From: Catenulispora acidiphila DSM 44928 | Lineage (GTDB): Bacteria > Actinomycetota > Actinomycetes > Streptomycetales > Catenulisporaceae | Direction of reading: 5' to 3' | NCBI RefSeq assembly: GCF_000024025.1 | Contig: NC_013131.1 | Span: 8,226,229-8,290,228, forward strand | DNA length: 64,000 nt | In this document: one piece after another, positions 1 to 64,000 of the stretch | Layout: every line of letters begins with the position of its first letter | Position numbering within the stretch: the stretch's first letter is position 1 | Notes under the pieces: model-generated | The model's database searches: none | What the model was told of the DNA's origin: nothing | What the model saw: only the letters and a program-made list of their open reading frames with translations | Program-made: the position numbers and the translations under genes

Positions 1-693
1 CAGGTGAGCGCAGGCGTCGCGCAGAGCTTGGCGCAGCTTGCCGGCCAGCCGCTGGAGCGCGTTCGGACCGGCGAGGACCTCGGGCGGGCGGTGGACGGAG
101 AGCGTCGCGGCATCGGGGGTGTCGTCGGGGGCGGGGCGGAGGCGGCCGGTGATGCGCAGGCGGGTGGACGGCAGGAACTGCCAGGCGCCGGGGTCGGAGG
201 CCAGAGCTGTGGCGGGAAGCCGGGTGCCGAACTCGTTGACGCGCTCGATGCGCAGGGGCACGACGGCGAAGGGTCCGTGCAGGGAGGTCGCGATGTGCGG
301 GTCGTCGGTGACGACGGCTTCGACGGTCGCCTGGGCGTGCGCGGCGGCGAGGCGCGGGAGCGGGCCGGTGTGGGTGGCGATGGTGCGGGTGGTGGCGGCG
401 GTTCCGGCGCCGGCCGCGACGAAGCAGGCGGCGGCGAGGGTGCGGCGGCGGGTTCTGGTGCGGGTCGGGGTGGGGTCGGTGCGGGTGGCGGGTCGGGCAG
501 GGCCGCTGCTGCGGAGAAGAAGGCTCGCGCCGACCGCCGCGCAGGCTACCCAGAGCAGGAGTGCCACCTGCGAGGTGAACCCGTTGCCGACGAAGGCTGC
601 GACGTACGCGGCCAGCAGGATCGGCACGAGGCGCAGGTCGCGACGTGGACGCTGGTCGTGATCGACGGAGCGGTAGGTGGCGGTCAGACTCAT
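1..693 (-). CDS. comEC: ComEC/Rec2 DNA-uptake channel, N-terminal part (cut by window edge)
   Basis: This is the first 231 residues of an ORF that runs off the left edge. The N-terminus shows two closely spaced hydrophobic segments (about residues 18-60), an Arg/Thr-rich stretch, then a soluble segment with the pattern of the extracytoplasmic DUF4131-type region that precedes the Competence domain in ComEC. The ATG at 691-693 lies 4 nt after the comEA stop, so the two are probably one operon in the order comEA-comEC, as in many bacteria. ComEC forms the inner-membrane channel for single-stranded DNA in transformation. The catalytic and channel regions lie outside the window, so the assignment rests on position and the N-terminal pattern. 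Confidence 0.72.
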   Translation of the reverse strand, partial: MSLTATYRSVDHDQRPRRDLRLVPILLAAYVAAFVGNGFTSQVALLLWVACAAVGASLLLRSSGPARPATRTDPTPTRTRTRRRTLAAACFVAAGAGTAATTRTIATHTGPLPRLAAAHAQATVEAVVTDDPHIATSLHGPFAVVPLRIERVNEFGTRLPATALASDPGAWQFLPSTRLRITGRLRPAPDDTPDAATLSVHRPPEVLAGPNALQRLAGKLRQALRDACAHL

Positions 694-697
694 GGCG

Positions 698-1990
698 TCA
701 CACCGTCACCGAATCGCGCATGTCCGCGAACTTCCGGTCGCCGATCCCGCGTACCTGCCGCAACTGCGCGACGGACTCGAAGCGGCCGTGCTCGGTCCGC
801 CAGTCCAGGATCCGCTGGGCCAGCGCGGGACCCACGGCGGGCACGGTTTCCAGCTGCTCCAGGGTCGCGGTGTTGAGATTCACCGGCTGCGTGGTCTTGC
901 CGCGCTTGCCATGCGCCGCCCCGCTGCTCGACGGCTGCGGCAGGCCGACGACCGGACTCGGCGCGCCCGCGATGCCGACGCGCAACTGCTCGCCGTCGGT
1001 GACCGGACGCGCGAGGTCGAGCGCGGTGACGTCCACGCCGGGCAGCGCGCCGCCGGCTGCGGCCAGCGCTTCGTAGACGCGCGATCCGGCGGGGAGCGTG
1101 GCGATGCCGGGGCGCGCGACCTTGCCCTCGACGTCGACGACCACTTCGCTGCCCGCTGCCGGGCCGGCCACGGCCGGGGTGGTGGACATGGCGGTGTGCG
1201 GCGGGCAGCTCGGGCGCTTCGCAGCCATGGCTTTGGCGTAGCGGCGAGTGAGCGGCGCATGGGACCAGTTCCTGGCCAGCGCCGGATCTGCGACGACCGG
1301 CACGATGGTCACGGTGCGCGCACGCTGCCCGCTTGGGCTGGCTGCGGGATGTGCCGCGATCGGCACGACCGTCAGGATGCTCTCATGCCAGCCGGTGGCC
1401 GATGCAGGTCGTGCATCGGCTGCCATGACCGACAGGGCGCGCATATGCCAACCCGTCGGTGCTGTGACCGGAGGAAGTGCCTGCGGTGAGCCGGACGGTC
1501 GCGCGTGCGTTCGGCAGGCGCCGTCGTGCTCGGCTGCGACTCCACCGGCTTTGACGGAGTCGCCGCCCTCGGCGCTCGGCATGGGATGGTCGTCGTCCGG
1601 CGCTGGTGTGGCGGACGCCGCGTCTCCTGCCTTCCCCGCCACGTCGACCACCGTGCTCTGCGAACGGGTCAGGTACCACCCGCCGGCCGCCGCCCCGCCG
1701 ATGGCCACCACCGCCACCGCCGTGGCAGCCGGCAGGCTCAGGGCCCAGCGACCGTGAAGGGTCGCCGGAACACGATGCTCGATCGACTGGGCCGCCCGGC
1801 GCCACCAGGGGCGATGTGCGTGGTGCCGGGCGGCCAGCGCCTCGGAGAGAGGCATGGGACCCTCAGCGGCAGGCGACCAATACCGCCCCGGATCCCCATG
1901 AAGCGAAGCCAGCCGGTCGCGAGCCGTCGGCTGCGGGCTGCGGGGTTGGGCGCTGCCATGCGGCGCGTTTCCCGAACTGGTTCGTTCCAT
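698..1990 (-). CDS. comEA: ComEA-family DNA-binding protein (SLBB plus helix-hairpin-helix)
   Basis: A 430-aa protein. The N-terminus is polar and cytoplasmic, followed by one membrane segment at about residues 82-105. There is then an unusually long low-complexity stretch (about 110-245), an SLBB domain beginning VVDVEGKVARPG, and a C-terminal pair of helix-hairpin-helix motifs beginning VNLNTATLEQLETVPAVG, with VRGIGDRK near the end. ComEA binds double-stranded DNA outside the membrane and passes it to ComEC, which follows 4 nt downstream. The frame stays open to 2287, but the extension has no domain character and enters the repetitive tract, so I chose the ATG at 1990. A partial SLBB-like start (STVVDVAGK) occurs just after the membrane segment, as if the domain had been split by expansion of the linker. 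Confidence 0.83.
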   Translation of the reverse strand: MERTSSGNAPHGSAQPRSPQPTARDRLASLHGDPGRYWSPAAEGPMPLSEALAARHHAHRPWWRRAAQSIEHRVPATLHGRWALSLPAATAVAVVAIGGAAAGGWYLTRSQSTVVDVAGKAGDAASATPAPDDDHPMPSAEGGDSVKAGGVAAEHDGACRTHARPSGSPQALPPVTAPTGWHMRALSVMAADARPASATGWHESILTVVPIAAHPAASPSGQRARTVTIVPVVADPALARNWSHAPLTRRYAKAMAAKRPSCPPHTAMSTTPAVAGPAAGSEVVVDVEGKVARPGIATLPAGSRVYEALAAAGGALPGVDVTALDLARPVTDGEQLRVGIAGAPSPVVGLPQPSSSGAAHGKRGKTTQPVNLNTATLEQLETVPAVGPALAQRILDWRTEHGRFESVAQLRQVRGIGDRKFADMRDSVTV

Positions 1991-2324
1991 GCCACCGAAG
2001 GTAGAACGTCCCAAAGCCCACATACCACCCACGCACCCGAGCCTGTGGATAACTCGACCGCCACCAACGCAGCCTTCACCCTTTCGGCCCAACACCACGC
2101 GGACACTCAGCACAAATTCAGGCGGCAAAGCAGCTCGACGAAAAAACGGCCGCCTCCCGCGAGGAGAGAGACGACCGCCTGAGCAAGCCGAGTGGACCCG
2201 AGCGAGCCATGACGAAGCCTGAGACACAAGACCAGCGCCGACGCGCCCAAGCCAGCCCGAGCTGGCAAGACCACCGGGGCAGCTCAAGCGAGCCCGGCCG
2301 GCATCGGCTGACGAACCCGAGCCG
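1991..2324. other. Repetitive low-complexity intergenic tract, left part
   Basis: No gene is supported here. The stretch is rich in variants of AGCCCGAGC, GAACCCGAGCC and CAAGCC, and contains a perfect 6-bp hairpin GCCAGC-CCGA-GCTGGC at 2251-2266. Similar words recur on the other side of the IS element (3900-4271). The tract probably formed one comEA-hflX intergenic region before the IS inserted. Confidence 0.5.
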
Positions 2325-2352
2325 GGTTACGTCCTGGGATGTGGTGTATCGG
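2325..2352 (+). repeat. Left terminal inverted repeat of the IS256-like element
   Basis: It matches the reverse complement of 3705-3732 at most positions. The conserved blocks are ACGTCC and GTGGTGTAT. Mismatches cluster in the centre. Confidence 0.72.
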
Positions 2353-2441
2353 TTAGCTCTGATGGGCGTATCGCCGATAGCTGAGGCGGTCATCGGGTGA
2401 TCCTTCGAGATGGATTGATGATCTTGAAGGAAGAGGACCCG

Positions 2442-3677
2442 ATGACCGCTTTGACCAGTGTGCCTGCCGGTGACGACTTCGAGCGGCAACTCGCCGCGGC
2501 CGAGCCGGACGTGTTGCGGGCGATGGTGAAGTCGTTCGCTGAGGCGTTGATGTCAGCCGAGGCCGACGCAGCCTGTGGCGCGCCCTATGGCCAGGTCAGC
2601 GCCGATCGCACCAACTCCCGCAACGGCTACCGCACCCGGGCGTGGGATACCCGGGTGGGCAGCATCGAGCTGGCAGTGCCCAAGCTGCGGACCGGCTCAT
2701 ACTTCCCGGAGTGGCTGTTGGAGCGGCGTCGCCGGGCCGAGCAGGCGCTGATGTCGGTGGTCGCCACGGCGTATCTGCTGGGCGTCTCCACGCGGCGGGT
2801 GGAGCGGCTGGCCGCCGAACTCGGGGTGACGCAGCTGTCCAAGTCACAGGTGTCGGCGATGGCCAAGCACTTGGATGAGCAGGTCGCCGCCTTCCGTAAC
2901 CGTCCGCTGGACGCAGGGCCGTATCCGGTGCTGTGGATCGACGCCCTGACCCAGAAGGTGCGGGAGAACGGCCGGGTGGTCAACGTGCACGCCCTGGTCG
3001 CGGTCGGGGTCAACGGCGACGGCGGCCGGGAGATCCTGGGCATCGACGTGGCCTCGGCCGAGGACGGCACCGGCTGGCTGGCGTTCCTGCGCTCGCTGAC
3101 CGCCCGCGGCCTTGCCGGGGTGCAGTTGGTCATCTCCGACGCGCACCGCGGCCTGGTGGAGTCCATCGGCGCCGCGATCGGCGGTGCCACCTGGCAGCGC
3201 TGCCGCACGCACTACGCCAGGAATTTGATGAACCAGGTCCCCAAGACCGCCCAGCCCTGGGTGGCCACGCTGCTGCGCACCATCTTCGAGCAACCCGACG
3301 CCGAGGCCGTGCACGCCCAAGCCGGCCAGGTCATCGCCGCATTGGAGGCGAAGTTTCCCAAGGCCGCCGCACACCTGGACGAGGCCCGGGCCGACCTGCT
3401 GGCCTTCACCGCCTTCCCCCACGAGATCTGGCGGCAGATCTGGTCCAACAACCCGCAGGAACGACTGAACAAGGAGATCCGCCGCCGCACCGACGTCGTC
3501 GGCATCTTCCCCGACCGCGCCTCGGTGATCCGGCTAGTGGGCGCCGTGCTGGCCGAGCAGAACGACGAATGGGCCGAGGGCCGCCGCTACATGGGACTGG
3601 AAATCCTGGCTAAGATCCAGCGCACAGGCCAAGGCCCCGCCCCGGACACAGCACCAGCGGCCGCCCTGATCGCCTAA
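2442..3677 (+). CDS. IS256/Mutator-family DDE transposase
   Basis: A 411-aa protein, the usual length for the family. Catalytic DDE residues are visible: Asp in LWIDALTQKV (about residue 167), Asp in VISDAHRGL (about 232) and Glu in NPQERLNKEIRRR (about 340). The last sits in the family signature ending RTDVVGIFP. The N-terminus has the NGYRTRAWDTRVGSIEL pattern typical of actinobacterial Mutator transposases. I chose the ATG at 2442 because a GGAAGAGG-type ribosome binding site precedes it. An upstream in-frame start at 2397 is less well placed. No frameshift or stop interrupts the gene. Confidence 0.93.
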   Translation: MTALTSVPAGDDFERQLAAAEPDVLRAMVKSFAEALMSAEADAACGAPYGQVSADRTNSRNGYRTRAWDTRVGSIELAVPKLRTGSYFPEWLLERRRRAEQALMSVVATAYLLGVSTRRVERLAAELGVTQLSKSQVSAMAKHLDEQVAAFRNRPLDAGPYPVLWIDALTQKVRENGRVVNVHALVAVGVNGDGGREILGIDVASAEDGTGWLAFLRSLTARGLAGVQLVISDAHRGLVESIGAAIGGATWQRCRTHYARNLMNQVPKTAQPWVATLLRTIFEQPDAEAVHAQAGQVIAALEAKFPKAAAHLDEARADLLAFTAFPHEIWRQIWSNNPQERLNKEIRRRTDVVGIFPDRASVIRLVGAVLAEQNDEWAEGRRYMGLEILAKIQRTGQGPAPDTAPAAALIA

Positions 3678-3704
3678 CAACAAACAGGATCACCCGCTGG
3701 CCAC

Positions 3705-3732
3705 CCCATACACCACCAGCGCGGACGTGACC
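3705..3732 (-). repeat. Right terminal inverted repeat of the IS256-like element
   Basis: It pairs with 2325-2352. The inner edge is about 28 nt after the transposase stop codon. Confidence 0.72.
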
Positions 3733-4277
3733 GGCGAAGAATCCGCGTGGTGCTGCGAGATTCAAGTCGGCTGCACTGCGCCGCCGGACTCGAGAAGGCC
3801 TGAGCCAACGCGCACTCGCGACCTGCCTGAGCGAAACCAGACCCGCGGAGGCTCGGAAGCAGAGCCAAGCCGACTTGGCGAACCACACCTGACCCGAACA
3901 TCAAGCCCGACCGGGCTTGAGTAAACCCAGCCCCGCTACGGCGGGCACGGCCGATCCCACAGAACCGACTAAGCGAATGGCGGCGCTGGCTAGGGGATGC
4001 CGCCCGCGCGAACCCGAGCCGGTGCTGGCGAACTCGGGCCGCCAAAGCAGCAAGCGCGGCCGAGAAAACCCGACCGCGCTCGTGCGAACTCAACTCAGCC
4101 CTGGCGGCCAGCTCGAGCGTGAACCCGAACCAGCCAGCAGCTGCCAACTCAACTCAGTCCTGGCAACCAGCTCGGGCGTGAACCCGAATCAGCCAGCTAC
4201 TCGCGCCAACTCAACACTCAGCCCTGGCAACCAGCTCGAGCGCGAACCCGAACCAGCCAGCCTCCTGAGCCAGCCCC
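3733..4277. other. Repetitive intergenic tract, right part
   Basis: No coding gene is supported. The DNA is made of diverged copies of words such as GAACCCGAACCAGCCAGC and CTGGCAACCAGCTCG, and ends in a clear three-copy tandem repeat next to hflX (listed separately). Open frames here show the repetitive composition and no recognisable protein. Confidence 0.5.
4087..4271. repeat. Three tandem copies of a 59-64 bp repeat
   Basis: The copies start at 4087, 4146 and 4208 (59, 62 and 64 bp). Each begins AACTCAAC, continues TCAGYCCTGGC and CCAGCTCG, then GAACCCGAA and CAGCCAGC. Similarity is high within the cores and falls at the junctions. The array ends 6 bp before the hflX stop codon. More degenerate relatives lie upstream to about 3900. 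Confidence 0.75.
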
Positions 4278-5786
4278 CTAAACCGCGCCCACTGTTCGGA
4301 AGGGCTCCAGTTGCGCGGCGAGGTTCTGGTGGATCAGGGCGCGGACTAGGGTGCCGTGGTCGGTGTGTTCTTCTTTGAGCATTTCGCCTTCGGCGTGGAT
4401 GCGGGCTACCAGGTCGCCTCGGTCGTAGGGGACTAGGGCTTCTAGTTCTACGCCGGGGCGGGGGAGGTCGCGTTCGATGGCGGAGAGGAGGTGGTCGATG
4501 CCTTCGCCGGTGCGGGCGGAGACGATGATGCTGTGGGGTTCGTGGCGGAGGAGGCGGGCCAGGACTTCGGGGTCTGCCAGGTCCGCTTTGTTGAGGACCA
4601 TGAGTTCTTTGACGTCGCCGGCGCCCATGTCGGCGAAGACGGCTCGGACCGCGGAGATCTGGCCTTCGGGGTCTTCGTCGCTGGCGTCTACGACGTGCAG
4701 GACCAGGTCGCTTTCGCCTACCTCTTCGAGGGTCGAGCGGAAGGCCTCGACCAGTTGGTGCGGGAGGTGGCGGACGAAGCCGACGGTGTCGGAGAGGGTG
4801 TAGGCGCGGCCGGATGCTGTTTCTGTGCGGCGGACGGTGGGGTCCAGGGTGGCGAACAGGGCGTTCTCCACGAGGACTCCGGCGCCGGTGAGGCGGTTGA
4901 GGATGGAGGACTTGCCGGCGTTGGTGTAGCCGGCGAGGACTACTGAGGGGACTGAGCCTCGGCGCCTTTCGGCGCGCTTGGTCACGCGTCCCTTGCTCAT
5001 GTCGTTGATTTCGCGGCGGAGCTTGGCCATGCGTTCGCGGATGCGGCGGCGGTCGGTTTCGATCTTGGTTTCGCCGGGTCCGCGGGTCGCCAGGCCGCCT
5101 CGGCCACCACCCATCTGGCGGGACAGGGACTGACCCCAGCCTCGGAGCCTGGGCAGCATGTACTGCATCTGCGCGAGGGCGACCTGGGCCTTGCCCTCTC
5201 GGGACTTGGCGTGCTGGGCGAAGATGTCCAGGATCAGGGCCGTGCGGTCGATGACCTTGACCTTGACCACGTCTTCCAGGTGGATCAGCTGGCCGGGGCT
5301 CAGTTCTCCGTCGCAGATCACCGTGTCGGCGCCGGTGGCCACCACGATGTCGCGCAGCTCCAGGGCCTTGCCGCTGCCGATGTAGGTGGCCGGGTCCGGC
5401 TTCTCGCGGCGCTGGATCACCCCGTCCAGCACCTCCGAGCCCGCGGTCTCGGCCAGGGCTGCCAGTTCACGCAGCGACACCTCGGCGTCGGCGGCGGTGC
5501 CGTCGGTCCAGACGCCGACCAGGACCACGCGCTCCAGGCGCAGCTGCCGGTACTCGACTTCGGTGACGTCTTCGAGTTCGGTGGACAGTCCGGCCACGCG
5601 GCGGAGCGAGGCACGCTCCTCCAGGTCGAACTGCTCGCCGTCGTGCCGGGAGTCGGCCCACCGGTTGCGGTAGAGCGGGGCCGGCGCGTCGAAGGCGTCC
5701 TCGGTGTCCCACTCGGCTTCCGGCGTGTCGTGGTCGTTCAATGCGTAGACCTCGTCGCGGGCAGCGTCCTTGTGGGATTCCGTCAT
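4278..5786 (-). CDS. hflX: HflX ribosome-associated GTPase
   Basis: A 502-aa protein. The N-terminal HflX domain runs to about residue 200 (for example DGELSPGQLIHLEDVVKVKV), followed by a Gly-rich segment GGGRGGLATRGPGETK, a coiled-coil linker and the G domain. G1 is AGYTNAGKS at about residue 285, G3 is DTVGFVRHLPHQLVEAFRST and G4 is NKAD. HflX splits stalled or hibernating ribosomes, especially under stress. I chose the ATG at 5786 because GAGGAAG sits 6 nt before it; another in-frame ATG lies 15 nt upstream. The acidic N-terminal extension of about 70 residues is typical of actinobacterial HflX. The gene lies downstream of clgR but is separated from it by strong hairpins. Confidence 0.93.
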   Translation of the reverse strand: MTESHKDAARDEVYALNDHDTPEAEWDTEDAFDAPAPLYRNRWADSRHDGEQFDLEERASLRRVAGLSTELEDVTEVEYRQLRLERVVLVGVWTDGTAADAEVSLRELAALAETAGSEVLDGVIQRREKPDPATYIGSGKALELRDIVVATGADTVICDGELSPGQLIHLEDVVKVKVIDRTALILDIFAQHAKSREGKAQVALAQMQYMLPRLRGWGQSLSRQMGGGRGGLATRGPGETKIETDRRRIRERMAKLRREINDMSKGRVTKRAERRRGSVPSVVLAGYTNAGKSSILNRLTGAGVLVENALFATLDPTVRRTETASGRAYTLSDTVGFVRHLPHQLVEAFRSTLEEVGESDLVLHVVDASDEDPEGQISAVRAVFADMGAGDVKELMVLNKADLADPEVLARLLRHEPHSIIVSARTGEGIDHLLSAIERDLPRPGVELEALVPYDRGDLVARIHAEGEMLKEEHTDHGTLVRALIHQNLAAQLEPFRTVGAV

Positions 5787-5815
5787 GTGCTTCCTCTTCA
5801 TGTGTTGTGACGTGA

Positions 5816-5865
5816 GCGGCGTGCGGAGACGCCGCGAGGCGGGGAGAAACGCTCTCCCCGCCTCG
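5816..5865 (-). terminator. Two adjoining hairpins between clgR and hflX
   Basis: A perfect 13-bp stem (5835-5847 with 5853-5865, loop AACGC) is followed on the minus strand by a 7-bp stem GCGGCGT/ACGCCGC (5816-5822 with 5829-5835). They share one base at 5835. There is no T-run. The first stem is a probable clgR terminator; the second lies in the hflX leader about 30 nt before its start. Confidence 0.6.
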
Positions 5866-5900
5866 ATGGTGGCATGTCGTCGCCGATCTCCGACACCGGA

Positions 5901-6638
5901 TTATGACCGGCCCGTCGGTGAGGGCAGCCGAGGCGTGCCGAACGTGTAGGGGTTCTCCGGACCCGGCAGCGGCGAGCCCGGGACGTAGGGCAGCGGACCC
6001 ATCGGGGGCTGCGGGCCCAGCGCCTGGCCGAGGCCGGTCGCCAGACTCGAGCCCTGGGCGCCCATGCCCGTACCGCGGGTCGCCTGGGGTACCGCACCCG
6101 ACTTGGGAGCGACCCGCGGCGAGCCGGAGGCCGGCCGGGTGTTGCCGGGGCGGTTGCCCGCGGTCCGGGAGTTGATCACGGCGGTCGGGATCTTCGCGGT
6201 CGGGATCGTGCGCGTGCCGCGCGGGGCGCCGGCGCCCACGCCGACCACCACGCCGGAGCGCTGGCCGGAGCCGGCCTGGCTCTGGCCCTGGCGCGCGGCG
6301 TCGGCCTGCCCGCTGCGCGCCGGCGGCATCGCGACCCGCTGCGGGGTGCGACGGTCGGCGGGCACCAGGGAGCCCAGCTCCGCGGCCTCGATCTCGGCGG
6401 CGAGTTCGGCCGCGGCGAGTTCGGTCGACAGTTCGAGCAACACGTCGGAGAGCTTGACTTCCAGCGCGTCGCAGATGGCGGCCAACAATTCGCTGGAGGG
6501 CTCCTTCTGTCCCCGCTCCACCTCGGAGAGGTAGCCGGGGGACACCCGTGCCGTCGCGGCGAGCTGACGGAGCGTCCGTCCGCTGCGCTGCCGTCGGCCG
6601 CGCAGCACGTCGCCGAGTAGGCGGCGAACCAAGATCAT
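5901..6638 (-). CDS. clgR: ClgR-type XRE transcriptional regulator of Clp/Lon proteolysis genes
   Basis: A 245-aa protein. Its first 85 residues match the ClgR pattern: [20 protein letters not shown], then an XRE helix-turn-helix with [19 protein letters not shown] (about residues 30-50) and the helix [13 protein letters not shown]. ClgR activates clpP and related protease genes in Streptomyces, Corynebacterium and Mycobacterium. An Ala/Glu-rich helix follows, and then a Pro/Gly/Ser-rich tail of about 140 residues, so the protein is much longer than minimal ClgR. In Streptomyces, ClgR stability depends on its own C-terminus; the tail here ends PSPTGRS and its role is unknown. A strong ribosome binding site (GGGAGGGGAAG) lies 6 nt before the ATG. 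Confidence 0.85.
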
Positions 6639-6767
6639 CTCGGCTTCCCCTCCCTCATCGTTTCCGCTGGCCTGCTGGTTTACCTGTGTGAATCATGAGC
6701 CTGTGGAGCCACCGTACCCCGGCTGTTGCCGGATTACTCTTCTGCTTTGCTTGTTGTTATTCCCCGT

Positions 6768-6938
6768 TCAATCGTTCTCAACGGTTAGGACGGGGTTTCC
6801 ATTCCAAGAAGTTGCAGTCCCGTTGTGAACTCGGGAGCGAACCGGCCGCCACGAGGCGGGCGACCACCTGACTGCCACCGTATCCCGAGCCGCCGACAAG
6901 CGTCGGGTGAAGGCCACCCATCGGACAAAATCGAACAT
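6768..6938 (-). CDS. Possible small protein, 56 aa (doubtful)
   Basis: An ATG at 6936-6938 is preceded by TATCGT and a 6-nt gap, the same leaderless arrangement seen at several firm genes in this window. The product begins MFDFVRWVAFTRRLSAARD and ends NPVLTVEND. It has no recognised domain. An overlapping ORF in another frame (6785-7048) weakens the case. It lies 130 nt upstream of clgR on the same strand, so this could instead be clgR leader DNA. Confidence 0.25.
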   Translation of the reverse strand: MFDFVRWVAFTRRLSAARDTVAVRWSPASWRPVRSRVHNGTATSWNGNPVLTVEND

Positions 6939-7293
6939 AGTTTCACGATACCCGGCGTGAACAGCCCGCGCGGGGTCAGTGAGGACGGTGCAACACACGT
7001 CACACCAGCCTCACGAGCACCCACGAAGCACCGCATGAGCACGGCCACAGCGCATCCCTGGCGCGAGTCGGCGCCACGGAGCGCGGTACGGCCGATCCAG
7101 CAGTCCCGGTCACGGTCGACCGGGCACGTGCACGCAGCGGGGTCCTCGGGCGGCCTTCGCCCCGAGTCCCACAGGCCTCACACAGACCTGTGGTCCCCTG
7201 ACGAAAACCGGACTCCGCAGCGGTGGGGCACCTGCTTACCGCTGGATCAGCCGTTGATTACGCATTCCCGCGAAGATTCAAGAATTCTCGAAC
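6939..7293. other. Intergenic region upstream of clgR, with two small inverted repeats
   Basis: No well-supported gene. Two short dyads lie side by side: CTCGGG/CCCGAG (7145-7150 with 7161-7166) and CCACAGG/CCTGTGG (7169-7175 with 7187-7193). They could be terminators for the SARP transcription unit or regulator sites; neither has a T-run. Confidence 0.35.
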
Positions 7294-7485
7294 CTAGCGG
7301 GGCGCCGCCACGAGCCACCCTCGCACCCGGTGCGCGGGCTGGCCCACCGTCGCGCGGACGGCTTCCGCGTGCCGGTCGGCCTCGCGCGGCGCGGCCACAG
7401 CGGAAGGTCCCGCGGGAGCGCCGTGCGACCGGTGCGAACCCGAGGCCGAAGCCTCCTGCGCACGCGACACCGTATCCCTCATCAC
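7294..7485 (-). CDS. Possible 63-aa protein downstream of the SARP regulator
   Basis: A GTG at 7485 (next codon ATG) has GGGAGG 8 nt upstream, a good ribosome binding site. The ORF starts only 33 nt after the SARP stop on the same strand, so it is probably cotranscribed. The 63-aa product begins MMRDTVSRAQEAS, is rich in Ala, Arg, His and Ser, and ends GWLVAAPR. I see no signal peptide or known domain. In Streptomyces coelicolor afsR is followed by afsS, which also encodes a 63-aa protein; the positional likeness is suggestive only, since I see no afsS-like internal repeats. Confidence 0.38.
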   Translation of the reverse strand: MMRDTVSRAQEASASGSHRSHGAPAGPSAVAAPREADRHAEAVRATVGQPAHRVRGWLVAAPR

Positions 7486-7518
7486 CTTGTCATCCTCCCG
7501 TGCGCTCCAACCGTTTCC

Positions 7519-10509
7519 TTAGCGCGACGTTCGAACCGCCGTGAAGGTTGCTTCCGAGCCGGAGAGCATGACCCTGATACGTTCAGCCTCCGGCGCGCCG
7601 ATCACGACGAACATCGCCAACGCTTCCTCCCGACAACCCCGCGCCCGCTCCGGCTGCCCGGCGACATCCAGCACGTCAGCCAGCACCGCGAGCGCCGTCG
7701 CGTGCTGCCAGGTGTCGGCGGTCCCCCGCAGCACACTCACCGCACGCTCGGCATGCTCCAGCGCGCCGCTGGGCTCGCCGAGTCCCAACAGAGCCCGCGC
7801 GCTGGAGGCGTGCGCAGCACCCTCCATAGGCGGATGCACGTCGGCGAAGTACCGAGCCGCCTCCGTGAAGTACGTCAGGGACTCCCTATAGGCGAGCGTC
7901 TGCAGGTAGATGGAACCTGTCTGGAAGAGCGCGTACCCGGTGGACACGTCGTCCCCCAAGGCGCGACACAAGGCAAGTCCCGCCATAGTGCTCTGCAGTG
8001 CCTGCTCCGTCCGACCCAACACCAGCAGCGAGCGCGCCATGTTCTGCCGCGCGGCCGCCTCGGACGCCACGTCCCCGAACTCCCGGCTGACGTCGACAGC
8101 GCGCTCGTACAGCGCGATCGCCTCCGCGTCCCTCCCAAGGTCCGCATACGTCATCGCGAGCAGATTGACGGCGTCCGCCTGAGTCTCGTCGCCGCCGACC
8201 GACTCGGCGGCGCGGTGCGATCGCTCAGCCTCCTCGGCAGCAGCCTCGATCTGGTACGTCGCGTAAAGGATGCGCGCCAAGGAGTGCCGTACACGCGCCT
8301 CACTCCGTACGTCCCCAGACTCCACGGCAGCTGCGGCAGCGTTACGCGCCGCCGCAGAGAGCTCATCCGCATAGCGTTCGATACCCGGCAGCGAGACAAG
8401 GTGGTCCAGCAGCTCGACTGCGAGCGTCAACGGCGCCACCCCGACGCTGCACGGCGGCGCGGTCAGGACCCGCCGATTGAACACCGCGTCCACACAGCTG
8501 CCCTCGTCGGCGATCCACCGCACCCCGGCCTCCACGGAGTCGAACTCCCTCCCAGAGGACCGCGTCGGGAAAAGACCGAGCTCCTCCACCGGGATGCGCC
8601 GCAGCCGGCGCATCGAGGCGAGGTAGAAGTCGAGCAGGCTCACGAAGCCCGCGTCGTCGAGGCCACCCTCGGCCGCGTACTGCTCCCGCGCATAGAGCCG
8701 CAGCAAGTCGTGATAGCGGTAGCGCCCCGGAGACGAAGACTCCAGCATCGCGGCATCCACCAGCGACTCCAGCACTTCCTCGGTGTCGGCCTCGTCCTGG
8801 CCGAGCAGCGCGGCCGCCGCAGCAGCCGACACGTCAGCGCTGTTCAGCTGCGACAGCCGCCGGAAGACATCCGCCTGCGCCGGGGACAACTGGTGGTAGC
8901 CCAGTTCGAACGCCGCGCGCACCGCGAGGTCGCCCACAGCCAGTTCGCCCAGCCGGCGCCGCTCGTCGGACAACCGCGCCGCGAGCGACCCGATACGCCA
9001 GCGCGGTCGGGACGCGAGCCGTGCGGCCGCTATACGCACCGCCAGAGGCAAGTATCCGCAGAGGGACACCACGTCTATAGCCGCGGTGTGCTCCATCCCT
9101 AGGCGTTCCTCGCCGACGATCCGCGTGAACATGTTCATCGCCTCGCCGGGATCCAGCACGTCGAGATCAGCGAACGTCGCCCCGGCCAACCCGGTCAGCT
9201 TCGGCCGGCTCGTGACGATGACCGCGCACCCCGGAGCGCCGGGCAGCAGAGGCCGTACTTGCGCGGCGTCCCGGGCGTTGTCCAGGACGATCAGAACCCT
9301 CCGACCGGCGAGCGCCGACCGATACGCCGCAGCCCTCTCCTCCAGCCCTGGCGCAGTCTCGCCCTCCGAGATCCCCAGACCCCGCAGGAACGCTGCGAGA
9401 ACCGGCGCAGGGTCTGCCGGCGTCGGGTCGCCTCCGCGCAGGTCCACATAGAGCTGCCCGTCGGGAAACTCCTCCCGCACCGAGTGCGCCAAGTGGATGG
9501 CGAGCGCCGTCTTGCCGACTCCGCCGAGCCCGGACAGCGCACAGACCGCCACCGACTGCCCGACCGTCGTGGATATCCGCGCCGCGAGCACGCGCGTCAG
9601 GTTCTCGCGTCCGGTGAAGTCGGCTGTGTCAGCAGGAAGCTGCGCAGGGATCGTAGGCGGCTTCTCCAAAGCGGTCCCCGCAGAAGCCTCAGCCGCTCTC
9701 GGGGCGATCTCGGCACTGTCGGCAGAAGGACGCGCCAAGGACGGGTCGGCACGCAGGATCCGCTGATGCAGTTCGCCGAGCTCTGCGCCGGGATCGACTC
9801 CCAGTTCCTTGCGCAGCAGCCGTCGAGTATCTGCGTAGACGCCTAGCGCCTCGGCCTGTCGTCCGGTCTGATAGAGCGCCAGCATCAGCTGCGCACGCAG
9901 TCCCTCACGCAGCGGGTGTTCAGCGGTGAGGACCGTGAGTTCGGAAACGGCGTCTCCTACACGCCCCAACGCCAAATCCAAGGCGATGCGGCTCTCCTGC
10001 GCAGCGGTACGCCGCTCCAAGAGCGTCGCGCGCAGGGACTCCGCATAAGGGCCCGGTATCCCGGCCAACGGAGTGCCTCGCCATAGCGCCAACGCATTAG
10101 CGAGTTCTCCACGCGCGCCCACGACGTCCCCGGACATCCGGCGCTGCTCCGCTGCCGCGACATGATCCTCGAACGTGAACAAGTCCACGTGCGAACGCTC
10201 CGCGCGTAACGCATAGCCACCGGCGATGGACGCTATGGCTTCGGCACCGAAGACCTTACGGAGTCGGAACGCGTACGTGCGCACCGTACCGAGCGCACCC
10301 TCCGGCGGCTCGTCGCCCCACAGACCCTCGATGAGTTCGTCGGCTGTCGCCACCCGACCGGCCCGTGACGCCAGCAGCGCCAGCACGGCCTGCTGTTGCG
10401 GGGACCCCACTTTGAGCTCCTCGGCTGGTTCTCCCGCGGCGCCCACTCGCAGCGCGCGGACCGGTCCGAGCAGCCCGTACTGCACCACCACTGACCAATC
10501 CCACCTCAT
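7519..10509 (-). CDS. SARP-family transcriptional regulator with NB-ARC and TPR domains (AfsR-like)
   Basis: A 996-aa protein with four regions. An OmpR-type winged helix spans about residues 5-95 (YGLLGPVRAL through LIEGLWGDEPPEGALGTVRTY). A bacterial transcriptional activation domain (BTAD) follows to about 250. An NB-ARC ATPase spans about 300-560, with P-loop GLGGVGKTALA near residue 325, Walker B RRVLIVLDNA and sensor VIVTSRP. C-terminal TPR-like helices run from about 700 to the end. Such proteins activate secondary-metabolite or developmental genes, with ATP binding as a switch. The frame stays open to 10728, but the winged helix begins just after the ATG at 10509. No biosynthetic genes are adjacent, so the target is unknown. 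A possible 63-aa partner ORF follows 33 nt downstream. Confidence 0.9.
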   Translation of the reverse strand: MRWDWSVVVQYGLLGPVRALRVGAAGEPAEELKVGSPQQQAVLALLASRAGRVATADELIEGLWGDEPPEGALGTVRTYAFRLRKVFGAEAIASIAGGYALRAERSHVDLFTFEDHVAAAEQRRMSGDVVGARGELANALALWRGTPLAGIPGPYAESLRATLLERRTAAQESRIALDLALGRVGDAVSELTVLTAEHPLREGLRAQLMLALYQTGRQAEALGVYADTRRLLRKELGVDPGAELGELHQRILRADPSLARPSADSAEIAPRAAEASAGTALEKPPTIPAQLPADTADFTGRENLTRVLAARISTTVGQSVAVCALSGLGGVGKTALAIHLAHSVREEFPDGQLYVDLRGGDPTPADPAPVLAAFLRGLGISEGETAPGLEERAAAYRSALAGRRVLIVLDNARDAAQVRPLLPGAPGCAVIVTSRPKLTGLAGATFADLDVLDPGEAMNMFTRIVGEERLGMEHTAAIDVVSLCGYLPLAVRIAAARLASRPRWRIGSLAARLSDERRRLGELAVGDLAVRAAFELGYHQLSPAQADVFRRLSQLNSADVSAAAAAALLGQDEADTEEVLESLVDAAMLESSSPGRYRYHDLLRLYAREQYAAEGGLDDAGFVSLLDFYLASMRRLRRIPVEELGLFPTRSSGREFDSVEAGVRWIADEGSCVDAVFNRRVLTAPPCSVGVAPLTLAVELLDHLVSLPGIERYADELSAAARNAAAAAVESGDVRSEARVRHSLARILYATYQIEAAAEEAERSHRAAESVGGDETQADAVNLLAMTYADLGRDAEAIALYERAVDVSREFGDVASEAAARQNMARSLLVLGRTEQALQSTMAGLALCRALGDDVSTGYALFQTGSIYLQTLAYRESLTYFTEAARYFADVHPPMEGAAHASSARALLGLGEPSGALEHAERAVSVLRGTADTWQHATALAVLADVLDVAGQPERARGCREEALAMFVVIGAPEAERIRVMLSGSEATFTAVRTSR

Positions 10510-10675
10510 GAACGTGGCCCCCGTGGCCGTGTCTTGCCGGGTCCCGCGGCAGTGTCGTGCCGCAGGCGAAGTGTGGCCCGCCGGTGGACTAGACCGCTCG
10601 GAACCACCGGCCCACCATAGCGCGCGATCCGCCTCGGGGACCGGGGTAGTCGTGGTTGTCACGTCCACAGTCGCC

Positions 10676-10710
10676 GCACAGTGGCGGCCGGTAGTCGGCC
10701 GCCACTGCGC
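10676..10710 (-). terminator. Hairpin after the tricorn protease pair
   Basis: CAGTGGCGGCCG (10679-10690) pairs perfectly with CGGCCGCCACTG (10696-10707) across the loop GTAGT, with two further outer pairs. It lies 15 nt past the stop of the first tricorn gene on the minus strand, in line with a terminator. There is no clear T-run. Confidence 0.65.
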
Positions 10711-10724
10711 GGGGAGTGTGCGGA

Positions 10725-13700
10725 TCACATCCAGGGACGCTCCGGCGGGACCGCTGCCGGATGCTCCGCGAGATCGGCCAGCGCCAGGTCGACGGCGGCG
10801 TCGAGCTGCGGATCCCGTCCGGCGTCGGCGTCCGCCGGAGTGAATTCGACCTCGACCGTCGGGTCACAGCCGTGGTTCTCCAAGCCATAGCCGACGGAGT
10901 GGAACCAGTTCATGTACTTGGGCTGCGTCACCATGGTGCCGTCCAGCAGCCGGAAACGGCCGTCGATGCCGACCACGCCGCCCCACGTCCGCATCCCCAC
11001 GATGGGGACGCCCCGGTCCTTCAGGTACTGGTTGATGATGTCGCCGTCGGAGGCGGAGTACTCGTCGCAGACCGACACCAGCGGACCGCGTACCGCCCCC
11101 GGCGGATAGGTCCGCGGTAGCTTCCCGCGTACCAGCTTCCAGCCGGTGGCCCGACGCAGCAGCTGCTCGGCGACCAGCGGCGAGGTGTTGCCGCCGCGGT
11201 TGTCGCGGGTGTCGACGATCAAGCCCTCGCACACGGTCTGCGTGGCTAGGTCGCGATGGAACTCGGCCCAGCCCCGCGAACCCTGGTCGGGCAGGTGGAC
11301 GTAGCCCAGCCGGCCGCCCGAGCGCGTCCGCACATAAGCCCGCCGCTCGGCGACCCAGGCCTGATACCGGAGCAGCCGCTCGTCGTCGAGCGGCACGACC
11401 ACGACGCGGCGCGAGCGCAGAAAGCCCGAGGGGTCGGCGGCAGCGTCGGCGTCGGCATCGGCGGCGGCAGCAGCATCAGCACCCTGCAGCAGACGGGAGT
11501 CGGCCACCGCGTCCCGCACCAGCAGCACCTCGGTCGGCTTCCCCGCCTTCCCGGCCAGCAGCGGCCCGGGTCCGACGGCGGAGTCCACCGGCCGGCCGTC
11601 GATCGCCGCCACCACGTCGCCGACCCGCGCGCCGACCCCGGGCGCCTCGAACGGCGACCGCGCCTGCGGCACCGAGGCGTCGCCGGGGAGGATGCGCGTG
11701 ATCCGCCACTGCCCTTCGGCGTCGCGCTCCACGTCGGCGCCGAGCCGGCCCTGGTGGCGCGCGGGATCGGGGGCGTACCCCCCGGCCCGGACATAGGCGT
11801 GCGACGTGCCGAGTTCGCCGTGCATCTCCCAGAGCACGTCCACCATGTCGTCCTGCGAAGCCAGCGCCTCGGCCAGCGGCGAATACCGCTCCCACACCGC
11901 CGGCCAGTCGACGTCGCCGAGGTCGTCGCGCCAGTAGAAGTCGCGCTGCAGCAGCCACGCCTCCCGCATGCTCTGGCGCCGCTCGGCGACCGGGTCCACG
12001 CTCACCCGGATCCGCTCCAGGTCCAGCGGCTCGCGGTCGCCGTTGTCAGGACGCGCGTCGGAGGGCTGCGCCCGCAACGCTCCGCCGTCGCGCACCAGCA
12101 CCCGGCTGCCGTCGCCGCTGACGTCGAAGGCGTACGCCTCGTCGCTGAGCGTCAGCACGTCCCGCTTGGCGAAGTCGTAGCGCCGCAGCCGGGGCTTGTC
12201 GGCCTCGCCCGACGGATCCGACATGCTGTCGCCGAGGTCGCCGTGTTTGAAGCTCTCCAGCCACAGCACGCCACCCTTGGCGGCCCGCAGCTGCGAGTAG
12301 TCCCCGGTCGGTACCGGGAACGGCACGATGCGGCCGGCGATGCCCTCGACGTCCACCCGGCTGCCGGTCTCGTCGGAGCCGTCATCGGAGTCTTCGGTGT
12401 CATTGGTGTCATTGGTGTCATTGGTGTCATTGGTGTCGTCGGAATCACCCGAGCCACCCGAACCGCCGGAACCAGAGCCCGGCTTCTTGTCCTTCTTCTC
12501 CTCGCCGATCGGCCGCCCGAGCAGCGACGGCGCGAACGGCGAGGGCTCCTCGGCGGACAACGGCACCAGATACGGCCGGACGCCGGGCACGAAGAAGAGG
12601 TCGAACACCTCGTCCGCGTAGTAGGGGTCGTAGGTGCGTTTGGACAGGAACGCCAAATGCTTGCCGTCCAACGTGAACGCCGGGCTCCAGTCCACGAACC
12701 GGCCGTCGGTGACGTCGACCGGGGTCAGCGATGCCACATCCGCGAGCCGGATCTTGCGCGGCCCGTCGGCTCCCGTGCCCTCGGCCCAGGCCAGCCACCG
12801 CGAGTCCGGCGAGAACACCGGGTCCTCGGCGAGCGTGCCCCAGGCATTGTGCGGACCGCTGGCCACCACGCGCGCCGTGCCGCTCTCGACGTCGATCACC
12901 ATCAGGCGGTTGTCCTCGGTGGAGACCGCCAGGTGCGCGCCGTCCGGGGAAGCCGCCAGGCCCGCGACCCGGGTCACCTCGCCGGTCAGGATCCTGCGAA
13001 CGGCACTGGAACCGTCTGCGCCAGAACCGTCGGCAGCGGAACCAAGGGCACCGAAACCGTCGGCACCGTCGTCGCCCTCGACCGGCCCGATCTCGATCGA
13101 CCACTCCCCGCCGGCGTCGGTCACCCACGCGGCGAACCCGGTCTCACCGAGCACCACCGGCATCCGCGCCCGCACCCCCGGCGTCACCGCGAGCGCCCGA
13201 GCCGGACCGTCCTTGGCGGCCAGCCAGTGGATGGTCCCGCGCACCGACACCGCGATGGCGCGGCCGGTCTGGTCCGCCGCGAAACCACTCAGATTCTTCG
13301 ACGTCGGGACCGGATACTCGGTACGGCCTATTCGGGTCCCGCTCAGCCGCACCTCCAGCGGCCGCGCCTCGCCGTCCAGCTCATCCAGCAGCCACAGTCG
13401 GCCGCCGCGCATGAACACCACGCGCGTGCCGTCGGTCGCGGCGTGCCGGGCGTAGAACCTGGAGGGATCGTCAGTGTGCTGACGCAGGTCGGATCCGTCC
13501 GGCCGACAGGAGTAGAGCTCTGACACTCCCCCGGCATCGGACAGGAACGCCGCGCGGTCCCCGACCCACATAGGCGCGTCGAGATTGCCCTCGTGCGCGC
13601 GCAGGATCCGCTGGAAGTCGCCGGAACCGTCGGCGTCGACCCACAGCTTGCCGGCGGTGCCGCCGCGATAGCGCTTCCACCAGGCCGCTTCGATCCCGTA

Positions 13701-14168
13701 CCCCCGCCGCGTCATGACCGCACCGCCGGGACCGTTCACCGCCAGTTCTTGCAGCGTGCCGTAGGGCAGCAGCACCGGGAGGCCGCCCTCGGCCGGGACG
13801 GCGTGCGCCCGCACGTCCCCGCGCAGGGGTTGCCGGCCGCACGCCACGATCACCTCCTCGGCCGAGGCCCAGCCGAGCACCCTGGTCCGGTCGTCGGCCC
13901 AGTACGTCAGCCGGGTGGCGGCGCCGCCGTCGACCGCGGCCGCGTACACCTCCGGCGCCCCGTCACGCCGCCGTGCCCACGCCACCCGCGCGCCGTCGGG
14001 CGACAGCCGCGGATGCTTGGCCGGCTGCCAGTCCGAGGTGTACCGCGCGGCCCGCACCGGGCCGCCCGCGGCGGCGGGCAGCTCGGCGAGCCAGACGTCG
14101 TCTTCGGCGACGAACGTCAGCAGGTCCCCCGCAAGGTGCGGGAACCGCAGGTACGTGGTCTGCGTCAT
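10725..14168 (-). CDS. Tricorn-type S41 peptidase, copy A
   Basis: A 1147-aa protein with the layout of archaeal tricorn protease: two N-terminal beta-propellers (to about residue 700), a PDZ domain (about 840-900) and a C-terminal S41 catalytic core. The tetrad can be read: Ser-His in LGTSHAYVRAG (about 788), Ser-Asp in YSASDGDIIN (about 1039) and Glu in YGLENHGC (about 1097). Tricorn trims oligopeptides released by the proteasome. The ATG shares its A with the TGA of copy B (TGATG), so the two are translationally coupled. A low-complexity Asp/Thr/Asn linker (about residues 575-600) separates the propellers and is encoded by a 9-bp repeat. No signal peptide is visible, so it is cytoplasmic. 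Confidence 0.9.
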   Translation of the reverse strand: MTQTTYLRFPHLAGDLLTFVAEDDVWLAELPAAAGGPVRAARYTSDWQPAKHPRLSPDGARVAWARRRDGAPEVYAAAVDGGAATRLTYWADDRTRVLGWASAEEVIVACGRQPLRGDVRAHAVPAEGGLPVLLPYGTLQELAVNGPGGAVMTRRGYGIEAAWWKRYRGGTAGKLWVDADGSGDFQRILRAHEGNLDAPMWVGDRAAFLSDAGGVSELYSCRPDGSDLRQHTDDPSRFYARHAATDGTRVVFMRGGRLWLLDELDGEARPLEVRLSGTRIGRTEYPVPTSKNLSGFAADQTGRAIAVSVRGTIHWLAAKDGPARALAVTPGVRARMPVVLGETGFAAWVTDAGGEWSIEIGPVEGDDGADGFGALGSAADGSGADGSSAVRRILTGEVTRVAGLAASPDGAHLAVSTEDNRLMVIDVESGTARVVASGPHNAWGTLAEDPVFSPDSRWLAWAEGTGADGPRKIRLADVASLTPVDVTDGRFVDWSPAFTLDGKHLAFLSKRTYDPYYADEVFDLFFVPGVRPYLVPLSAEEPSPFAPSLLGRPIGEEKKDKKPGSGSGGSGGSGDSDDTNDTNDTNDTNDTEDSDDGSDETGSRVDVEGIAGRIVPFPVPTGDYSQLRAAKGGVLWLESFKHGDLGDSMSDPSGEADKPRLRRYDFAKRDVLTLSDEAYAFDVSGDGSRVLVRDGGALRAQPSDARPDNGDREPLDLERIRVSVDPVAERRQSMREAWLLQRDFYWRDDLGDVDWPAVWERYSPLAEALASQDDMVDVLWEMHGELGTSHAYVRAGGYAPDPARHQGRLGADVERDAEGQWRITRILPGDASVPQARSPFEAPGVGARVGDVVAAIDGRPVDSAVGPGPLLAGKAGKPTEVLLVRDAVADSRLLQGADAAAAADADADAAADPSGFLRSRRVVVVPLDDERLLRYQAWVAERRAYVRTRSGGRLGYVHLPDQGSRGWAEFHRDLATQTVCEGLIVDTRDNRGGNTSPLVAEQLLRRATGWKLVRGKLPRTYPPGAVRGPLVSVCDEYSASDGDIINQYLKDRGVPIVGMRTWGGVVGIDGRFRLLDGTMVTQPKYMNWFHSVGYGLENHGCDPTVEVEFTPADADAGRDPQLDAAVDLALADLAEHPAAVPPERPWM
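12394..12438. repeat. Five tandem 9-bp repeats inside tricorn copy A
   Basis: The unit TTGGTGTCA is repeated in register, with variation in the first and last units. On the coding strand it specifies repeated Asp-Thr-Asn in an acidic linker. Copy B has a different acidic linker at the matching place, encoded around 15,785-15,825. Confidence 0.85.
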
Positions 14169-17100
14169 CAGTGCTCGTACACTCCCGGCACCGACGGCGC
14201 CGTCGCCGCGGGCTCCTTCGCCAGCGCCTCCAAGGCGATCTCGATCGCCTTGTCCAGCTGCGGATCCAGGTCGGCGACGAAGTCCTGCGGCCGGAAGTCG
14301 ACGGTCACCGTCGGCTCGCAGCCGTGGTTCTCCAAGCCGTACAGACCCACGGAGTTGAAGGCCAGCGCGTAGCGCGGCTGCGTGATGAACGTGCCGTCCA
14401 TCAGATAGAAGCAGTCGTCCATGCCGATGACGCCACCCCAGGTGCGCGTGCCGACCACGGTCACCCCGTGGTCCTTGAACGCCTGGTTGATGATGTCGCC
14501 GTCGCTGCCGGCCTCCTCGTCGCACACCGAGACCACCGGTCCGGGCGGCGCGTACGGCGGGTAGGTGTCGGGCAGCTCGCCGCGCGCGAACTCCCACCCG
14601 AGCGGCTTGCGCAGCAACCGCTCCACGACGAGCGAGGAGGTGATGCCGCCGCGGTTGCCGCGCGTGTCGACCACCAGTCCGTCCTTCACGACCTGAGCGC
14701 TCAGATCGCGGTGGAACTCGGCCCACCCCGCCTCGGCCTGGTCCGGCAGGTGCACGTAGCCCAGCCGTCCGCCGGACTTCTCCAACACGTACGCGCGACG
14801 GTCGGCGACCCAAGCCCGGTAGCGCAGCTGCACCTCGTCGGCGATCGGAACCACGACCACCGTGCGCTTGCCGGACTGGGTCTGAAGGACCAGCTCGGTC
14901 GGCTGGTCGGCTTTGCCCGCCAGGAGCGCGGCCGGACCGACGCGCGGCGGGACCGGCAGACCGTCCACCGCGGTGATCGCGTCCCCGACGCGCGCCGCGA
15001 TGCCCGGCGCCAGCAGCGGCGAGCGGGCAGCGGGCACGGAATTGTCGCCCGGCAGGATCTTGACGATCCGCCACACGCCGTCCTCGTCCGGAGCCAGGTC
15101 GGCGCCGAGCAGACCCTGCTGCCGCGGGGTGTCGTCGCGGGAGGACTTCGGCGCGTCGACGTAGGCATGCGAGGTCCGCAGCTCGCCTTGCAGTTCCCAC
15201 AGCAGGTCCACGAAGTCGTCGTCGGTCGCGGTGGCCGCGACCAGCGGCGCGTAGCGGGAGCGGGCTGCCTGCCAGTCGATGCCGTCCATGGTCGGCTTGA
15301 CGTAGTTCTCGACCTGGAGCCGCCATGCCTCTTCGAAGGCCTGCTCGCGCTCGGTGGCGGGGACCACCGTCAGCCGGATCCGGGACAGGTCCACGGTTTC
15401 GGGCTTCGCGTCGTCGTCGTCCTTGTCGGCCGGACGCGTCGACAGCGCGCCGTGGTCGGCGACGACCAGGCGCGCGCCGTCGCCGGAGACCGCGTAGCCG
15501 TCCAGCTCGCCGATGAGCGTGTGCTCCTCGCGCTTGCCGAAGTCGAAGCGGACCAGGGCCGGGCGCGGTTGGTCCCGGCCGGAGCCGGCCAGCTGGGTGC
15601 CCAGCGCGCCGGTGACCGGCTTGGCCAGCCAGACCACGCCGCCCTTCACCGCGGCGAGGTCGGCGTAGGTTCCGGAGGCGACCGGGAAGGGGACGGCGCG
15701 CGTGGTGATGCCGAAGGTGTCGATCACGGTCGCGGGGGGCGTCGCAGAGTCCTTCTTCTCGCCGTCCGCGCCCGCGTCCTTGCTGCCGTCGCCGCTGCCG
15801 TCGCCGTCGCCGTCGTCCACCGGCCGACCACCGAGTTCGGGGTCGAACGGCGAGGGCTCGGTCTCGGCCAGCGGCACCAGATACGGCCGCGTCGAGGGCA
15901 GGAACGAGTAGTCGAAGTACATGTCCTCTTCGAAGGAGTCCAGCGTTCGCGCCGACAGGAACGCCAGGTGCTTGCCGTCGGCGGTGAACACCGGGTTCCA
16001 GTCCCGGAACCGCGGCTCGGTGATGTCGAGCGTCTCCAGGCTCGCGACGTCGGCGACCCGGATCTGCCAGGCGTCCGGGACGTCCGAGCGCTGGCTCCAG
16101 GCGAGCCACCGGGAGTCCGGCGAGAACGCCGGGTCGGAGACGAATCCGACGCCCCAGCGCGGCATCGCGCGGAACTTGCCCTCGCCGTCGGTGACCACGC
16201 GCAGGGTGCCGCCCTCGACGTCGATCAGCAGGAGCTTGTTGTCGCGGGTGGCGGCGGCCAGGTGCTTGCCGTCCGGGGAGGCGACGAGTTCGTTGACGTA
16301 GCCGAACTCGCCGGTGAGGATGCGGCGGCGGGTCGCGCCGTCGGCGCTGTCGGCTGCGTCAGCACTGCCTACGCCGTCAGCGCCGTTCACGCCGGCGATC
16401 TCGATCGAGTACTGTCCGCCGGCGTCGGTGACCCACGCGGTCTGCCCGGTCTGGCCGAGCACGACCGGCAGCCAGCCGCGGACGCCGGCCTCGACGCCGA
16501 GGGCGCGCGCCGGGCCGTCCTTGTGGGTCAGCCAGTGCACCGTGCCGCGGACCTCGACCGCGCTGGCGCGGCCGGTGTGGTCCGGACTGAAGGCGCCGAG
16601 GTGCTGCGCGGCGTCGATCGGGCGGCTGGTGGTGGCGGTGCGCGCGCCCGGGAGGCGGATGTCCAGGGCGCGCGGGTCGTCTTCGAGGTCTTCCATCACC
16701 CAGAGCCGGCCGGCGCGCTGGAAGACGATGCGGACGCCGTCGGTCATGGCGTTGCGCAGGTAGTAGCCGCCCTCGCCGGTGGTGTGGCGGCGCAGGTCGG
16801 TGCCGTCGGGGAGCGCGGAGTAGAGCTCTGCGACGCCGTCCTCGTGGTCGGAGTGGAAGACCACGCGGCCGTCGAACCACATCGGGTCGCCGAGGTTGCC
16901 GTCCAGGTCGGCCAGGAAGCGCTCGAACTCGCCGGTGCCCGCGCGGTCGATCCACAGCTGGCCGGTCGCGCCGCCGCGGTAGCCCTTCCACAGCCAGGAG
17001 TTGCCGGCGTAGAAGCGGCTCAGGACAACCGGGCTGCCCTCCACCCCGGGCTCGGCGACGGCGAGGCTCTTCAGGTTGCCGTACGGAAGCCGCGTGGGCT

Positions 17101-17491
17101 GGCCGCCCTCGAAGGGCACGGTGTGGGCGAAGCTGTAGAAGCGGTGGCCGTGACCGCCCCAGCCGCGCACGATCACCTCGTCGGGCGAGGCCCAGCCGAT
17201 CGCCTCGGTGCGCGGGTGGCCCCAGTATGTCAGGCGGTGGGTCTCCCCGCCGTCCACCGGAAGCGCGAACGCCTCGACGACGCCCTCCCGCGCTGAGGTC
17301 CACGCCACGCGCGAGCCGTCGGGCGACAGCAGCGGCCGCTTGACCGGGACGCGGTCCGAGGTCACGCGCCAGGCGCGGGCGGAGGCGGCGAAGCCGGGCA
17401 GGTCGGTGAGCCATACGTCGTCGTCGGCGATGAACGTCAGAGTCGATCCGGACAGGTGCGGGTAACGGAGGTACGTCGTCGTCTGCGTCAC
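14168..17491 (-). CDS. Tricorn-type S41 peptidase, copy B
   Basis: A 1107-aa paralogue of copy A with the same order: propellers, PDZ, catalytic core. The tetrad is read as Ser-His in RTSHAYVD (about 774), Ser-Asp in EAGSDGDIIN (about 997) and Glu in YGLENHGC (about 1053). The start is taken at GTG 17491, because the following residues (TQTTTYLRYPHL) align with the start of copy A (TQTTYLRFPHL). A TACGTT box ends 6 nt before this GTG, so the mRNA may be leaderless. A TTG at 17509 is in frame but less likely. A tandem, coupled pair suggests hetero-oligomers or split substrate ranges; that is inference. Confidence 0.9.
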   Translation of the reverse strand: MTQTTTYLRYPHLSGSTLTFIADDDVWLTDLPGFAASARAWRVTSDRVPVKRPLLSPDGSRVAWTSAREGVVEAFALPVDGGETHRLTYWGHPRTEAIGWASPDEVIVRGWGGHGHRFYSFAHTVPFEGGQPTRLPYGNLKSLAVAEPGVEGSPVVLSRFYAGNSWLWKGYRGGATGQLWIDRAGTGEFERFLADLDGNLGDPMWFDGRVVFHSDHEDGVAELYSALPDGTDLRRHTTGEGGYYLRNAMTDGVRIVFQRAGRLWVMEDLEDDPRALDIRLPGARTATTSRPIDAAQHLGAFSPDHTGRASAVEVRGTVHWLTHKDGPARALGVEAGVRGWLPVVLGQTGQTAWVTDAGGQYSIEIAGVNGADGVGSADAADSADGATRRRILTGEFGYVNELVASPDGKHLAAATRDNKLLLIDVEGGTLRVVTDGEGKFRAMPRWGVGFVSDPAFSPDSRWLAWSQRSDVPDAWQIRVADVASLETLDITEPRFRDWNPVFTADGKHLAFLSARTLDSFEEDMYFDYSFLPSTRPYLVPLAETEPSPFDPELGGRPVDDGDGDGSGDGSKDAGADGEKKDSATPPATVIDTFGITTRAVPFPVASGTYADLAAVKGGVVWLAKPVTGALGTQLAGSGRDQPRPALVRFDFGKREEHTLIGELDGYAVSGDGARLVVADHGALSTRPADKDDDDAKPETVDLSRIRLTVVPATEREQAFEEAWRLQVENYVKPTMDGIDWQAARSRYAPLVAATATDDDFVDLLWELQGELRTSHAYVDAPKSSRDDTPRQQGLLGADLAPDEDGVWRIVKILPGDNSVPAARSPLLAPGIAARVGDAITAVDGLPVPPRVGPAALLAGKADQPTELVLQTQSGKRTVVVVPIADEVQLRYRAWVADRRAYVLEKSGGRLGYVHLPDQAEAGWAEFHRDLSAQVVKDGLVVDTRGNRGGITSSLVVERLLRKPLGWEFARGELPDTYPPYAPPGPVVSVCDEEAGSDGDIINQAFKDHGVTVVGTRTWGGVIGMDDCFYLMDGTFITQPRYALAFNSVGLYGLENHGCEPTVTVDFRPQDFVADLDPQLDKAIEIALEALAKEPAATAPSVPGVYEH

Positions 17492-17580
17492 CTGTCGAAC
17501 GTAGGGCAAAGGGTTCCGACTGTGCCACTGATAAGGGGCGATGGTCTGTATCGCCTCAAGCCGAAGGTCTTCGCCGGGAC

Positions 17581-17615
17581 GGCAGCGACCCCGGCGTGGG
17601 GCCGGGGTCGCTGCC
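17581..17615 (-). terminator. Perfect 15-bp hairpin after the small secreted protein gene
   Basis: Arms 17581-17595 and 17601-17615 are perfectly complementary, with loop GTGGG. It lies 10 nt beyond the stop codon at 17625 on the minus strand. This is a strong stem without a T-run, as is common in high-GC actinobacteria. Confidence 0.8.
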
Positions 17616-17624
17616 TAGCGGTTC

Positions 17625-17960
17625 CTACAGGCCGAAACCGTGGTAGCAGCGGTGGTGCCAGGCACCGTGCCAGCCGCCGTCCCAGCCCCCCTGCCAGCCG
17701 ACGACGTTGATCACGACGGCGTCGCCGTTGCCGACCACGTCGTGGTCGCCCACGACGTTCCCGGCGCCCTGCGTCACGTTCCCGCTGGTGCCCTGCACGA
17801 CGTTGCCGGTGCCGACGCCGCTGTTACCCGAGGTCGAACCACCGGTGACGCCGAGGTTCGAACCGCTCGCGCCCACGTCGGCGCTGGCGGCTCCAGCGCC
17901 GGCGAGGATCAGGGCGGCGACCGTCGCGGTCGTCGCCAGGGTCTTGGTCACAAAAGACAT
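17625..17960 (-). CDS. Small secreted Gly/Asn/Val-rich protein with Trp/His-rich tail
   Basis: A 111-aa protein with a clear Sec signal peptide (MSFVTKTLATTATVAALILA, cleavage probably after ASA near residue 27). The mature part is low-complexity: GNVVQGTSGNVTQGAGNVVG, then VVINVVGWQGGWDGGWHGAW and a His/Tyr tail with a single Cys (HHRCYHGFGL). The ATG has a strong GGAGGAC site 4 nt upstream. Composition recalls chaplin- or rodlin-type surface proteins of sporulating actinomycetes, but the paired-cysteine chaplin motif is absent, so no family is assigned. It is monocistronic, with its own terminator. Confidence 0.75.
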   Translation of the reverse strand: MSFVTKTLATTATVAALILAGAGAASADVGASGSNLGVTGGSTSGNSGVGTGNVVQGTSGNVTQGAGNVVGDHDVVGNGDAVVINVVGWQGGWDGGWHGAWHHRCYHGFGL

Positions 17961-18280
17961 GCAGTCCTCCGTGTGATGTGTGAAGCCCCCCATCAGGGCC
18001 CGCACTGCGATTCTCACACCGCAGAGCGGGCCATATGCGGATCATCACACTGAAACCACCGAAACAGGTCGGGTCCGGACACGAAGGGCGGGCGCGCCGC
18101 GGACAGTCCCGGATTCGGTCGGCGGAGCCGCCTTGCGAGGCAGTACTTTCCGCGCAAGTTGCAGGCGCCCGACACGCATCACCCATTTGAGGCAAAAGGG
18201 TTTGCAGCCATCACCGTCGATCAACCACCTCCATACCATCGCTGGTATGAGAACCACGCCGTCGAGGAGGAGGAAGTCGC
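17961..18280. other. Divergent intergenic region
   Basis: It holds the upstream regions of the secreted-protein gene (leftward) and the XRE gene (rightward). The palindrome at 18233-18248 is listed separately. I see no toxin-like ORF upstream of the XRE gene and no other gene. Confidence 0.5.
18233..18248. promoter_or_regulatory. Palindromic operator candidate for the XRE regulator
   Basis: A perfect inverted repeat, ATACCA-TCGC-TGGTAT, ends 32 nt before the GTG of the XRE gene. XRE proteins usually repress their own promoter by binding such dyads. Confidence 0.6.
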
Positions 18281-18640
18281 GTGACGAGTCGTAGGACGCT
18301 CTCCGAGGTTCGGCACGAAAGGGCTGCGAACCCAGAGTTCCAAGCGGCCTACGCCGAGACCCGGCTTCGCTTCGAGCTGGGAGAGGCGGTCCGGGTTCGC
18401 CGCGAAGAACTCGGCTGGAGTCAGACCCGGCTCGCCGATCGTGCGGCCATGCGCCAGCCTGCGATCGCCCGTTTCGAAGCGGGTGGAACGACTCCCACAC
18501 TGCCGGTGTTGGAACGCATCGCCGCCGCCCTCGGTCTCGTTCTGTCCGTCGAGCTGAAAGCGGTCCCCGAGGCTGCGACGGTCAAGGTCGACCCGACTCG
18601 ACGCAGCAAAGGCACCTCAGGTCGAACCGCGACCGGCTGA
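18281..18640 (+). CDS. XRE-family (HigA-like) DNA-binding protein
   Basis: A 119-aa protein. An N-terminal helical segment (SEVRHERAANPEFQAAYAET) is typical of HigA-type antitoxins that follow a HigB/RelE toxin. It is followed by an XRE helix-turn-helix at about residues 38-95 (RREELGWSQTRLADRAAM, PAIARFEAGG, PTLPVLERIAAALG). The GTG start has GAGGAGGAGGAAG just upstream. No toxin gene is found on either side, so it is either an orphan antitoxin or a stand-alone regulator. The palindrome upstream suggests self-regulation. Confidence 0.85.
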   Translation: MTSRRTLSEVRHERAANPEFQAAYAETRLRFELGEAVRVRREELGWSQTRLADRAAMRQPAIARFEAGGTTPTLPVLERIAAALGLVLSVELKAVPEAATVKVDPTRRSKGTSGRTATG

Positions 18641-18711
18641 ACGGCATATACCCGTCGGCTTCCGCACCGTGACTGCACGGAAGCCGACTGGAGCCGTCGG
18701 ACTGGCGCCCC

Positions 18712-20226
18712 TCAGCCGTTCGTCGGGAACCCGAGGTTCACACCGCCGTGGCTCGGGTCCAGCCACCGCTGCGTGACCGCCTTGGTGCGCGTGAAGAAGT
18801 GCACGCCGTGCGGGCCGTAGGCGTGGGTGTCGCCGAACAGGGAGGCCTTCCAGCCGCCGAAGGAGTGGTAGGCCACGGGGACCGGGATGGGGACGTTCAC
18901 GCCGACCATGCCGACCTCGACCTGGTCGCGGAAGCGGGCTGCGGCGCCGCCGTCGTTGGTGAACACCGCGACGCCGTTGCCGTAGGGGTTGCTGTTCACC
19001 AGGGCCAGTGCCTCGTCGTAGGAGGGGGCGCGGACGACGGACAGGACCGGGCCGAAGATCTCGTCGGTGTAGACGCTCATCGAGGGGGTGACCTTGTCGA
19101 ACAGGGTCGGGCCGAGCCAGAAGCCGTTTGCTGTGTCGATGCCCTCCTCCGCGCCGCCGATCGAATGGCCGCGGCCGTCGACCACCAGGTCCGCGCCGGC
19201 GGTGACGCCCGCGTCGAGGTAGGAGGTGACCTTGTCCCGGTGCGCGCCGGTGACCAGCGGGCCCATCTCGGTGTCCGGCAGGCAGCCCGGGCCGACCTTC
19301 AGCTTCGCCATGCGCTCGGTGATCTTGGCGACCAGCTCGTCGCCGATCGGGTCCACCGCGACCAGCACCGAGACCGCCATGCAGCGCTCGCCCGCGGCGC
19401 CGAAGCCGGCCGACACCGCGGCGTCGGCGGCCAGGTCCAGGTCCGCGTCCGGCAGGACCACCATGTGGTTCTTGGCGCCGCCGAGAGCCTGCACGCGCTT
19501 GCCGTAGCGGGTGCCGTTCTCATAGACGTAGCGCGCGATCGGCGTGGAGCCGACGAAGGACACAGCGTGGATGTCGGGGTGCTCCAGCAGCCGGTCCACC
19601 GCCACCTTGTCGCCGTGCACGACGTTGAACACGCCGTCGGGCAGCCCCGCGCGCTTCCACAGCTCGGCCAGGAACACCGCCGCCGACGGGTCCTTCTCCG
19701 ACGGCTTGAGCACCACGGTGTTGCCGGCGGCGATCGCGATCGGGAAGAACCACATCGGCACCATCGCCGGGAAGTTGAACGGCGAGATGATCGCCACCGG
19801 TCCCAGCGGCTGGTGCATCGAGTACACCTCCACGCCGGTGGAGGCGGACTCGCTGAACGCGCCCTTGAGGATCGTGCCGATCCCGCAGGCGAACTCCACG
19901 ACCTCCAGCCCGCGCGCCACCTCGCCGAGCGCGTCGGAGTGCACCTTGCCGTGCTCGGAGACGATGAGCGCGGCGAGGTCGTCCTTGTGCTGGTTCAGCA
20001 GCTCCCGGAACGCGAAGAGCACCGTCGTGCGCTTGGCCACCGACGCCGCCCGCCAGCCGGGGAACGCCGCCGCGGCCGCGGCCACCGCGTCGTCGACCTC
20101 CTTCACCGCGGCGAAGTCCACCGACCCGGTGACGGCGCCGGTCGCCGGGTCGTGCAGGTCGCCGTGGCGGGCGGTGGCGCCCTCCCACGCGCGGCCGTCG
20201 ATCCAGTGGGTGACGTGCTTGGTCAT
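18712..20226 (-). CDS. mmsA: Methylmalonate-semialdehyde dehydrogenase (CoA-acylating)
   Basis: A 504-aa aldehyde dehydrogenase-superfamily protein. MmsA features are present: the start HWIDGRAWEG, the substrate-region motif SPFNFPAMVPMWFFPIAIAA, FVGSTPIARYVYENG, and the catalytic cysteine in GAAGERCMAVS (about residue 285). MmsA converts methylmalonate semialdehyde to propionyl-CoA, or malonate semialdehyde to acetyl-CoA, in valine and inositol breakdown. No other val/iol genes are in the window, so its pathway here is open; beta-alanine from polyamines could also feed malonate semialdehyde, but that is inference. The 5' region contains a 15-bp direct repeat and a long inverted repeat. Confidence 0.92.
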   Translation of the reverse strand: MTKHVTHWIDGRAWEGATARHGDLHDPATGAVTGSVDFAAVKEVDDAVAAAAAAFPGWRAASVAKRTTVLFAFRELLNQHKDDLAALIVSEHGKVHSDALGEVARGLEVVEFACGIGTILKGAFSESASTGVEVYSMHQPLGPVAIISPFNFPAMVPMWFFPIAIAAGNTVVLKPSEKDPSAAVFLAELWKRAGLPDGVFNVVHGDKVAVDRLLEHPDIHAVSFVGSTPIARYVYENGTRYGKRVQALGGAKNHMVVLPDADLDLAADAAVSAGFGAAGERCMAVSVLVAVDPIGDELVAKITERMAKLKVGPGCLPDTEMGPLVTGAHRDKVTSYLDAGVTAGADLVVDGRGHSIGGAEEGIDTANGFWLGPTLFDKVTPSMSVYTDEIFGPVLSVVRAPSYDEALALVNSNPYGNGVAVFTNDGGAAARFRDQVEVGMVGVNVPIPVPVAYHSFGGWKASLFGDTHAYGPHGVHFFTRTKAVTQRWLDPSHGGVNLGFPTNG

Positions 20227-20247
20227 GGCGGATCCTTTGGTGGCTGG

Positions 20248-20281
20248 GACGACGTGTGGAGTTGGTGACGACGTGTGGAGT
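20248..20281. repeat. 15-bp direct repeat just upstream of mmsA
   Basis: GACGACGTGTGGAGT occurs at 20248-20262 and 20267-20281, a period of 19 bp, beginning 22 nt before the mmsA start. It could be a tandem regulator site or a recent duplication. Confidence 0.7.
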
Positions 20282-20322
20282 CACTGATGAGTCTGCGACC
20301 GGCGGCAGGGCCCGACAACGCT

Positions 20323-20361
20323 CAGGCTGTCAGGGGATCGGACGAAAAGCCTGACAGCCTG
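20323..20361. promoter_or_regulatory. 12-bp inverted repeat between mmsA and the SnoaL-like gene
   Basis: CAGGCTGTCAGG (20323-20334) and CCTGACAGCCTG (20350-20361) are perfectly complementary, with 15 nt between. Lying in a divergent intergenic region, it is more likely a shared operator than a terminator. Confidence 0.55.
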
Positions 20362-20451
20362 CCGGATTCTGAAGAGTTCGCCGCACGGCGATGAGTTCCG
20401 GCTCCGGCTCCGGTATGTACCTGCGACCGATCTACGATCAAGGGAGAACCC

Positions 20452-20859
20452 ATGTCAGAGAACCGTGACGCAGACAAGGCAGCGATCGCTGCCGTCCTGG
20501 CCGCCTCCTACAAAGCCTGGGAGGCCGGCGACGCCGAAGCCATGGTCGCCGACTACACCGAGGACGCAGCCGCCATCATGACCGGCTCGCTGCGCGGCGA
20601 CCGCGAGACGATCCGCGAAGGCATGGCCCTGGCCTTCGCCGGACCGCTGAAGGACACCTCGACCTACAACAAGCAGCTGAGCCTCCGTTTCGTCGGCCGG
20701 GACGCCGCGATCCTCGTCAGCGAGTCCGGCATCCTGTTCGGCGGTCAGACCGAGGTCCCGGATGCCGGCAAGGTGAACGCGACCTGGGTCCTCGAGCAGC
20801 GCGACGGCCGCTGGCTGATCGCCGCCTACCACAACAGCCCGGTGTTCGCGGCTGCCTGA
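20452..20859 (+). CDS. SnoaL/DUF4440-like (NTF2-fold) protein
   Basis: A 135-aa protein matching the short SgcJ/EcaC-type NTF2-fold family: an N-terminal helix with YKAWEAGDAEAMVADYTEDAA, a central sheet, and the C-terminal WVLEQRDGRWLIAAYHNSP typical of DUF4440. Members are often annotated as ketosteroid-isomerase-like, but their substrates are mostly unknown. A good AAGGGAG site lies 6 nt upstream of the ATG. It is convergent with puuB, separated by a hairpin and a small repeat. Confidence 0.82.
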   Translation: MSENRDADKAAIAAVLAASYKAWEAGDAEAMVADYTEDAAAIMTGSLRGDRETIREGMALAFAGPLKDTSTYNKQLSLRFVGRDAAILVSESGILFGGQTEVPDAGKVNATWVLEQRDGRWLIAAYHNSPVFAAA

Positions 20860-20870
20860 CAGACCCTCGC

Positions 20871-20942
20871 GTGGCGCCCCCGAACCGCTCAGGGGCGCCA
20901 CGCCAGTCAGGGGCGCCACGCCACTCAGGGCCGCCACGCCAC
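20871..20942. terminator. Convergent terminator hairpin followed by an 18-bp triplicate repeat
   Basis: GTGGCGCCCC (20871-20880) pairs with GGGGCGCCAC (20892-20901). Overlapping its right arm are three tandem 18-bp units (20889, 20907 and 20925) of the form TCAGGGGCGCCACGCCAC. The last unit abuts the puuB stop. The left arm can in principle pair with any of the three copies, giving alternative hairpins. Confidence 0.7.
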
Positions 20943-22322
20943 TCAAGAATCGAAGCCCATCCCGAACCGGTCCAGCGTCCGCAGCCACAGGTTCCGCCGA
21001 CCGCCGTTGCCGTCGGCTCGCGCCAACGCGTTGCTGGTCACGGTGATCCCGAACCAGCGCGCCGGCTCCGGCGGGAACGGCACCGGCTTGCTGCGCACCA
21101 TCTTCAGCTCGGTGCGCTCGGTCGCCTCGCCGGAGAGCAGATCGAGCATCACGTCCGCCCCGAACCGCGTCGCTCCGACACCGAGCCCGGTGTACCCGGC
21201 CGCATAGGCGACCGCGCCGCCGTGCGCCGTGCCGAAGAACGCGCAGAACCGCGAGCAGGTGTCGATGACGCCGCCCCACTTGTGGCCGAACTTCAGCCCT
21301 TCCAGCTGCGGGAAGGTCTCGAAGAAGTGCCCGGCGAGCTTGTCGAAGGTCTCCGGCCGCTGGTCCAGCCGCGAGGAGATCTTCGACCCGAAGTGGTAGA
21401 CCGCGTCGTAGCCGCCCCACAGGATCCGGTTGTCGGCGGACAGCCGGTAGTAGTGGAAGTGGTTCGCCGAGTCGCCGACGCCCTGCCGGTTCTCCCAGCC
21501 GATCGCCTTCATCTGCGGCTCCGAGAGCGGCTCGGTCATCAGCGCGTAGTCGTAGACAGGGACGATGAAAGACCGCACCCGCCTGAGCAGACTCGGGAAC
21601 GCGTTCGTCGCCAGCGCCACCTTCGGCGCCAGGACCTCGCCCCGATCGGTCGCGACCCGCATCAGCAGATCGTCGCGCTCCAGCACCGACACCGGCGACC
21701 GCTCGTAGATCCGCACGCCGAGCCGCAAACACGCCTCCCGCAGCCCGAACGCCAGCCGTGCGGGATCGACCATCGCGCAGCCGGTCTTGTCCCACAGACC
21801 CGCGTGATACGTCGGCGAGGCAAGCTGTTCCCGCACCGCCGCACGGTCCAGGAACACCACGTCTTCCGAGGTGTCCGCGGACGCCAACTCCTCCGCCTGC
21901 CATTCGGCGGTCGCCACCGCGAGCTCGCCGGAGCGCCGGAAGTCGCAGTCGATGCCGTAGCGCTCGAGCGTCGCCTCGATCTGGTCGAGGTTCTCGCGGC
22001 CGAGGCGCTCCAAGGTGTCCATCTCCTCGGGCCACCGGGACTCGCCGTTGTCAGCGCCGTGGGTCAGCGAGGCGGAGCAGAACCCGCCGTTGCGTCCGGA
22101 AGCAGCCCAGCCGATCCGGTTCGCCTCCAGCAGGACCACGTCCCGGCCCGGGTCGCGTTCCTTGGCCAGCAGCGCCGTCCACAGGCCCGAGTAGCCGCCG
22201 CCGACCACGACGAGATCGGCGGTGGCGCGGCCGGCCAACGCGTCCAGGGCTCCGGGGCGGTCGCGGGTGTCGAGCCAGTAGGGAGTCGGGGACGCGTCGG
22301 CCAGCAGATGGTGGTACTTCAT
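20943..22322 (-). CDS. puuB: FAD-dependent amine oxidoreductase, gamma-glutamylputrescine oxidase-like
   Basis: A 459-aa protein of the DAO family. The N-terminal dinucleotide fold is VVVGGGYSGLWTALL at about residue 38, with LLEANRIGWAASGRNGGFCS, the pattern of PuuB/OrdL-type oxidases. The C-terminus has GWGG-like and AAGYTGLGVGATRFGAD motifs. PuuB oxidises gamma-glutamylputrescine to the aldehyde. It is the last gene of the patD-potD-potA-potB-potC-puuB run, which supports a role in putrescine breakdown. No puuA glutamyl-ligase is in the window, so free polyamine might be the substrate instead. A hairpin separates it from potC. Confidence 0.84.
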   Translation of the reverse strand: MKYHHLLADASPTPYWLDTRDRPGALDALAGRATADLVVVGGGYSGLWTALLAKERDPGRDVVLLEANRIGWAASGRNGGFCSASLTHGADNGESRWPEEMDTLERLGRENLDQIEATLERYGIDCDFRRSGELAVATAEWQAEELASADTSEDVVFLDRAAVREQLASPTYHAGLWDKTGCAMVDPARLAFGLREACLRLGVRIYERSPVSVLERDDLLMRVATDRGEVLAPKVALATNAFPSLLRRVRSFIVPVYDYALMTEPLSEPQMKAIGWENRQGVGDSANHFHYYRLSADNRILWGGYDAVYHFGSKISSRLDQRPETFDKLAGHFFETFPQLEGLKFGHKWGGVIDTCSRFCAFFGTAHGGAVAYAAGYTGLGVGATRFGADVMLDLLSGEATERTELKMVRSKPVPFPPEPARWFGITVTSNALARADGNGGRRNLWLRTLDRFGMGFDS

Positions 22323-22350
22323 GGTGCAGCGGCACCCTCTCGGACAGCGA

Positions 22351-22375
22351 AGGGGGCGCCGGTACGACGCCCCCT
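22351..22375 (-). terminator. Intercistronic hairpin between potC and puuB
   Basis: AGGGGGCG (22351-22358) pairs with CGCCCCCT (22368-22375) over a 9-nt loop. It could attenuate puuB expression relative to the transporter or mark an mRNA processing site. Confidence 0.5.
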
Positions 22376-22413
22376 AGGGATGAATTGTACTGATTAAGGC
22401 TGTTGCGCGACGT

Positions 22414-23220
22414 TCAGCGCGCCTTCGACGTCTTGAGCCACTTGGGCACCTCGGCGACCGCGATACCGGCCAGCGTGACGATGAGCATCAGCGAGCCGAT
22501 CACGTTGACCTGCGGCGGGATTCCCTTCTGCACGGCGTTCCAGATCCAGTACGGGAACGTCACCGAGTTGCCCGCGGTCATCTCCGTGATGATGAAGTCG
22601 TCGAAGCTCAGCGCGAACGACAGCAGCGCCGCCGCGCCGATACCCGGCGCCACCAGCGGGAAGGTCACCCGCCAGAAGGTCTGCCACGGCGTGGCGTACA
22701 GGTCCTGCGCGGCCTTCTCCAGCATCGGGTCCATGCCGTTGAGCCGGGACTTCACCGTGATCACCACGTAGCTGACGCAGAACATGATGTGCGCGATGAG
22801 GATCGACTTGAAGCCGAGGAAGGTCACGCCGAAGGTGTTCAGGAACAACGCCAGCAGCGTGGTGCCCATGACGATCTCGGGCGCGGCCATCGGCAGGAAC
22901 AGCACGCTGTTGACGAACCCGCGGCCCTTGAAGCTGTGCCGCACGATCGCGAAGGCGATCATCGTGCCCAGGATCGTGGCGACCAGCGTGGCCAGCAGGG
23001 CGATCTCCAGCGACAGCAGCAGCGGGTCGTGCAGGATGCCGTCGTCGAGCGGGTTCTTCCACGCGTCGAGGGAGAACTTCTCCCACTTCACGTTGTACTT
23101 GCCCGAGGGCTTGTTGAACGACATCCACACCACGACGAAGTTCGGCACCAGCAGGAAGAAGAAGATCAGACCCGCGACGATGGCGATCACATGTTTGCGG
23201 AACCAGTTGACGATGGGCAT
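22414..23220 (-). CDS. potC: Polyamine ABC transporter permease PotC
   Basis: A 268-aa membrane protein with about six transmembrane segments. The permease EAA-loop signature is at EKAAQDLYATPWQTFWRVTFPL (about residues 170-190). The N-terminal tail is short, followed by the first membrane segment VIAIVAGLIFFFLLVP. With PotB it forms the spermidine/putrescine channel. Its ATG overlaps the TAA of potB by one base (TAATG), so translation is coupled. Confidence 0.92.
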   Translation of the reverse strand: MPIVNWFRKHVIAIVAGLIFFFLLVPNFVVVWMSFNKPSGKYNVKWEKFSLDAWKNPLDDGILHDPLLLSLEIALLATLVATILGTMIAFAIVRHSFKGRGFVNSVLFLPMAAPEIVMGTTLLALFLNTFGVTFLGFKSILIAHIMFCVSYVVITVKSRLNGMDPMLEKAAQDLYATPWQTFWRVTFPLVAPGIGAAALLSFALSFDDFIITEMTAGNSVTFPYWIWNAVQKGIPPQVNVIGSLMLIVTLAGIAVAEVPKWLKTSKAR

Positions 23221-24179
23221 TAGACGATCTCCTCCGTCCCGGCCTTCTTGATGTACGCCAGCGTGATCACCAGCGTGCCGACCATCAGCAGCACGGACAG
23301 CGCCGCGCCGTAGGGGATGTTGCCGCCGGTGCCGATCATCTGCTGCTCGATCACCGTGCCGATGACCTTCGTCTTCGGCCCGCCGAGCATCACGGCGTTG
23401 GTGTAGTCGCCCACCGCCGGGATGAAGGTCAGCAGCGTGCCGCCGACGATGCCGGGCAGCGCCAGCGGGAAGGTCACCTTGCGGAAGGTGGCCCACGCCG
23501 AGGCGTACAGGTCCTGGCCGGCCTCGTGCAGCCGCGGGTCGATCTTCTCCATCGCGGTGTAGATCGGCAGCACCGTGAACGGCAGGAAGTTGTAGACCAT
23601 GCCGCAGACCACGGAGAACGGCGTCTGCAGCACGCTGTTGTCCGAGTACGTCCAGCCCATCCCGCTCAGCAGCGGCGTGATGTGCAGCGTGTTCATCGTG
23701 TGCACGACCCAACCGTCGTCGGCCAGGATCGTCTTCCACGCCAGCGTGCGGATCAGGTAGCTGGTGAAGAACGGCGCGACCACCAGCGCCATCAGCAGGT
23801 TCTTCCAGCGCCCTGCCTTGAACGCGATGAAATACGCCAGCGGGAGCGCGAGCACCAGGCAGAACACGGTGCACATCACCGAGTACTCCAGCGACCGGAT
23901 GATCTGCTCGTGCCACTGGCTCCACACGTCGCCGAAGTTCGCCCAGCGCCAGCTGAGCACGAACCCGGTGTCCATGTCGCCGGTCTCCACCGAGGTGGAG
24001 ACGATCGACCACATCGGCACGATGAAGAAGACGACCAGCCAGATGATGCCGGGCGCCAGCAGCAGGTAGGGCAGGGTCGCCCGGCGCCGCAGCACGCGCT
24101 TGTCCGCACGCAGTTCGGCGTCGGTCGCGCCGGGGGCGAGTTCGTCGACGACCTCCGCGGCCGCGGGGGGCGCGGTCAC
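23220..24179 (-). CDS. potB: Polyamine ABC transporter permease PotB
   Basis: A 319-aa membrane protein with an acidic/basic N-terminal tail of about 35 residues, then six predicted membrane segments beginning TLPYLLLAPGIIWLVVFFIVP. The EAA loop is at EAGQDLYASAWATFRKVTFPLA (about residue 240). It pairs with PotC. The GTG start at 24179 overlaps the potA stop (GTGA). Confidence 0.92.
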   Translation of the reverse strand: MTAPPAAAEVVDELAPGATDAELRADKRVLRRRATLPYLLLAPGIIWLVVFFIVPMWSIVSTSVETGDMDTGFVLSWRWANFGDVWSQWHEQIIRSLEYSVMCTVFCLVLALPLAYFIAFKAGRWKNLLMALVVAPFFTSYLIRTLAWKTILADDGWVVHTMNTLHITPLLSGMGWTYSDNSVLQTPFSVVCGMVYNFLPFTVLPIYTAMEKIDPRLHEAGQDLYASAWATFRKVTFPLALPGIVGGTLLTFIPAVGDYTNAVMLGGPKTKVIGTVIEQQMIGTGGNIPYGAALSVLLMVGTLVITLAYIKKAGTEEIV

Positions 24180-25339
24180 GACGCGGCCTCCAGGTCCGCC
24201 TCCGCGCCGGCCTCGATGTCCTGCTTGCCGTCCAGGCCGAAGCCCTGCGACGGGTCCCAGGACACCACGACGTCCGAACCCGGGCGGAAGATCTGCGCGC
24301 CGTCGTTCTGCACGAACACACCGAGCTCGTCGCAGCCGGAGGCCTTGACGATGTACTGCGTGGACACCCCGACGAAGCTGGTGTCGACGATCACGCCGCC
24401 GGTGAGCACGTTGCGGCCGTCCGGCACCTCCCCGATCGAGGCGTGGACGGACACCTTCTCCGGACGGACGCCGACGATGACGTCGTCGCCGGAGGCGTTG
24501 TTGCGCGCCGACGGGATCAGCACGCGCGTGCCGTCCTCGAGCGTGACCTGCTGGTGTTCGCCGACAGTCCCGGAAGCCTTACCCGGCAACAGATTCGACT
24601 GCCCAAGGAAGTTCGCCACGAACGTCGTCTTCGGGTTCTCATACAGATCGGTCGGCGACCCCAGCTGCTCGACCCGCCCCAGGTTCATCACCGCGATGGT
24701 GTCGGCCATGGTCATGGCCTCCTCCTGGTCGTGCGTGACGTGCACGAAGGTCAGGCCCACCTCGGTCTGGATCCGCTTGAGCTCGATCTGCATCTGCCGG
24801 CGCAGCTTCAGGTCCAGCGCGCCCAGCGGCTCGTCCAGCAGCAGCACCTGCGGCTGGTTGATCAGCGCCCGGCCGAGCGCGACGCGCTGCTGCTGGCCGC
24901 CGGAGAGCTGGTTGGGCTTGCGCGCGCCGATGTGCGAGAGCTCGATCAGGTCGAGCATGTCCTGCACGGGCTTGCGGACGTCCTTGACGCCGCGCCGCTT
25001 GAGGCCGAAGGCGATGTTGTCGGTGATCGTCAGGTGCGGGAACAGCGCGTAGTTCTGGAAGACGGTGTTCACCGGGCGCTTGTACGGCCGCAGCCGGGTG
25101 ATGTCGCGGTCGCCGATCAGGACCCGGCCGGCGGTCGGCTCCTCCAGACCCGACACCATGCGCAGGGTCGTGGTCTTGCCGCAGCCGGACGCGCCGAGCA
25201 GGGCGAAGAACGAGCCCTGCGGGATCGTCAGCGTCAGATCGCGCACGGCGGTGAAGTCGCCGAAGCGCTTGGTGACGTTCACCAGCCTCAGGTCTCCGGC
25301 CACGGCGCCCGCGGCCGAGGTGTCAGTGTTCTTGCTCAT
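24176..25339 (-). CDS. potA: Polyamine ABC transporter ATP-binding protein PotA
   Basis: A 387-aa ATPase. Walker A is GASGCGKTTT (about residue 55), the Q-loop VFQNYALFPH, the signature LSGGQQQRVALGRAL, Walker B VLLLDEPLGALD, and the switch His in HVTHDQEEA. A C-terminal TOBE domain (from about residue 265) senses substrate or regulatory state in this family. It drives PotBC-mediated import. It lies 89 nt downstream of potD. Confidence 0.94.
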   Translation of the reverse strand: MSKNTDTSAAGAVAGDLRLVNVTKRFGDFTAVRDLTLTIPQGSFFALLGASGCGKTTTLRMVSGLEEPTAGRVLIGDRDITRLRPYKRPVNTVFQNYALFPHLTITDNIAFGLKRRGVKDVRKPVQDMLDLIELSHIGARKPNQLSGGQQQRVALGRALINQPQVLLLDEPLGALDLKLRRQMQIELKRIQTEVGLTFVHVTHDQEEAMTMADTIAVMNLGRVEQLGSPTDLYENPKTTFVANFLGQSNLLPGKASGTVGEHQQVTLEDGTRVLIPSARNNASGDDVIVGVRPEKVSVHASIGEVPDGRNVLTGGVIVDTSFVGVSTQYIVKASGCDELGVFVQNDGAQIFRPGSDVVVSWDPSQGFGLDGKQDIEAGAEADLEAAS

Positions 25340-25428
25340 CTACCGCTGCCTGCCTGTCTTGCCGTCGAGAAAAGGGGTCGGAAGGGGGTCGAAAGGGAGT
25401 GGAGTAAAGAGCGGGGAGGGCGTCGGCA

Positions 25429-26727
25429 TCAGCCGGTGACGTCCTTGAACTGCGAGACGTACTTGTCGAGCGTCTTCAGATCCAGGTTCTGGAACTCGTG
25501 CGCCTTGGCCTTGGTGGCCGCGTCCGGGAAGATCAGCTGGTTCTGCAGCGCGTCCTTGTCGACGTCCGCCATCGCGGTGTCCGCGCCCTGCATCGAGGGG
25601 ATGTAGCTGATGTAGTCGTCCAGCGCCGCGCCGACCTTCGGCTCGAGCATGTAGTTCATGAACTTCTCGGCGTTGGTCTTGTGGGCGGCCATGGCCGGGA
25701 TGCACATGTTGTCGGCGAACCAGAGCATGCCTTCGGCCGGGACCACCCAGACGATGTTCGGGTCGTCGATCTGCGCGATGTCGCCGGAGTACGCCATGCA
25801 CATGGCGTAGTTCCCGCTGGTCAGGTCGTTGATGTAGTCATTGCCGGTGAACTGCCGGATCTGGTTGTTGTCGCGGGCCTTCTGGACGTAGGCCACGGCG
25901 GCGCCGAACTGGTCGTCGGTGAACTTCGCGGGGTCGGCGCCGGTGGCCAGCAAGCCGAAGCCGACACCGTCCTCCATCTCGGCGAAGTAGCCGACCTTCC
26001 CCTTGTACTTGGCGTCGGTCATCATGTCCTTGATGGACAGCTTCTGCGCCTGGTCCGCGGTCAGGCCGGCGGACTTCAGGTTGACGCCCATCAGGGTGAA
26101 GCCCAGCGCCCACGGCACGGTGTGCTTGCGGTTCGGGTCGTACGCCGGGTTGGCCGCCTCGGGCAGCAGGTCCTTGAAGTTCGGGATGTTCGCCAGGTTC
26201 AGCGGCTCCAGGTAGCCCATCTGCCGGAGCTTGCCGATCATCCAGTCCGAGAGCACCATCAGGTCGCGGCCGGTGTCCTGGCCGGCGGCCAGCTGCTGGT
26301 GGATCTTAGCGAAGAAGTCGTCGTTGGAGTTGACGTCCTCGGTGTAGTTGACGGTGATCCCGGTCTCGGACTTGAAGGTGTCCAGGGTCGGCCGCTTGTT
26401 CTTGTCGTCGGGGTCGACGTCGATGTAGGACACCCAGTTGGAGAAGTTGACGACCTTCTCGCTGTCGGACTTGTCGGCGCCCAGCTTGCCCTCCGACGGC
26501 GCCGCCGAGGACGAGCCCGAGGCGGCACCGGAACCAGAACCGGAGCCGGACGAGGCGGCCTTGGTCTTCGTGGCGCACGCACCGAGCACGCCGGCCGCGC
26601 CCAGACCGACGCCGGCGGCCAGGAAGCCGCGGCGCGAGGCGCCCCCGGCGAGCCGGCGCCTGAAGGCCTCGGGGAAACGGTCCGCGGCGTCGAGGAACTC
26701 GTCGCGGGCCCGGGATATGTCGTTCAT
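25429..26727 (-). CDS. potD: Polyamine-binding lipoprotein PotD-like
   Basis: A 432-aa extracytoplasmic binding protein. It has a twin-arginine motif SRRGFLAAG (Arg32-Arg33) and a lipobox VLGAC with Cys51, so it is probably a Tat-exported lipoprotein. A Ser/Gly linker (about 58-78) leads to the periplasmic-binding-protein fold beginning KVVNFSNWVSYIDVD, with VPWALGFTLMGVN and YSGDIAQI typical of spermidine/putrescine-binding proteins. It starts 62 nt after patD. The long open frame upstream of its ATG is a shadow of patD. Confidence 0.92.
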   Translation of the reverse strand: MNDISRARDEFLDAADRFPEAFRRRLAGGASRRGFLAAGVGLGAAGVLGACATKTKAASSGSGSGSGAASGSSSAAPSEGKLGADKSDSEKVVNFSNWVSYIDVDPDDKNKRPTLDTFKSETGITVNYTEDVNSNDDFFAKIHQQLAAGQDTGRDLMVLSDWMIGKLRQMGYLEPLNLANIPNFKDLLPEAANPAYDPNRKHTVPWALGFTLMGVNLKSAGLTADQAQKLSIKDMMTDAKYKGKVGYFAEMEDGVGFGLLATGADPAKFTDDQFGAAVAYVQKARDNNQIRQFTGNDYINDLTSGNYAMCMAYSGDIAQIDDPNIVWVVPAEGMLWFADNMCIPAMAAHKTNAEKFMNYMLEPKVGAALDDYISYIPSMQGADTAMADVDKDALQNQLIFPDAATKAKAHEFQNLDLKTLDKYVSQFKDVTG

Positions 26728-26789
26728 GCGATGGTCCGTCCTATCACCTGTGGGGCTGGAATGCGGCGGTTGGTGCGGTGGCAGGTGTC

Positions 26790-28265
26790 TCAGAGCTCGA
26801 AGATGGTCCGGTGCCAGGGCTTGCGGGCCACTCCGGTGAGGTCGTGCATGGTGTGCTTGACCTGCGTGTACTCCTCGAAGGAGTAGGACGACATGTCCTT
26901 GCCGAATCCGGAGGACTTGTAGCCCCCGTGCGGCATCTCGCTGATGATCGGGATGTGGTCGTTGACCCACACGCAGCCCGCGGCGATCTCGCGCACCGCG
27001 CGCAGAGCCCGGTGGTGGTCGCGGGTCCACGCCGAGGCGGCCAGGCCGTAGGGGGTGTCGTTGGCCAGCGCGAACGCCTCGTCGTCGGTGTCGAACGGCA
27101 GCGCCGCCAGCACCGGCCCGAAGACCTCGTCGCGCACGATCTCCGAGTCCTGCGCGACGCCGGTGACCAGCGTCGGCCGGTAGTAAGCGCCGGCGGCGAG
27201 GTCCCCGCCGGGCGCCTCGCCGCCGACCACGATCTTCGCGCCGTAGCCGCGAGCGCGATCGACGAAACCGGCGACGCTGTCGCGCTGCCGGTAGGAGACG
27301 AGCGGACCGAGGTCGGTCGCCGGGTCGAAGGGGTCGCCGAGCTTCACTGTCGCGTACAGGTCGGCGACGCCGGCCACGAACTCCTCGAACCGGCTGCGGT
27401 GCACGTACGCGCGGGTCGCCGCGGTGCAGTCCTGCCCGGTGTTGATCAGCGAGCCGGCGACGGCGCCGTGGATCGCGGCCTCCAGGTCGGCGTCGTCGAA
27501 CACGACGAAGGGCGCCTTGCCGCCGAGTTCCAGGTGCACGCGCTTGACCGTGCGGGAGGCGAGCTCCATGACCCGCTTGCCGACCGGGGTGGAGCCGGTG
27601 AACGACACCATCCGCACGTCCGGGTGCGTCATCAGCGCCTCGCCGGCCACCGGACCGGTGCCGACGACCACGTTGACCACGCCGTCGGGAATCCCGGCGT
27701 CGGTACAGGCCTGCGCGAACAGCAGCGCGGTCAACGGCGTGATCTCGGCGGGCTTGAGCACGATGGTGTTGCCCGCCGCGATCGCCGGCAGGATCTTCCA
27801 CGCCGCCATCTGCAGCGGGTAGTTCCACGGCGCGATCGAGGCCACGACGCCGATCGGCTCGCGCCGCACGGTGCTGGTGTGGTCGGCGGAGTACTCGGCG
27901 GCGGCTTTGCCCTCCAGATGGCGCGCGGCGCCGGCGAAGAACGCGGTGTTGTCCACGGTGCCCGGGACGTCGAAGCCGGTGGTCAGGCGGATCGGCTTGC
28001 CGGTCTGGCGCGACTCGGTCTCGGCGAACTCCTGCGCGCGCTCGTCGAGCAGCTGCGCGAGCCGGTGCAGGGCCGTCGAGCGCTCGGCCGGGGTCGCCCT
28101 GCTCCATCCGGGGTACGCCCGTTTGGCCGCGTCCACCGCCAGGCCGGCGTCGCGCGCGTCGGCGAGTACGAGGTCGGCGACGCCGGAGCCGTCCGCCGGA
28201 TTCGTGACCTGATGCACGACTCCTGACGATCCGGCCGTTTGGCTCCCGCCGATGTACTGGTGCAC
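26790..28265 (-). CDS. patD: Gamma-aminobutyraldehyde dehydrogenase (PatD/PuuC-like)
   Basis: A 491-aa NAD(P)-dependent aldehyde dehydrogenase. The cofactor motif is SIAPWNYPLQMAAWKILPAIAAGN, with FTGSTPVGKRV, catalytic Glu in LELGGKAPF and catalytic Cys in NTGQDCTAATR (about residue 285). The end (GGYKSSGFGKDMSSYSFEEY) is typical of aminobutyraldehyde dehydrogenases, which make GABA from the putrescine-derived aldehyde. AAGGAG lies 6 nt before the chosen GTG (28265); other in-frame starts lie upstream, to 28331. It is the first gene of the polyamine operon and is divergent from the PucR gene. Confidence 0.88.
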   Translation of the reverse strand: MHQYIGGSQTAGSSGVVHQVTNPADGSGVADLVLADARDAGLAVDAAKRAYPGWSRATPAERSTALHRLAQLLDERAQEFAETESRQTGKPIRLTTGFDVPGTVDNTAFFAGAARHLEGKAAAEYSADHTSTVRREPIGVVASIAPWNYPLQMAAWKILPAIAAGNTIVLKPAEITPLTALLFAQACTDAGIPDGVVNVVVGTGPVAGEALMTHPDVRMVSFTGSTPVGKRVMELASRTVKRVHLELGGKAPFVVFDDADLEAAIHGAVAGSLINTGQDCTAATRAYVHRSRFEEFVAGVADLYATVKLGDPFDPATDLGPLVSYRQRDSVAGFVDRARGYGAKIVVGGEAPGGDLAAGAYYRPTLVTGVAQDSEIVRDEVFGPVLAALPFDTDDEAFALANDTPYGLAASAWTRDHHRALRAVREIAAGCVWVNDHIPIISEMPHGGYKSSGFGKDMSSYSFEEYTQVKHTMHDLTGVARKPWHRTIFEL

Positions 28266-28692
28266 CACGATCTCCTTGACGGCTTGCAAACCCCGATCGG
28301 CTGCCGGGCTACACCGGCGCGATCCGGTCACTTCCTGAATGCCTCTCGGCCATGCGCTTTCGAGTGAGGATCGTTACAGACATCCGGCAGAGAAACAAGG
28401 GATTCCGTCGAAGAAAATGAACCTCGCAACGAAATCGCGACCTGGCGCTGGCCTGCACAGACAGATCCCGTTCCGCATCGCGAGCAGATCGAATTCCGGT
28501 CATCCCTTGCGCGCCCGAACCGCACCTGGCAGGGTGCCTCGGCAGTGCGATCCTTTTGAACACTCTGCAAAGAACAACGGGTGAAGAACCCCGCACGGCG
28601 CGGTCCGCACCGCCGCCCGGCGGCCCGGTTCCGCCGCTCCGCCCCGGCGCCCCGGCCGCCCCATGAGCCCCGCACGTCCCCAGGAGCACACC
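28266..28692. promoter_or_regulatory. Divergent control region between patD and the PucR gene
   Basis: About 430 bp with no gene and a lower GC content around 28320-28560 than its surroundings. It should contain the promoters of the polyamine operon and of the regulator. A weak dyad TTTTG-N9-CAAAG lies at about 28554-28572. I cannot name a firm -35/-10 pair. Confidence 0.5.
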
Positions 28693-30420
28693 GTGAGCAG
28701 CGCAGAACGCCCCGAGCCGGCCGCCGACGGACCGGCCACGGCCGCGACCGGGGCGTCCCCGACCCCGTCGATGTACGTCACCCAGTACCCGACCGTCGCC
28801 GACGTCCTCCAGCTCGGCCCGGTGAAGCAGGGCGGTCCGCGGGTGGTGGCCGGCGCCGCCGGGCTGGACCGCGTGGTGCGCTGGGTGCACGTCACCGAAC
28901 TGGTCGACGTCGGCACCATCCTGCGCGGCGGCGAGCTGGTCCTGTCCACCGGCATCGCCTGGCCCGAGGACCGCGACCGGCTCGCGGACTTCGTCGCCGA
29001 CCTGGCCAAGCTCGGCGCCGCCGGCCTGGTCCTGGAGCTGGGCCGGCGCTACACCGACAGCAGCCTGCCCAAGGCGCTGCTGGCCGCCGCCGAGAAGCAC
29101 AGCCTGCCGGTGATCACCCTGGCGCTCGACACACGTTTCGTCACGATTACCGAAGCCGTGCACGGTCTGATCATCGACGCCCAACTCGCCGAGCTGCGCG
29201 CCTCCGACGAGGTCCACCAGACCTTCACCGAACTCGCGGTCGAGGGCGCCTCCCCGGATGAGGTGGTCCAGCAGATCGGCCGCATGTCCGGCTGCCCGGT
29301 GGTGCTGGAGAACCTGGCGCACCAGGTCCTCACCTACTCTCAGGCCGGCGCCGATCCGGCGGTCCTGCTCGACGGCTGGGAGGGCCGCTCCCGCTCGGTG
29401 CGCCCGACCACCGGACGCACCGTGTACGACGAGCGCTCCGGCTGGCTGACCACGGTGGTCGGCGCGCGCGGGCACGACTGGGGACGCCTGGTCCTGATCT
29501 GCAACGACCCGGCGCCGGTCCCGCGCCTGTCCATGTTGTTGGAGCGCGCCGCCGCGACCCTGGCGCTGAACCGGCTGGTCGAGCGGGACCGCGATTCGCT
29601 GGAGCGGCAGACGCACCGGACCTTGCTGACCGCGATCCTGTCCCACGGCCAGCCGGCGTCGGAGGTCGCGCTGCGGGCGCGCGCGCTCGGCGTGACGCTC
29701 GACGGCCGCCGGCTGGTCGGCGTCGTGCTGCGGCTGCGCACCGCCGCGCACCCGACGGCGCTGGAGACGCAGGCGCGGCTGCGCGAGCTGACCGACCAGG
29801 CCGCCGCGGCGATCCGCGACCGCCGGCTCTCGGCGCTGATCGGCACGCTGGACGAGCACAGCGTCGGCCTCCTGCTCGCGCTCGGACCGCAGGACCGCGA
29901 GGACGCCGCCCTGGACGGCTTCGCCGAGCGGGTCCGCCGGCTCGTGGAGCGTCCGACGTCGCCGTCGTCGGCCGACGGCTACGTCATCGCCGTCGGCACC
30001 TCGGTCGGCGCGGTACGCGACGCGCGCCGGTCGCTGCTGGAAGCGGTGCAGGTCGCGGACGCGGCGGTGCGGCAGCCCGCGGTGCAGGCGCCGTACCACC
30101 GGCTGGTGGACGTCCGCCTGCGCGGACTGCTGCATCTGCTGCGCGACGACGCGCGCCTGCAGACCTTCGTGGAACGCGAGCTCGGCCCGCTGCTGGCCTA
30201 CGACGCCGAGCGCGGCACGGACTTGGTCAGGATGCTGACGGTGTATGTGGATTCGGGACGCAACAAGTCGGCGGCGGCCGACGCCGCGCACCTGTCCCGG
30301 CCGTCGTTCTACGAGCGGCTGCACCGGATCGAGCGGATCCTGTCGGTGGACCTGGACTCGGTGGAGTCGTGTCTGGCGTTGCACGTGGCGCTGCTGGCCC
30401 TGGAAGCTATCAGACCATGA
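28693..30420 (+). CDS. PucR-family transcriptional regulator
   Basis: A 575-aa protein. The N-terminal PucR domain (TVADVLQL through RYTDSSLPKALLAAAEKHSLPVI) spans about residues 35-165. A central GGDEF-like region follows, and a C-terminal PucR-type helix-turn-helix (YVDSGRNKSAAADAAHLS, RPSFYERLHRIE) spans about 515-560. PucR proteins control nitrogen-source and polyamine/GABA genes. Divergence from patD-pot-puuB makes that operon the likely target. I chose the GTG at 28693 because AGGAG lies 8 nt before it; an ATG at 28663 is also possible. Its stop overlaps the methyltransferase start (ATGA). Confidence 0.88.
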   Translation: MSSAERPEPAADGPATAATGASPTPSMYVTQYPTVADVLQLGPVKQGGPRVVAGAAGLDRVVRWVHVTELVDVGTILRGGELVLSTGIAWPEDRDRLADFVADLAKLGAAGLVLELGRRYTDSSLPKALLAAAEKHSLPVITLALDTRFVTITEAVHGLIIDAQLAELRASDEVHQTFTELAVEGASPDEVVQQIGRMSGCPVVLENLAHQVLTYSQAGADPAVLLDGWEGRSRSVRPTTGRTVYDERSGWLTTVVGARGHDWGRLVLICNDPAPVPRLSMLLERAAATLALNRLVERDRDSLERQTHRTLLTAILSHGQPASEVALRARALGVTLDGRRLVGVVLRLRTAAHPTALETQARLRELTDQAAAAIRDRRLSALIGTLDEHSVGLLLALGPQDREDAALDGFAERVRRLVERPTSPSSADGYVIAVGTSVGAVRDARRSLLEAVQVADAAVRQPAVQAPYHRLVDVRLRGLLHLLRDDARLQTFVERELGPLLAYDAERGTDLVRMLTVYVDSGRNKSAAADAAHLSRPSFYERLHRIERILSVDLDSVESCLALHVALLALEAIRP

Positions 30421-31043
30421 GTGACCAACAGCCCTATGACGAAGTCGCCGAGCTCTACGCCGAGAAGTTCAGCGACAGCCTTTCGAGCTATCCCTTGGAG
30501 CGCGGCCTGCTCGCCTCCTTCGCCGAGTTGGCGAAAGCGGTCGGCGGACCGGTCGCCGATCTGGGCTGCGGTCCCGGGTACGTCACCGCCTACCTGAGCT
30601 CGCTGGGACTGGACGCCTTCGGCGTCGACGTGTCCTCGGGCATGATCGCCCAGGCCCGCGCCCGGCATCCGGAGCTGCGGTTCGAGCTCGGGTCGATGGC
30701 CGCGCTGGACATCGCCGACGCGTCGCTGAGCGCCGTCCTGTCCCGCTACTCGATCATCCACACGGTCCCGGACGACGTCCCGGCGATCCTCGCCGAGTTC
30801 CGCAGGGTTCTGGCACCGGGCGGTCACGCCCTCATCAGCTTCCCGGGCAGTGAGGACGCCTCGCAGCCGACAGCTTCCTACGACCACACCGTCTTCACCG
30901 CCTACCGCTGGTGGCCGGACCATTTCAGTGCTCTGCTGCACGACGCCGGCCTGGAGGAGATCGGCCGGCTGATCGAGCGCGCGGCGCCGGACGCACCCCG
31001 GCCGTTCCCGATGGTGAACCTGGTAGCGCGCCGGGAGAACTGA
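30417..31043 (+). CDS. Class I SAM-dependent methyltransferase
   Basis: A 208-aa protein with motif I VADLGCGPGYVTAYL (about residues 46-60), an acidic motif II at AFGVDVSSGM, and the motif VLAPGGHALISFPG near residue 140. The fold is that of the Methyltransf_11/25 group. The substrate cannot be inferred. The ATG overlaps the PucR stop, so it is cotranscribed with the regulator. Confidence 0.88.
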   Translation: MSDQQPYDEVAELYAEKFSDSLSSYPLERGLLASFAELAKAVGGPVADLGCGPGYVTAYLSSLGLDAFGVDVSSGMIAQARARHPELRFELGSMAALDIADASLSAVLSRYSIIHTVPDDVPAILAEFRRVLAPGGHALISFPGSEDASQPTASYDHTVFTAYRWWPDHFSALLHDAGLEEIGRLIERAAPDAPRPFPMVNLVARREN

Positions 31044-31113
31044 ATCCGGGGGTGATGGGCCATGCTGGATACCGACAGGTAACCTCGGCCCACCCACGAA
31101 GGGCACGATCTCC

Positions 31114-31593
31114 ATGGCCTCCACCCCCGACCTCGGCGTCCCCGCTCCCGACTTCACGCTGCCGGGCATCGTCCTGTCCGGCACGGAGGTCGAGCGGCGC
31201 GACTTCACGCTGTCCGCGCACCGCGGCAAGCCGATCGTGCTGGCCTTCTATCCCGGCGACGACACTCCTGTGTGCACCAAGCAGATGTGCGCCTACAACA
31301 ACGAGCTGGAGAAGTTCGCGGACATCGGCGCCGAGGTCTGGGGCATCAGCCCGCAGGATCTGGACAGCCACGAGAAGTTCGCGCAGCGGCACGGACTCCA
31401 GCAGCCGCTGCTCGCCGACCCGGCCAAGACCGTGATCCAGCAGTACGGCGTCGGGCTGAAAGCCTTGGGCCTGAAGCGATCGGTGTTCCTGGTCGACGCC
31501 GAGGGCGTGCTGCGCTGGAAGCATGTGGCGACGTTGGGCTTGAAGTTCCAGTCGGTCGACACGCTGACCGCGCAGATCGCCGCGCTGGCCTGA
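31114..31593 (+). CDS. bcp: Thioredoxin-dependent peroxiredoxin, Bcp/PrxQ type
   Basis: A 159-aa AhpC/TSA-fold protein. The peroxidatic Cys is in DDTPVCTKQMC, with a second Cys five residues later, the spacing of atypical two-Cys PrxQ/Bcp enzymes. The catalytic Arg lies in LKRSVFLVD. It reduces hydrogen peroxide and organic peroxides in the cytoplasm using thioredoxin. It is a monocistron or the start of a short run with the Nudix and Sir2 genes. Confidence 0.92.
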   Translation: MASTPDLGVPAPDFTLPGIVLSGTEVERRDFTLSAHRGKPIVLAFYPGDDTPVCTKQMCAYNNELEKFADIGAEVWGISPQDLDSHEKFAQRHGLQQPLLADPAKTVIQQYGVGLKALGLKRSVFLVDAEGVLRWKHVATLGLKFQSVDTLTAQIAALA

Positions 31594-31641
31594 GACGGCC
31601 GGCGGCCCGGCGCCCGCGAGGCGGCAACTACCCTGAGAAGC

Positions 31642-32142
31642 ATGCCGTTGCCCGAAGGCCCGTACGCCCGCCGCACCGCCCGCGTCCTGCTGATGGACAA
31701 GGAAGACCGCCTGCTGCTGTTCAAGTTCGGCAGCCGCAGGCGGAACCACGTCTGGCTGACTCCCGGCGGCGGCATCGACGAGGGCGAGGCGGTGAACGTG
31801 GCGGCGGCCCGCGAACTGCGGGAGGAGACCGGCTTGGTCGTGACGCCGGAGCAACTCGGCGAGGTGGTCGCCACGACGGGCGGCTACGCCGAACTCGGCA
31901 GCTGGATCAAGGGGAACATCCGCGAGGACTTCTTCTTCCACCGCGTGGATTCGCTCAATATCGACAGCAGCGGTTTCACCGACTACGAACGCAAGGCCAT
32001 CGCCGAAATCCGATGGTGGTCGGTCGCGGACCTGGAGTCCACTGCCGAGAACGTCGTTCCCTGGGGTCTGGTGCCGCTGCTGAAGTCCCTCCTGCGCGAC
32101 GGTCCGCCGGCAAACTTCGTCGAGTTGCCCTGGCACCACTGA
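31642..32142 (+). CDS. Nudix hydrolase
   Basis: A 166-aa protein with a complete Nudix box, GGGIDEGEAVNVAAARELRE then ETGL (about residues 42-65), matching GX5EX7REUXEEXGU. Nudix enzymes hydrolyse nucleoside diphosphates linked to another moiety; the substrate is unknown here. TACCCT lies 7 nt before the ATG, so the transcript may be leaderless; no Shine-Dalgarno is clear. Confidence 0.92.
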   Translation: MPLPEGPYARRTARVLLMDKEDRLLLFKFGSRRRNHVWLTPGGGIDEGEAVNVAAARELREETGLVVTPEQLGEVVATTGGYAELGSWIKGNIREDFFFHRVDSLNIDSSGFTDYERKAIAEIRWWSVADLESTAENVVPWGLVPLLKSLLRDGPPANFVELPWHH

Positions 32143-32155
32143 CTACGCTGTGCGC

Positions 32156-32917
32156 ATGACCACCGACTGGCGCAGCCGTAAAGGTCCGATCGGAGTCCTG
32201 ACCGGTGCGGGCATCAGCACCGATTCCGGCATCCCGGACTTCCGGGGACCAAGGGGAGTCTGGAGCAAGGACCCGATCGCCGAACTGCTGTCGACGTACG
32301 CCAACTACGTCGCCGATCCGGAGCTGCGGCAGCGGGCCTGGCTCGCCCGGCGGGACAACCCGGCGTGGCAGGCCAAACCGAACGCCGCCCACAAGGCGCT
32401 GGCAGATCTGGAGCACTCCGGCCGCTCGGTGCGGATCATCACGCAGAACATCGACCGGCTGCACCACCGCGGCGGGTCCTCGGCGCGCAAGGTGATCGAG
32501 ATCCACGGGAACATGTTCGACGTGGTCTGCGTCCAGTGCAGCTACCAGACCACGATGGAGACGACGTTGCAGCGCGTCGCCGACGGCGAGGCCGACCCGC
32601 CGTGCCCGTCCTGCGGCGGCATCCTGAAGGCCGCGACCATCATGTTCGGGCAGAACCTGGACCCGGCCTCGCTCTGGCAGGCCGAGCAGGTCGCCGAGGC
32701 CTCGGAGATCTTCCTGGCGATCGGCACCTCACTGCGCGTGGAGCCCGCCGCCTCGCTGTGCGAGGTGGCCGTGTCCCACGGCGCCGACCTGGTGATCGTC
32801 AACAACGAGCCGACGCCGTACGACCCGTTGGCCACCGAAGTGATCCGCGAGCCGATCGGCGAGGCGGTGCCGCGCATCGTCGCCGAACTGATCGCCGCCG
32901 AGAACGGGACGCTGTAG
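32156..32917 (+). CDS. Sir2-family NAD-dependent protein deacylase
   Basis: A 253-aa sirtuin. Motifs are GAGISTDSGIPDFRG (about residues 15-30), TQNIDRLH, the catalytic His in EIHGNMF, a four-Cys zinc site (CVQC and CPSC) and the NAD site IGTSLRVEPAA. It removes acyl groups from lysines, coupling enzyme activity to NAD. TACGCT lies 6 nt before the ATG, which suggests a leaderless mRNA; an in-frame GTG lies two codons upstream. The neighbouring Nudix gene could act in the same NAD metabolism, but that is inference. Confidence 0.93.
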   Translation: MTTDWRSRKGPIGVLTGAGISTDSGIPDFRGPRGVWSKDPIAELLSTYANYVADPELRQRAWLARRDNPAWQAKPNAAHKALADLEHSGRSVRIITQNIDRLHHRGGSSARKVIEIHGNMFDVVCVQCSYQTTMETTLQRVADGEADPPCPSCGGILKAATIMFGQNLDPASLWQAEQVAEASEIFLAIGTSLRVEPAASLCEVAVSHGADLVIVNNEPTPYDPLATEVIREPIGEAVPRIVAELIAAENGTL

Positions 32918-32984
32918 GCGCTGCGGGAATCCGCACGTTAACCGCGGATTGACGCGAGGTTGCGCACCCCGGAGCATATGACGC

Positions 32985-33863
32985 GTGAACGCGCCCCGCG
33001 ACGACGAGCCGACGGCGGCCGGGGAGGAACCCTGGCACCCGCCGGTGTCGGAGTACGCGGTCTACATGACGCCGGCCGAGGAGCACCGCCGCCTCGGCCT
33101 GGCCCTGTACGGCGCCGGCTGGCACACCATCGCCGAGCACGGCATCCGCTGGGACGCCCGGGTCCTGAACTGCTACGCGCTGCACCTGGTGACCCGCGGC
33201 TCGGGCTGGATCGAGTGGGGCGACCGCCCGCGCACCCGGCTGCCGATCAAGGCGCCGGCGGCGTTCTGGCTCTTCCCCGGCCTGGTGCACTCCTACCAGC
33301 CCGACGTCGGCGGCTGGACCATCACCTGGGCCCTGTTCGACGGCCCGGCGGCGGCCGGCTACGAAAGCCTGGACTTCCTGTCGCGCACCTCCCCGGTGGT
33401 CCCCCTCGGCGACGCGCGCCCCGTCCGCGAACTGTTCCGCGAACTGCTCACCGTCGTCCGCACCAGCGGTCCGCACTACGAGGTCTCCGCCGGAATCCTG
33501 GTCCACCGCCTGATCACCGCGGTCCGCGACAACGGCCCGGGTCTGCGCGAATCCCGCGCCGTCCGCGCCCTCACCGAGCACGCCACCGATCCGGTCGCCC
33601 TTCAGGACCACGCCACCCGCCTCGGACTGACCGTCACGCAGCTGCGCGAGGAGGTGCGGCTGGCGACCGGCTCGACGCCGAAGGAGTACATCCTGCGGGT
33701 CCGCCTGTCGAAGGCGAAGGACCTGCTGGCCGCGACGGATCAGAGCGTCGTGCAGGTCGCGCGCGCCGTCGGGTACGACGATCCGGCGTACTTCACGCGG
33801 TTGTTCACGCAGCGAGTCGGGCTGTCGCCGACGATGTTCCGGCGCGGTTCGCTGTCGGCTTGA
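32985..33863 (+). CDS. AraC-family transcriptional regulator
   Basis: A 292-aa protein with an N-terminal AraC-type cupin sensor (ALHLVTRGSGWIEWGDR, FWLFPGLVHSYQPD, about residues 55-110). A C-terminal pair of helix-turn-helix motifs (LQDHATRLGLTVTQLREEVR, SVVQVARAVGYDDPAYFTRL) spans about 200-285. The domain order is that of sugar-responsive regulators. The GH35 gene starts 125 nt downstream on the same strand, so regulation of that gene by a galactoside is plausible. GTG start. Confidence 0.9.
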   Translation: MNAPRDDEPTAAGEEPWHPPVSEYAVYMTPAEEHRRLGLALYGAGWHTIAEHGIRWDARVLNCYALHLVTRGSGWIEWGDRPRTRLPIKAPAAFWLFPGLVHSYQPDVGGWTITWALFDGPAAAGYESLDFLSRTSPVVPLGDARPVRELFRELLTVVRTSGPHYEVSAGILVHRLITAVRDNGPGLRESRAVRALTEHATDPVALQDHATRLGLTVTQLREEVRLATGSTPKEYILRVRLSKAKDLLAATDQSVVQVARAVGYDDPAYFTRLFTQRVGLSPTMFRRGSLSA

Positions 33864-33892
33864 ACGGCTTGAACGGCTTGAGCGGCTTGAGC
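33857..33892. repeat. Four tandem 9-bp repeats over the AraC stop codon
   Basis: Two GGCTTGAAC and two GGCTTGAGC units lie in tandem. The AraC stop codon (33861-33863) sits in the first unit, so copy-number change would mostly affect the 3' untranslated DNA. Confidence 0.85.
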
Positions 33893-33987
33893 GGCGCGCC
33901 GATCGGCACGGCTGATCCGAGAAATGTCCAAGAACGCCGAGCCAAGATCCATGGTCGCCCGCGCCCGGCCGGCCCGATCATCGCAGG

Positions 33988-35865
33988 GTGGCCCACGAAC
34001 GCGTACTGACCATCGACGGCGGCCGGTTCCTGCGGGGCGGGCGGGAGCACCGGATCGTCTCCGCGGCGATCCACTACTTCCGGATCCATCCGGACCTGTG
34101 GCGCGACCGGCTGCAGCGGTTGCGCGCCATGGGCTGCAACACCGTCGAGTGCTACATCGCCTGGAACTTCCATCAGCCGACGCCGGCGGCGCCGCGGTTC
34201 GACGGCTGGCGGGACGTCGCCGGATTCGTGCGGCTGGCAGGGGAACTCGGCTTCGATGTGATCGCGCGTCCCGGCCCTTATATCTGTGCGGAGTGGGACT
34301 TCGGCGGGCTGCCGGCGTGGCTGCTGGCCGATGAGAACGTGCGGCTGCGCACCACCGATCCGGTCTATCTGGCCGCCGTGGACGCGTGGTTCGACGAGCT
34401 GATCCCGGTCCTGGCCGAGCTCCAGGCGACGCGCGGCGGACCGGTCGTGGCGGTGCAGATCGAGAACGAGTACGGCAGCTTCGGCGCCGATCCCGACTAC
34501 CTCGACCACCTTCGCAAGGGTCTGATCGAGCGCGGCGTGGACACTTTGCTGTTCACCTCCGACGGCCCGCAGGAGCTGATGCTGGCCGGCGGCACGGTCC
34601 CGGACGTGCTGGCCACCGTGAACTTCGGCTCGCGCGCCGACGAGGCGTTCGCGACGCTGCGCCGCGTCCGCCCGGACGACCCGCCGGTGTGCATGGAGTT
34701 CTGGAACGGCTGGTTCGATCACTTCGGCGAGCCACACCACACCCGCAGCGCGCAGGACGCCGCACGCTCCCTCGACGAGATCCTCGCCGCCGGCGGCTCG
34801 GTCAACTTCTACATGGGGCACGGCGGCACCAACTTCGGGTTCTGGGCGGGCGCCAACCATTCCGGCGTGGGCACCGGCGATCCCGGATATCAGCCCACGA
34901 TCACCAGCTACGACTACGACGCGCCGGTCGGCGAGGCCGGCGAGCTGACGCCGAAGTTCCACCTGTTCCGCGAGGTCGTCGGGCGATACGTCGAACTGCC
35001 CGATGCTCAGCCTCCCGCTCCCCTGCCCCGTTTGATGCCGCAAACCGTTGCCGCGCCTCGGATCGCGGCGCTGCGAGACCGCCTGGACCTGCTGGCGACG
35101 GACCCGATCCACCACCCGACGCCGCAACCGATCGAGAAGCTCGGGCACGGCTTCGGGCTCGTCCACTACCGCCGCCGCCTCGACGGTCCCGCTCGTACCC
35201 ACACGCTGCGGATCGAGGGTGTCCGCGACCGCGCGCAGGTCTTCGCGGACGGAAAGCTGCTCGGGATGGTAGAGCGTGACATACCCGAGCGGACGCTGGA
35301 TCTCCAGATCCCGGATGAGGGCCTGGATCTGGAGCTCCTCGTCGAGCCGCTGGGCCGGGTGAACTACGGCCCGCATCTGGCCGATCGCAAGGGCCTGATC
35401 GGCGGCGTGCGGCTGGACCACCAGTTCCAGTTCGGATGGGAGCACCGGGTGCTGCCGCTGGACGATCCGACAGGTGCGTTGGCGCTGGAGAATCAGGAGG
35501 CTGTAACGGCGAACCAGACTGCCGGTCCCGCTTTCCACCGCGCCGCGATCACCGTCCGCGAGCCCGCCGACGGCTTCCTCGCCGTCCCCTCCACGGCGCG
35601 AAGTCTGGTCTGGCTCAACGGATTCCTGCTCGGACGGCTGTGGGACCGGGGACCGCAGGTCACGCTCTACGCCCCGGCGCCGCTGTGGCGCGCCGGCGCG
35701 AACGAGATCGTGGTGCTGGCGCTGGAGCCGGATGCCGGTACGCAGAGCCCTGATGCGCAGAGCCCCAGTGCACCGAGCCCTGATGCACAGGGCCTGGAGA
35801 TCGAGCTGCGCGGCGAGCCGGATCTCGGCCCGCTCGCGACGCCCTCCACCCACGCGGACTACTGA
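33988..35865 (+). CDS. GH35 beta-galactosidase, cytoplasmic
   Basis: A 625-aa glycoside hydrolase of family 35. The family signature is RPGPYICAEWDFGGLPAWLL (about residues 92-111). The acid/base Glu is in QIENEYGS (about 160) and the nucleophile Glu in VCMEFWNGWFDHFGE (about 236). C-terminal beta-sandwich domains follow. It removes terminal beta-galactose. I see no signal peptide, so it acts inside the cell on imported oligosaccharides. The last 30 residues are a Ser/Pro/Asp/Gln-rich repeat (QSPDAQSPSAPSPDAQG) encoded by short DNA repeats. The GTG has a weak ribosome binding site. Regulation by the upstream AraC protein is likely. Confidence 0.9.
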   Translation: MAHERVLTIDGGRFLRGGREHRIVSAAIHYFRIHPDLWRDRLQRLRAMGCNTVECYIAWNFHQPTPAAPRFDGWRDVAGFVRLAGELGFDVIARPGPYICAEWDFGGLPAWLLADENVRLRTTDPVYLAAVDAWFDELIPVLAELQATRGGPVVAVQIENEYGSFGADPDYLDHLRKGLIERGVDTLLFTSDGPQELMLAGGTVPDVLATVNFGSRADEAFATLRRVRPDDPPVCMEFWNGWFDHFGEPHHTRSAQDAARSLDEILAAGGSVNFYMGHGGTNFGFWAGANHSGVGTGDPGYQPTITSYDYDAPVGEAGELTPKFHLFREVVGRYVELPDAQPPAPLPRLMPQTVAAPRIAALRDRLDLLATDPIHHPTPQPIEKLGHGFGLVHYRRRLDGPARTHTLRIEGVRDRAQVFADGKLLGMVERDIPERTLDLQIPDEGLDLELLVEPLGRVNYGPHLADRKGLIGGVRLDHQFQFGWEHRVLPLDDPTGALALENQEAVTANQTAGPAFHRAAITVREPADGFLAVPSTARSLVWLNGFLLGRLWDRGPQVTLYAPAPLWRAGANEIVVLALEPDAGTQSPDAQSPSAPSPDAQGLEIELRGEPDLGPLATPSTHADY

Positions 35866-35869
35866 ACCT

Positions 35870-36760
35870 TCAGGCGTCCCGCTTCTTCACGACCACCAGC
35901 GCCACCACGATCGAGATCACGGCCCAGCCGGCGTACACCAGCCACGCGTGCATATCGCTGGCCGGCCACTTCCCCAGGCTCTGGTTCGGGTCCTTGTGCC
36001 AGAACGTCAGAGTGTCCTCGGCGTCGCCCGGGAACAGGTGGCTGACCTCCTTCACCCAGCGGTACTTGTCGCCGCCGAAGAAGGCCGGCAGCAGGAACAG
36101 GAAGGCGACCACGGCCACGATCGACGCCGTCGCGTTGCGGATCACAGCGCCGAACAGCATGCCGACCAGCGCGCACACCGGGACCACCAGCGTGTAGGCC
36201 GCGATGGCGATCTGGGCGTTGTGGTCGGTGATCGACACCCCGACGTGCCGGCTGGCGACCATCGCCTGGCCGCCGAGGAAGGAGATCAGCGCGACCGCGA
36301 ACGCCAGGACCGTGGTGATCACCGACAGCACCGTGATCTTCGCCGCGACCACGCTCCCGCGCTTCGGGACGGCGGCGAAGGTGGTGCGGACCTGTCCGGT
36401 GGAGAACTCGCCGAACATCGTCAGCGCGCCGATGGCTGCCGCGCCGAGCATCATCAGCTGCACCGCGAGGCGCGACAGGGAACGGAACAGCGGGTCGTAG
36501 ACGAAGTGCCAGTGGTACCCGTTCGCGATGACCTCGTCGGGGCTGGCCAGGCTCCGGTCCAGGTACTGCAGGTTGGAGCGGACCCCGTTCAGATTGATGA
36601 AGATGGTCGCGGCCGCCGCCACCAGCAGCACGAACCAGGTGGAGCGCAGCGAGGCGACCTTGATCCACTCCATCCGGCACAGATCGCGGAAGCGCGGCTT
36701 CGGCTCGCCGGAGACGTGCGCGGTGACAGAGGTCTGCGACGGTGCGGCCATGGTGCTCAT
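35870..36760 (-). CDS. ABC-2 type transporter permease
   Basis: A 296-aa protein with a cytoplasmic N-terminus (RFRDLCRMEWIKVASLRSTW) and about six membrane segments: one near residue 45, a cluster at about 110-130 and 155-175, and the rest in the C-terminal half. This is the pattern of ABC-2 permeases of drug or peptide exporters. The ATG overlaps the ATPase stop (ATGA). Substrate unknown. It ends 4 nt from the GH35 stop, convergently. Confidence 0.87.
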   Translation of the reverse strand: MSTMAAPSQTSVTAHVSGEPKPRFRDLCRMEWIKVASLRSTWFVLLVAAAATIFINLNGVRSNLQYLDRSLASPDEVIANGYHWHFVYDPLFRSLSRLAVQLMMLGAAAIGALTMFGEFSTGQVRTTFAAVPKRGSVVAAKITVLSVITTVLAFAVALISFLGGQAMVASRHVGVSITDHNAQIAIAAYTLVVPVCALVGMLFGAVIRNATASIVAVVAFLFLLPAFFGGDKYRWVKEVSHLFPGDAEDTLTFWHKDPNQSLGKWPASDMHAWLVYAGWAVISIVVALVVVKKRDA

Positions 36761-37674
36761 CGGGCTTCTCCTGCGGCGTATTCGACGGCGTCGGCGGTCA
36801 GTTCCATGAACGCCTTCTCCAGCGAGGCGTTCTGCGTGGCGAGCTCGGCCAGCATGATGTCGTTGCGCCAGGCCAGCTCGCCGATCCGGGCGGCGGTCAG
36901 GCCCAGGACGGTCAGCCCGCCGGCCGCGGTGGCGGCGTCTTCGACCTCGGCGCCCTCGGCGGTCAGGATCGCCGCCAGCGCGGCCGCCTCCGGCGCCCGC
37001 ACCAGGACGGCGGCCTTCGAACCACGGCGCGAGAAGTCGGCCAGGGTCTCGTCGGCGATCAGCGCGCCGCGCCCGATCACCACCAGCCGCTCGGCGGTGT
37101 GCTCCATCTCGGACATCAGGTGGCTGGAGACGAACACCGTCCGCCCCTCCTTGGCCAGCCGCTGGAACATCTCGCGCACCCAGCGCACACCTTCGGGGTC
37201 CAGACCGTTCAACGGCTCGTCGAACAGCAGCACCGGCGGGTCGCCGAGCAGCGCGCCGGCGATGCCCAGGCGCTGCTTCATGCCCAGGGAGTAGCCGCCG
37301 ATCCGTTTGCGGCCGGCCTCGGCGAGCCCGACCTCGTCCAGCACCTCGCCGACCCGGCGCAGCGGGATCCGGTTGCTGACGGCCAGCGATTTCAGGTGCG
37401 CCACGGCCGAACGCCCGCCGTGGATGTCCTGTGCGTCCAGCAGCGCGCCGACGTGGCGCAGCCCGCGCGGCCGGTCGATGAAGCGCCTGCCGTCGATGGT
37501 GACCGTGCCGGAGGTCGGCGCGTTCAGACCGAGGATCATGCGCAGCGTGGTGGACTTGCCCGAGCCGTTCGGGCCCAGGAAGCCGGTCACCGTCCCGGAT
37601 CGGACGGTCACGGTCAGGTGGTCCACGGCCGTCTTGTCGCCGTAGCGCTTGGTGAGGTCGGTCAGCTCGATCAT
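36757..37674 (-). CDS. ABC transporter ATP-binding protein (exporter type)
   Basis: A 305-aa ATPase. Walker A is GPNGSGKSTTLRM (about residue 37), the signature YSLGMKQRLGIAGAL, Walker B VLLFDEPLNGLD and the switch His SSHLMSEMEH. The C-terminal extension is like those of CcmA/BcrA-type exporters. With the coupled permease it forms a two-gene ABC-2 exporter. It is divergent from a histidine kinase-response regulator pair across 135 bp, a layout common for stress- or antibiotic-responsive exporters. Confidence 0.92.
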   Translation of the reverse strand: MIELTDLTKRYGDKTAVDHLTVTVRSGTVTGFLGPNGSGKSTTLRMILGLNAPTSGTVTIDGRRFIDRPRGLRHVGALLDAQDIHGGRSAVAHLKSLAVSNRIPLRRVGEVLDEVGLAEAGRKRIGGYSLGMKQRLGIAGALLGDPPVLLFDEPLNGLDPEGVRWVREMFQRLAKEGRTVFVSSHLMSEMEHTAERLVVIGRGALIADETLADFSRRGSKAAVLVRAPEAAALAAILTAEGAEVEDAATAAGGLTVLGLTAARIGELAWRNDIMLAELATQNASLEKAFMELTADAVEYAAGEAR

Positions 37675-37796
37675 GCGGTCCAGCCTGCCGGTCGGGTCCG
37701 TGAACGGGCATCGGCCCGGGAGCCGCAATGGACTCGGCCGGCAGTGGCCCGGGGATGTAAGCCCGTGAGCCGATGCGCCGCGGCCCGGCAGCTGTC

Positions 37797-37802
37797 TACG
37801 AT
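37797..37802 (+). promoter_or_regulatory. TANNNT box for a probable leaderless histidine kinase mRNA
   Basis: TACGAT is followed by 7 nt and the GTG at 37810, placing the expected transcription start at the start codon. No Shine-Dalgarno is visible. Confidence 0.5.
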
Positions 37803-37809
37803 CTTGGGC

Positions 37810-39153
37810 GTGGAGAAGAGACAACGCGGCCTGTGGCTGTCGGACGGCCTGCTGGTGGTCGTCTACCTCGTGCTGGTCGCGCTGGTCACGCCGGCGCTGC
37901 GCGAGTTCCACACGATCACGGACTATCCGAACGGTTGGTACACCCCGCTGGGCGAGCAGATCATCCCGCCGGGCGGGTCGGTGACCCAGTCGACCTACCG
38001 CGCCAACAACTGGCAGCAGCTCGAGCCGACGATCTTCACGATGATCCTGGTGCCGATGCTGCGGCGCCGGCCGCTGGTCTTCGCCAGCGCCGTCTGTGTC
38101 GGCCAGGGCCTGGTCGGCTCTGTGCACGCCTCAGGCGACACCCGGTACGAGTTGCTCCTGGCGGCCGTCGCCTGCCTGGTGTCCGTCGCGCTGGCCTGGC
38201 CGCGGCGCACGTCGCTGAAGGCCGCGGCGCTCATCCTGGCCGGCGCCGTGTTCTCGATGACTGCTTTCCCTCCCGGGTCCTCGGAGATGATGCAGACGCA
38301 CGTCGTCGTAGTCACCCTGCTGACCCTGGTGGCCTGGCTGATCGGCAGCTCGATCCGCGAGCGCCGGGCCGGCGCGGTCCGGCAGCGCGCCGACGCCGCG
38401 GCGCAGGCGGTGGCGAACGAGCGCCTGCGCATCGCCCGGGAGCTGCACGACATGATCGCGCACAGCATCGGCATCATCGCCATCCAGGCCGGTATGGGGA
38501 ACCGCGTCATCGGCACGCAGCCCGCCGAGGCGCAGAAGGCGCTGCACGCGATCGAGGAGACCAGCCGGGACACGCTGTCCCAGTTGCGCCGGACCCTCAC
38601 CGCGCTGCGCCACGGGGAGAACGCCGAGACCCCGACCGACCCGGCGCCGGGCTTGGCCGACCTGGACAAGCTCGTCGCCTCGACGAAGCACGCGGGAGTC
38701 CTGGCGATCGTCGAGAGGATCGGCATCCCGCGGCCGCTGCCCGGCGAGATCGACCTGGCGGCCTACCGCATCGTGCAGGAGTCGGTGACGAACGTGGTCC
38801 GCCACTCCGGCGCCAGGACCTGCCGGGTCCGCATCGAGTACCAGGACAGCGCGGTGGCGATCGCCGTCTCCGACGACGGCCACGGCGTCCTGGGCTCCGG
38901 CGGCACCGGCTTCGGCCTGGTCGGCATGCGCGAGCGGGTGACGCTGGTCCACGGCGCCTTCGAGGCCGGTCCGCGCCCCGGCGGCGGGTTCCGGGTGTCC
39001 GCGACGCTGCCGGTACCGGGCGGGTTCGAGACCACCTACGGTGGGGCGAAGACGAACGCTGACACCGGCACTGGCACTGGCACTGGCACTGGCACCGACC
39101 CCGATCCCCGCGCGGACACCGCGCCTGACCCGAACCCGGCGGTGGCCTCGTGA
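37810..39153 (+). CDS. Sensor histidine kinase (NarL/DesK-type, HisKA_3)
   Basis: A 447-aa membrane kinase. About five membrane segments occupy residues 8-180, with a loop after the first (EFHTITDYPNGWYTPLGEQ). The dimerisation/phospho-acceptor helix has RIARELHDMIAHSIGIIAI with His at about residue 213, followed by the ATPase motifs NVVRHSGA, VSDDGHG and FGLVGMRERV. The C-terminal tail is a Thr-Gly repeat. It phosphorylates the overlapping response regulator (GTGA). The open frame extends upstream to 36742, but the GTG at 37810 fits the first membrane segment. Confidence 0.91.
   Translation: MEKRQRGLWLSDGLLVVVYLVLVALVTPALREFHTITDYPNGWYTPLGEQIIPPGGSVTQSTYRANNWQQLEPTIFTMILVPMLRRRPLVFASAVCVGQGLVGSVHASGDTRYELLLAAVACLVSVALAWPRRTSLKAAALILAGAVFSMTAFPPGSSEMMQTHVVVVTLLTLVAWLIGSSIRERRAGAVRQRADAAAQAVANERLRIARELHDMIAHSIGIIAIQAGMGNRVIGTQPAEAQKALHAIEETSRDTLSQLRRTLTALRHGENAETPTDPAPGLADLDKLVASTKHAGVLAIVERIGIPRPLPGEIDLAAYRIVQESVTNVVRHSGARTCRVRIEYQDSAVAIAVSDDGHGVLGSGGTGFGLVGMRERVTLVHGAFEAGPRPGGGFRVSATLPVPGGFETTYGGAKTNADTGTGTGTGTGTDPDPRADTAPDPNPAVAS
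39067..39096 (+). repeat. Hexanucleotide repeat in the kinase tail
   Basis: GGCACT is repeated four times, plus GGCACC, encoding alternating Thr and Gly after the kinase core. Copy-number change would keep the frame. Confidence 0.85.
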
Positions 39154-39875
39154 CCCACGACCCGATCAGCGCCCCGACCACCGGACCGCACCACCAGCGC
39201 GCCACGATCCGCGTGATCCTCGCCGACGACCAGCCGCTGATCCGCAGCGGCCTGCGGGTCCTGATCAACGACGCGCCCGACATCGAGGTCGTCGGCGAGG
39301 CCGGCACCGGCGCCGAGGCGGTCCGCCTGGCCGCCGCGCACACCCCGGACGTGGCGGTGATGGACATCCGCATGCCGGAGATGGACGGCATCGAGGCCAC
39401 CCGCCGCATCACCGAGTCCTCCGACACCACCCGCGTGGTCATGCTCACCACCTTCGACGACGACGAGTACGTCTACGCGGCACTCCGCGCCGGCGCGAGC
39501 GGCTTCCTGGTCAAGGACATGGCCCTGGACTCGATCCTGGACGCCGTCCGCGTCACCGCCTCCGGCGACGCGATCATCGCCCCGAGCGTCACCCGCAAAC
39601 TGATCGCCGAGTTCGCCATCCGCCCCGATCCCGGCGCCACCGCCCCCCGCCGAGGCGACAAGGCCCTCCTCGACGGCGTGACCGACCGCGAGCGCGAAGT
39701 CCTGACCCTCGTCGGCCGAGGCCTGTCCAACGGCGAGATCGCCGAAGAACTCTTCATCAGCGCCGCCACCGCCAAAGCCCACGTGGCCCGCCTGTTCACC
39801 AAGCTCGGCGCCCGCGACCGCGTGCAACTGGTCATCACGGCGTACGAGGCGGGGCTGGTGGCGCCATCGCGGTGA
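39150..39875 (+). CDS. LuxR/NarL-family response regulator
   Basis: A 241-aa protein with a receiver domain (ILADDQPLIRSGLRVL; phospho-acceptor Asp in VAVMDIRMPEMDG near residue 71; Lys in GFLVKDM). The LuxR helix-turn-helix is LTDREREVL-like: VTDREREVLTLVGRGLSNGE through ATAKAHVARLFTKLGARDR (about residues 175-235). It is translationally coupled to the kinase. The probable target is the divergent ABC exporter. Confidence 0.92.
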   Translation: MTHDPISAPTTGPHHQRATIRVILADDQPLIRSGLRVLINDAPDIEVVGEAGTGAEAVRLAAAHTPDVAVMDIRMPEMDGIEATRRITESSDTTRVVMLTTFDDDEYVYAALRAGASGFLVKDMALDSILDAVRVTASGDAIIAPSVTRKLIAEFAIRPDPGATAPRRGDKALLDGVTDREREVLTLVGRGLSNGEIAEELFISAATAKAHVARLFTKLGARDRVQLVITAYEAGLVAPSR

Positions 39876-39881
39876 GGCAGT

Positions 39882-40215
39882 GAGGCGGTCGGCGCGGTGA
39901 TGCGGTGATGCGGTGATGCGGTCGGCGCGGTGATGCGATCGGCGCCGCCAGGCCGCGGCGGTTGTCTCGGCAATGCGGTCGGCGCTGCGGTGTTGTCTCG
40001 GCGATGCGGTCGGCCCGACTGCGCTGTCTCGGTGATTCGATCGGCGCGGATGTGTTGTCTTGGCGATGCGGTCGGCGCAGCCGTGCTGCCGCACTGTCTT
40101 AGCAATGCGGTCGGCGCGGTCGCGCTTTCTCAGTGATGTGGTCGGCGCAGCTGTGCCGTCTCGGCGATGCGGCCGGCGCGGCCGTGCTGTCTCGGTGATC
40201 TCAGTGATCCGGTCG
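39882..40215. repeat. Degenerate tandem repeat of about 31 bp, about ten units
   Basis: The units follow GCGGTCGGCGC, 4-8 variable bases, then GTGCTGTCTCGG, one base, GAT. Unit lengths read by eye are mainly 31 bp, with two near 39-40 and shorter partial units at the left end. Copies differ at scattered positions. No ORF, terminator or unique spacer is evident. It fills the DNA between the response regulator and the convergent gene at 40287. Confidence 0.8.
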
Positions 40216-40286
40216 CGCCGCCGCGCCGAAGACCCGCTGCACCGCCACCCCGCCGCCCCGCCGCGGAATGTCAGTGCCCTGCTCTC

Positions 40287-40859
40287 TCAGAGCGCCGCCT
40301 TGATCACCTTCGGCATCTGCTGCTGGGCGATCTGCTTGCACTGCGCGTTCCACTGCTCCAGCGAGGTCGTCTTGGGCATCGGCACGGTGAGCATCACCTC
40401 GGCGTTGTGCTTCACCTGCTCGACGGTGCAGGTGGCGTTGGCGAAGCCCAGGGAGCCGTAGGTGATGTCCGGGGTCAGCTCGGTGAGTTTGTCGCGGGTG
40501 AAGATGTTGTTCGCGCGCCATGTCCCGTCGTGGACCTGCTGGTCGGCGTACTTGTGGGCCGTCACCAGGTCCATGTCGCTCGCCTGGTACAGGTCCACCT
40601 CGACAGAGGTCGTCTCGTCGTCGGTCACGCACCGGATGTTCGTGTACGCCGGGTGCAGGCCGCGGATGTCGGAGGCGTCGGTCACGTTCTGTCCGACCTT
40701 GAACGCCGGTTTGCCTGCCACCGCCGCCGAGAGTTTCTCGCACGTCGGCAACGTCTTGTAGTCAGTCGTCCCGCCGCCGCGCAGCAGGAGTGCCGTCGCC
40801 GTCCCGGCGGCAGCCAGGACGACGACGGCACCCACGATCCCCCATGTTTTCCAGCTCAT
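40287..40859 (-). CDS. Membrane-anchored extracytoplasmic protein of unknown function
   Basis: A 190-aa protein. An N-terminal signal anchor (WGIVGAVVVLAAAGTATALLL, residues 6-26) is followed by a short Gly-rich linker and a soluble domain with four cysteines (in PTCEKL, NIRCVTD, NATCTVE and NAQCKQI), probably two disulphides. The layout recalls DUF3558-type actinobacterial surface proteins, but I cannot assign a family. It starts 8 nt after the GH59 stop on the same strand, so the two could be cotranscribed. Confidence 0.78.
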   Translation of the reverse strand: MSWKTWGIVGAVVVLAAAGTATALLLRGGGTTDYKTLPTCEKLSAAVAGKPAFKVGQNVTDASDIRGLHPAYTNIRCVTDDETTSVEVDLYQASDMDLVTAHKYADQQVHDGTWRANNIFTRDKLTELTPDITYGSLGFANATCTVEQVKHNAEVMLTVPMPKTTSLEQWNAQCKQIAQQQMPKVIKAAL

Positions 40860-40867
40860 TTAGCGGA

Positions 40868-43279
40868 TTATGGCACCGTCCATCGCTGGTTGGCGCCGCC
40901 GTTGCAGTCCCAGATCTCCAGCTGCGTGGAGTTGGCGGTATTGAACCCCGGATCGTCCAGACACTTGCCGGACCCGACGCCCACCAGCTCGCCGTTCGCC
41001 TGCGGCGCCCACTGCTGGTTCGCGCCGCCGTTGCAGTCCCACAGCTCCACCAGCGTGCCGTTCGCCGAGCCGTTGCCGGTCACGTCCACGCACTTGCCGC
41101 TGGCTCCGTTGAGTTGGAGATAACCGTTGGCCCAGAACCAGTTCTGCGCCGCGCTGTTGTTGCAGTCGTACATCTGGACGTGCGTGCCGTCGGCCGTGGA
41201 GCCGGCGTTGTCGTCCACGCACTTGCCCGCCTGCGCCGAGGTGACCGGACCCTGGTGCACGACCTGCGAGGAGCCCGGCGTGATGGAGAAGTTCGAGAAC
41301 TCCTCCGTCTGGTAGCCGGTGACGCCCAGACCCGCCTGGCCGTTCGTCCAGGTGCTGTCGTTGACGCTGCCGACGGTCTTGCCGTCCACGGACGCGGTCA
41401 GCGTCGAGCCGTTCAGCTGGAAGGCGACCGTGTGCCAGGTGTTCAGACCGAGCGAGGCGATCGTCCCGCTGGCCAGCGTCGTGAAGTTCCACGCGTTGTC
41501 GCTCTTGACGATCGACCACGCGCCGGAGTTGCCGACCCGGAGGTGGTAGGCATTCAGCCCGTTGTTGTTCGTGCCCTGCAAGTTCGCCCGACCGATCAGC
41601 TCGACGCTGCCGGCCTGCTCGAACAACGCATCGGTCTTGACCGTGTAGTTCGACCACGTCTGATCGCCGATCAGCGTGTACGGCGCGTCATAGGACTCGC
41701 CGGTCCAGCGGATCGGCTGGTACGCCGCCATCTGACGCAGGCACGTCCCGGCCCGCCCGGCGTCGCACGGCGCGGTCTGGAAGGCGCCGTTCATGTCCGA
41801 GAAGTACAGCGGGGAGGTGGTCGTGGCCGCGGTGTTGAAGGTGTTCGTATACGGCAGCGGCATCGCCGAGGCGGCAGGCGGCGACGTGACGCCCTTGCCC
41901 TGCCCGGTGGTCGTGGTGAACGTGTAGACGTAGCCGGGCTGCAGGGTCACCGTGTAGGACCCGCCGGACGGCGTGACGTCTCCACTGTGCACGAACCAGT
42001 CGGAGGAGCTGCCGGAGTTCACGTTGGTCTGCCACACGTGCACCGCCCCGCTCGACAGACCGCCGGCGACCTTCACCGTCATCGTCTGCGCGGCGGTGGC
42101 GTCCATGGTCTCCACGACGGTGCTGTAGTCGCGGCCGTTCGACGACTTCAGCGACACGTAGCTGCCGTTGGCGCGGTTCCCGCCGAGGAATCCGCTGCCG
42201 GAATCAAGGTACTTCCATCCCGGCGCGGTGAACTGCGAGGTCTGCGCCATGACCCAGGTGGTCTTGCCTATGTAGTAGTTGCCGGACCACGGCTGGTTCG
42301 CGATCCCCAGTCCCTGGTCGGCGTAGTGCAGGTTCGGGTAGATCGCGGACACCAGCGGCCAGTTGATGTACGCGGTCATCTTGCCGTCGATGTAGTCGCG
42401 GTTGAGGGCGCGGGCGATACTCGGGGCGCCGAACGTCGAGCTGCCGTCGGTCGACTCCGAGCCGTTCTCGCTGGCCCACAGCGGTTTGTTGAGATTCACC
42501 GCGTTGGAGGTGCTGGTGCACGACGTGAAGGCACTGCCGTAGCCGCAGGGATAGTGGACGCCGACGATGTCCACCGCGTTGTTGAACGAGGAGTCCGAGG
42601 TCATCGTGTCGGCGACGCCCCAGCCGCTGTCGGCTCCGACCACCTTGGTGGCGCCGTAGCCGTGCGAGACCAGCGCGCTCTTGAGGTTCTCGTACCAAGC
42701 GGCGTTGTAGTCGCGCTCGTTCCAGCCGCCGAGGTAGTCGACGGGCAGATTGTGCTTCGCGGCGCAGCCGAACCAGTCCATCAGATAGTTGATGGTGTCG
42801 GTGGACCAGAAGCCGCCGTTGATCCAGCCCGGGGCACCCCAGGCCAGACCGTAGATCTTGATGTTCGGGTTCCGCGCCTTGGCCTGCTCGGCGAGCCACC
42901 ATTCGTAGCCCTGGTTGCAGTCCACGACGCCGCGGCTGTGCTCGTGCGAGGCCTCGGCGCCGTCGGTGGAGTTGGTGTCGCCGCCGATCTCGATCTTCAG
43001 GATCTGCAGCGAGGCGCCGTACCCGGGCTTGAACAGGTAGTCCAGGATCTGGGTGCGTTCGGGCTCGGGATAGTCGACCAGCAGGCGGGAGTTCCCTCCG
43101 CCGCCGCTGATCGCCCCGATGCCGTCGAAGGTGCGGCCGGCGGAGCCGCCGTCGACCGTGACGGTGGTGGACGTGGCCGCGTGGGCCGGCGGGGAGGCGA
43201 CGGCCCAGGTGGTCAGGATGCTGAGGAGGAGGGTGAGGGTGGCGGCGAGCGCGGTGCGTTGTCTAGCTGCGGGGGACAT
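40868..43279 (-). CDS. Secreted GH59 galactocerebrosidase-like hydrolase with ricin-type lectin domain
   Basis: An 803-aa secreted enzyme. A Sec signal peptide (cleavage after AHA near residue 35) is followed by a GH59 core beginning VTVDGGSAGRTFDGIGAISG, with LLVDYPEPERTQILDYLFKP and SLQILKIEIGGDTNSTDG as in animal galactosylceramidase. The acid/base Glu is in GGWNERDYNAAW (about residue 186) and the nucleophile Glu in PLWASENGSES (about 270). A beta-sandwich follows, then a lectin-like region. The C-terminus is a CBM13 ricin-B trefoil with three Gln-x-Trp motifs (QNWFW, QQWAP, QRWTV). Likely substrates are terminal beta-galactosides of glycolipids or polysaccharides. Start 43279 is chosen for its GGAG site and signal peptide. 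Confidence 0.88.
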   Translation of the reverse strand: MSPAARQRTALAATLTLLLSILTTWAVASPPAHAATSTTVTVDGGSAGRTFDGIGAISGGGGNSRLLVDYPEPERTQILDYLFKPGYGASLQILKIEIGGDTNSTDGAEASHEHSRGVVDCNQGYEWWLAEQAKARNPNIKIYGLAWGAPGWINGGFWSTDTINYLMDWFGCAAKHNLPVDYLGGWNERDYNAAWYENLKSALVSHGYGATKVVGADSGWGVADTMTSDSSFNNAVDIVGVHYPCGYGSAFTSCTSTSNAVNLNKPLWASENGSESTDGSSTFGAPSIARALNRDYIDGKMTAYINWPLVSAIYPNLHYADQGLGIANQPWSGNYYIGKTTWVMAQTSQFTAPGWKYLDSGSGFLGGNRANGSYVSLKSSNGRDYSTVVETMDATAAQTMTVKVAGGLSSGAVHVWQTNVNSGSSSDWFVHSGDVTPSGGSYTVTLQPGYVYTFTTTTGQGKGVTSPPAASAMPLPYTNTFNTAATTTSPLYFSDMNGAFQTAPCDAGRAGTCLRQMAAYQPIRWTGESYDAPYTLIGDQTWSNYTVKTDALFEQAGSVELIGRANLQGTNNNGLNAYHLRVGNSGAWSIVKSDNAWNFTTLASGTIASLGLNTWHTVAFQLNGSTLTASVDGKTVGSVNDSTWTNGQAGLGVTGYQTEEFSNFSITPGSSQVVHQGPVTSAQAGKCVDDNAGSTADGTHVQMYDCNNSAAQNWFWANGYLQLNGASGKCVDVTGNGSANGTLVELWDCNGGANQQWAPQANGELVGVGSGKCLDDPGFNTANSTQLEIWDCNGGANQRWTVP

Positions 43280-43333
43280 GAGCACGCTCCAACAAATTCG
43301 ACTACGAATAAACGCCATCGATCGCAATCGCAC

Positions 43334-43362
43334 AGGTTAAGCGCGTTGTCACCCATCGTCAA
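43334..43362 (-). promoter_or_regulatory. Sigma-A-like promoter for the GH59 gene
   Basis: On the minus strand TTGACG (43357-43362), a 17-bp spacer and TAACCT (43334-43339) make a near-consensus promoter. The start codon is 55 nt downstream of the -10 box. The -35 lies in the left arm of the inverted repeat at 43358-43398. Confidence 0.65.
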
Positions 43363-43398
43363 CACCGTCTTCACGGCGCGTCCCCGGACGGTGTTGAC
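43358..43398. promoter_or_regulatory. 12-bp inverted repeat overlapping two divergent -35 boxes
   Basis: GTCAACACCGTC (43358-43369) and GACGGTGTTGAC (43387-43398) are perfectly complementary with 17 bp between. Each arm carries the -35 hexamer of one of two outward-facing promoters, so a protein bound here could control both. Confidence 0.65.
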
Positions 43399-43422
43399 AG
43401 ACCTCTTACATGTTCTTACTGT
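43394..43422 (+). promoter_or_regulatory. Sigma-A-like promoter facing right, with no ORF behind it
   Basis: TTGACA (43394-43399), 17 bp and TACTGT (43417-43422) form one of the best promoters in the window. No plausible plus-strand gene follows; a strong hairpin lies about 70-105 bp downstream. Confidence 0.55.
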
Positions 43423-43428
43423 CCGTGA

Positions 43429-43530
43429 GGGTTCGACTCCCGATCCGCCCGAAACCGCCCCCGGGAATCGGACACCGCCACCCAACGACGAGCGCCGGGG
43501 CGGGGTTGGTCCGCTGCCCCGGCGCTCCGG
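43429..43530 (+). ncRNA. Candidate small RNA, about 100 nt
   Basis: The span is bounded by a near-consensus promoter upstream and a 12-bp GC hairpin followed by pyrimidine-rich DNA downstream. The 5' part contains GGGTTCGACTCCC, like a tRNA T-loop, but no acceptor, D or anticodon arms, so it is not a tRNA. No ORF fits. The call rests only on promoter plus terminator spacing. Confidence 0.3.
43490..43527. terminator. Strong hairpin downstream of the AlkZ-like gene
   Basis: GAGCGCCGGGGC (43490-43501) pairs perfectly with GCCCCGGCGCTC (43516-43527) over a 14-nt loop. It can end minus-strand transcription from the AlkZ-like gene and also plus-strand transcription from the promoter at 43394. Confidence 0.7.
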
Positions 43531-43584
43531 TTCTGGTTCTGGTCTGGTTCCGGTTCTGGTTCCGCGTCGCTCCGCGGCGTCGTC

Positions 43585-44748
43585 TCAGCCCTCGGAGATC
43601 TCGCGCTCCAGCGGCGTCCGGAACCGCGGCGTCACCCGGTGCTCCCCCAGCGCCGTCTGACACCGCTCGGTCTCCACCGCGATCGCCTTCTCCGCCTCGC
43701 TCCCGACGTCCCGCAGCAGCCTCGTCGCCACGGTCCCGTCAGCACGCTGCGCCCAGCCGCCGACGACCTCGCCGTTCCACCACACCGTCGGTCCCACGTT
43801 CCCCGCGCGGTCGAACAGCGGCGGCCGGATCTCCTCAGCGAGGTACCACTCGCGCGCCTGCCAGCCCATCGCCGTCGGGTCGAGCCCGGGCAGGAGGGCA
43901 GCCCACGGCTCGGGCGCCGCGACCTCGTCCAGGTCGTCCGGCAGCACCCAGCCGACACCGGTGCCGACAGCTACCTGCACCGCGTTGACCGCCTTCAACG
44001 CCTTGCGGGCGTCGGTCACCTTCCAGCCGGTCCACCACTTCAGATCCGCCTCGGTCGCCGGACCGAACGCCCGCAGCCAGCGGCGTGCCAGCTCCGCCTG
44101 GGCGTCCGCGACCGCGATCTCCGCGTGTCCGGCGCCCGGCTCCCACCGGTGCTGGCTGGACAGCCACGAGCCGACCGGACGCCCGCGCACCACGGCGCCG
44201 TCGAAGCCGAGCACGCGCAGCACGCGCCCCGAGGCCGGCTGCCAGGCCTCCCACTTGGTGCCCTTGCCGTACAGCACCTGGTCCCGCAGCCCAGCCACCG
44301 CCTTGCCCAGCTCAGCGCCGGTCGCCGATCCGCGCCGCTTGACCTCGGCGACCGTCTCCGCCTCGACGCGCTCCAGCCAAGCGGCATCCAGCCCGGCGGC
44401 CACGGCGTTCTTCAGCAGCAGACCGCGTTCCTTGCCCCACATCTCACGCGTCGTCGAAGCCTGCACCACCGGAGCCAGATCAGCCGGGACCACGAACAGC
44501 GTCTGCCGCATGCCGTGCATGCGGACCAGTGTCCGGTCGTCGTAGAGCGCGCGCTCGACGTCGGCGGTGTCCGGCTTCTCCAGCCGGGCCAGCGCCGAGA
44601 GGTAGACCGTCGCGGCGTCGGTGGAGTGCAGCGCGACGAGCGCGTCGACCACCGCCTCCGGTGTCGCCGCCCTGCGTCCGGGAGCCAACAGATGTCGCGA
44701 CGCCAGCCGTGCCCGGCGTTCCCCGTCGTTCACCACGCGTGAATTCAC
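43585..44748 (-). CDS. Winged-helix DNA-binding protein, HTH_42/AlkZ-like
   Basis: A 387-aa protein of the family that includes the DNA glycosylase AlkZ. Characteristic features are the N-terminal LHSTDAATVYLSALARL, LVRMHGMRQTLFVVP, central winged-helix repeats (FGPATEADLKWWTGWKV) and the C-terminal WYLAEEIRPPLFDRAGN followed by VWWNGEVVGGWAQR. AlkZ unhooks interstrand crosslinks, but many homologues have unknown function, and I cannot confirm the QxQ-type catalytic motif. GTG start at 44748, overlapping the small membrane protein's stop (GTGA). Confidence 0.85.
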   Translation of the reverse strand: MNSRVVNDGERRARLASRHLLAPGRRAATPEAVVDALVALHSTDAATVYLSALARLEKPDTADVERALYDDRTLVRMHGMRQTLFVVPADLAPVVQASTTREMWGKERGLLLKNAVAAGLDAAWLERVEAETVAEVKRRGSATGAELGKAVAGLRDQVLYGKGTKWEAWQPASGRVLRVLGFDGAVVRGRPVGSWLSSQHRWEPGAGHAEIAVADAQAELARRWLRAFGPATEADLKWWTGWKVTDARKALKAVNAVQVAVGTGVGWVLPDDLDEVAAPEPWAALLPGLDPTAMGWQAREWYLAEEIRPPLFDRAGNVGPTVWWNGEVVGGWAQRADGTVATRLLRDVGSEAEKAIAVETERCQTALGEHRVTPRFRTPLEREISEG

Positions 44749-44978
44749 GCGTTCATCTTGCGCAGCCCCCGCACCGAGCGCCACCCGATCACGCCGATCG
44801 ACACCCCCGCCACCATGGACACCGCAACGAGGACCGCGTGCACGAGGAAGAAGGACGTGGGTCCGTCGTCCCAGGACCTTTTGTCGTCCCAAATGGCTTC
44901 CATGAAGCGCGGCCAGATGATCACCGACCACACTCCGAAGGCGACCAGGAACCAAGACGCGACACGCCCAAGCCTCAC
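44745..44978 (-). CDS. SCO4848-like small membrane protein
   Basis: A 77-aa protein with two membrane segments (ASWFLVAFGVWSVIIW and FFLVHAVLVAVSMVAGVSIGVIGW) joined by a charged loop with WDDKRSWDDGPTSF. This matches the actinobacterial SCO4848 family, whose function is not known. AAGGAG lies 5 nt before the GTG at 44978; another GTG two codons upstream is less well placed. It is coupled to the AlkZ-like gene. Confidence 0.82.
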   Translation of the reverse strand: MRLGRVASWFLVAFGVWSVIIWPRFMEAIWDDKRSWDDGPTSFFLVHAVLVAVSMVAGVSIGVIGWRSVRGLRKMNA

Positions 44979-45090
44979 TTGCACTCCTTACCTGGGGCGG
45001 ACCGAAAACCCGCTTCGAACCGAACATTGGATCAAGTAAATCTCGTAGACTTCGGGAGCCGCGCCCGCCCCACCCGCAGGAGGATCCCCT

Positions 45091-48000
45091 GTGTCCGATT
45101 CCTTCGTCCACCTGCACGTTCACACCGAGTATTCGATGCTCGACGGTGCGGCACGACTGAAGGACATGTTCAAGCATGCCTCCTCGTTGGGCATGCCGGC
45201 GGTGGCGATGACCGACCACGGGAACATGCACGGCGCGGCCGACTTCACCAAGCAGGCGATGGCCGCGGGCATCAAGCCGATCCTCGGCATCGAGGCCTAC
45301 GTGGCGCCGGAATCGCGCTACAACGCCAAGCCGGTCCGCTGGGGTCAGCCGCACCAAAAATCCGACGACGTCTCCGGTGGCGGACTCTACGGGCACGCCA
45401 CCATCTGGGCCCAGAACGTCACCGGTCTGCAGAACCTCACCAAGCTCTCCTCCCGCGCCTTCACCGAGGGCTTCGCGCGCAAGTACCCGCGCATGGACGC
45501 CGAGCTCATGGCGGAGCACTCCGCCGGTCTGATGGCCACCACCGGCTGCCCCTCGGGCTTCGTGCAGACCCGGCTGCGCCTGGGGCACTTCGACGAGGCG
45601 CTGGCCGCCGCCGGGCAGTACCAGGAGATCTTCGGCAAGGAGAACTTCTACCTGGAGCTGATGGACCACGGTCTGGACATCGAGACCCGGGTCCGCGAAG
45701 GGCTGCTGGACATCGGGCGCAAGCTCAACATCCCGCCGGTGGTCACCAACGACTCGCACTACACCTACCGCGAAGAGTCCGCCGCGCACGACGCGCTGCT
45801 GTGCATCCAGACCGCCTCGAACATCGCCGACCCCGACCGCTTCCGGTTCGGCGGCGACGGCTACTACCTGAAGAGCGCCGACGAGATGCGGGCGATCAAC
45901 ACCGACGACATCTGGCAGGAGGGCTGCCGGAACACTCTGGCGATCGCGGAGAAGGTGAACCCGGAGGGGATGTTCGCCTACCGGAACCTCATGCCGCGGC
46001 TGGAGGCGCCGGACGGGCTGACCGAGGACCAGTGGTTCCGCAAGCTCGCCTACGACGGCCTGAACAAGCGGTTCCCGGCCGGCGTCCCGGACGAGAAGGT
46101 CTACCACGCCCGCCTGGAGTTCGAGCTCGACGTCATCTTGTCGATGGGCTTCCCCTCCTACTTCATCGTGGTCGCGGACTTCATCAACTGGGCCAAGGAC
46201 AACGGCATCGCCGTGGGTCCGGGCCGCGGTTCGGCCGCGGGGTCGCTGGTCGCCTGGTCCCTGGGCATCACCGACGTCGACCCGATCCCGTTCGACCTGC
46301 TCTTCGAGCGGTTCCTGAACCCCGACCGCGTCACCCCGCCCGACATCGACATCGACTTCGACGACCGCCGCCGCTCGGACGTGATCCGGTACGTCACCGA
46401 GAAGTACGGCGAGGACAAGGTCGCGATGATCGCCACCTTCGGCCGGATCAAGGCCAAGGCGGCGATCAAGGACTCCAGCCGGATCCTGGGCTACCCGTTC
46501 GCGATGGGCGACCGCATCACCAAGGCGATGCCGCCGGACGTGATGGGCAAGTCGATGCCGCTGTCCGGGGTGTTCGACAGCAACCACCCGCGCTACGGCG
46601 AGGCCGGCGAGATCCGCGGGATGTACGAGCAGGACGCGGACGTCAAGAAGGTCATCGACACCGGCCGCGGCGTGGAGGGCCTGATCCGCCAGCCCGGCGT
46701 GCACGCCGCCGGCGTCATCATCTCCCCGGAGACGATCACCGACCACGTGCCGGTCATGATGCGCCCCGCCGACGGCGTCATCATCACGCAGTTCGACTAT
46801 CCGACCTGCGAGGAAATCGGCCTGATCAAGATGGACTTCCTGGGTCTCAGGAACCTGACGATCATCACCGACGCGCTGAACAACGTGGAGACCACCACCG
46901 GCAAGCGGCTCAACACGCTGGAGTTCCCGCTCGACGACCCGCTGACCTACGAGCTGCTGTGCAAGGGCGACACCCTCGGGGTGTTCCAGCTCGACGGCGG
47001 GCCGCTGCGCTCGCTGCTGCGGCAGATGCGCCCGGACAACTTCGAAGACGTCTCGGCCATCATCGCCCTGTACCGCCCCGGGCCCATGGGCGCGAACTCG
47101 CACATCAACTACGCCGAGCGCAAGAACAACCGGCAGCCGATCACGCCGATCCACCCGGAGCTGGAGGCGCCGCTGAAGGAAGTCCTCGGCGTCAGCTACG
47201 GCCTGATCATCTACCAGGAGCAGGTGATGGCGGCCGCGCGAGTGCTCGCCGGCTACTCCCTGGCCCAAGCGGACCTGCTGCGCCGGGCGATGGGCAAGAA
47301 GAAGAAGGAAGTCCTCGACAAGGAGTACGTGGGCTTCGAGAAGGGCATGGCCGACAACGGGTATTCGGCCCAGGCCACCAAGGCGGTCTGGGACGTCCTG
47401 GTCCCGTTCGCCGACTACGCGTTCAACAAGTCGCACTCGGTCGCCTACGGCTTCATCGCCTACCAGACCGCGTATCTCAAGGCGCACTATCCGGCCGAGT
47501 ACATGGCCGCGCTGCTCACCTCGACGGCGACCGACAAGGACCGCTCGGCGATCTACCTGGGCGAGTGCCGCCGCATGGGCATCAAGGTGCTGCCCCCCGA
47601 CGTCAACGACTCGCTGCACCAGTTCACCCCGGTCGGCACCGACATCCGCTTCGGGCTCGGCGCGATCCGCAACGTCGGGGAGAACGTGGTCACCTCGATC
47701 ATCGCCACCCGCAAGGCCAAGGGCCGGTTCACCTCCTTCAACGACTTCCTGGCCAAGGTGGACCTGCCGGTCTGCAACAAGCGGACCATCGAATCGCTGA
47801 TCAAGGCCGGCGCCTTCGACTCCCTGGGACACTCCCGCCGCGGGCTGATCGAGCAGCACGAGCGCGCGATCGACTCGGTGGTGGACGTCAAGAAGCAGGA
47901 GGCGCTGGGCCAGGACTCGCTGTTCGGCTCGCTGATGGACGGCGGGCAGGAGGCCATCACCGGCGGGATCGAGCTGGCCTTCTCCGACATCGAGTGGGAC

Positions 48001-48660
48001 AAGAAGGTGCTGCTGGGCTTCGAGCGGGAGATGCTGGGGCTCTACGTCTCGGACCATCCGCTCTCCGGCGTGGAGAACCTGCTGGCGTCCAAGGCGGACT
48101 GCTCGATCGCCTCGCTCACCGGGGAGAACGACCGCGCGGACGGCTCGATCGTGACCATCGCCGGGCTGGTCGCCGGGCTCGCCCGCAAGGTCACCAAGCA
48201 GGGCAACACCTGGGCCGCGGCGTCCGTCGAGGACCTCGAGGGCGGCATCGAGACGATGTTCTTCCCGCAGACCTACCAGCTGTACTCCACGCAGCTGGCC
48301 GAGGACGCGGTGGTCGTGGTGAAGGGCCGGCTGGACAAGCGCGACGAGGTGCCCAAGCTGATCGCGATGGAGGTCGCGGTCCTGGACATCTCGACCGCCG
48401 GCAGCAGCGCTCCGGTGGTGCTGCACGTCTCCGAGTCCCGGGTGATCCCGGCGACCGTGGAGCGGCTCAAGCGGATCCTCACCCGCCATCCGGGCACCAC
48501 CCCGGTGCGCATGCACCTCAAGAGCCGGGATGAGAAGGTGATCCGGTACCAGCTCGGCGACAACCTGCGGGTGGCCAACTCCCCGGCGCTGAGCTCCGAT
48601 CTCAAGGTGCTGCTGGGCGCTGGCTGCTTCGGCGCCGACCCCTCGCAGGCGGCGGAGTGA
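45091..48660 (+). CDS. dnaE: DNA polymerase III alpha subunit
   Basis: A 1189-aa replicative polymerase. The N-terminal PHP domain starts FVHLHVHTEYSMLDGAARL. The palm has VGPGRGSAAGSLVAW and the metal-binding PDIDIDFDDRRR (about residue 415). The fingers follow, then HhH and OB-fold regions, with TVERLKRILTRHPG near the C-terminus. It is the full length of actinobacterial DnaE1, the essential polymerase. The GTG start has AGGAGG 9 nt upstream. A TAGACT box at 45046-45051 may be its -10. The stop nearly abuts the nitroreductase gene. Confidence 0.97.
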   Translation: MSDSFVHLHVHTEYSMLDGAARLKDMFKHASSLGMPAVAMTDHGNMHGAADFTKQAMAAGIKPILGIEAYVAPESRYNAKPVRWGQPHQKSDDVSGGGLYGHATIWAQNVTGLQNLTKLSSRAFTEGFARKYPRMDAELMAEHSAGLMATTGCPSGFVQTRLRLGHFDEALAAAGQYQEIFGKENFYLELMDHGLDIETRVREGLLDIGRKLNIPPVVTNDSHYTYREESAAHDALLCIQTASNIADPDRFRFGGDGYYLKSADEMRAINTDDIWQEGCRNTLAIAEKVNPEGMFAYRNLMPRLEAPDGLTEDQWFRKLAYDGLNKRFPAGVPDEKVYHARLEFELDVILSMGFPSYFIVVADFINWAKDNGIAVGPGRGSAAGSLVAWSLGITDVDPIPFDLLFERFLNPDRVTPPDIDIDFDDRRRSDVIRYVTEKYGEDKVAMIATFGRIKAKAAIKDSSRILGYPFAMGDRITKAMPPDVMGKSMPLSGVFDSNHPRYGEAGEIRGMYEQDADVKKVIDTGRGVEGLIRQPGVHAAGVIISPETITDHVPVMMRPADGVIITQFDYPTCEEIGLIKMDFLGLRNLTIITDALNNVETTTGKRLNTLEFPLDDPLTYELLCKGDTLGVFQLDGGPLRSLLRQMRPDNFEDVSAIIALYRPGPMGANSHINYAERKNNRQPITPIHPELEAPLKEVLGVSYGLIIYQEQVMAAARVLAGYSLAQADLLRRAMGKKKKEVLDKEYVGFEKGMADNGYSAQATKAVWDVLVPFADYAFNKSHSVAYGFIAYQTAYLKAHYPAEYMAALLTSTATDKDRSAIYLGECRRMGIKVLPPDVNDSLHQFTPVGTDIRFGLGAIRNVGENVVTSIIATRKAKGRFTSFNDFLAKVDLPVCNKRTIESLIKAGAFDSLGHSRRGLIEQHERAIDSVVDVKKQEALGQDSLFGSLMDGGQEAITGGIELAFSDIEWDKKVLLGFEREMLGLYVSDHPLSGVENLLASKADCSIASLTGENDRADGSIVTIAGLVAGLARKVTKQGNTWAAASVEDLEGGIETMFFPQTYQLYSTQLAEDAVVVVKGRLDKRDEVPKLIAMEVAVLDISTAGSSAPVVLHVSESRVIPATVERLKRILTRHPGTTPVRMHLKSRDEKVIRYQLGDNLRVANSPALSSDLKVLLGAGCFGADPSQAAE

Positions 48661-48662
48661 GC

Positions 48663-49277
48663 ATGGAATTCCAAGATGTGATCCGCAAGCGGAAGATGGT
48701 CCGGGCGTTCACGACCGAGCCCATCGCGCCGGAGGTGAGCGAGCGCCTGCTGCGCGCGGCGAACCGCGCGCCGTCCGCGGGCTTCTCGCAGGGCTACGCG
48801 ATGCTCGTGCTGGAGTCCGCCGAGGACCGTACCGCCTTCTGGGAGGCGATGGATCCCGAGGGCGAGTACGAGGGCACCGCGCTGCGCAACGCCCAGATGA
48901 TCGTGATCCCCTGCTCCAACAAGGAGATCTACATCGACCGGTACGCCCGCCCCGACAAGGGCTGGACGGACCGGGACGAGGCCCGCTGGCCGGTGCCCTT
49001 CTGGCACATCGACACCGGCATGCTGACGATGCTGCTGCTGCTCGCGGTGGTCGAGGAGGACCTCGGCGCGCTGTACTTCGGGATCCCGCCGGAGTCGATC
49101 GGCAACGTGCGCGCCGAGTTCGGCATCCCGGCGGAGTTCACGCCGATCGGCGCGGTCGCCATCGGGCATCCGGACCCCGACCGGGACGCCCGGCAGAAGA
49201 CGTCGCGCAAGACCATCAAGCGGCGGACGGTCGAGGACATCACGCACCGCGGGCGTTGGCACACCGACGCGGAGTGA
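48663..49277 (+). CDS. Nitroreductase-family FMN oxidoreductase
   Basis: A 204-aa protein. The start EFQDVIRKRKMVRAFTTEPI and LLRAANRAPSAGFSQGYAML are the FMN-binding pattern of the family. FGIPPESIGNVRAEFGIPAEFTPIGAVAIGHP forms the C-terminal part. The substrate is unknown. It begins 3 nt after the dnaE stop and is probably cotranscribed; GGAG lies 5 nt before the ATG. The co-transcription with dnaE has no obvious functional reason. Confidence 0.88.
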   Translation: MEFQDVIRKRKMVRAFTTEPIAPEVSERLLRAANRAPSAGFSQGYAMLVLESAEDRTAFWEAMDPEGEYEGTALRNAQMIVIPCSNKEIYIDRYARPDKGWTDRDEARWPVPFWHIDTGMLTMLLLLAVVEEDLGALYFGIPPESIGNVRAEFGIPAEFTPIGAVAIGHPDPDRDARQKTSRKTIKRRTVEDITHRGRWHTDAE

Positions 49278-49340
49278 CGGGGAGGCGGTGCGGATGTCCG
49301 TGGCCGGAAGCCGCTTGCGGCGGTCTGCGACAGTGAGACT

Positions 49341-50162
49341 GTGATTTCCTTCGCTGAGCTGGCCGAAGTAGAAGACATCATCCGTTCCGTCAACGAGAAG
49401 ACGGTCCTGCCGCGCTTCCGGGCCCTGCGCGACTCCGACGTCGTCATGAAGGGCCCGAACGACCCGGTCACCGTCGCCGACCGCGAAGCCGAGGACCAGC
49501 TGCGCGAGCGCCTCACGGCGTTCCTGCCCGGCTCGGTCGTGGTCGGCGAGGAGGCGGTGTCCGAGGACGCCTCGGTGCTCGCGGCGCTCACCGGCAGCGC
49601 ACCGGTGTGGATCGTCGACCCGATCGACGGCACCCGCAACTTCGTCGCCGGCTCGGGACGCTTCTCGACGCTGGTGGCGCTGTCCGTCGGCGGCGTGCTG
49701 CTCGCTTCCTGGACGTACGCGCCGGTTCTGGGCCGCATCGGTACGGCGCTGGCCGGTCACGGCGCCCAGGTGGACGGCGTGCCGGTCCGGGTGGCAGCGG
49801 CTCCGGCTGACGGCACGCCGACGCTACCGGTCACCACCAGCCACCCGGTCTGGTGGCCGAACGGCTACGGCCGCGGCGTGGACGCGATGCGCGCGGCGGA
49901 TCTGGACGTGCGCTACTTCGACGCGTGCGGCATCGAATACCTCGACCTGGCCGCCGGATCGCGCTCAGCGATGGTGATCACATGGGAGTTCTGCTGGGAC
50001 CACGCCGCCGGGCTGCTGCTGGTCGCCGAGGCGGGCGGCCACGTCGCGGCGCTGGACGGCGCGCCGGTGCGGCTGGAGGGCGGCAACGTGCTGCCGTTCG
50101 TCGCCTCCACGGACCAGGCGACGACGGATCGGATACGGACGCTCATCGTGGAGTCGAAGTAG
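49341..50162 (+). CDS. hisN: Inositol monophosphatase-family phosphatase, probably histidinol-phosphatase HisN
   Basis: A 273-aa protein with the metal-site motifs VVVGEEAV, WIVDPIDGTRNFV (about residues 88-100) and WDHAAGLLLVAEAGG (about 215-230). This is the Mg-dependent IMPase fold. Actinobacterial members of this length are often HisN, which makes histidinol, but inositol-phosphatase or other sugar-phosphatase activity cannot be excluded by eye. GTG start. Confidence 0.75.
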   Translation: MISFAELAEVEDIIRSVNEKTVLPRFRALRDSDVVMKGPNDPVTVADREAEDQLRERLTAFLPGSVVVGEEAVSEDASVLAALTGSAPVWIVDPIDGTRNFVAGSGRFSTLVALSVGGVLLASWTYAPVLGRIGTALAGHGAQVDGVPVRVAAAPADGTPTLPVTTSHPVWWPNGYGRGVDAMRAADLDVRYFDACGIEYLDLAAGSRSAMVITWEFCWDHAAGLLLVAEAGGHVAALDGAPVRLEGGNVLPFVASTDQATTDRIRTLIVESK

Positions 50163-50175
50163 AGACCCGGACCAG

Positions 50176-50200
50176 CATATATTCCTTGACAGGTATATAA
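50176..50200. promoter_or_regulatory. AT-rich imperfect dyad upstream of the ArsR gene
   Basis: CATATATT and GTATATAA flank CCTTGACAG about 22-46 nt before the ArsR start. Its AT content is striking in this GC-rich DNA. It is a candidate ArsR operator and promoter, but the -35/-10 assignment is not certain. Confidence 0.4.
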
Positions 50201-50221
50201 CCATAGAGGCACACTCGTTTT

Positions 50222-50539
50222 ATGACCGTGGCCGCAGCCTTCCAAGCCCTCGGCGAACCCCGCCGCCTGGCCATCGTCGAACTGCTCCGCGAAGGCGAGA
50301 AATCCGTCGGCGAGCTCTCCGAGCGCCTCGACGCGAGCCAGCCGGCCGTCTCCAAGCACCTGCGCGCCCTCCGCGAAGCCGGACTGGTCGACGTACGCCC
50401 CGACGCACAGCACCGCTTCTACCGCCTACGCCCCGAACCACTCGCCGAGCTCGACGACTGGCTGGCGCCGTACCGGTGGCTGTGGACCAGGAGCATGGAC
50501 CGGCTGGAAGCCCATCTCGAAGACCGGAGGAAGCCATGA
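50222..50539 (+). CDS. ArsR-family transcriptional regulator
   Basis: A 105-aa winged-helix protein: LGEPRRLAIVELLREGEKSV, the recognition helix ASQPAVSKHLRALREAGLVD, and a wing ending RFYRLRPEPLAELDDWL. It lacks metal-binding cysteines, so it is likely the type paired with AHSA1/SRPBCC proteins. It overlaps the next gene (ATGA). Confidence 0.9.
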   Translation: MTVAAAFQALGEPRRLAIVELLREGEKSVGELSERLDASQPAVSKHLRALREAGLVDVRPDAQHRFYRLRPEPLAELDDWLAPYRWLWTRSMDRLEAHLEDRRKP

Positions 50540-51069
50540 ACGACGCCAAGAACGACGTATCGAACGACGCATCGCTGACGACCGGAGGGACGCAGGGCGC
50601 CGCGATCCGTCTAGAGCGCGCACTGCCCGACCCGCCGAGCGTGGTGTGGCAAGCCCTGACCGAGCCCGAGCAGCTCAAGGCATGGTTCCCCTGCGAGGTG
50701 ACCGTCGCCGACGGAATCTGGAAGCCCGGCGCCGCCATCAGCTTCCTGTTCGGACCCGAGGCCGACAACCTGACCATGCAGGGCGAGGTACTAGAGGCGC
50801 GCGAGCCGGAATCCCTGGCCTTCACCTGGGGCGAGGAGACACTGCGCTTCACCCTGACCGCGCAGGGCACCGGCACCCTGCTGGTCTTGATCGACGAGCT
50901 GCGCCCCGGCATCGCCGCGCGCAATGCAGCGGGCTGGGAATCCTGCTTGGACCTGCTGGCCACCGGCACGCGAGACAAGGACGCCTGGCAGCCGCGGTTC
51001 GAGCACTACAGCGCGATGTTCTCGCAAGCGCTCGGCGAGCAGGAGGGTCCGCCGGCCGGTATGGAGTGA
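50536..51069 (+). CDS. SRPBCC/AHSA1-family protein
   Basis: A 177-aa protein with the AHSA1 helix-grip pattern (PPSVVWQALTEPEQLKAWFP at about residues 33-52, EPESLAFTW, and the C-terminal helix GWESCLDLLATGTR). ArsR-AHSA1 gene pairs are common in actinobacteria; the ligand is usually unknown. Translationally coupled to the ArsR gene. Confidence 0.88.
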   Translation: MNDAKNDVSNDASLTTGGTQGAAIRLERALPDPPSVVWQALTEPEQLKAWFPCEVTVADGIWKPGAAISFLFGPEADNLTMQGEVLEAREPESLAFTWGEETLRFTLTAQGTGTLLVLIDELRPGIAARNAAGWESCLDLLATGTRDKDAWQPRFEHYSAMFSQALGEQEGPPAGME

Positions 51070-51284
51070 GGCTGGGCTTGTGACTTGTGGCTTGCGGCTC
51101 TTGATCTAGAGCAGATCACCGCCCCAACCCCAGCCCGATCCGCCAAGGCAGGGACGCCAGAGGCCATCAACACCCTGCGCGGAGCTGTAAGAAAACGCCT
51201 TTCAACCACGCACACAACCGCCGCCGAAACGCCTACACGGCACCGCGCCCAAAACGCCCGAGCCCGACTCGCGCACCCGCCCGC

Positions 51285-52748
51285 TCAGCCAGCCCCGCCC
51301 CGCCCCGTCATCGCCCGAGGATCCACGATCCGGTCGAACTCCTCCGCCGTCAGCCATCCGCTCGCCACCGCCGCCTCGCGCAGGGTCGTGCCCTCGGCGT
51401 CGGCGGTGTGCGCGATCTGCGCGGCGCGGTCGTAGCCGATCTCCGGGGTCAGGGCGGTCACCAGCATCAGGGAGCGGCCCAGGTCGTGGTCGATGCGCTC
51501 GCGGTCGAGTTCGACGCCTTCGATGCAGAAGACGCGCAGGTTGCGGGTGGCGTCGGTGAGGATCTGGGCGGAGTGGAGGAAGGAGGAGGCGATCAGGGGG
51601 CGCATGGTGTTGAGTTCGAAGTTGCCCATGGCGGCGGCGGTGGCCAGGGCGGTGTCGTCGGCGAGGATTCTCAGGCAGACCATCATCGTGGCTTCGCACT
51701 GCGTCGGGTTGACCTTGCCCGGCATGATCGAGCTGCCTGGTTCGTTCTCCGGGAGGCGCAGTTCGCCGAGGCCGTTGCGCGGGCCCGAGCCCAGGAAGCG
51801 GATGTCGTTGGCGATCTTCAGCAGGGGGACGGCCACGCCGCGCAGGCCCGCCGAGGCCGCGACCATCGCCTCGGCGCCGGCCAGGGCGGCGAACTTGTTG
51901 GGTGCGGTGACGAAGGGGTGGCCGGTCAGTTCGGCGAGTTCGGCGGCGAAGCGCTCGGCGAATCCGGGCGGGGCGTTCAGGCCGGTGCCGACGGCGGTCC
52001 CGCCCGCGGCCAGCTCGTAGAGCCCGGGCAGCGCCGACTCCAGGCGGTCGGTCGCGGCGGCGATCTGCGCGGCGTAGCCGGACCACTCCTGGCCGACGGT
52101 GAGCGGGACGGCGTCCTGCAGGTGCGTGCGGCCGGTCTTGGGGATGTCGGCCCACTCCCGCGCCTTGGCGTCCAGCGCCGTGTGCAGTTTCCGCAGCTCG
52201 GGCAGCACGTGGTTCTGCAGCGCCAGCACCGCCGCGACGTGGGTCGCGGTCGGGAAACTGTCGTTGGAGGACTGCGCGAGGTTGACGTGGTCGTTGGGGT
52301 GGACCGGCGCCTTGCTGCCGAGCGTGCCTCCCGCCAGCTGGATCGCGCGGTTGCTGATGACCTCGTTGACGTTCATGTTGGTCTGCGTGCCGGAGCCGGT
52401 CTGCCAGACGTAGAGCGGGAAGTGCTCGTCGAGGTCGCCGGCGATCACCTCGGCGGCGACCCGGGCGATCAGATCGGCCATCCAGCGCGGCAGCCGCCCG
52501 GCCTCGCCGTTGACCAGCGCGGCGGCCATCTTGACGTATCCGTAGGCGTGGTGGATCCCCGGTGGCATGTGATCGTCGCCGACTGTGAAATGCTCCAGCG
52601 AGCGTTGGGTCTGCGCGCCCCAGTACCTGTCAGCCGGGACGTCGACGGCGCCCATCGCGTCGGTCTCGCGCCGGATCCCGCCGGCGTCGATGCCGACAGG
52701 GAGGTCGAGGATCTCAGGAGGGGTCTGCCCCTGCTCCGGGTTCGTCAT
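51285..52748 (-). CDS. fumC: Class II fumarate hydratase
   Basis: A 487-aa enzyme of the fumarase/aspartase superfamily. The signature GSSIMPGKVNPTQCE is at about residues 338-352, with QTGSGTQTNMNVNEVISNRA and the catalytic-region motif GRTHLQDAVPLT. It interconverts fumarate and malate in the TCA cycle; no iron-sulphur cluster is needed. It is slightly longer than typical because of an N-terminal leader of about 20 residues. Confidence 0.95.
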   Translation of the reverse strand: MTNPEQGQTPPEILDLPVGIDAGGIRRETDAMGAVDVPADRYWGAQTQRSLEHFTVGDDHMPPGIHHAYGYVKMAAALVNGEAGRLPRWMADLIARVAAEVIAGDLDEHFPLYVWQTGSGTQTNMNVNEVISNRAIQLAGGTLGSKAPVHPNDHVNLAQSSNDSFPTATHVAAVLALQNHVLPELRKLHTALDAKAREWADIPKTGRTHLQDAVPLTVGQEWSGYAAQIAAATDRLESALPGLYELAAGGTAVGTGLNAPPGFAERFAAELAELTGHPFVTAPNKFAALAGAEAMVAASAGLRGVAVPLLKIANDIRFLGSGPRNGLGELRLPENEPGSSIMPGKVNPTQCEATMMVCLRILADDTALATAAAMGNFELNTMRPLIASSFLHSAQILTDATRNLRVFCIEGVELDRERIDHDLGRSLMLVTALTPEIGYDRAAQIAHTADAEGTTLREAAVASGWLTAEEFDRIVDPRAMTGRGGAG

Positions 52749-52859
52749 GCGACCTCCAGTCGGGAACGCCAGAATGCCGATGCAGTAACGCTAACGGCCC
52801 AGCCCTGACTGTGCCTTCCGGAAGTACTCAACACCCCCGACCGGGGGTAGGAGGTGACC

Positions 52860-53516
52860 GTGTACGACACGACAACAGCCCGCCGGGGCTACGGGATCTC
52901 GACGAACACCCTGTTCGCGCGCACCATGGCCTTCGTGGCCGGGACCGCGGCCCTGTTCGCGCTCGGCGCCTACACCGGCCGCAACCTGAACCACGGCGCG
53001 GGCTTCATCGGCTTCATCGCCGCCTTCGCCTGCCTGATCGCGATGCGCTTCACCGCCGCGCGCTCCCCGCAGGCCACCGTCCTGCTGCTCGGCGCGTTCG
53101 GGCTGCTCATGGGCATCGCGATGGCGCCGACCCTGGTCTACTACGCGACGACCAACCCGACCGCCCTGTGGCAGGCCGGCGCCGCCACCGCGCTGTTCAT
53201 CGGCGCGCTCGGCTCAGCGGGCTACGCCACCGAGCGCGACCTGTCCGGGGTGGCCCGCGCCAGCTTCTGGGCGCTGGTGGCTCTGCTGATCTTCGGCGTC
53301 GTCGCGATCTTCGTCCGCATCCCGCACGCCTCAGTGATCTACAGCGTCGCCGGGCTGGTGATCTTCGCCGGGTTCACGCTCGTGGACTTCCAGCGCCTGC
53401 GCCGGGTCCAGAACATCGCCTCGGCGCCGCTCCTGGCCGCCTCGATCTTCCTGGACATCCTCAACGTGTTCCTGTTCTTCCTCAGCCTGTTCGGCGGAGG
53501 CGGCCGCCGGAACTGA
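52860..53516 (+). CDS. Bax inhibitor-1/YccA-like membrane protein
   Basis: A 218-aa protein with about seven membrane segments. The final FLDILNVFLFFLSLFGGG matches the Bax-inhibitor-1 family C-terminus, as does VDFQRLRR before it. Bacterial members are proton- or calcium-linked membrane proteins of poorly known role. AGGAGG lies 5 nt before the GTG at 52860, so the GTG at 52854 (within that site) is rejected. The 3' end overlaps the convergent MFS gene by 35 bp. Confidence 0.83.
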   Translation: MYDTTTARRGYGISTNTLFARTMAFVAGTAALFALGAYTGRNLNHGAGFIGFIAAFACLIAMRFTAARSPQATVLLLGAFGLLMGIAMAPTLVYYATTNPTALWQAGAATALFIGALGSAGYATERDLSGVARASFWALVALLIFGVVAIFVRIPHASVIYSVAGLVIFAGFTLVDFQRLRRVQNIASAPLLAASIFLDILNVFLFFLSLFGGGGRRN

Positions 53517-54780
53517 CCAAGGGACGAACCTGATGCCCCGCCGTCGGCAGATCCCGCACCGAACGCATCGGCGACAGCAACAGCACCAGTCCCGCCGCCG
53601 GAACACCGGCCGTAGCGATCCACATCGCGCTCGGCACGCCCACCAGCGTGCCGAGCACCCCGCCGAGCAGCGCCCCGAGCGGAAGCGTCCCGTAGTTGAC
53701 GAACGAGGCGCTGGCGTTCACGCGGCCGAGCAGATGCGGCGGACAATACGCCTGGAAGAAGCCGGATTTGATGACGTTGCCCGCGACCACCCCGGCCGAG
53801 ACGCAGAACGCCCCCACGAGGTAGCAAAGCGTCCCGAATCCCTTCGTGGTCAAAGCGATCAGCATCGCGGGCACCGCCAACCCGACCTCGAACAGCAGCG
53901 TGGTACGCGCCGTGCCGACCCGTCCGGCGACCCGCCGCACCAGGAACGCACCGCACACCCCGCCAGAACTCGCCGCCGCGACCAGCAGACCCACGCCACC
54001 CGCGCTGAGCCCGACATCGCGGATCAGAAACACCGGCAGGATCGACTGATACGCCATCAACGCCAAGTTCGACACCGCGCCGAACACCGTGAGCGTCCTG
54101 ATCCACGGATCCCGCGCGACCAGCCGCAGTCCGTCGGCGATCTCCCGCCGCATCACCCGCTCAGCCGGCTCCACCGGGCGCGCCTCGCGAATGCGGATCG
54201 ACGCCAGACAGAACACTGACACGACGAACGTCGAGGCGTTGACGAACATGACGTCGAGCCCGCCGAGCGCCTGCGTGAACAACCCGCCGCCGCTGCGCCC
54301 GACGATCTGCGCGGCCGAGGCGCTGCCGTGGAGTTTCGCGTTGCCCTCGGCCAGATCCTCGGGCGCGACCAACGTCGGCAGGTAGGCACGGTAGGCGGTC
54401 TGGTAGAACACCGACGCGGCGCCGACCAGCAGCGTGACGGCGAAGAGGTATCCGATGCCGACGCCGCCGCTGCCACCACCGACCAGCGGAACACTCGCCA
54501 GCAACACCCCCGACACCACCGCCGAGCACAGCATCACCGGACGGTGCCGCGTCCGGTCCACCCACACCCCGACCGGCAGCGCGATGACCAGCCACGGAAG
54601 CCACGCAGCCATGCTCAGCAGGCTCACCGCGAACGTCCCGGCGTGCAGGGTCGCGATCGCCACCAACGGCACGCCGACGCTCGTCACCGACGTACCGAAC
54701 TGGTCGGCAACGTCGCCTATGTAGAAGCGACGGAAGTCGGCGTGGCGAAGGAGCAGGCTGGTGGCGGCAGTCCGCCTCAC
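53482..54780 (-). CDS. MFS transporter
   Basis: A 432-aa protein with about 12 membrane segments. The conserved loop 2-3 motif is GVWVDRTRHRPVM, and the start RHADFRRFYIGDVADQFGTSV is typical of actinobacterial drug-efflux MFS proteins. The GTG overlaps the stop of the upstream HTH regulator (GTGA), so the regulator and transporter form a coupled pair. The substrate is unknown. Confidence 0.9.
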   Translation of the reverse strand: MRRTAATSLLLRHADFRRFYIGDVADQFGTSVTSVGVPLVAIATLHAGTFAVSLLSMAAWLPWLVIALPVGVWVDRTRHRPVMLCSAVVSGVLLASVPLVGGGSGGVGIGYLFAVTLLVGAASVFYQTAYRAYLPTLVAPEDLAEGNAKLHGSASAAQIVGRSGGGLFTQALGGLDVMFVNASTFVVSVFCLASIRIREARPVEPAERVMRREIADGLRLVARDPWIRTLTVFGAVSNLALMAYQSILPVFLIRDVGLSAGGVGLLVAAASSGGVCGAFLVRRVAGRVGTARTTLLFEVGLAVPAMLIALTTKGFGTLCYLVGAFCVSAGVVAGNVIKSGFFQAYCPPHLLGRVNASASFVNYGTLPLGALLGGVLGTLVGVPSAMWIATAGVPAAGLVLLLSPMRSVRDLPTAGHQVRPLVSSGGRLRRTG

Positions 54781-55319
54781 TTCCGCGGGAAGGACTGGAT
54801 CTGGACCGACACCGGCGCACCATCAGGATCCTGCGGCTCCGAGACGTACCGATCGACGACCGCGAACAGATCCCGATTGAGAGCGGCGAGCCGATCCGGG
54901 GCGAGCTGCAGGTCCTGCCAATCCGAAAGCGTGGCAGCGCTCTGCCACTCCTCACTCCAGTCCTCGGCGACATACCGCTCGGCCCGCTCGAAGCACTGCC
55001 GCACGATCGTTCCGAGATAGATGCTCAGTGCCCGCTCCCCCGGCATGTCCGCGGGATCGAGCACCTGCCGCTCCTCCACCGCGTGCCACCATCGCTCCCG
55101 CTTGGTGCCGCGCTCGACGTCCTCCTCGATGAAGCCGTGCTCGGCCAGCAGGCGCAGATGCCAGCTGAGCGTGCCGGTGCTCTCGCCGAGGCGGTCGGCG
55201 AGGGTTGTCGAGGTCGCGGGGCCGTCGGCTTTGAGGACGTCCAGGATGTCCATGCGTAGCGGATGAGCCAGGGCACGGAGGGAACGGACGTCCATACGGC
55301 GTATCGGCTTTGCGGGCAT
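54777..55319 (-). CDS. ArsR-like winged-helix regulator (HTH_20 type)
   Basis: A 180-aa protein. The winged helix is at about residues 8-90 (LRALAHPLRMDILDVLKADG, GESTGTLSWHLRLLAEHGFI). A C-terminal helical domain with several Trp residues (EDWSEEWQSAATLSDWQDL) may bind a ligand. It probably represses itself and the coupled MFS gene. TACGGT lies 6 nt before the ATG, and a GAAGG site overlaps, so either a leaderless or a short-leader start is possible. A perfect palindrome precedes it. Confidence 0.87.
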   Translation of the reverse strand: MPAKPIRRMDVRSLRALAHPLRMDILDVLKADGPATSTTLADRLGESTGTLSWHLRLLAEHGFIEEDVERGTKRERWWHAVEERQVLDPADMPGERALSIYLGTIVRQCFERAERYVAEDWSEEWQSAATLSDWQDLQLAPDRLAALNRDLFAVVDRYVSEPQDPDGAPVSVQIQSFPRK

Positions 55320-55334
55320 GCCTTCACCGTACTC

Positions 55335-55354
55335 TTGCAGAGGAGACTCTGCAA
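55335..55354. promoter_or_regulatory. Palindromic operator candidate of the HTH-MFS operon
   Basis: TTGCAGAG-GAGA-CTCTGCAA is perfect over 8-bp arms and lies just upstream of the TACGGT box (55326-55331). Repressor binding there would block the promoter. Confidence 0.68.
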
Positions 55355-55384
55355 AGGATTCTCGGGAAGGCGCCCGCGCGGGCG

Positions 55385-56665
55385 TCAGTTCACGCAGGCG
55401 ATGCCGTTCTTGGTCGTGGCGTCGGAACCAGAACCAGACTTCGGCGCCGCCGTCGTCGCCAGCGCCGTCGCCGCCGAGGCAGCCTGCACGACCGACGTCG
55501 GATGCGTGCCGCTCCCGCCGCTGCTTCCACCGGACGTGGCGTCGGAGAAGTACTCCTTCATCGCCGCCTGCACCTTCGCCGGATCGATCAGGTTCACGTC
55601 CTCGCCGTCCCGCGTCGCGAAGCCCTCGATGGGCAGCGTGTGGAACTGGATGCGCCCGGCCTTCAGGCTGCCGGCCTTGGAGATCAGCGACAGCACGTCG
55701 AAGCTGTCGTCGACCACGACGTCCCGCTTCACCGCGTCGACCAGGTCCGAGAGCTTGCCGACGTCCGACAGCACGCCGTCGGCGGACAGCTTGCGCTGCA
55801 CCGCGGACAGGAACGCCTGCTGTCGCCGGGTCCGGTCCAGGTCGCCGCCGGGCAGGCCGTGGCGCTGCCGGACGAAGGCCAGCGCGTTCGAGCCGTCCAG
55901 GGTCTGCACGCCGGCGGGGAAGGCGGCGCCGGAGTAGTCGTCCTGGACCGGCTTGTTCAGGCACACCGTCACGCCGCCGAGGGCGACCGCGACGTCGTAG
56001 AAGCCTGCCAGGTTGACCTCGGCGAAGTGGTCGATCGGGACGTTCAGCAAGCCCTGCACGGCGGCGATCGACGCGGCGCGCCCGGCCTCGCGGCCCGCGG
56101 CCTCCAGCGCGTCGCCGGTCGGACCGCGGCCGGCCTTGACCAGCGCGGTCTCCTGCGCCGCCTTGGCCCGGCCGTACGCCTCCTTGATCTTGTGCCAGCC
56201 CAGGTTCGGGATGTCGACCCAGTCGTCGCGCGGGACCGACACCGCGGTGGCCGGCGAGCCGTCGGCCGGGACGTGCAGCAGGATCAGGGTGTTGGTGTTG
56301 TAGCCGCCGATGTCGCTGGAGGAGCCGGCGTGCAGCTTGCTCAGGATCGCCGCCGGCAGGTCGTGGCCGTGGTTGTCCCGCCGGGAGTCCAGGCCCATCA
56401 GCAGGATGTTGACCGAGCCGTCGTGCGACTTCGGGATGGTCCCGCCGAGCGCGGCCGAGCGCTGGAAGCCGCCGAGCACCGCCGCTCGCAGCCACGCTCC
56501 GGTCAGGCTGATCAGCAGCACCGACATCGACATCGTCGAGGCCGCCGCCCACAGCCAGCGCGAGCGCCGGCTCCGGCGGATCGGCGGCCGGGACCGCGGT
56601 CGCGGCCCGGGTCGGTGGCCGTGCGGTCCGGCGGCGTGCGGCGTTCCCGCTGATGGTTGGTGCAC
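55385..56665 (-). CDS. LytR-CpsA-Psr (LCP) family cell-wall glycopolymer ligase
   Basis: A 426-aa protein. A Pro/Arg/His-rich cytoplasmic tail (about 1-42) is followed by one membrane segment (WLWAAASTMSMSVLLISL), then the extracellular LCP domain: VNILLMGLDSR, TLILLHVPADG, VSVPRDDWVDIP, AFVRQRHGLPGGDLDRTRRQ. LCP proteins attach teichoic-acid-like or arabinogalactan polymers to peptidoglycan. The C-terminus is Ser/Gly/Thr-rich and ends with a Cys near the terminus (GIACVN). I chose the GTG at 56665; a longer open frame reaches 56818 but overlaps the divergent gene. Confidence 0.87.
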   Translation of the reverse strand: MHQPSAGTPHAAGPHGHRPGPRPRSRPPIRRSRRSRWLWAAASTMSMSVLLISLTGAWLRAAVLGGFQRSAALGGTIPKSHDGSVNILLMGLDSRRDNHGHDLPAAILSKLHAGSSSDIGGYNTNTLILLHVPADGSPATAVSVPRDDWVDIPNLGWHKIKEAYGRAKAAQETALVKAGRGPTGDALEAAGREAGRAASIAAVQGLLNVPIDHFAEVNLAGFYDVAVALGGVTVCLNKPVQDDYSGAAFPAGVQTLDGSNALAFVRQRHGLPGGDLDRTRRQQAFLSAVQRKLSADGVLSDVGKLSDLVDAVKRDVVVDDSFDVLSLISKAGSLKAGRIQFHTLPIEGFATRDGEDVNLIDPAKVQAAMKEYFSDATSGGSSGGSGTHPTSVVQAASAATALATTAAPKSGSGSDATTKNGIACVN

Positions 56666-56712
56666 ACGTCCAGCAAACCGCGTGAGGCCGCGTCCGCCGG
56701 AGGCGACACGCC

Positions 56713-57627
56713 ATGACGCACTATTTGACAAGCTTGGCGCTACTTTATGCCTCTGTGAGCCTTTACACCTCCATGCGCCATCCGCACGTCCACATGCGGC
56801 TCCGGCACGGCCACGCACGCGTCGAGCACGAGTTCGCCGGCGCCGGCGGCCGCCTCGCGGCGTGGATCACCCGCCGCCTGGGCTCGATGTGGACGGTCTA
56901 CGTCTGCGTGGCGCTCACGATGGCGTGGATACTCCTGGGCTCGCGGACATTCCTCGGCTTCGACCCGTACCCGTACCCGTTCATGCTGTTCCTGGGCAAC
57001 ATGGCGCAGCTGCTCCTGATCTTCGTCATCCTCCTCGGCCAGCAGGTCCTCGGCCGCACCGGCGACCGCCGCGCCATCCAGACCTTCGAGGACGCCGAAG
57101 CGATCCTGCACGACTGCGAACAGATCCAGAACCACCTGATCGCCCAGGACGCGCACCTGGCCGCCTGCGTCGTCCTCGACGAACTCGAGCAGTTCCAGCT
57201 CACCGCCGCCGCCGAACGCTTCACCACCCCGCCCACGATGGCCGACGAGCACATCAGCGCCAACGCCCGCCTGGCAGCCCGCATCACAGCACGCTGCGGC
57301 ACCATGAGCGCCTTCTACATCGCGGCGGCATTCCAGATGGTGTGGATCGTCCTGGCGCAAACCGGCGTCCTGCGCTTCGACAAGTACCCGTTCGCCTTCC
57401 TGCTGTTCCTGTCGAGCCTGGCGCAGCTGCTGCTGATGTTCGTGATCATGCTCGGCCAGCAGGTCCTCGGCCGCGCCGCCGACCGCCGCGCGGAGATGAC
57501 GTTCCGCGACGCCGAGGCGGTACTGCGCGCCTGCGAGCGACTGCAGGCGCACCTACGGGCTCAGGACCTTGCGATCCGGCATGTGGTGGACCACATGACG
57601 ACGTGCGGGAGCGCCGAGCACCGCTAG
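56713..57627 (+). CDS. Membrane protein with two DUF1003-like repeats
   Basis: A 304-aa protein made of two similar halves. Each has a hydrophobic segment after GSMW or GTMS, a short Phe-Asp-x-Tyr-Pro loop (FDPYPYPFMLFL and FDKYPFAFLLFL), a second membrane segment and the sequence LLGQQVLGR or MLGQQVLGR, then DRRA, as in DUF1003. Usual DUF1003 proteins have one copy. The function of the family is not known. GGAGG lies 9 nt before the ATG. It is convergent with the metal permease, overlapping by 4 bp. Confidence 0.72.
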   Translation: MTHYLTSLALLYASVSLYTSMRHPHVHMRLRHGHARVEHEFAGAGGRLAAWITRRLGSMWTVYVCVALTMAWILLGSRTFLGFDPYPYPFMLFLGNMAQLLLIFVILLGQQVLGRTGDRRAIQTFEDAEAILHDCEQIQNHLIAQDAHLAACVVLDELEQFQLTAAAERFTTPPTMADEHISANARLAARITARCGTMSAFYIAAAFQMVWIVLAQTGVLRFDKYPFAFLLFLSSLAQLLLMFVIMLGQQVLGRAADRRAEMTFRDAEAVLRACERLQAHLRAQDLAIRHVVDHMTTCGSAEHR

Positions 57628-58364
57628 ATGACGCCACCCGCCACGAGACCGCCGACCAGCAACAACGTCCCGGCGGTCAGCAGATTGGCACCCCGATCGA
57701 TCCACGGCGCGGTCAGCAGCCGCGCCCCGGCTGCGGTAGCCGTGGTCAACCCGGCGATCGTGGCAACCGTGACCGCCGCGAACGCGATCAGCGAACCGAT
57801 CGAGGCAACCACCCCGACCGCCCCGGCAGCCAGGAAGACCGGCAGGATCGTGAGATCCGGCGAAGCCGCCGCCCCGAAGGGGACAAGGAACGCGGCCAAG
57901 CTGCGGGCGTCCCGGCGGCCGTGATCATGCGCGCGACCGTGGTCGTGCGCGTGACCGCGGTCGTGGTCATGTACGTGCCCGTGATCATGCCCGTGATCCC
58001 GCGCATGCCCATGATCATGCGTGTGCTGATGCCCGTCGCCGCCACCGTGCCCATGACCCCGCCCCGCAACCTCCATGACCACGAACACCACCCCGGTGAC
58101 CAGCAGAATCCCGCCGATCACCCCATCAGTGTGCCGCGAAACCGTCCCCCGGAACTGCAACCCGACCACCACGAGCACAGCACCCAACACCAACGACACC
58201 AGAACATGCGTAACCCCAGCAGCCAGCGACAAGCGCACCGTCCGCCGCGTCGAGTAACGCCGCGTCCGCGACAGCACCGCGAGCGGCATCCAATGGTCGG
58301 GCATGACCGCATGGCCGAACCCGACTCCCCCAGCAGCGAGCATCAGCGCGGGAAGCGTCTTCAC
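57624..58364 (-). CDS. NicO/UreH-like metal permease with His/Asp-rich loop
   Basis: A 246-aa membrane protein with about six segments. The first has GFGHAVMPDHWMPL, a variant of the His-x4-Asp-His motif of nickel/cobalt permeases. A long cytoplasmic or external loop (about residues 115-155) alternates His, Asp and Gly (DGHQHTHDHGHARDHGHDHG), as in metal-storage or sensing loops. Likely cargo is Ni, Co or Zn. I chose GTG 58364 because a TATATT box lies 7 nt before it (leaderless); longer starts to 58430 would read through the promoter and operator. Confidence 0.68.
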   Translation of the reverse strand: MKTLPALMLAAGGVGFGHAVMPDHWMPLAVLSRTRRYSTRRTVRLSLAAGVTHVLVSLVLGAVLVVVGLQFRGTVSRHTDGVIGGILLVTGVVFVVMEVAGRGHGHGGGDGHQHTHDHGHARDHGHDHGHVHDHDRGHAHDHGRAHDHGRRDARSLAAFLVPFGAAASPDLTILPVFLAAGAVGVVASIGSLIAFAAVTVATIAGLTTATAAGARLLTAPWIDRGANLLTAGTLLLVGGLVAGGVI

Positions 58365-58371
58365 CCGCCCC

Positions 58372-58377
58372 AATATA
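58372..58377 (-). promoter_or_regulatory. TATATT -10 box of the metal permease
   Basis: On the minus strand TATATT is followed by 7 nt and the GTG at 58364, giving an expected transcription start at the start codon. It lies beside the operator-like palindrome at 58385-58404. Confidence 0.55.
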
Positions 58378-58384
58378 GCTTCCC

Positions 58385-58404
58385 ATCTTCGCATTGACGA
58401 ATAT
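58385..58404. promoter_or_regulatory. Operator-like palindrome upstream of the metal permease
   Basis: ATCTTCG-N6-CGAATAT is a 20-bp dyad with 6 of 7 arm positions matching. It overlaps the -35 region of the permease promoter. Shape and AT-rich ends recall ArsR/SmtB-type metal-sensor sites, but no such regulator is adjacent. Confidence 0.5.
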
Positions 58405-58489
58405 GAGCAACCATTGCAAAGCCCTTTCACCTGCGAACTTCTCGCAGGTGAGAGCTACTGGCGGCGCGGCGAGGCAGCAGCAGCTCGGC

Positions 58490-59374
58490 TCACCGCCAAG
58501 CCACCTCCGTCTCCCCGCCGACCCGCGTCAGCTTCTCCGGATTCAGCACGTAGTACATCCCGGCGATCCGGTCGTCCTCGACGTGCAGGGCCATGATGCC
58601 GTCGACTTCGCCGTCCACGCGGACCAGGAGGCCCGGGTTGCCGTTGACGTCGGTCAGCTCGGTGGTGACCGTGACGCCGGACTTGCGGATGCCGCCGAGC
58701 ACGTAGCGGATCACCTTCGCCGCGCCGGTGACGGGTCGGAGGCCGGCGCGCTTGATGCCGCCGCCGTCGCCGATCAGGACCGCTTGTGGCGCGAGGACGT
58801 CCATCAGGGCCTGGACGTCCTGTGTCTCCAGTGCGCGCTGGAACGCGGCCACCGCGGCCTGGGCCGTGCGCTGGGTGGCGGTGGTGCGGGGGCGGCGGGC
58901 GTCGACGTGCTGGCGGGCGCGGTGGGCGATCTGGCGGACGGCTGCCGGGGTCTTGCCGACGGCCTCCGCGATCTCGTCGTAGCCGACGTCGAAGGCTTCG
59001 CGCAGGACGAAGACCGCGCGCTCGGTCGGCGAGAGGGTCTCCAGCACCAGCATCAGCGCGATCGACAGGTTCTCGGCGACCTCGACGTGTTCCGCCACGT
59101 CGGGGGCGGTGAGCAGCGGCTCGGGCAGCCAGGTGCCGACGTAGGCCTCGCGCCGCCGCTTCATCGTGCGCAGCCGGTTCAGCGCCTGGCGGGTGGTGAT
59201 GCGGATCAGGTAGGCGCGCTCGTCGCGCACCTGCTCCAGATCCACCTCCACCCACCGCAGCCACGTCTCCTGCAGCACGTCCTCGGCGTCGGCGGCCGAG
59301 CCCAGGATCTCGTAGGCGACGGTGAACAGCAGGTTGCGAAGCCCGACGAAGGTGTCGGTGGCGGCCGGGTTCAT
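58490..59374 (-). CDS. ECF41-family sigma factor with SnoaL-like C-terminal domain
   Basis: A 294-aa protein. Sigma-2 lies at about residues 8-75 (LLFTVAYEILGSAADAEDVL, ETWLRWVEVDLEQV) and sigma-4 at about 112-165 (LSPTERAVFVLREAFDVGYD, EIAEAVGKTPAAVRQIAHRAR). The C-terminal NTF2/SnoaL-like domain (about 180-290) carries the ECF41 motifs: GDGGG (consensus DGGGK) and NPEKL (consensus NPDKL). In ECF41 factors this domain takes the place of an anti-sigma factor. The ATG overlaps the stop of the upstream oxidoreductase gene. ECF41 genes usually sit next to such a partner enzyme, which is their target. Confidence 0.9.
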   Translation of the reverse strand: MNPAATDTFVGLRNLLFTVAYEILGSAADAEDVLQETWLRWVEVDLEQVRDERAYLIRITTRQALNRLRTMKRRREAYVGTWLPEPLLTAPDVAEHVEVAENLSIALMLVLETLSPTERAVFVLREAFDVGYDEIAEAVGKTPAAVRQIAHRARQHVDARRPRTTATQRTAQAAVAAFQRALETQDVQALMDVLAPQAVLIGDGGGIKRAGLRPVTGAAKVIRYVLGGIRKSGVTVTTELTDVNGNPGLLVRVDGEVDGIMALHVEDDRIAGMYYVLNPEKLTRVGGETEVAWR

Positions 59375-60600
59375 CGGGACGTCAGCACCTTCCCGTGCAG
59401 CGCCTCCACCTTCGCCCGCCGCTGGGCGTCCTTGCTCCACCACGTGTGCTTCCCCGGCTTGCGTCCCTCGGTCTTCAGCTGCCAGACCGTGCCCTTGCAG
59501 ATGAACTCCTTGATCCGTCCGCCGAACCTGCCGCCAATGTACATCGACCTCGGGCTGTCGTCCTTGTGCAGAACCTGGAAGATGCCCACACTGCGCCCCA
59601 GGCTGACGCACAGCCCGACGAAGCCCACGTCGATCTCCGCCGGGTCGCGGCCGGCGAGCCGCGCCAGAACCGTCTCGGCGGCCTGCGGACCGAGCTGGAC
59701 CGCCGACTGGCAGCCCATCCGCAGCGGCATGCCCGACGGCGCCGCCGAGTCCCCGGCTGCGATGATCCGCACGTCGTCCACGCTGGTCAACGTCTCGTCG
59801 GTGAGCAGGCGCCCGGCGGCGTCGGTGCTCAGGCCGCTGCGAAGGGCCAGGTCCGGCACGCTGAACCCGGCGGCCCAGACGGTCAGCGCGCTCGCCAGCT
59901 CGCGACCGTCGGCCAGCCGCACGCCGTCCCGCTCGACCGCGGTCACCATCGACCCGGGACCGTCGATGACGGTCACACCGAGCTTCACGAGCTTGCGGGC
60001 GACGAACGCGCGCCCCTTCTCATGCAGCGACGGACCGAGCGCGCCGCCGGTCACCAGCGTCACCGCGCGACCCTGCTCGGCCAGCTCAGCGGCGGTCTCG
60101 ATACCTGCGGGACCGGCGCCGACGACCGTCACGGCGAAGGACTTCGGCAGGTCTTCGAGCGCCGCCTTCAGCCGCCTCGCGTGTTCCATCGTCGCGATCG
60201 GATAGCCGAACTCTGCGACGCCGGGCACGTCCGCGCCGGTGGCGGAGCTGCCGACGGCGTAGACGAGGTAGTCGTAGCGCAGCGTGCTGCCGGCGGCCAG
60301 CGCCACGGAGCGGTCCGCCGCGTCGATCCGGGTCACCGAGTCGACCAGCAGGCTGACGCGCGGACTCAGGACCTTGGCATAGTCGGCGACCGCGGCGTGC
60401 GTCCCGGCGACCAGCTGATGCAACCGGATGCGCTCTACGAATTCCGGACGTGGGTTGACCAGCGTGACGGTGACGTCTTCCCGCTGGGTGAGCCGGTTGG
60501 CAGCCATGACGCCGGCGTAGCCTCCGCCGATCACGACGACCTCGGTGATGCCGGTGGCGGTTCCCATGGGGGTTCCGCCAGGGGTAGCGCTGGTGTTCAT
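59371..60600 (-). CDS. FAD-dependent NAD(P)H dehydrogenase-like oxidoreductase (ECF41 partner)
   Basis: A 409-aa pyridine nucleotide-disulphide oxidoreductase of the NDH-2/FSP1 type. The FAD site is VVVIGGGYAGVMAANRL (about residue 22) and the NAD site VTVVGAGPAGIETAAELA (about 160). VWAAGFSVPDLA and IIAAGDSAAPSGMPLRMGCQ form the second FAD motif. It lacks an obvious membrane segment. It is the first gene of a two-gene operon with the sigma factor, and an ECF41-like promoter lies 33-59 nt upstream. Confidence 0.88.
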   Translation of the reverse strand: MNTSATPGGTPMGTATGITEVVVIGGGYAGVMAANRLTQREDVTVTLVNPRPEFVERIRLHQLVAGTHAAVADYAKVLSPRVSLLVDSVTRIDAADRSVALAAGSTLRYDYLVYAVGSSATGADVPGVAEFGYPIATMEHARRLKAALEDLPKSFAVTVVGAGPAGIETAAELAEQGRAVTLVTGGALGPSLHEKGRAFVARKLVKLGVTVIDGPGSMVTAVERDGVRLADGRELASALTVWAAGFSVPDLALRSGLSTDAAGRLLTDETLTSVDDVRIIAAGDSAAPSGMPLRMGCQSAVQLGPQAAETVLARLAGRDPAEIDVGFVGLCVSLGRSVGIFQVLHKDDSPRSMYIGGRFGGRIKEFICKGTVWQLKTEGRKPGKHTWWSKDAQRRAKVEALHGKVLTSR

Positions 60601-60632
60601 CGTTTTCTCCCTCTCTCATTCGTCGCCCCCAG

Positions 60633-60659
60633 GACACCGGGCAGCCGATCCCTGTGACG
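60633..60659 (-). promoter_or_regulatory. ECF41-like promoter of the oxidoreductase-sigma operon
   Basis: On the minus strand CGTCACA (60653-60659), 16 nt and TGTC (60633-60636) match the published ECF41 promoter form TGTCACA-N16-CGTC at 9 of 11 positions with exact spacing. It suggests the sigma factor drives its own operon. Confidence 0.6.
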
Positions 60660-60686
60660 GAATGTGACCCAGATCACCCTCGACAA

Positions 60687-60716
60687 GATAGCCTGCGCGC
60701 AGATAGTCTGTGCACA
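60687..60716. promoter_or_regulatory. Tandem palindromes at the SRPBCC-MarR promoter
   Basis: Two copies of GATAGYCTGYGCRCAG overlap by one base with a 15-bp period. Each contains a 10-bp palindrome (CTGCGCGCAG and CTGTGCACAG). A possible -10, TAGTCT (60704-60709), lies between them. This fits autorepression by the MarR protein of the operon. Confidence 0.6.
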
Positions 60717-60744
60717 GAGGAAGTCGCACCAGGAGGGAAACACC

Positions 60745-61164
60745 ATGTGGGACTACGAATTCAGCGCCACCGCCGAGGTCACTCCGCACGCCGTCTGGAC
60801 GCTGTGGGCCGACCCGCTGGGCTGGCACGCCTGGAACGACGGCGTCGGCGAGGTCGAGCTGCACGGCCCGTTCGCCGCCGGCACCGCCTTCACGATGACG
60901 CCGCCCGGCGAGGACACCATCCACATGACGATCACCGAGGTGGTCCCGAACCAGGCGTGGATCGACGTCTGCGAAGTCCCGGGCATGCTCATCACCACGC
61001 ACCACCTGATCGAGGACCTCGGCGGCGGCCGCACGAAGGTCACCTACCGCACCGAGATCACCGGCGAGGCCGCCGACGAGGTCGGGCCCGAGATCGGACC
61101 GCAGATCTGCGCCGACTTCCCCGACGTGGTCACCAAGCTGCTGGCCGTCGCGGCGAGCGCCTGA
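60745..61164 (+). CDS. SRPBCC-family protein
   Basis: A 139-aa helix-grip protein (YEFSATAEVTPHAVWTLWAD, WHAWNDGVGEVELHG, C-terminal helix FPDVVTKLLAVAA), a polyketide-cyclase/START-like fold that can bind hydrophobic ligands. A strong AGGAGG site precedes the ATG. It is coupled to the MarR gene (TGATG). Confidence 0.88.
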   Translation: MWDYEFSATAEVTPHAVWTLWADPLGWHAWNDGVGEVELHGPFAAGTAFTMTPPGEDTIHMTITEVVPNQAWIDVCEVPGMLITTHHLIEDLGGGRTKVTYRTEITGEAADEVGPEIGPQICADFPDVVTKLLAVAASA

Positions 61165-61682
61165 TGAGCGGCGGTGCGGGCGACGCCGGTCGGGAAAACG
61201 GCGCGGGCGGACGCGAGAACCGGGGCGGTCACAGCGGTTCGGGCGACACTGAGAACGCGCGCAGTGGCCCAGCCGACCAACCCGGCTTCCTCCTGTGGCG
61301 CGTCACCCTCCGCTGGCAGCGCGAGATCGCCGCGGTCCTCGCGCCGCTGGACCTCACCCACGTCCAGTTCGTCCTGCTCGCCTGCACCTTCTGGCTCAAC
61401 GACCAGGGCCTCGCGCCGAACCAGGCGACCGTCGCCGAGCAGGCCGGCACCGACGTGAAGATGACCTCGCAGGTGATCCGCACCCTGGAGACCAAGGGCC
61501 TGATCACCCGCGAGGTCGACCCCGCCGACACCCGCGCGCGCCGTCTCCGGGTGACGAGGACCGGCGCCGAGCTCGCCCCGCGCGCCATGGCCGCAGTGGA
61601 GGCCGCCGACGCGGCGTTCTTCGATCCCGTCGCCCGCCCCGACGCCGTCGGCATGCTCAGCAAGCTCGCGCGCTTCGCGTAG
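61164..61682 (+). CDS. MarR-family transcriptional regulator
   Basis: A 172-aa protein with a disordered Gly/Arg/Asn N-terminus (about 38 residues) and a MarR winged helix: LDLTHVQFVLLACTFWLND, VAEQAGTDVKMTSQVIRTLE, KGLITREVDPADTRARRLRV. It probably binds the palindromes at 60687-60716 and represses its operon, releasing it on binding a ligand shared with the SRPBCC protein; that is inference. Confidence 0.9.
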   Translation: MSGGAGDAGRENGAGGRENRGGHSGSGDTENARSGPADQPGFLLWRVTLRWQREIAAVLAPLDLTHVQFVLLACTFWLNDQGLAPNQATVAEQAGTDVKMTSQVIRTLETKGLITREVDPADTRARRLRVTRTGAELAPRAMAAVEAADAAFFDPVARPDAVGMLSKLARFA

Positions 61683-61739
61683 CCCGAGCAGCCGACCAGC
61701 CAAGCCAGCCAGCCAGCCGAGCAGCCGAAACGAGAGAAC

Positions 61740-62318
61740 TCAGCCGACCGCCGCAGGCTTCGTCAGCACCGCCGCGACCACCGCCCGCACGACCTCCCGC
61801 CGCTGGTCGCGGTCGGCGGCGTTCATCACCCGCATCACATCCGGGCTGGTGAACTCCCAGAAGGCGGCTATGTGCAACATCAGCGCGAACACCACGTCGG
61901 CCGGGAACCGGCTGCTGATCACGCCGTCGGCCAGCGCCCGGTCGATCAGCTCGACCCGCCGCCGCGAGTCCTTGGCCGCGATCTCGTTCCCCGCGGCGTC
62001 CCCGCGCTCCAGGCGCTGCCAGGTGATCAGCCGGGGCAGCTCGGGGTGCTCGGCGTAGATGTCGCACAGCATCACCGCGACGCCGGGCAGGTCCTCCACC
62101 TCCAGCGGCAGCCCGTCCACGATCTGCTCGACCAGATCGCTCCACACCGCGTCGAACAGCCCGGCCTTGTTGGTGAAGTAGTGGTAGATCTGCGCCTTGT
62201 TGGACTGTGCCGCGTCGGCGATCCGGTCGACCCGGGCTCCGGTGATGCCGTACGCGGCGAACTCGGCCCGGCCCGCCGCGATCAGACGCTGTCTGGTGGC
62301 TTCCGCGTCACGCTGCAT
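61740..62318 (-). CDS. TetR-family transcriptional regulator
   Basis: A 192-aa protein. The N-terminal helix-turn-helix is RLIAAGRAEFAAYGITGARV, DRIADAAQSNKAQIYHYFTN (about residues 12-55), with a helical ligand domain. The chosen ATG (62318) has TAGGCT 7 nt upstream, suggesting a leaderless transcript. The operator at 62339-62360 lies just upstream. The ABC-F gene precedes it on the same strand, 26 nt away, so it may control that gene or itself. Confidence 0.9.
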   Translation of the reverse strand: MQRDAEATRQRLIAAGRAEFAAYGITGARVDRIADAAQSNKAQIYHYFTNKAGLFDAVWSDLVEQIVDGLPLEVEDLPGVAVMLCDIYAEHPELPRLITWQRLERGDAAGNEIAAKDSRRRVELIDRALADGVISSRFPADVVFALMLHIAAFWEFTSPDVMRVMNAADRDQRREVVRAVVAAVLTKPAAVG

Positions 62319-62338
62319 GACCACCAGCCTAACGCACC

Positions 62339-62360
62339 ATCAACTAACTATTTGGTTGAT
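62339..62360. promoter_or_regulatory. TetR operator candidate overlapping the ABC-F stop codon
   Basis: ATCAACTAA-CTAT-TTGGTTGAT has 9-bp arms matching at 8 positions. It spans the ABC-F stop (62344-62346) and ends 21 nt before the tetR ATG, overlapping the expected -35 of the tetR promoter. Confidence 0.62.
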
Positions 62361-63969
62361 TTAGGGATCCTTCGCGGATCTCCAGCCGCCGGTCCACCCC
62401 GATCTCCGCCAGGAACCGCTCGTCGTGACTCACCACGATGAAGGCTCCCTGGTAGGCGTTCAGCGCGTTCTCCAGCTGCCCGACGCTGACCAGGTCCAGG
62501 TTGTTCGTCGGCTCGTCCAGCAACAGCAGGTGCGGCGCGGGCTCGGCGTACAACACGCAGGCCAGCGTCGCGCGCAGCCGCTCGCCGCCGGACAGCACCC
62601 GCACCGGCAGATGGATGCGCGCACCCCGGAACAGGAACCGCGCCAGCACGTTCAGCCGCTGCCCGTCCGCCAGCGACGGCGCGAACGCCGCGAAGTTCTC
62701 CGCGACGGTCTTGGCGTCATCCAGCAGGTCCAGCCGCTGCGACAGGTACGCCACGCGGCCGTCCGCGCGCCGCACCGTCCCGGCGTCCGGCTCCAGATCG
62801 CCGTGGATCAGCCGCATCAGCGTCGACTTGCCCGCGCCGTTCCCGCCGGACAGCGCGATCCGCTCCGGTCCCCGAATGGTCAGGTCGACACCGTCACCGG
62901 CGAAGATCTCGTTGTCCCCCAGCCGCTTGCGCAGCTGCTCCCCCACGAACAACGTCCGCCCCGCGGGTACCTGCGTATCCGGCAACTCCAGCGCGATGCT
63001 CTGATCGGCGCGCACCGCCTTGGCAGCCTGGTCAGCACGCTCCTTCGCCTCACCGACGCGGGAAGCATGCATCGTCTGCGCGCTGCCGGCAGTTTTCTCC
63101 GCGCCACGCTTCATGTTCCCGGCGAAGATCCTCGGCAGCCCGGCGTTCTTGAGGTTCTTCGCCGCAGTGCTGGCGCGCCGGTCAGCTCGCTCGCGCGCCT
63201 GCTGCATCTCCCGCTTCTCGCGCTTGAGCTCTTGCTCGGCGTTCCGCAGGTTGCGCTCCGCGTTTTCACGCTCGGCGGCGACCGCTTCCTCGTAGGCGCT
63301 GAAGTTCCCGCCATAGAACCGGATCTCTCCGGCGTCGAGCTCGGCGATGCGGTCCATCTGGTCCAGCAACTCGCGGTCGTGGCTGACCACCAGGACACAG
63401 CCGCGCTGACTGGCGATGACCTCATAGAGCTTGTGCCGCGCCCCGCCGTCCAGGTTGTTGGTCGGCTCGTCGAGCAGCAGCACGTCAGGGCTCTGGATCA
63501 GCAACGCGGCGAGCCCGAGCGAGACCACCTGCCCGCCGCTGAGCGCGCCGAGCGGCTGCCGCAGCGAGACGTGCCCGAGACCGAGCCGGTCCAGTTCGAT
63601 CCGCGCGCGGTCCTCGACGTCCCAGTCGTCGCCGATGGTGGTGAAGTGCCGCTCGTCGGTGTCGCCGGACTCGATGGCGTCCAGCGCCGCGATGACGTCG
63701 GCGACGCCCAACACCTCGGCGACCGTGCGCCCGGCGGTCAGCGGCAGGTCCTGCGGGAGGTAGCCGAGGACGCCCTCGACCGTGACCGAACCGGCGGACG
63801 GCGCCAGCGCGCCGCTGATCAGGCGGAGCAGGGTGGACTTGCCGGCGCCGTTGGGGGCGACCAGGCCGATGCGTCCGGCCTCGAGGCTGAAGCTGAGGTC
63901 GTGGAAGACCGGGGTGTCGTCGGGCCAGGTGAAGGACAAGCCGGAGACGACGACAGAGGACTGTGACAT
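62344..63969 (-). CDS. ABC-F subfamily ATPase, ribosomal-protection type
   Basis: A 541-aa protein with two ATPase domains and no membrane segment. Domain 1 has Walker [14 protein letters not shown], signature [15 protein letters not shown] and [12 protein letters not shown] charged coiled-coil linker follows (about residues 245-330; [20 protein letters not shown]). Domain 2 has [28 protein letters not shown] and [15 protein letters not shown] proteins bind the ribosomal E site and can displace antibiotics or aid translation. Linker length favours an antibiotic-protection type, but the drug class cannot be told. Linkage to a TetR gene supports inducible resistance. Confidence 0.9.
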
Positions 63970-64000
63970 GAGAGTGCCCTTGAAAAGGAGGAGGACAGAA

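Follow-up and report, generated by a model that had tools for sequence, protein, structure and literature searches.

The promoter-like element P2, which lies beside the GH59 gene of Catenulispora acidiphila DSM 44928, is probably the orphaned promoter of a deleted divergent GH3 gene, and the span around it the scar of that gene loss; from the sequence comparison, a probability of about 0.75 was assigned to this reading. Deletion of the divergent gene is the best account because the whole gene stands behind P2 in one relative (G004, the only such genome), a stub of it in another (G006), and leader-like remnants in genomes from which the gene is missing (the window's own, G005 and G001/G002). 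The geometry of P2 is conserved as well. The window is the whole stretch of 64,000 nucleotides that was analysed, and all coordinates without a genome or locus label refer to it.

Promoter region of the GH59 gene

The following features were assigned between the GH59 gene and the convergent AlkZ-like gene:

40868 to 43279, minus strand: GH59 galactocerebrosidase-like gene (Pfam Glyco_hydro_59, 6.5e-111; ATG at 43279)
43296 to 43309, no strand: candidate operator in the 5' leader of GH59, a palindrome with the sequence ATTCG-ACTA-CGAAT (sequence comparison)
43334 to 43362, minus strand: promoter P1 on the GH59 side (-35 TTGACG, 43362-43357; 17-nt spacer; -10 TAACCT, 43339-43334)
43358 to 43369, no strand: left arm of the 12-bp inverted repeat, GTCAACACCGTC (sequence)
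43387 to 43398, no strand: right arm of the 12-bp inverted repeat, GACGGTGTTGAC (sequence)
43394 to 43422, plus strand: promoter P2 (-35 TTGACA, 43394-43399; 17-nt spacer; -10 TACTGT, 43417-43422)
43450 to 43458, plus strand: CGAAACCGC, 27 nt beyond the -10 of P2, a putative relic of the GH3 5' leader
43490 to 43527, plus strand: GC-rich hairpin whose 12-bp stem pairs perfectly, a candidate terminator for transcripts from either side (sequence and fold)
43585 to 44676, minus strand: AlkZ-like gene (Pfam AlkZ-like, 1e-73), converging on the hairpin (stop codon 43587-43585; 44676 is the limit of the stretch searched and not a determined start)

The GH59 protein carries a signal peptide (judged by eye) and a C-terminal ricin-B lectin domain of the CBM13 type (Pfam Ricin_B_lectin, 1.4e-24). 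Beyond AlkZ lie a small ORF that matches no Pfam family and a DNA polymerase III alpha subunit gene. Repeats of the GGTTCTGG type fill positions 43526-43565 between the hairpin and AlkZ, and similar arrays were seen elsewhere in the genome.

The initial annotation had described two promoters facing outward with their -35 boxes in the arms of an inverted repeat, the right one lacking a coding gene and running into a 12-bp GC hairpin. The sequence bears this out: the arms are complementary at 12/12 positions with 17 nt between them, the TTGAC of a -35 box (5/6 bases) lies within each arm, the hairpin follows 67 nt after the P2 -10, and no coding gene was found on the plus strand from P2 to AlkZ, the stretch between P2 and the hairpin included. 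The pattern TTGAC[AG]-16..18-TANNNT occurred at two sites in the 64-kb window, exactly P1 and P2, and in 30 first-order Markov sequences with a mean of 0.23 and a maximum of 1; TTGACA-17-TACTGT, the form of P2, had a single occurrence across the whole 10.47-Mb genome. A built-in consensus scan called neither promoter nor terminator at P1, P2 or the hairpin, because both -10 boxes agree with TATAAT at 3/6 positions (limit 4) and because the scan requires a T-run, of which the hairpin has none.

Two other candidates on the plus strand were rejected. A leaderless micro-ORF (GTG, 43426-43428) would start too near the -10 and is absent in G008. The stretch GGGTTCGACTCCC after P2 resembled a tRNA T-arm; ARAGORN found no tRNA in the window, and a genome search with 43250-43600 returned, besides the query itself, seven matches, all in the right edge of the hairpin and the GGTTCTGG repeats.

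Conservation in the genus Catenulispora

Ten Catenulispora genomes were compared, that of the window (G000) and G001-G009. A GH59 orthologue was present in 10/10, with 72-93% identity in the other nine. The ten orthologue upstream regions were aligned, GH59 paralogues being excluded and the G004 region being taken from a second contig. P1 was found as TTGACG-17-TANNNT in 10/10 genomes; with the same -35, the same spacing and a TANNNT -10 throughout, the earlier assignment of the left promoter to GH59 holds. P2, as TTGACA-17-TANNNT, was found in 7/10 (G000, G008, G009, G003, G005, G004 and G006). G007, G001 and G002 have kept GH59 and P1 and lack both P2 and the hairpin. Conservation of promoter and hairpin in relatives with the GH59 gene had been suggested as a check of the unit; among the ten GH59-bearing genomes, that of the window included, the outcome was mixed, with P2 kept in 7/10 and the hairpin of the window in 4/10 (G000, G008, G009 and G003). 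The comparison supports P2 as a conserved promoter-like element that has no coding gene in the window.

The phylogeny was taken from a DnaE tree, since relationships in the acidiphila clade did not emerge from the GH59 protein tree (ten genus and four outgroup rows of 60 loci). The DnaE tree covered eight genomes, without G004 and G006, and was rooted on G005, which was represented by 48% of the columns; the placement of G000 had support of 67/72. G007 paired with G008 (bootstrap 99/98), and G001/G002 with G009/G003 (98/99). P2 and the hairpin have been lost at least twice, because G007 is the sister of G008 and G001/G002 are sisters of G009/G003, which keep both.

Among the four hairpin-bearing genomes the 31-bp core of P2 has undergone at least six changes, all outside the 12 bases of the hexamers (P 0.053), which gives a hint of continuing selection on P2 and counts against the loss account. 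P2 of G000 is identical to that of G008, G009 and G003 at 28, 29 and 28 of 31 positions, respectively (P 0.07, 0.02, 0.05); this is only slightly above the identity at fourfold sites (0.78, 0.78, 0.77), which are themselves biased by codon use. The conservation of P2 appears compatible with a working promoter and is no proof of one.

In G009 and G003 (L070, L071) a block of AlkZ, the small ORF, DnaE and a nitroreductase-like gene (window 43585-50162) is inverted; an inositol-phosphatase-like gene belongs to the inverted block in G009. Names in the block other than AlkZ and DnaE were given from sequence only. With the AlkZ block inverted away, P2 and the hairpin remain beside GH59 in both genomes; the inositol-phosphatase-like ORF ends right beside the hairpin in G009, and G003 looks alike by eye.

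GH3 gene and proposed leader remnants

The 20-mer that encloses the GH59-leader palindrome was found with up to three mismatches at 11 places in 10/10 genomes, all before GH59 (11 places for ten genomes reflect two overlapping contigs in G004), and this search led to the second contig of G004, a metagenome-assembled genome (MAG). The contig carries, in order, the 5' end of GH59 with its signal peptide, P1, P2 and a complete, GTG-initiated ORF of 969 aa that starts 91 nt after the P2 -10. Its domains (GH3 N, PA14, GH3 C, Fn3-like, ricin-B) point to a secreted GH3 beta-glucosidase-like enzyme. The GH59 and GH3 genes, both of which encode lectin domains, are oriented divergently, their start codons about 250 nt apart. 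Divergently transcribed pairs of glycoside-hydrolase genes occur in Actinobacteria; the arrangement in G004 is of this kind, whereas the window retains one partner only.

An S41 peptidase gene (L152:111-1085) follows in G004, between GH3 and the apparent 3' end of AlkZ. It does not occur at this place in the window, and none was found between GH59 and AlkZ in the other genomes where this stretch was read. At the edge of the contig the last 25 nt read ERELAEG* (our translation), against EREISEG* at the C-terminus of AlkZ in the window. As both flanks appear to match, the site in G004 is apparently the same intergenic region as that of the window with two genes added; the shortness of the AlkZ-end match, 25 nt, counts against the loss account.

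In G006, an incomplete genome (77% complete), about 14 GH3-like codons begin 86 nt past P2, after which the likeness stops; the stub VRVRDLLTAVALAARG is identical to VRTRALLTAVALTAGA of G004 at 11/16 positions. G005 has P2 and the leader, followed by AlkZ without a GH3 gene. In the window, CGAAACCGC agrees in register with G005 at each of its 9 bases, its offset from the -10 being equal within 1-2 nt (P 0.00135, uncorrected), and the match to G004 and G006 extends over 7 bases (P 0.016, 0.021). G001/G002, from which P2 is gone, carry CGAAACAACATATTC, which agrees with CGAAACAACAAATTC of the G004 leader at 14/15 positions, a score reached by 1/2000 shuffles. The leader match of G008 is weak (P 0.05-0.22), and none was seen by eye in G009/G003; both points weigh against the loss account. 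The GH3-leader motif was confined to this locus and was found within three ungapped mismatches in 2/14 family genomes (G004, G006); G005 carries it with a one-base insertion. For a short word common to the GH59 and GH3 leaders, CAACAAAT, shuffling did as well in 88, 52 and 35 of 1000 trials for G004, G005 and G006, respectively, and the word is no more than a lead.

A move of the G004 GH3 orthologue to another place was considered and rejected: the best other full-length match had 66% identity (G008), and all such matches lie at other places, as do partial matches of up to 71% (G000). Neither P2 nor the leader was found upstream at 11 other loci with GH3 matches, where several proteins begin further upstream and the stretch read is not always promoter. 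Outgroup GH59 loci (tblastn, E 1e-20, limited flanks) had no divergent GH3 in any other genus; at L097 (Actinacidiphila guanduensis) a distant GH3-like stretch with 25-41% identity lies on the GH59 strand, downstream of that gene.

Another GH59-GH3 neighbourhood of the genus was noticed in G008:C47, in which a GH59 paralogue and a GH3-like gene (30384-32771 and 37079-39622) share a strand and are separated by about 4 kb. A dispersed repeat with the core GGCGTTTTCTTACNGCTNCGCGC was also noted: 36 copies with up to two mismatches in 6/10 genus genomes, 18 of them in G008, including three inverted pairs 0.6-0.9 kb apart (nine loci and the window were aligned). The copy in the window lies at 51177-51199 on the minus strand, and one in G006 (C108:14669-14691) roughly 230 bp past the point where the broken stub of GH3 lies.

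From these comparisons the following history is proposed. Ancestrally, P1 would have driven GH59 leftward and P2 a secreted GH3 beta-glucosidase-like gene rightward, with a leader of about 90 nt. The GH3 coding sequence would have been deleted in the C. acidiphila lineage, bringing P2, a worn stretch of leader and the GC hairpin next to one another in the space that separates GH59 from the convergent AlkZ. P2 is probably still a binding site for RNA polymerase; if so, an untranslated RNA of about 100 nt would end at the hairpin, most likely as a by-product.

Hairpin and predicted transcript

The stem of the hairpin (43490-43501/43516-43527) is complementary at 12/12 positions. RNA of 43485-43532 folded with -36.1 kcal/mol (z -3.94; 0/200 shuffles as good), and the fold is strong on both strands; the full-length putative RNA, 43428-43535, stands out less (z -2.21; 5/200 shuffles as good). 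A T-run, as in an intrinsic terminator, is absent: the hairpin is followed by CGGTTCTGG on the plus strand and by GTCGTTGGG on the minus strand. Actinobacterial terminators without T-runs exist, and by its position the hairpin would also suit termination of the convergent AlkZ transcript. G008, G009 and G003 have one changed stem base each relative to the window; the changes are one-sided, C-G to U-G in G009/G003 and C-G to C-A in G008. No compensatory pair was found in the hairpin, a comparison of little power with four genomes and three distinct sequences. The hairpin found at a similar position in G005 is unrelated. By eye, no such hairpin as that of the window was seen in G004, which speaks against the loss account.

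Alternative explanations

The initial annotation had also considered control of both promoters by one regulator through the inverted repeat, which as an operator would occlude both -35 boxes. In the window the symmetry is perfect over 12 bp, and given two divergent -35 boxes the chance of seven further symmetric bases is about 1.3e-4. Perfect inverted repeats of such size are not rare in the window, where nine were listed (arms of at least 12, gaps of 3-40) against 0-2 per Markov sequence (n=10); GACGGTGTTGAC has eight occurrences in the genome, two of them the arms here (one for a backwards control). The symmetry is conserved neither in sequence nor in spacing: the repeat is perfect in the window genome only, 1/7 of those with both promoters, contiguous symmetry beyond TTGAC amounts to 7 bases in G000, 4 in G004, 2 in G003, 1 each in G008, G005 and G006 and 0 in G009, and the gap between the P1 and P2 -35 cores varies from 29 to 63 nt. 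Left and right arms paired within species matched at 29/49 positions against a mean of 23.1 for swapped species (P 0.033), which would be a faint signal, insufficient for an operator. The palindrome of the GH59 leader is better conserved (intact symmetry in 6/10 genomes, a single mismatch in G008, symmetry lost in G004, G005 and G006) and appears the likelier candidate operator. Joint control of P1 and P2 through the repeat is thus very unlikely, and that part of the annotation is not upheld. A wider regulon was also sought with the GH59-leader 20-mer or the GH3-leader motif; neither was found away from this locus (10, 1 and 14 genomes searched).

P2 might instead be kept for the aid it gives to P1 and not for any RNA, through divergent promoter coupling (supercoiling or recruitment of polymerase) or as an upstream activator site for GH59; a 10-bp direct repeat inside P2, TCTTACATGT/TCTTACTGTC (by eye), was proposed as a basis for the latter. 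The unchanged hexamers, and a core conserved in four genomes while its flanks diverge, would fit such a role. G007, G001 and G002, however, have GH59 and P1 without P2, G004 and G005 have, by eye, not conserved the direct repeat in the spacer, and P2 identity exceeds that of fourfold sites only slightly; this role is judged improbable. A small-RNA gene of about 100 nt, co-regulated with GH59 and acting on the GH59 or AlkZ mRNA or in trans, would draw on the uniqueness of the P2 sequence in the genome, the strength of the hairpin, the constancy of the 12 hexamer bases among four genomes, and the joint presence of P2 and hairpin in 4/7 genomes of the acidiphila clade with joint absence from the other three; their staying together in G009/G003 could likewise be read as a unit worth keeping and counts against a scar. 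The body of the RNA, however, aligns poorly (by eye) and differs in length across the G000, G008 and G009/G003 lineages (G009 and G003 are alike in this stretch), two independent complete losses occurred in close relatives, the one-sided stem changes show no compensation among three distinct sequences, and the window has no Rfam match at gathering thresholds. Neither conserved sequence or compensatory structure nor a described RNA family was found, and poor body conservation, absent compensatory change, no Rfam match and repeated loss together make a needed small RNA unlikely. Of the roughly 100-nt small RNA suggested earlier, the non-coding promoter-hairpin unit stands; a dedicated small RNA is possible and, in view of the poor body conservation, the two losses and the former GH3 gene, is not favoured. 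If P2 fires, a short by-product RNA is likely.

Possibly, the GH3 gene was gained late, by insertion behind a P2 that already stood alone. The intact gene is present in one MAG only and the stub in one incomplete genome, and the outgroup GH59 loci that were examined show no divergent GH3, as late gain would have it; the promoter and leader in the other genomes would then lack a purpose. We infer loss and not gain, a polarity that draws on the remnants within the genus. There is also a slight chance that P2, after loss of GH3, joined the hairpin to form a new non-coding RNA gene, still induced with GH59 and acting, for example, antisense to AlkZ read-through; if this were true, the genus would show each step in the birth of a small RNA from the promoter of a deleted gene.

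Comparison with known systems

In a screen of Sinorhizobium meliloti, the excerpted report of which names orphan promoter/terminator pairs in intergenic regions as predictors of small RNAs (PMC2573895), and in an excerpt on Erwinia that restates the criterion (PMC4070566), the signature is a promoter with a co-oriented terminator 40-500 bp away in an intergenic region, and the span described here resembles it. It differs from the pairs of such screens, as these excerpts present them, in that comparison supplies a former coding gene and repeated loss, and in that the hairpin has no T-run. For pseudogenes of Sodalis glossinidius, residual transcription of dead genes is described in the excerpted report (PMC7067036). 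Persistence of transcription where genes have decayed would be common to both cases, here putatively; unlike the pseudogenes of that excerpt, the coding sequence here would have been deleted and not broken. A literature search found, by title and the start of the abstract, no paper on bacterial promoters that outlast the loss of their gene and serve as a source of RNA.

Significance

A promoter-terminator unit without an ORF, a common criterion in the prediction of small RNAs, can arise by mere deletion of a gene. In one genus the apparent stages can be compared directly, from the whole gene through a stub and a bare promoter to a deleted promoter, and the locus lends itself well to the question of whether such remnants continue to be active or become RNA genes. 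For GH59, a former partnership with GH3 is indicated.
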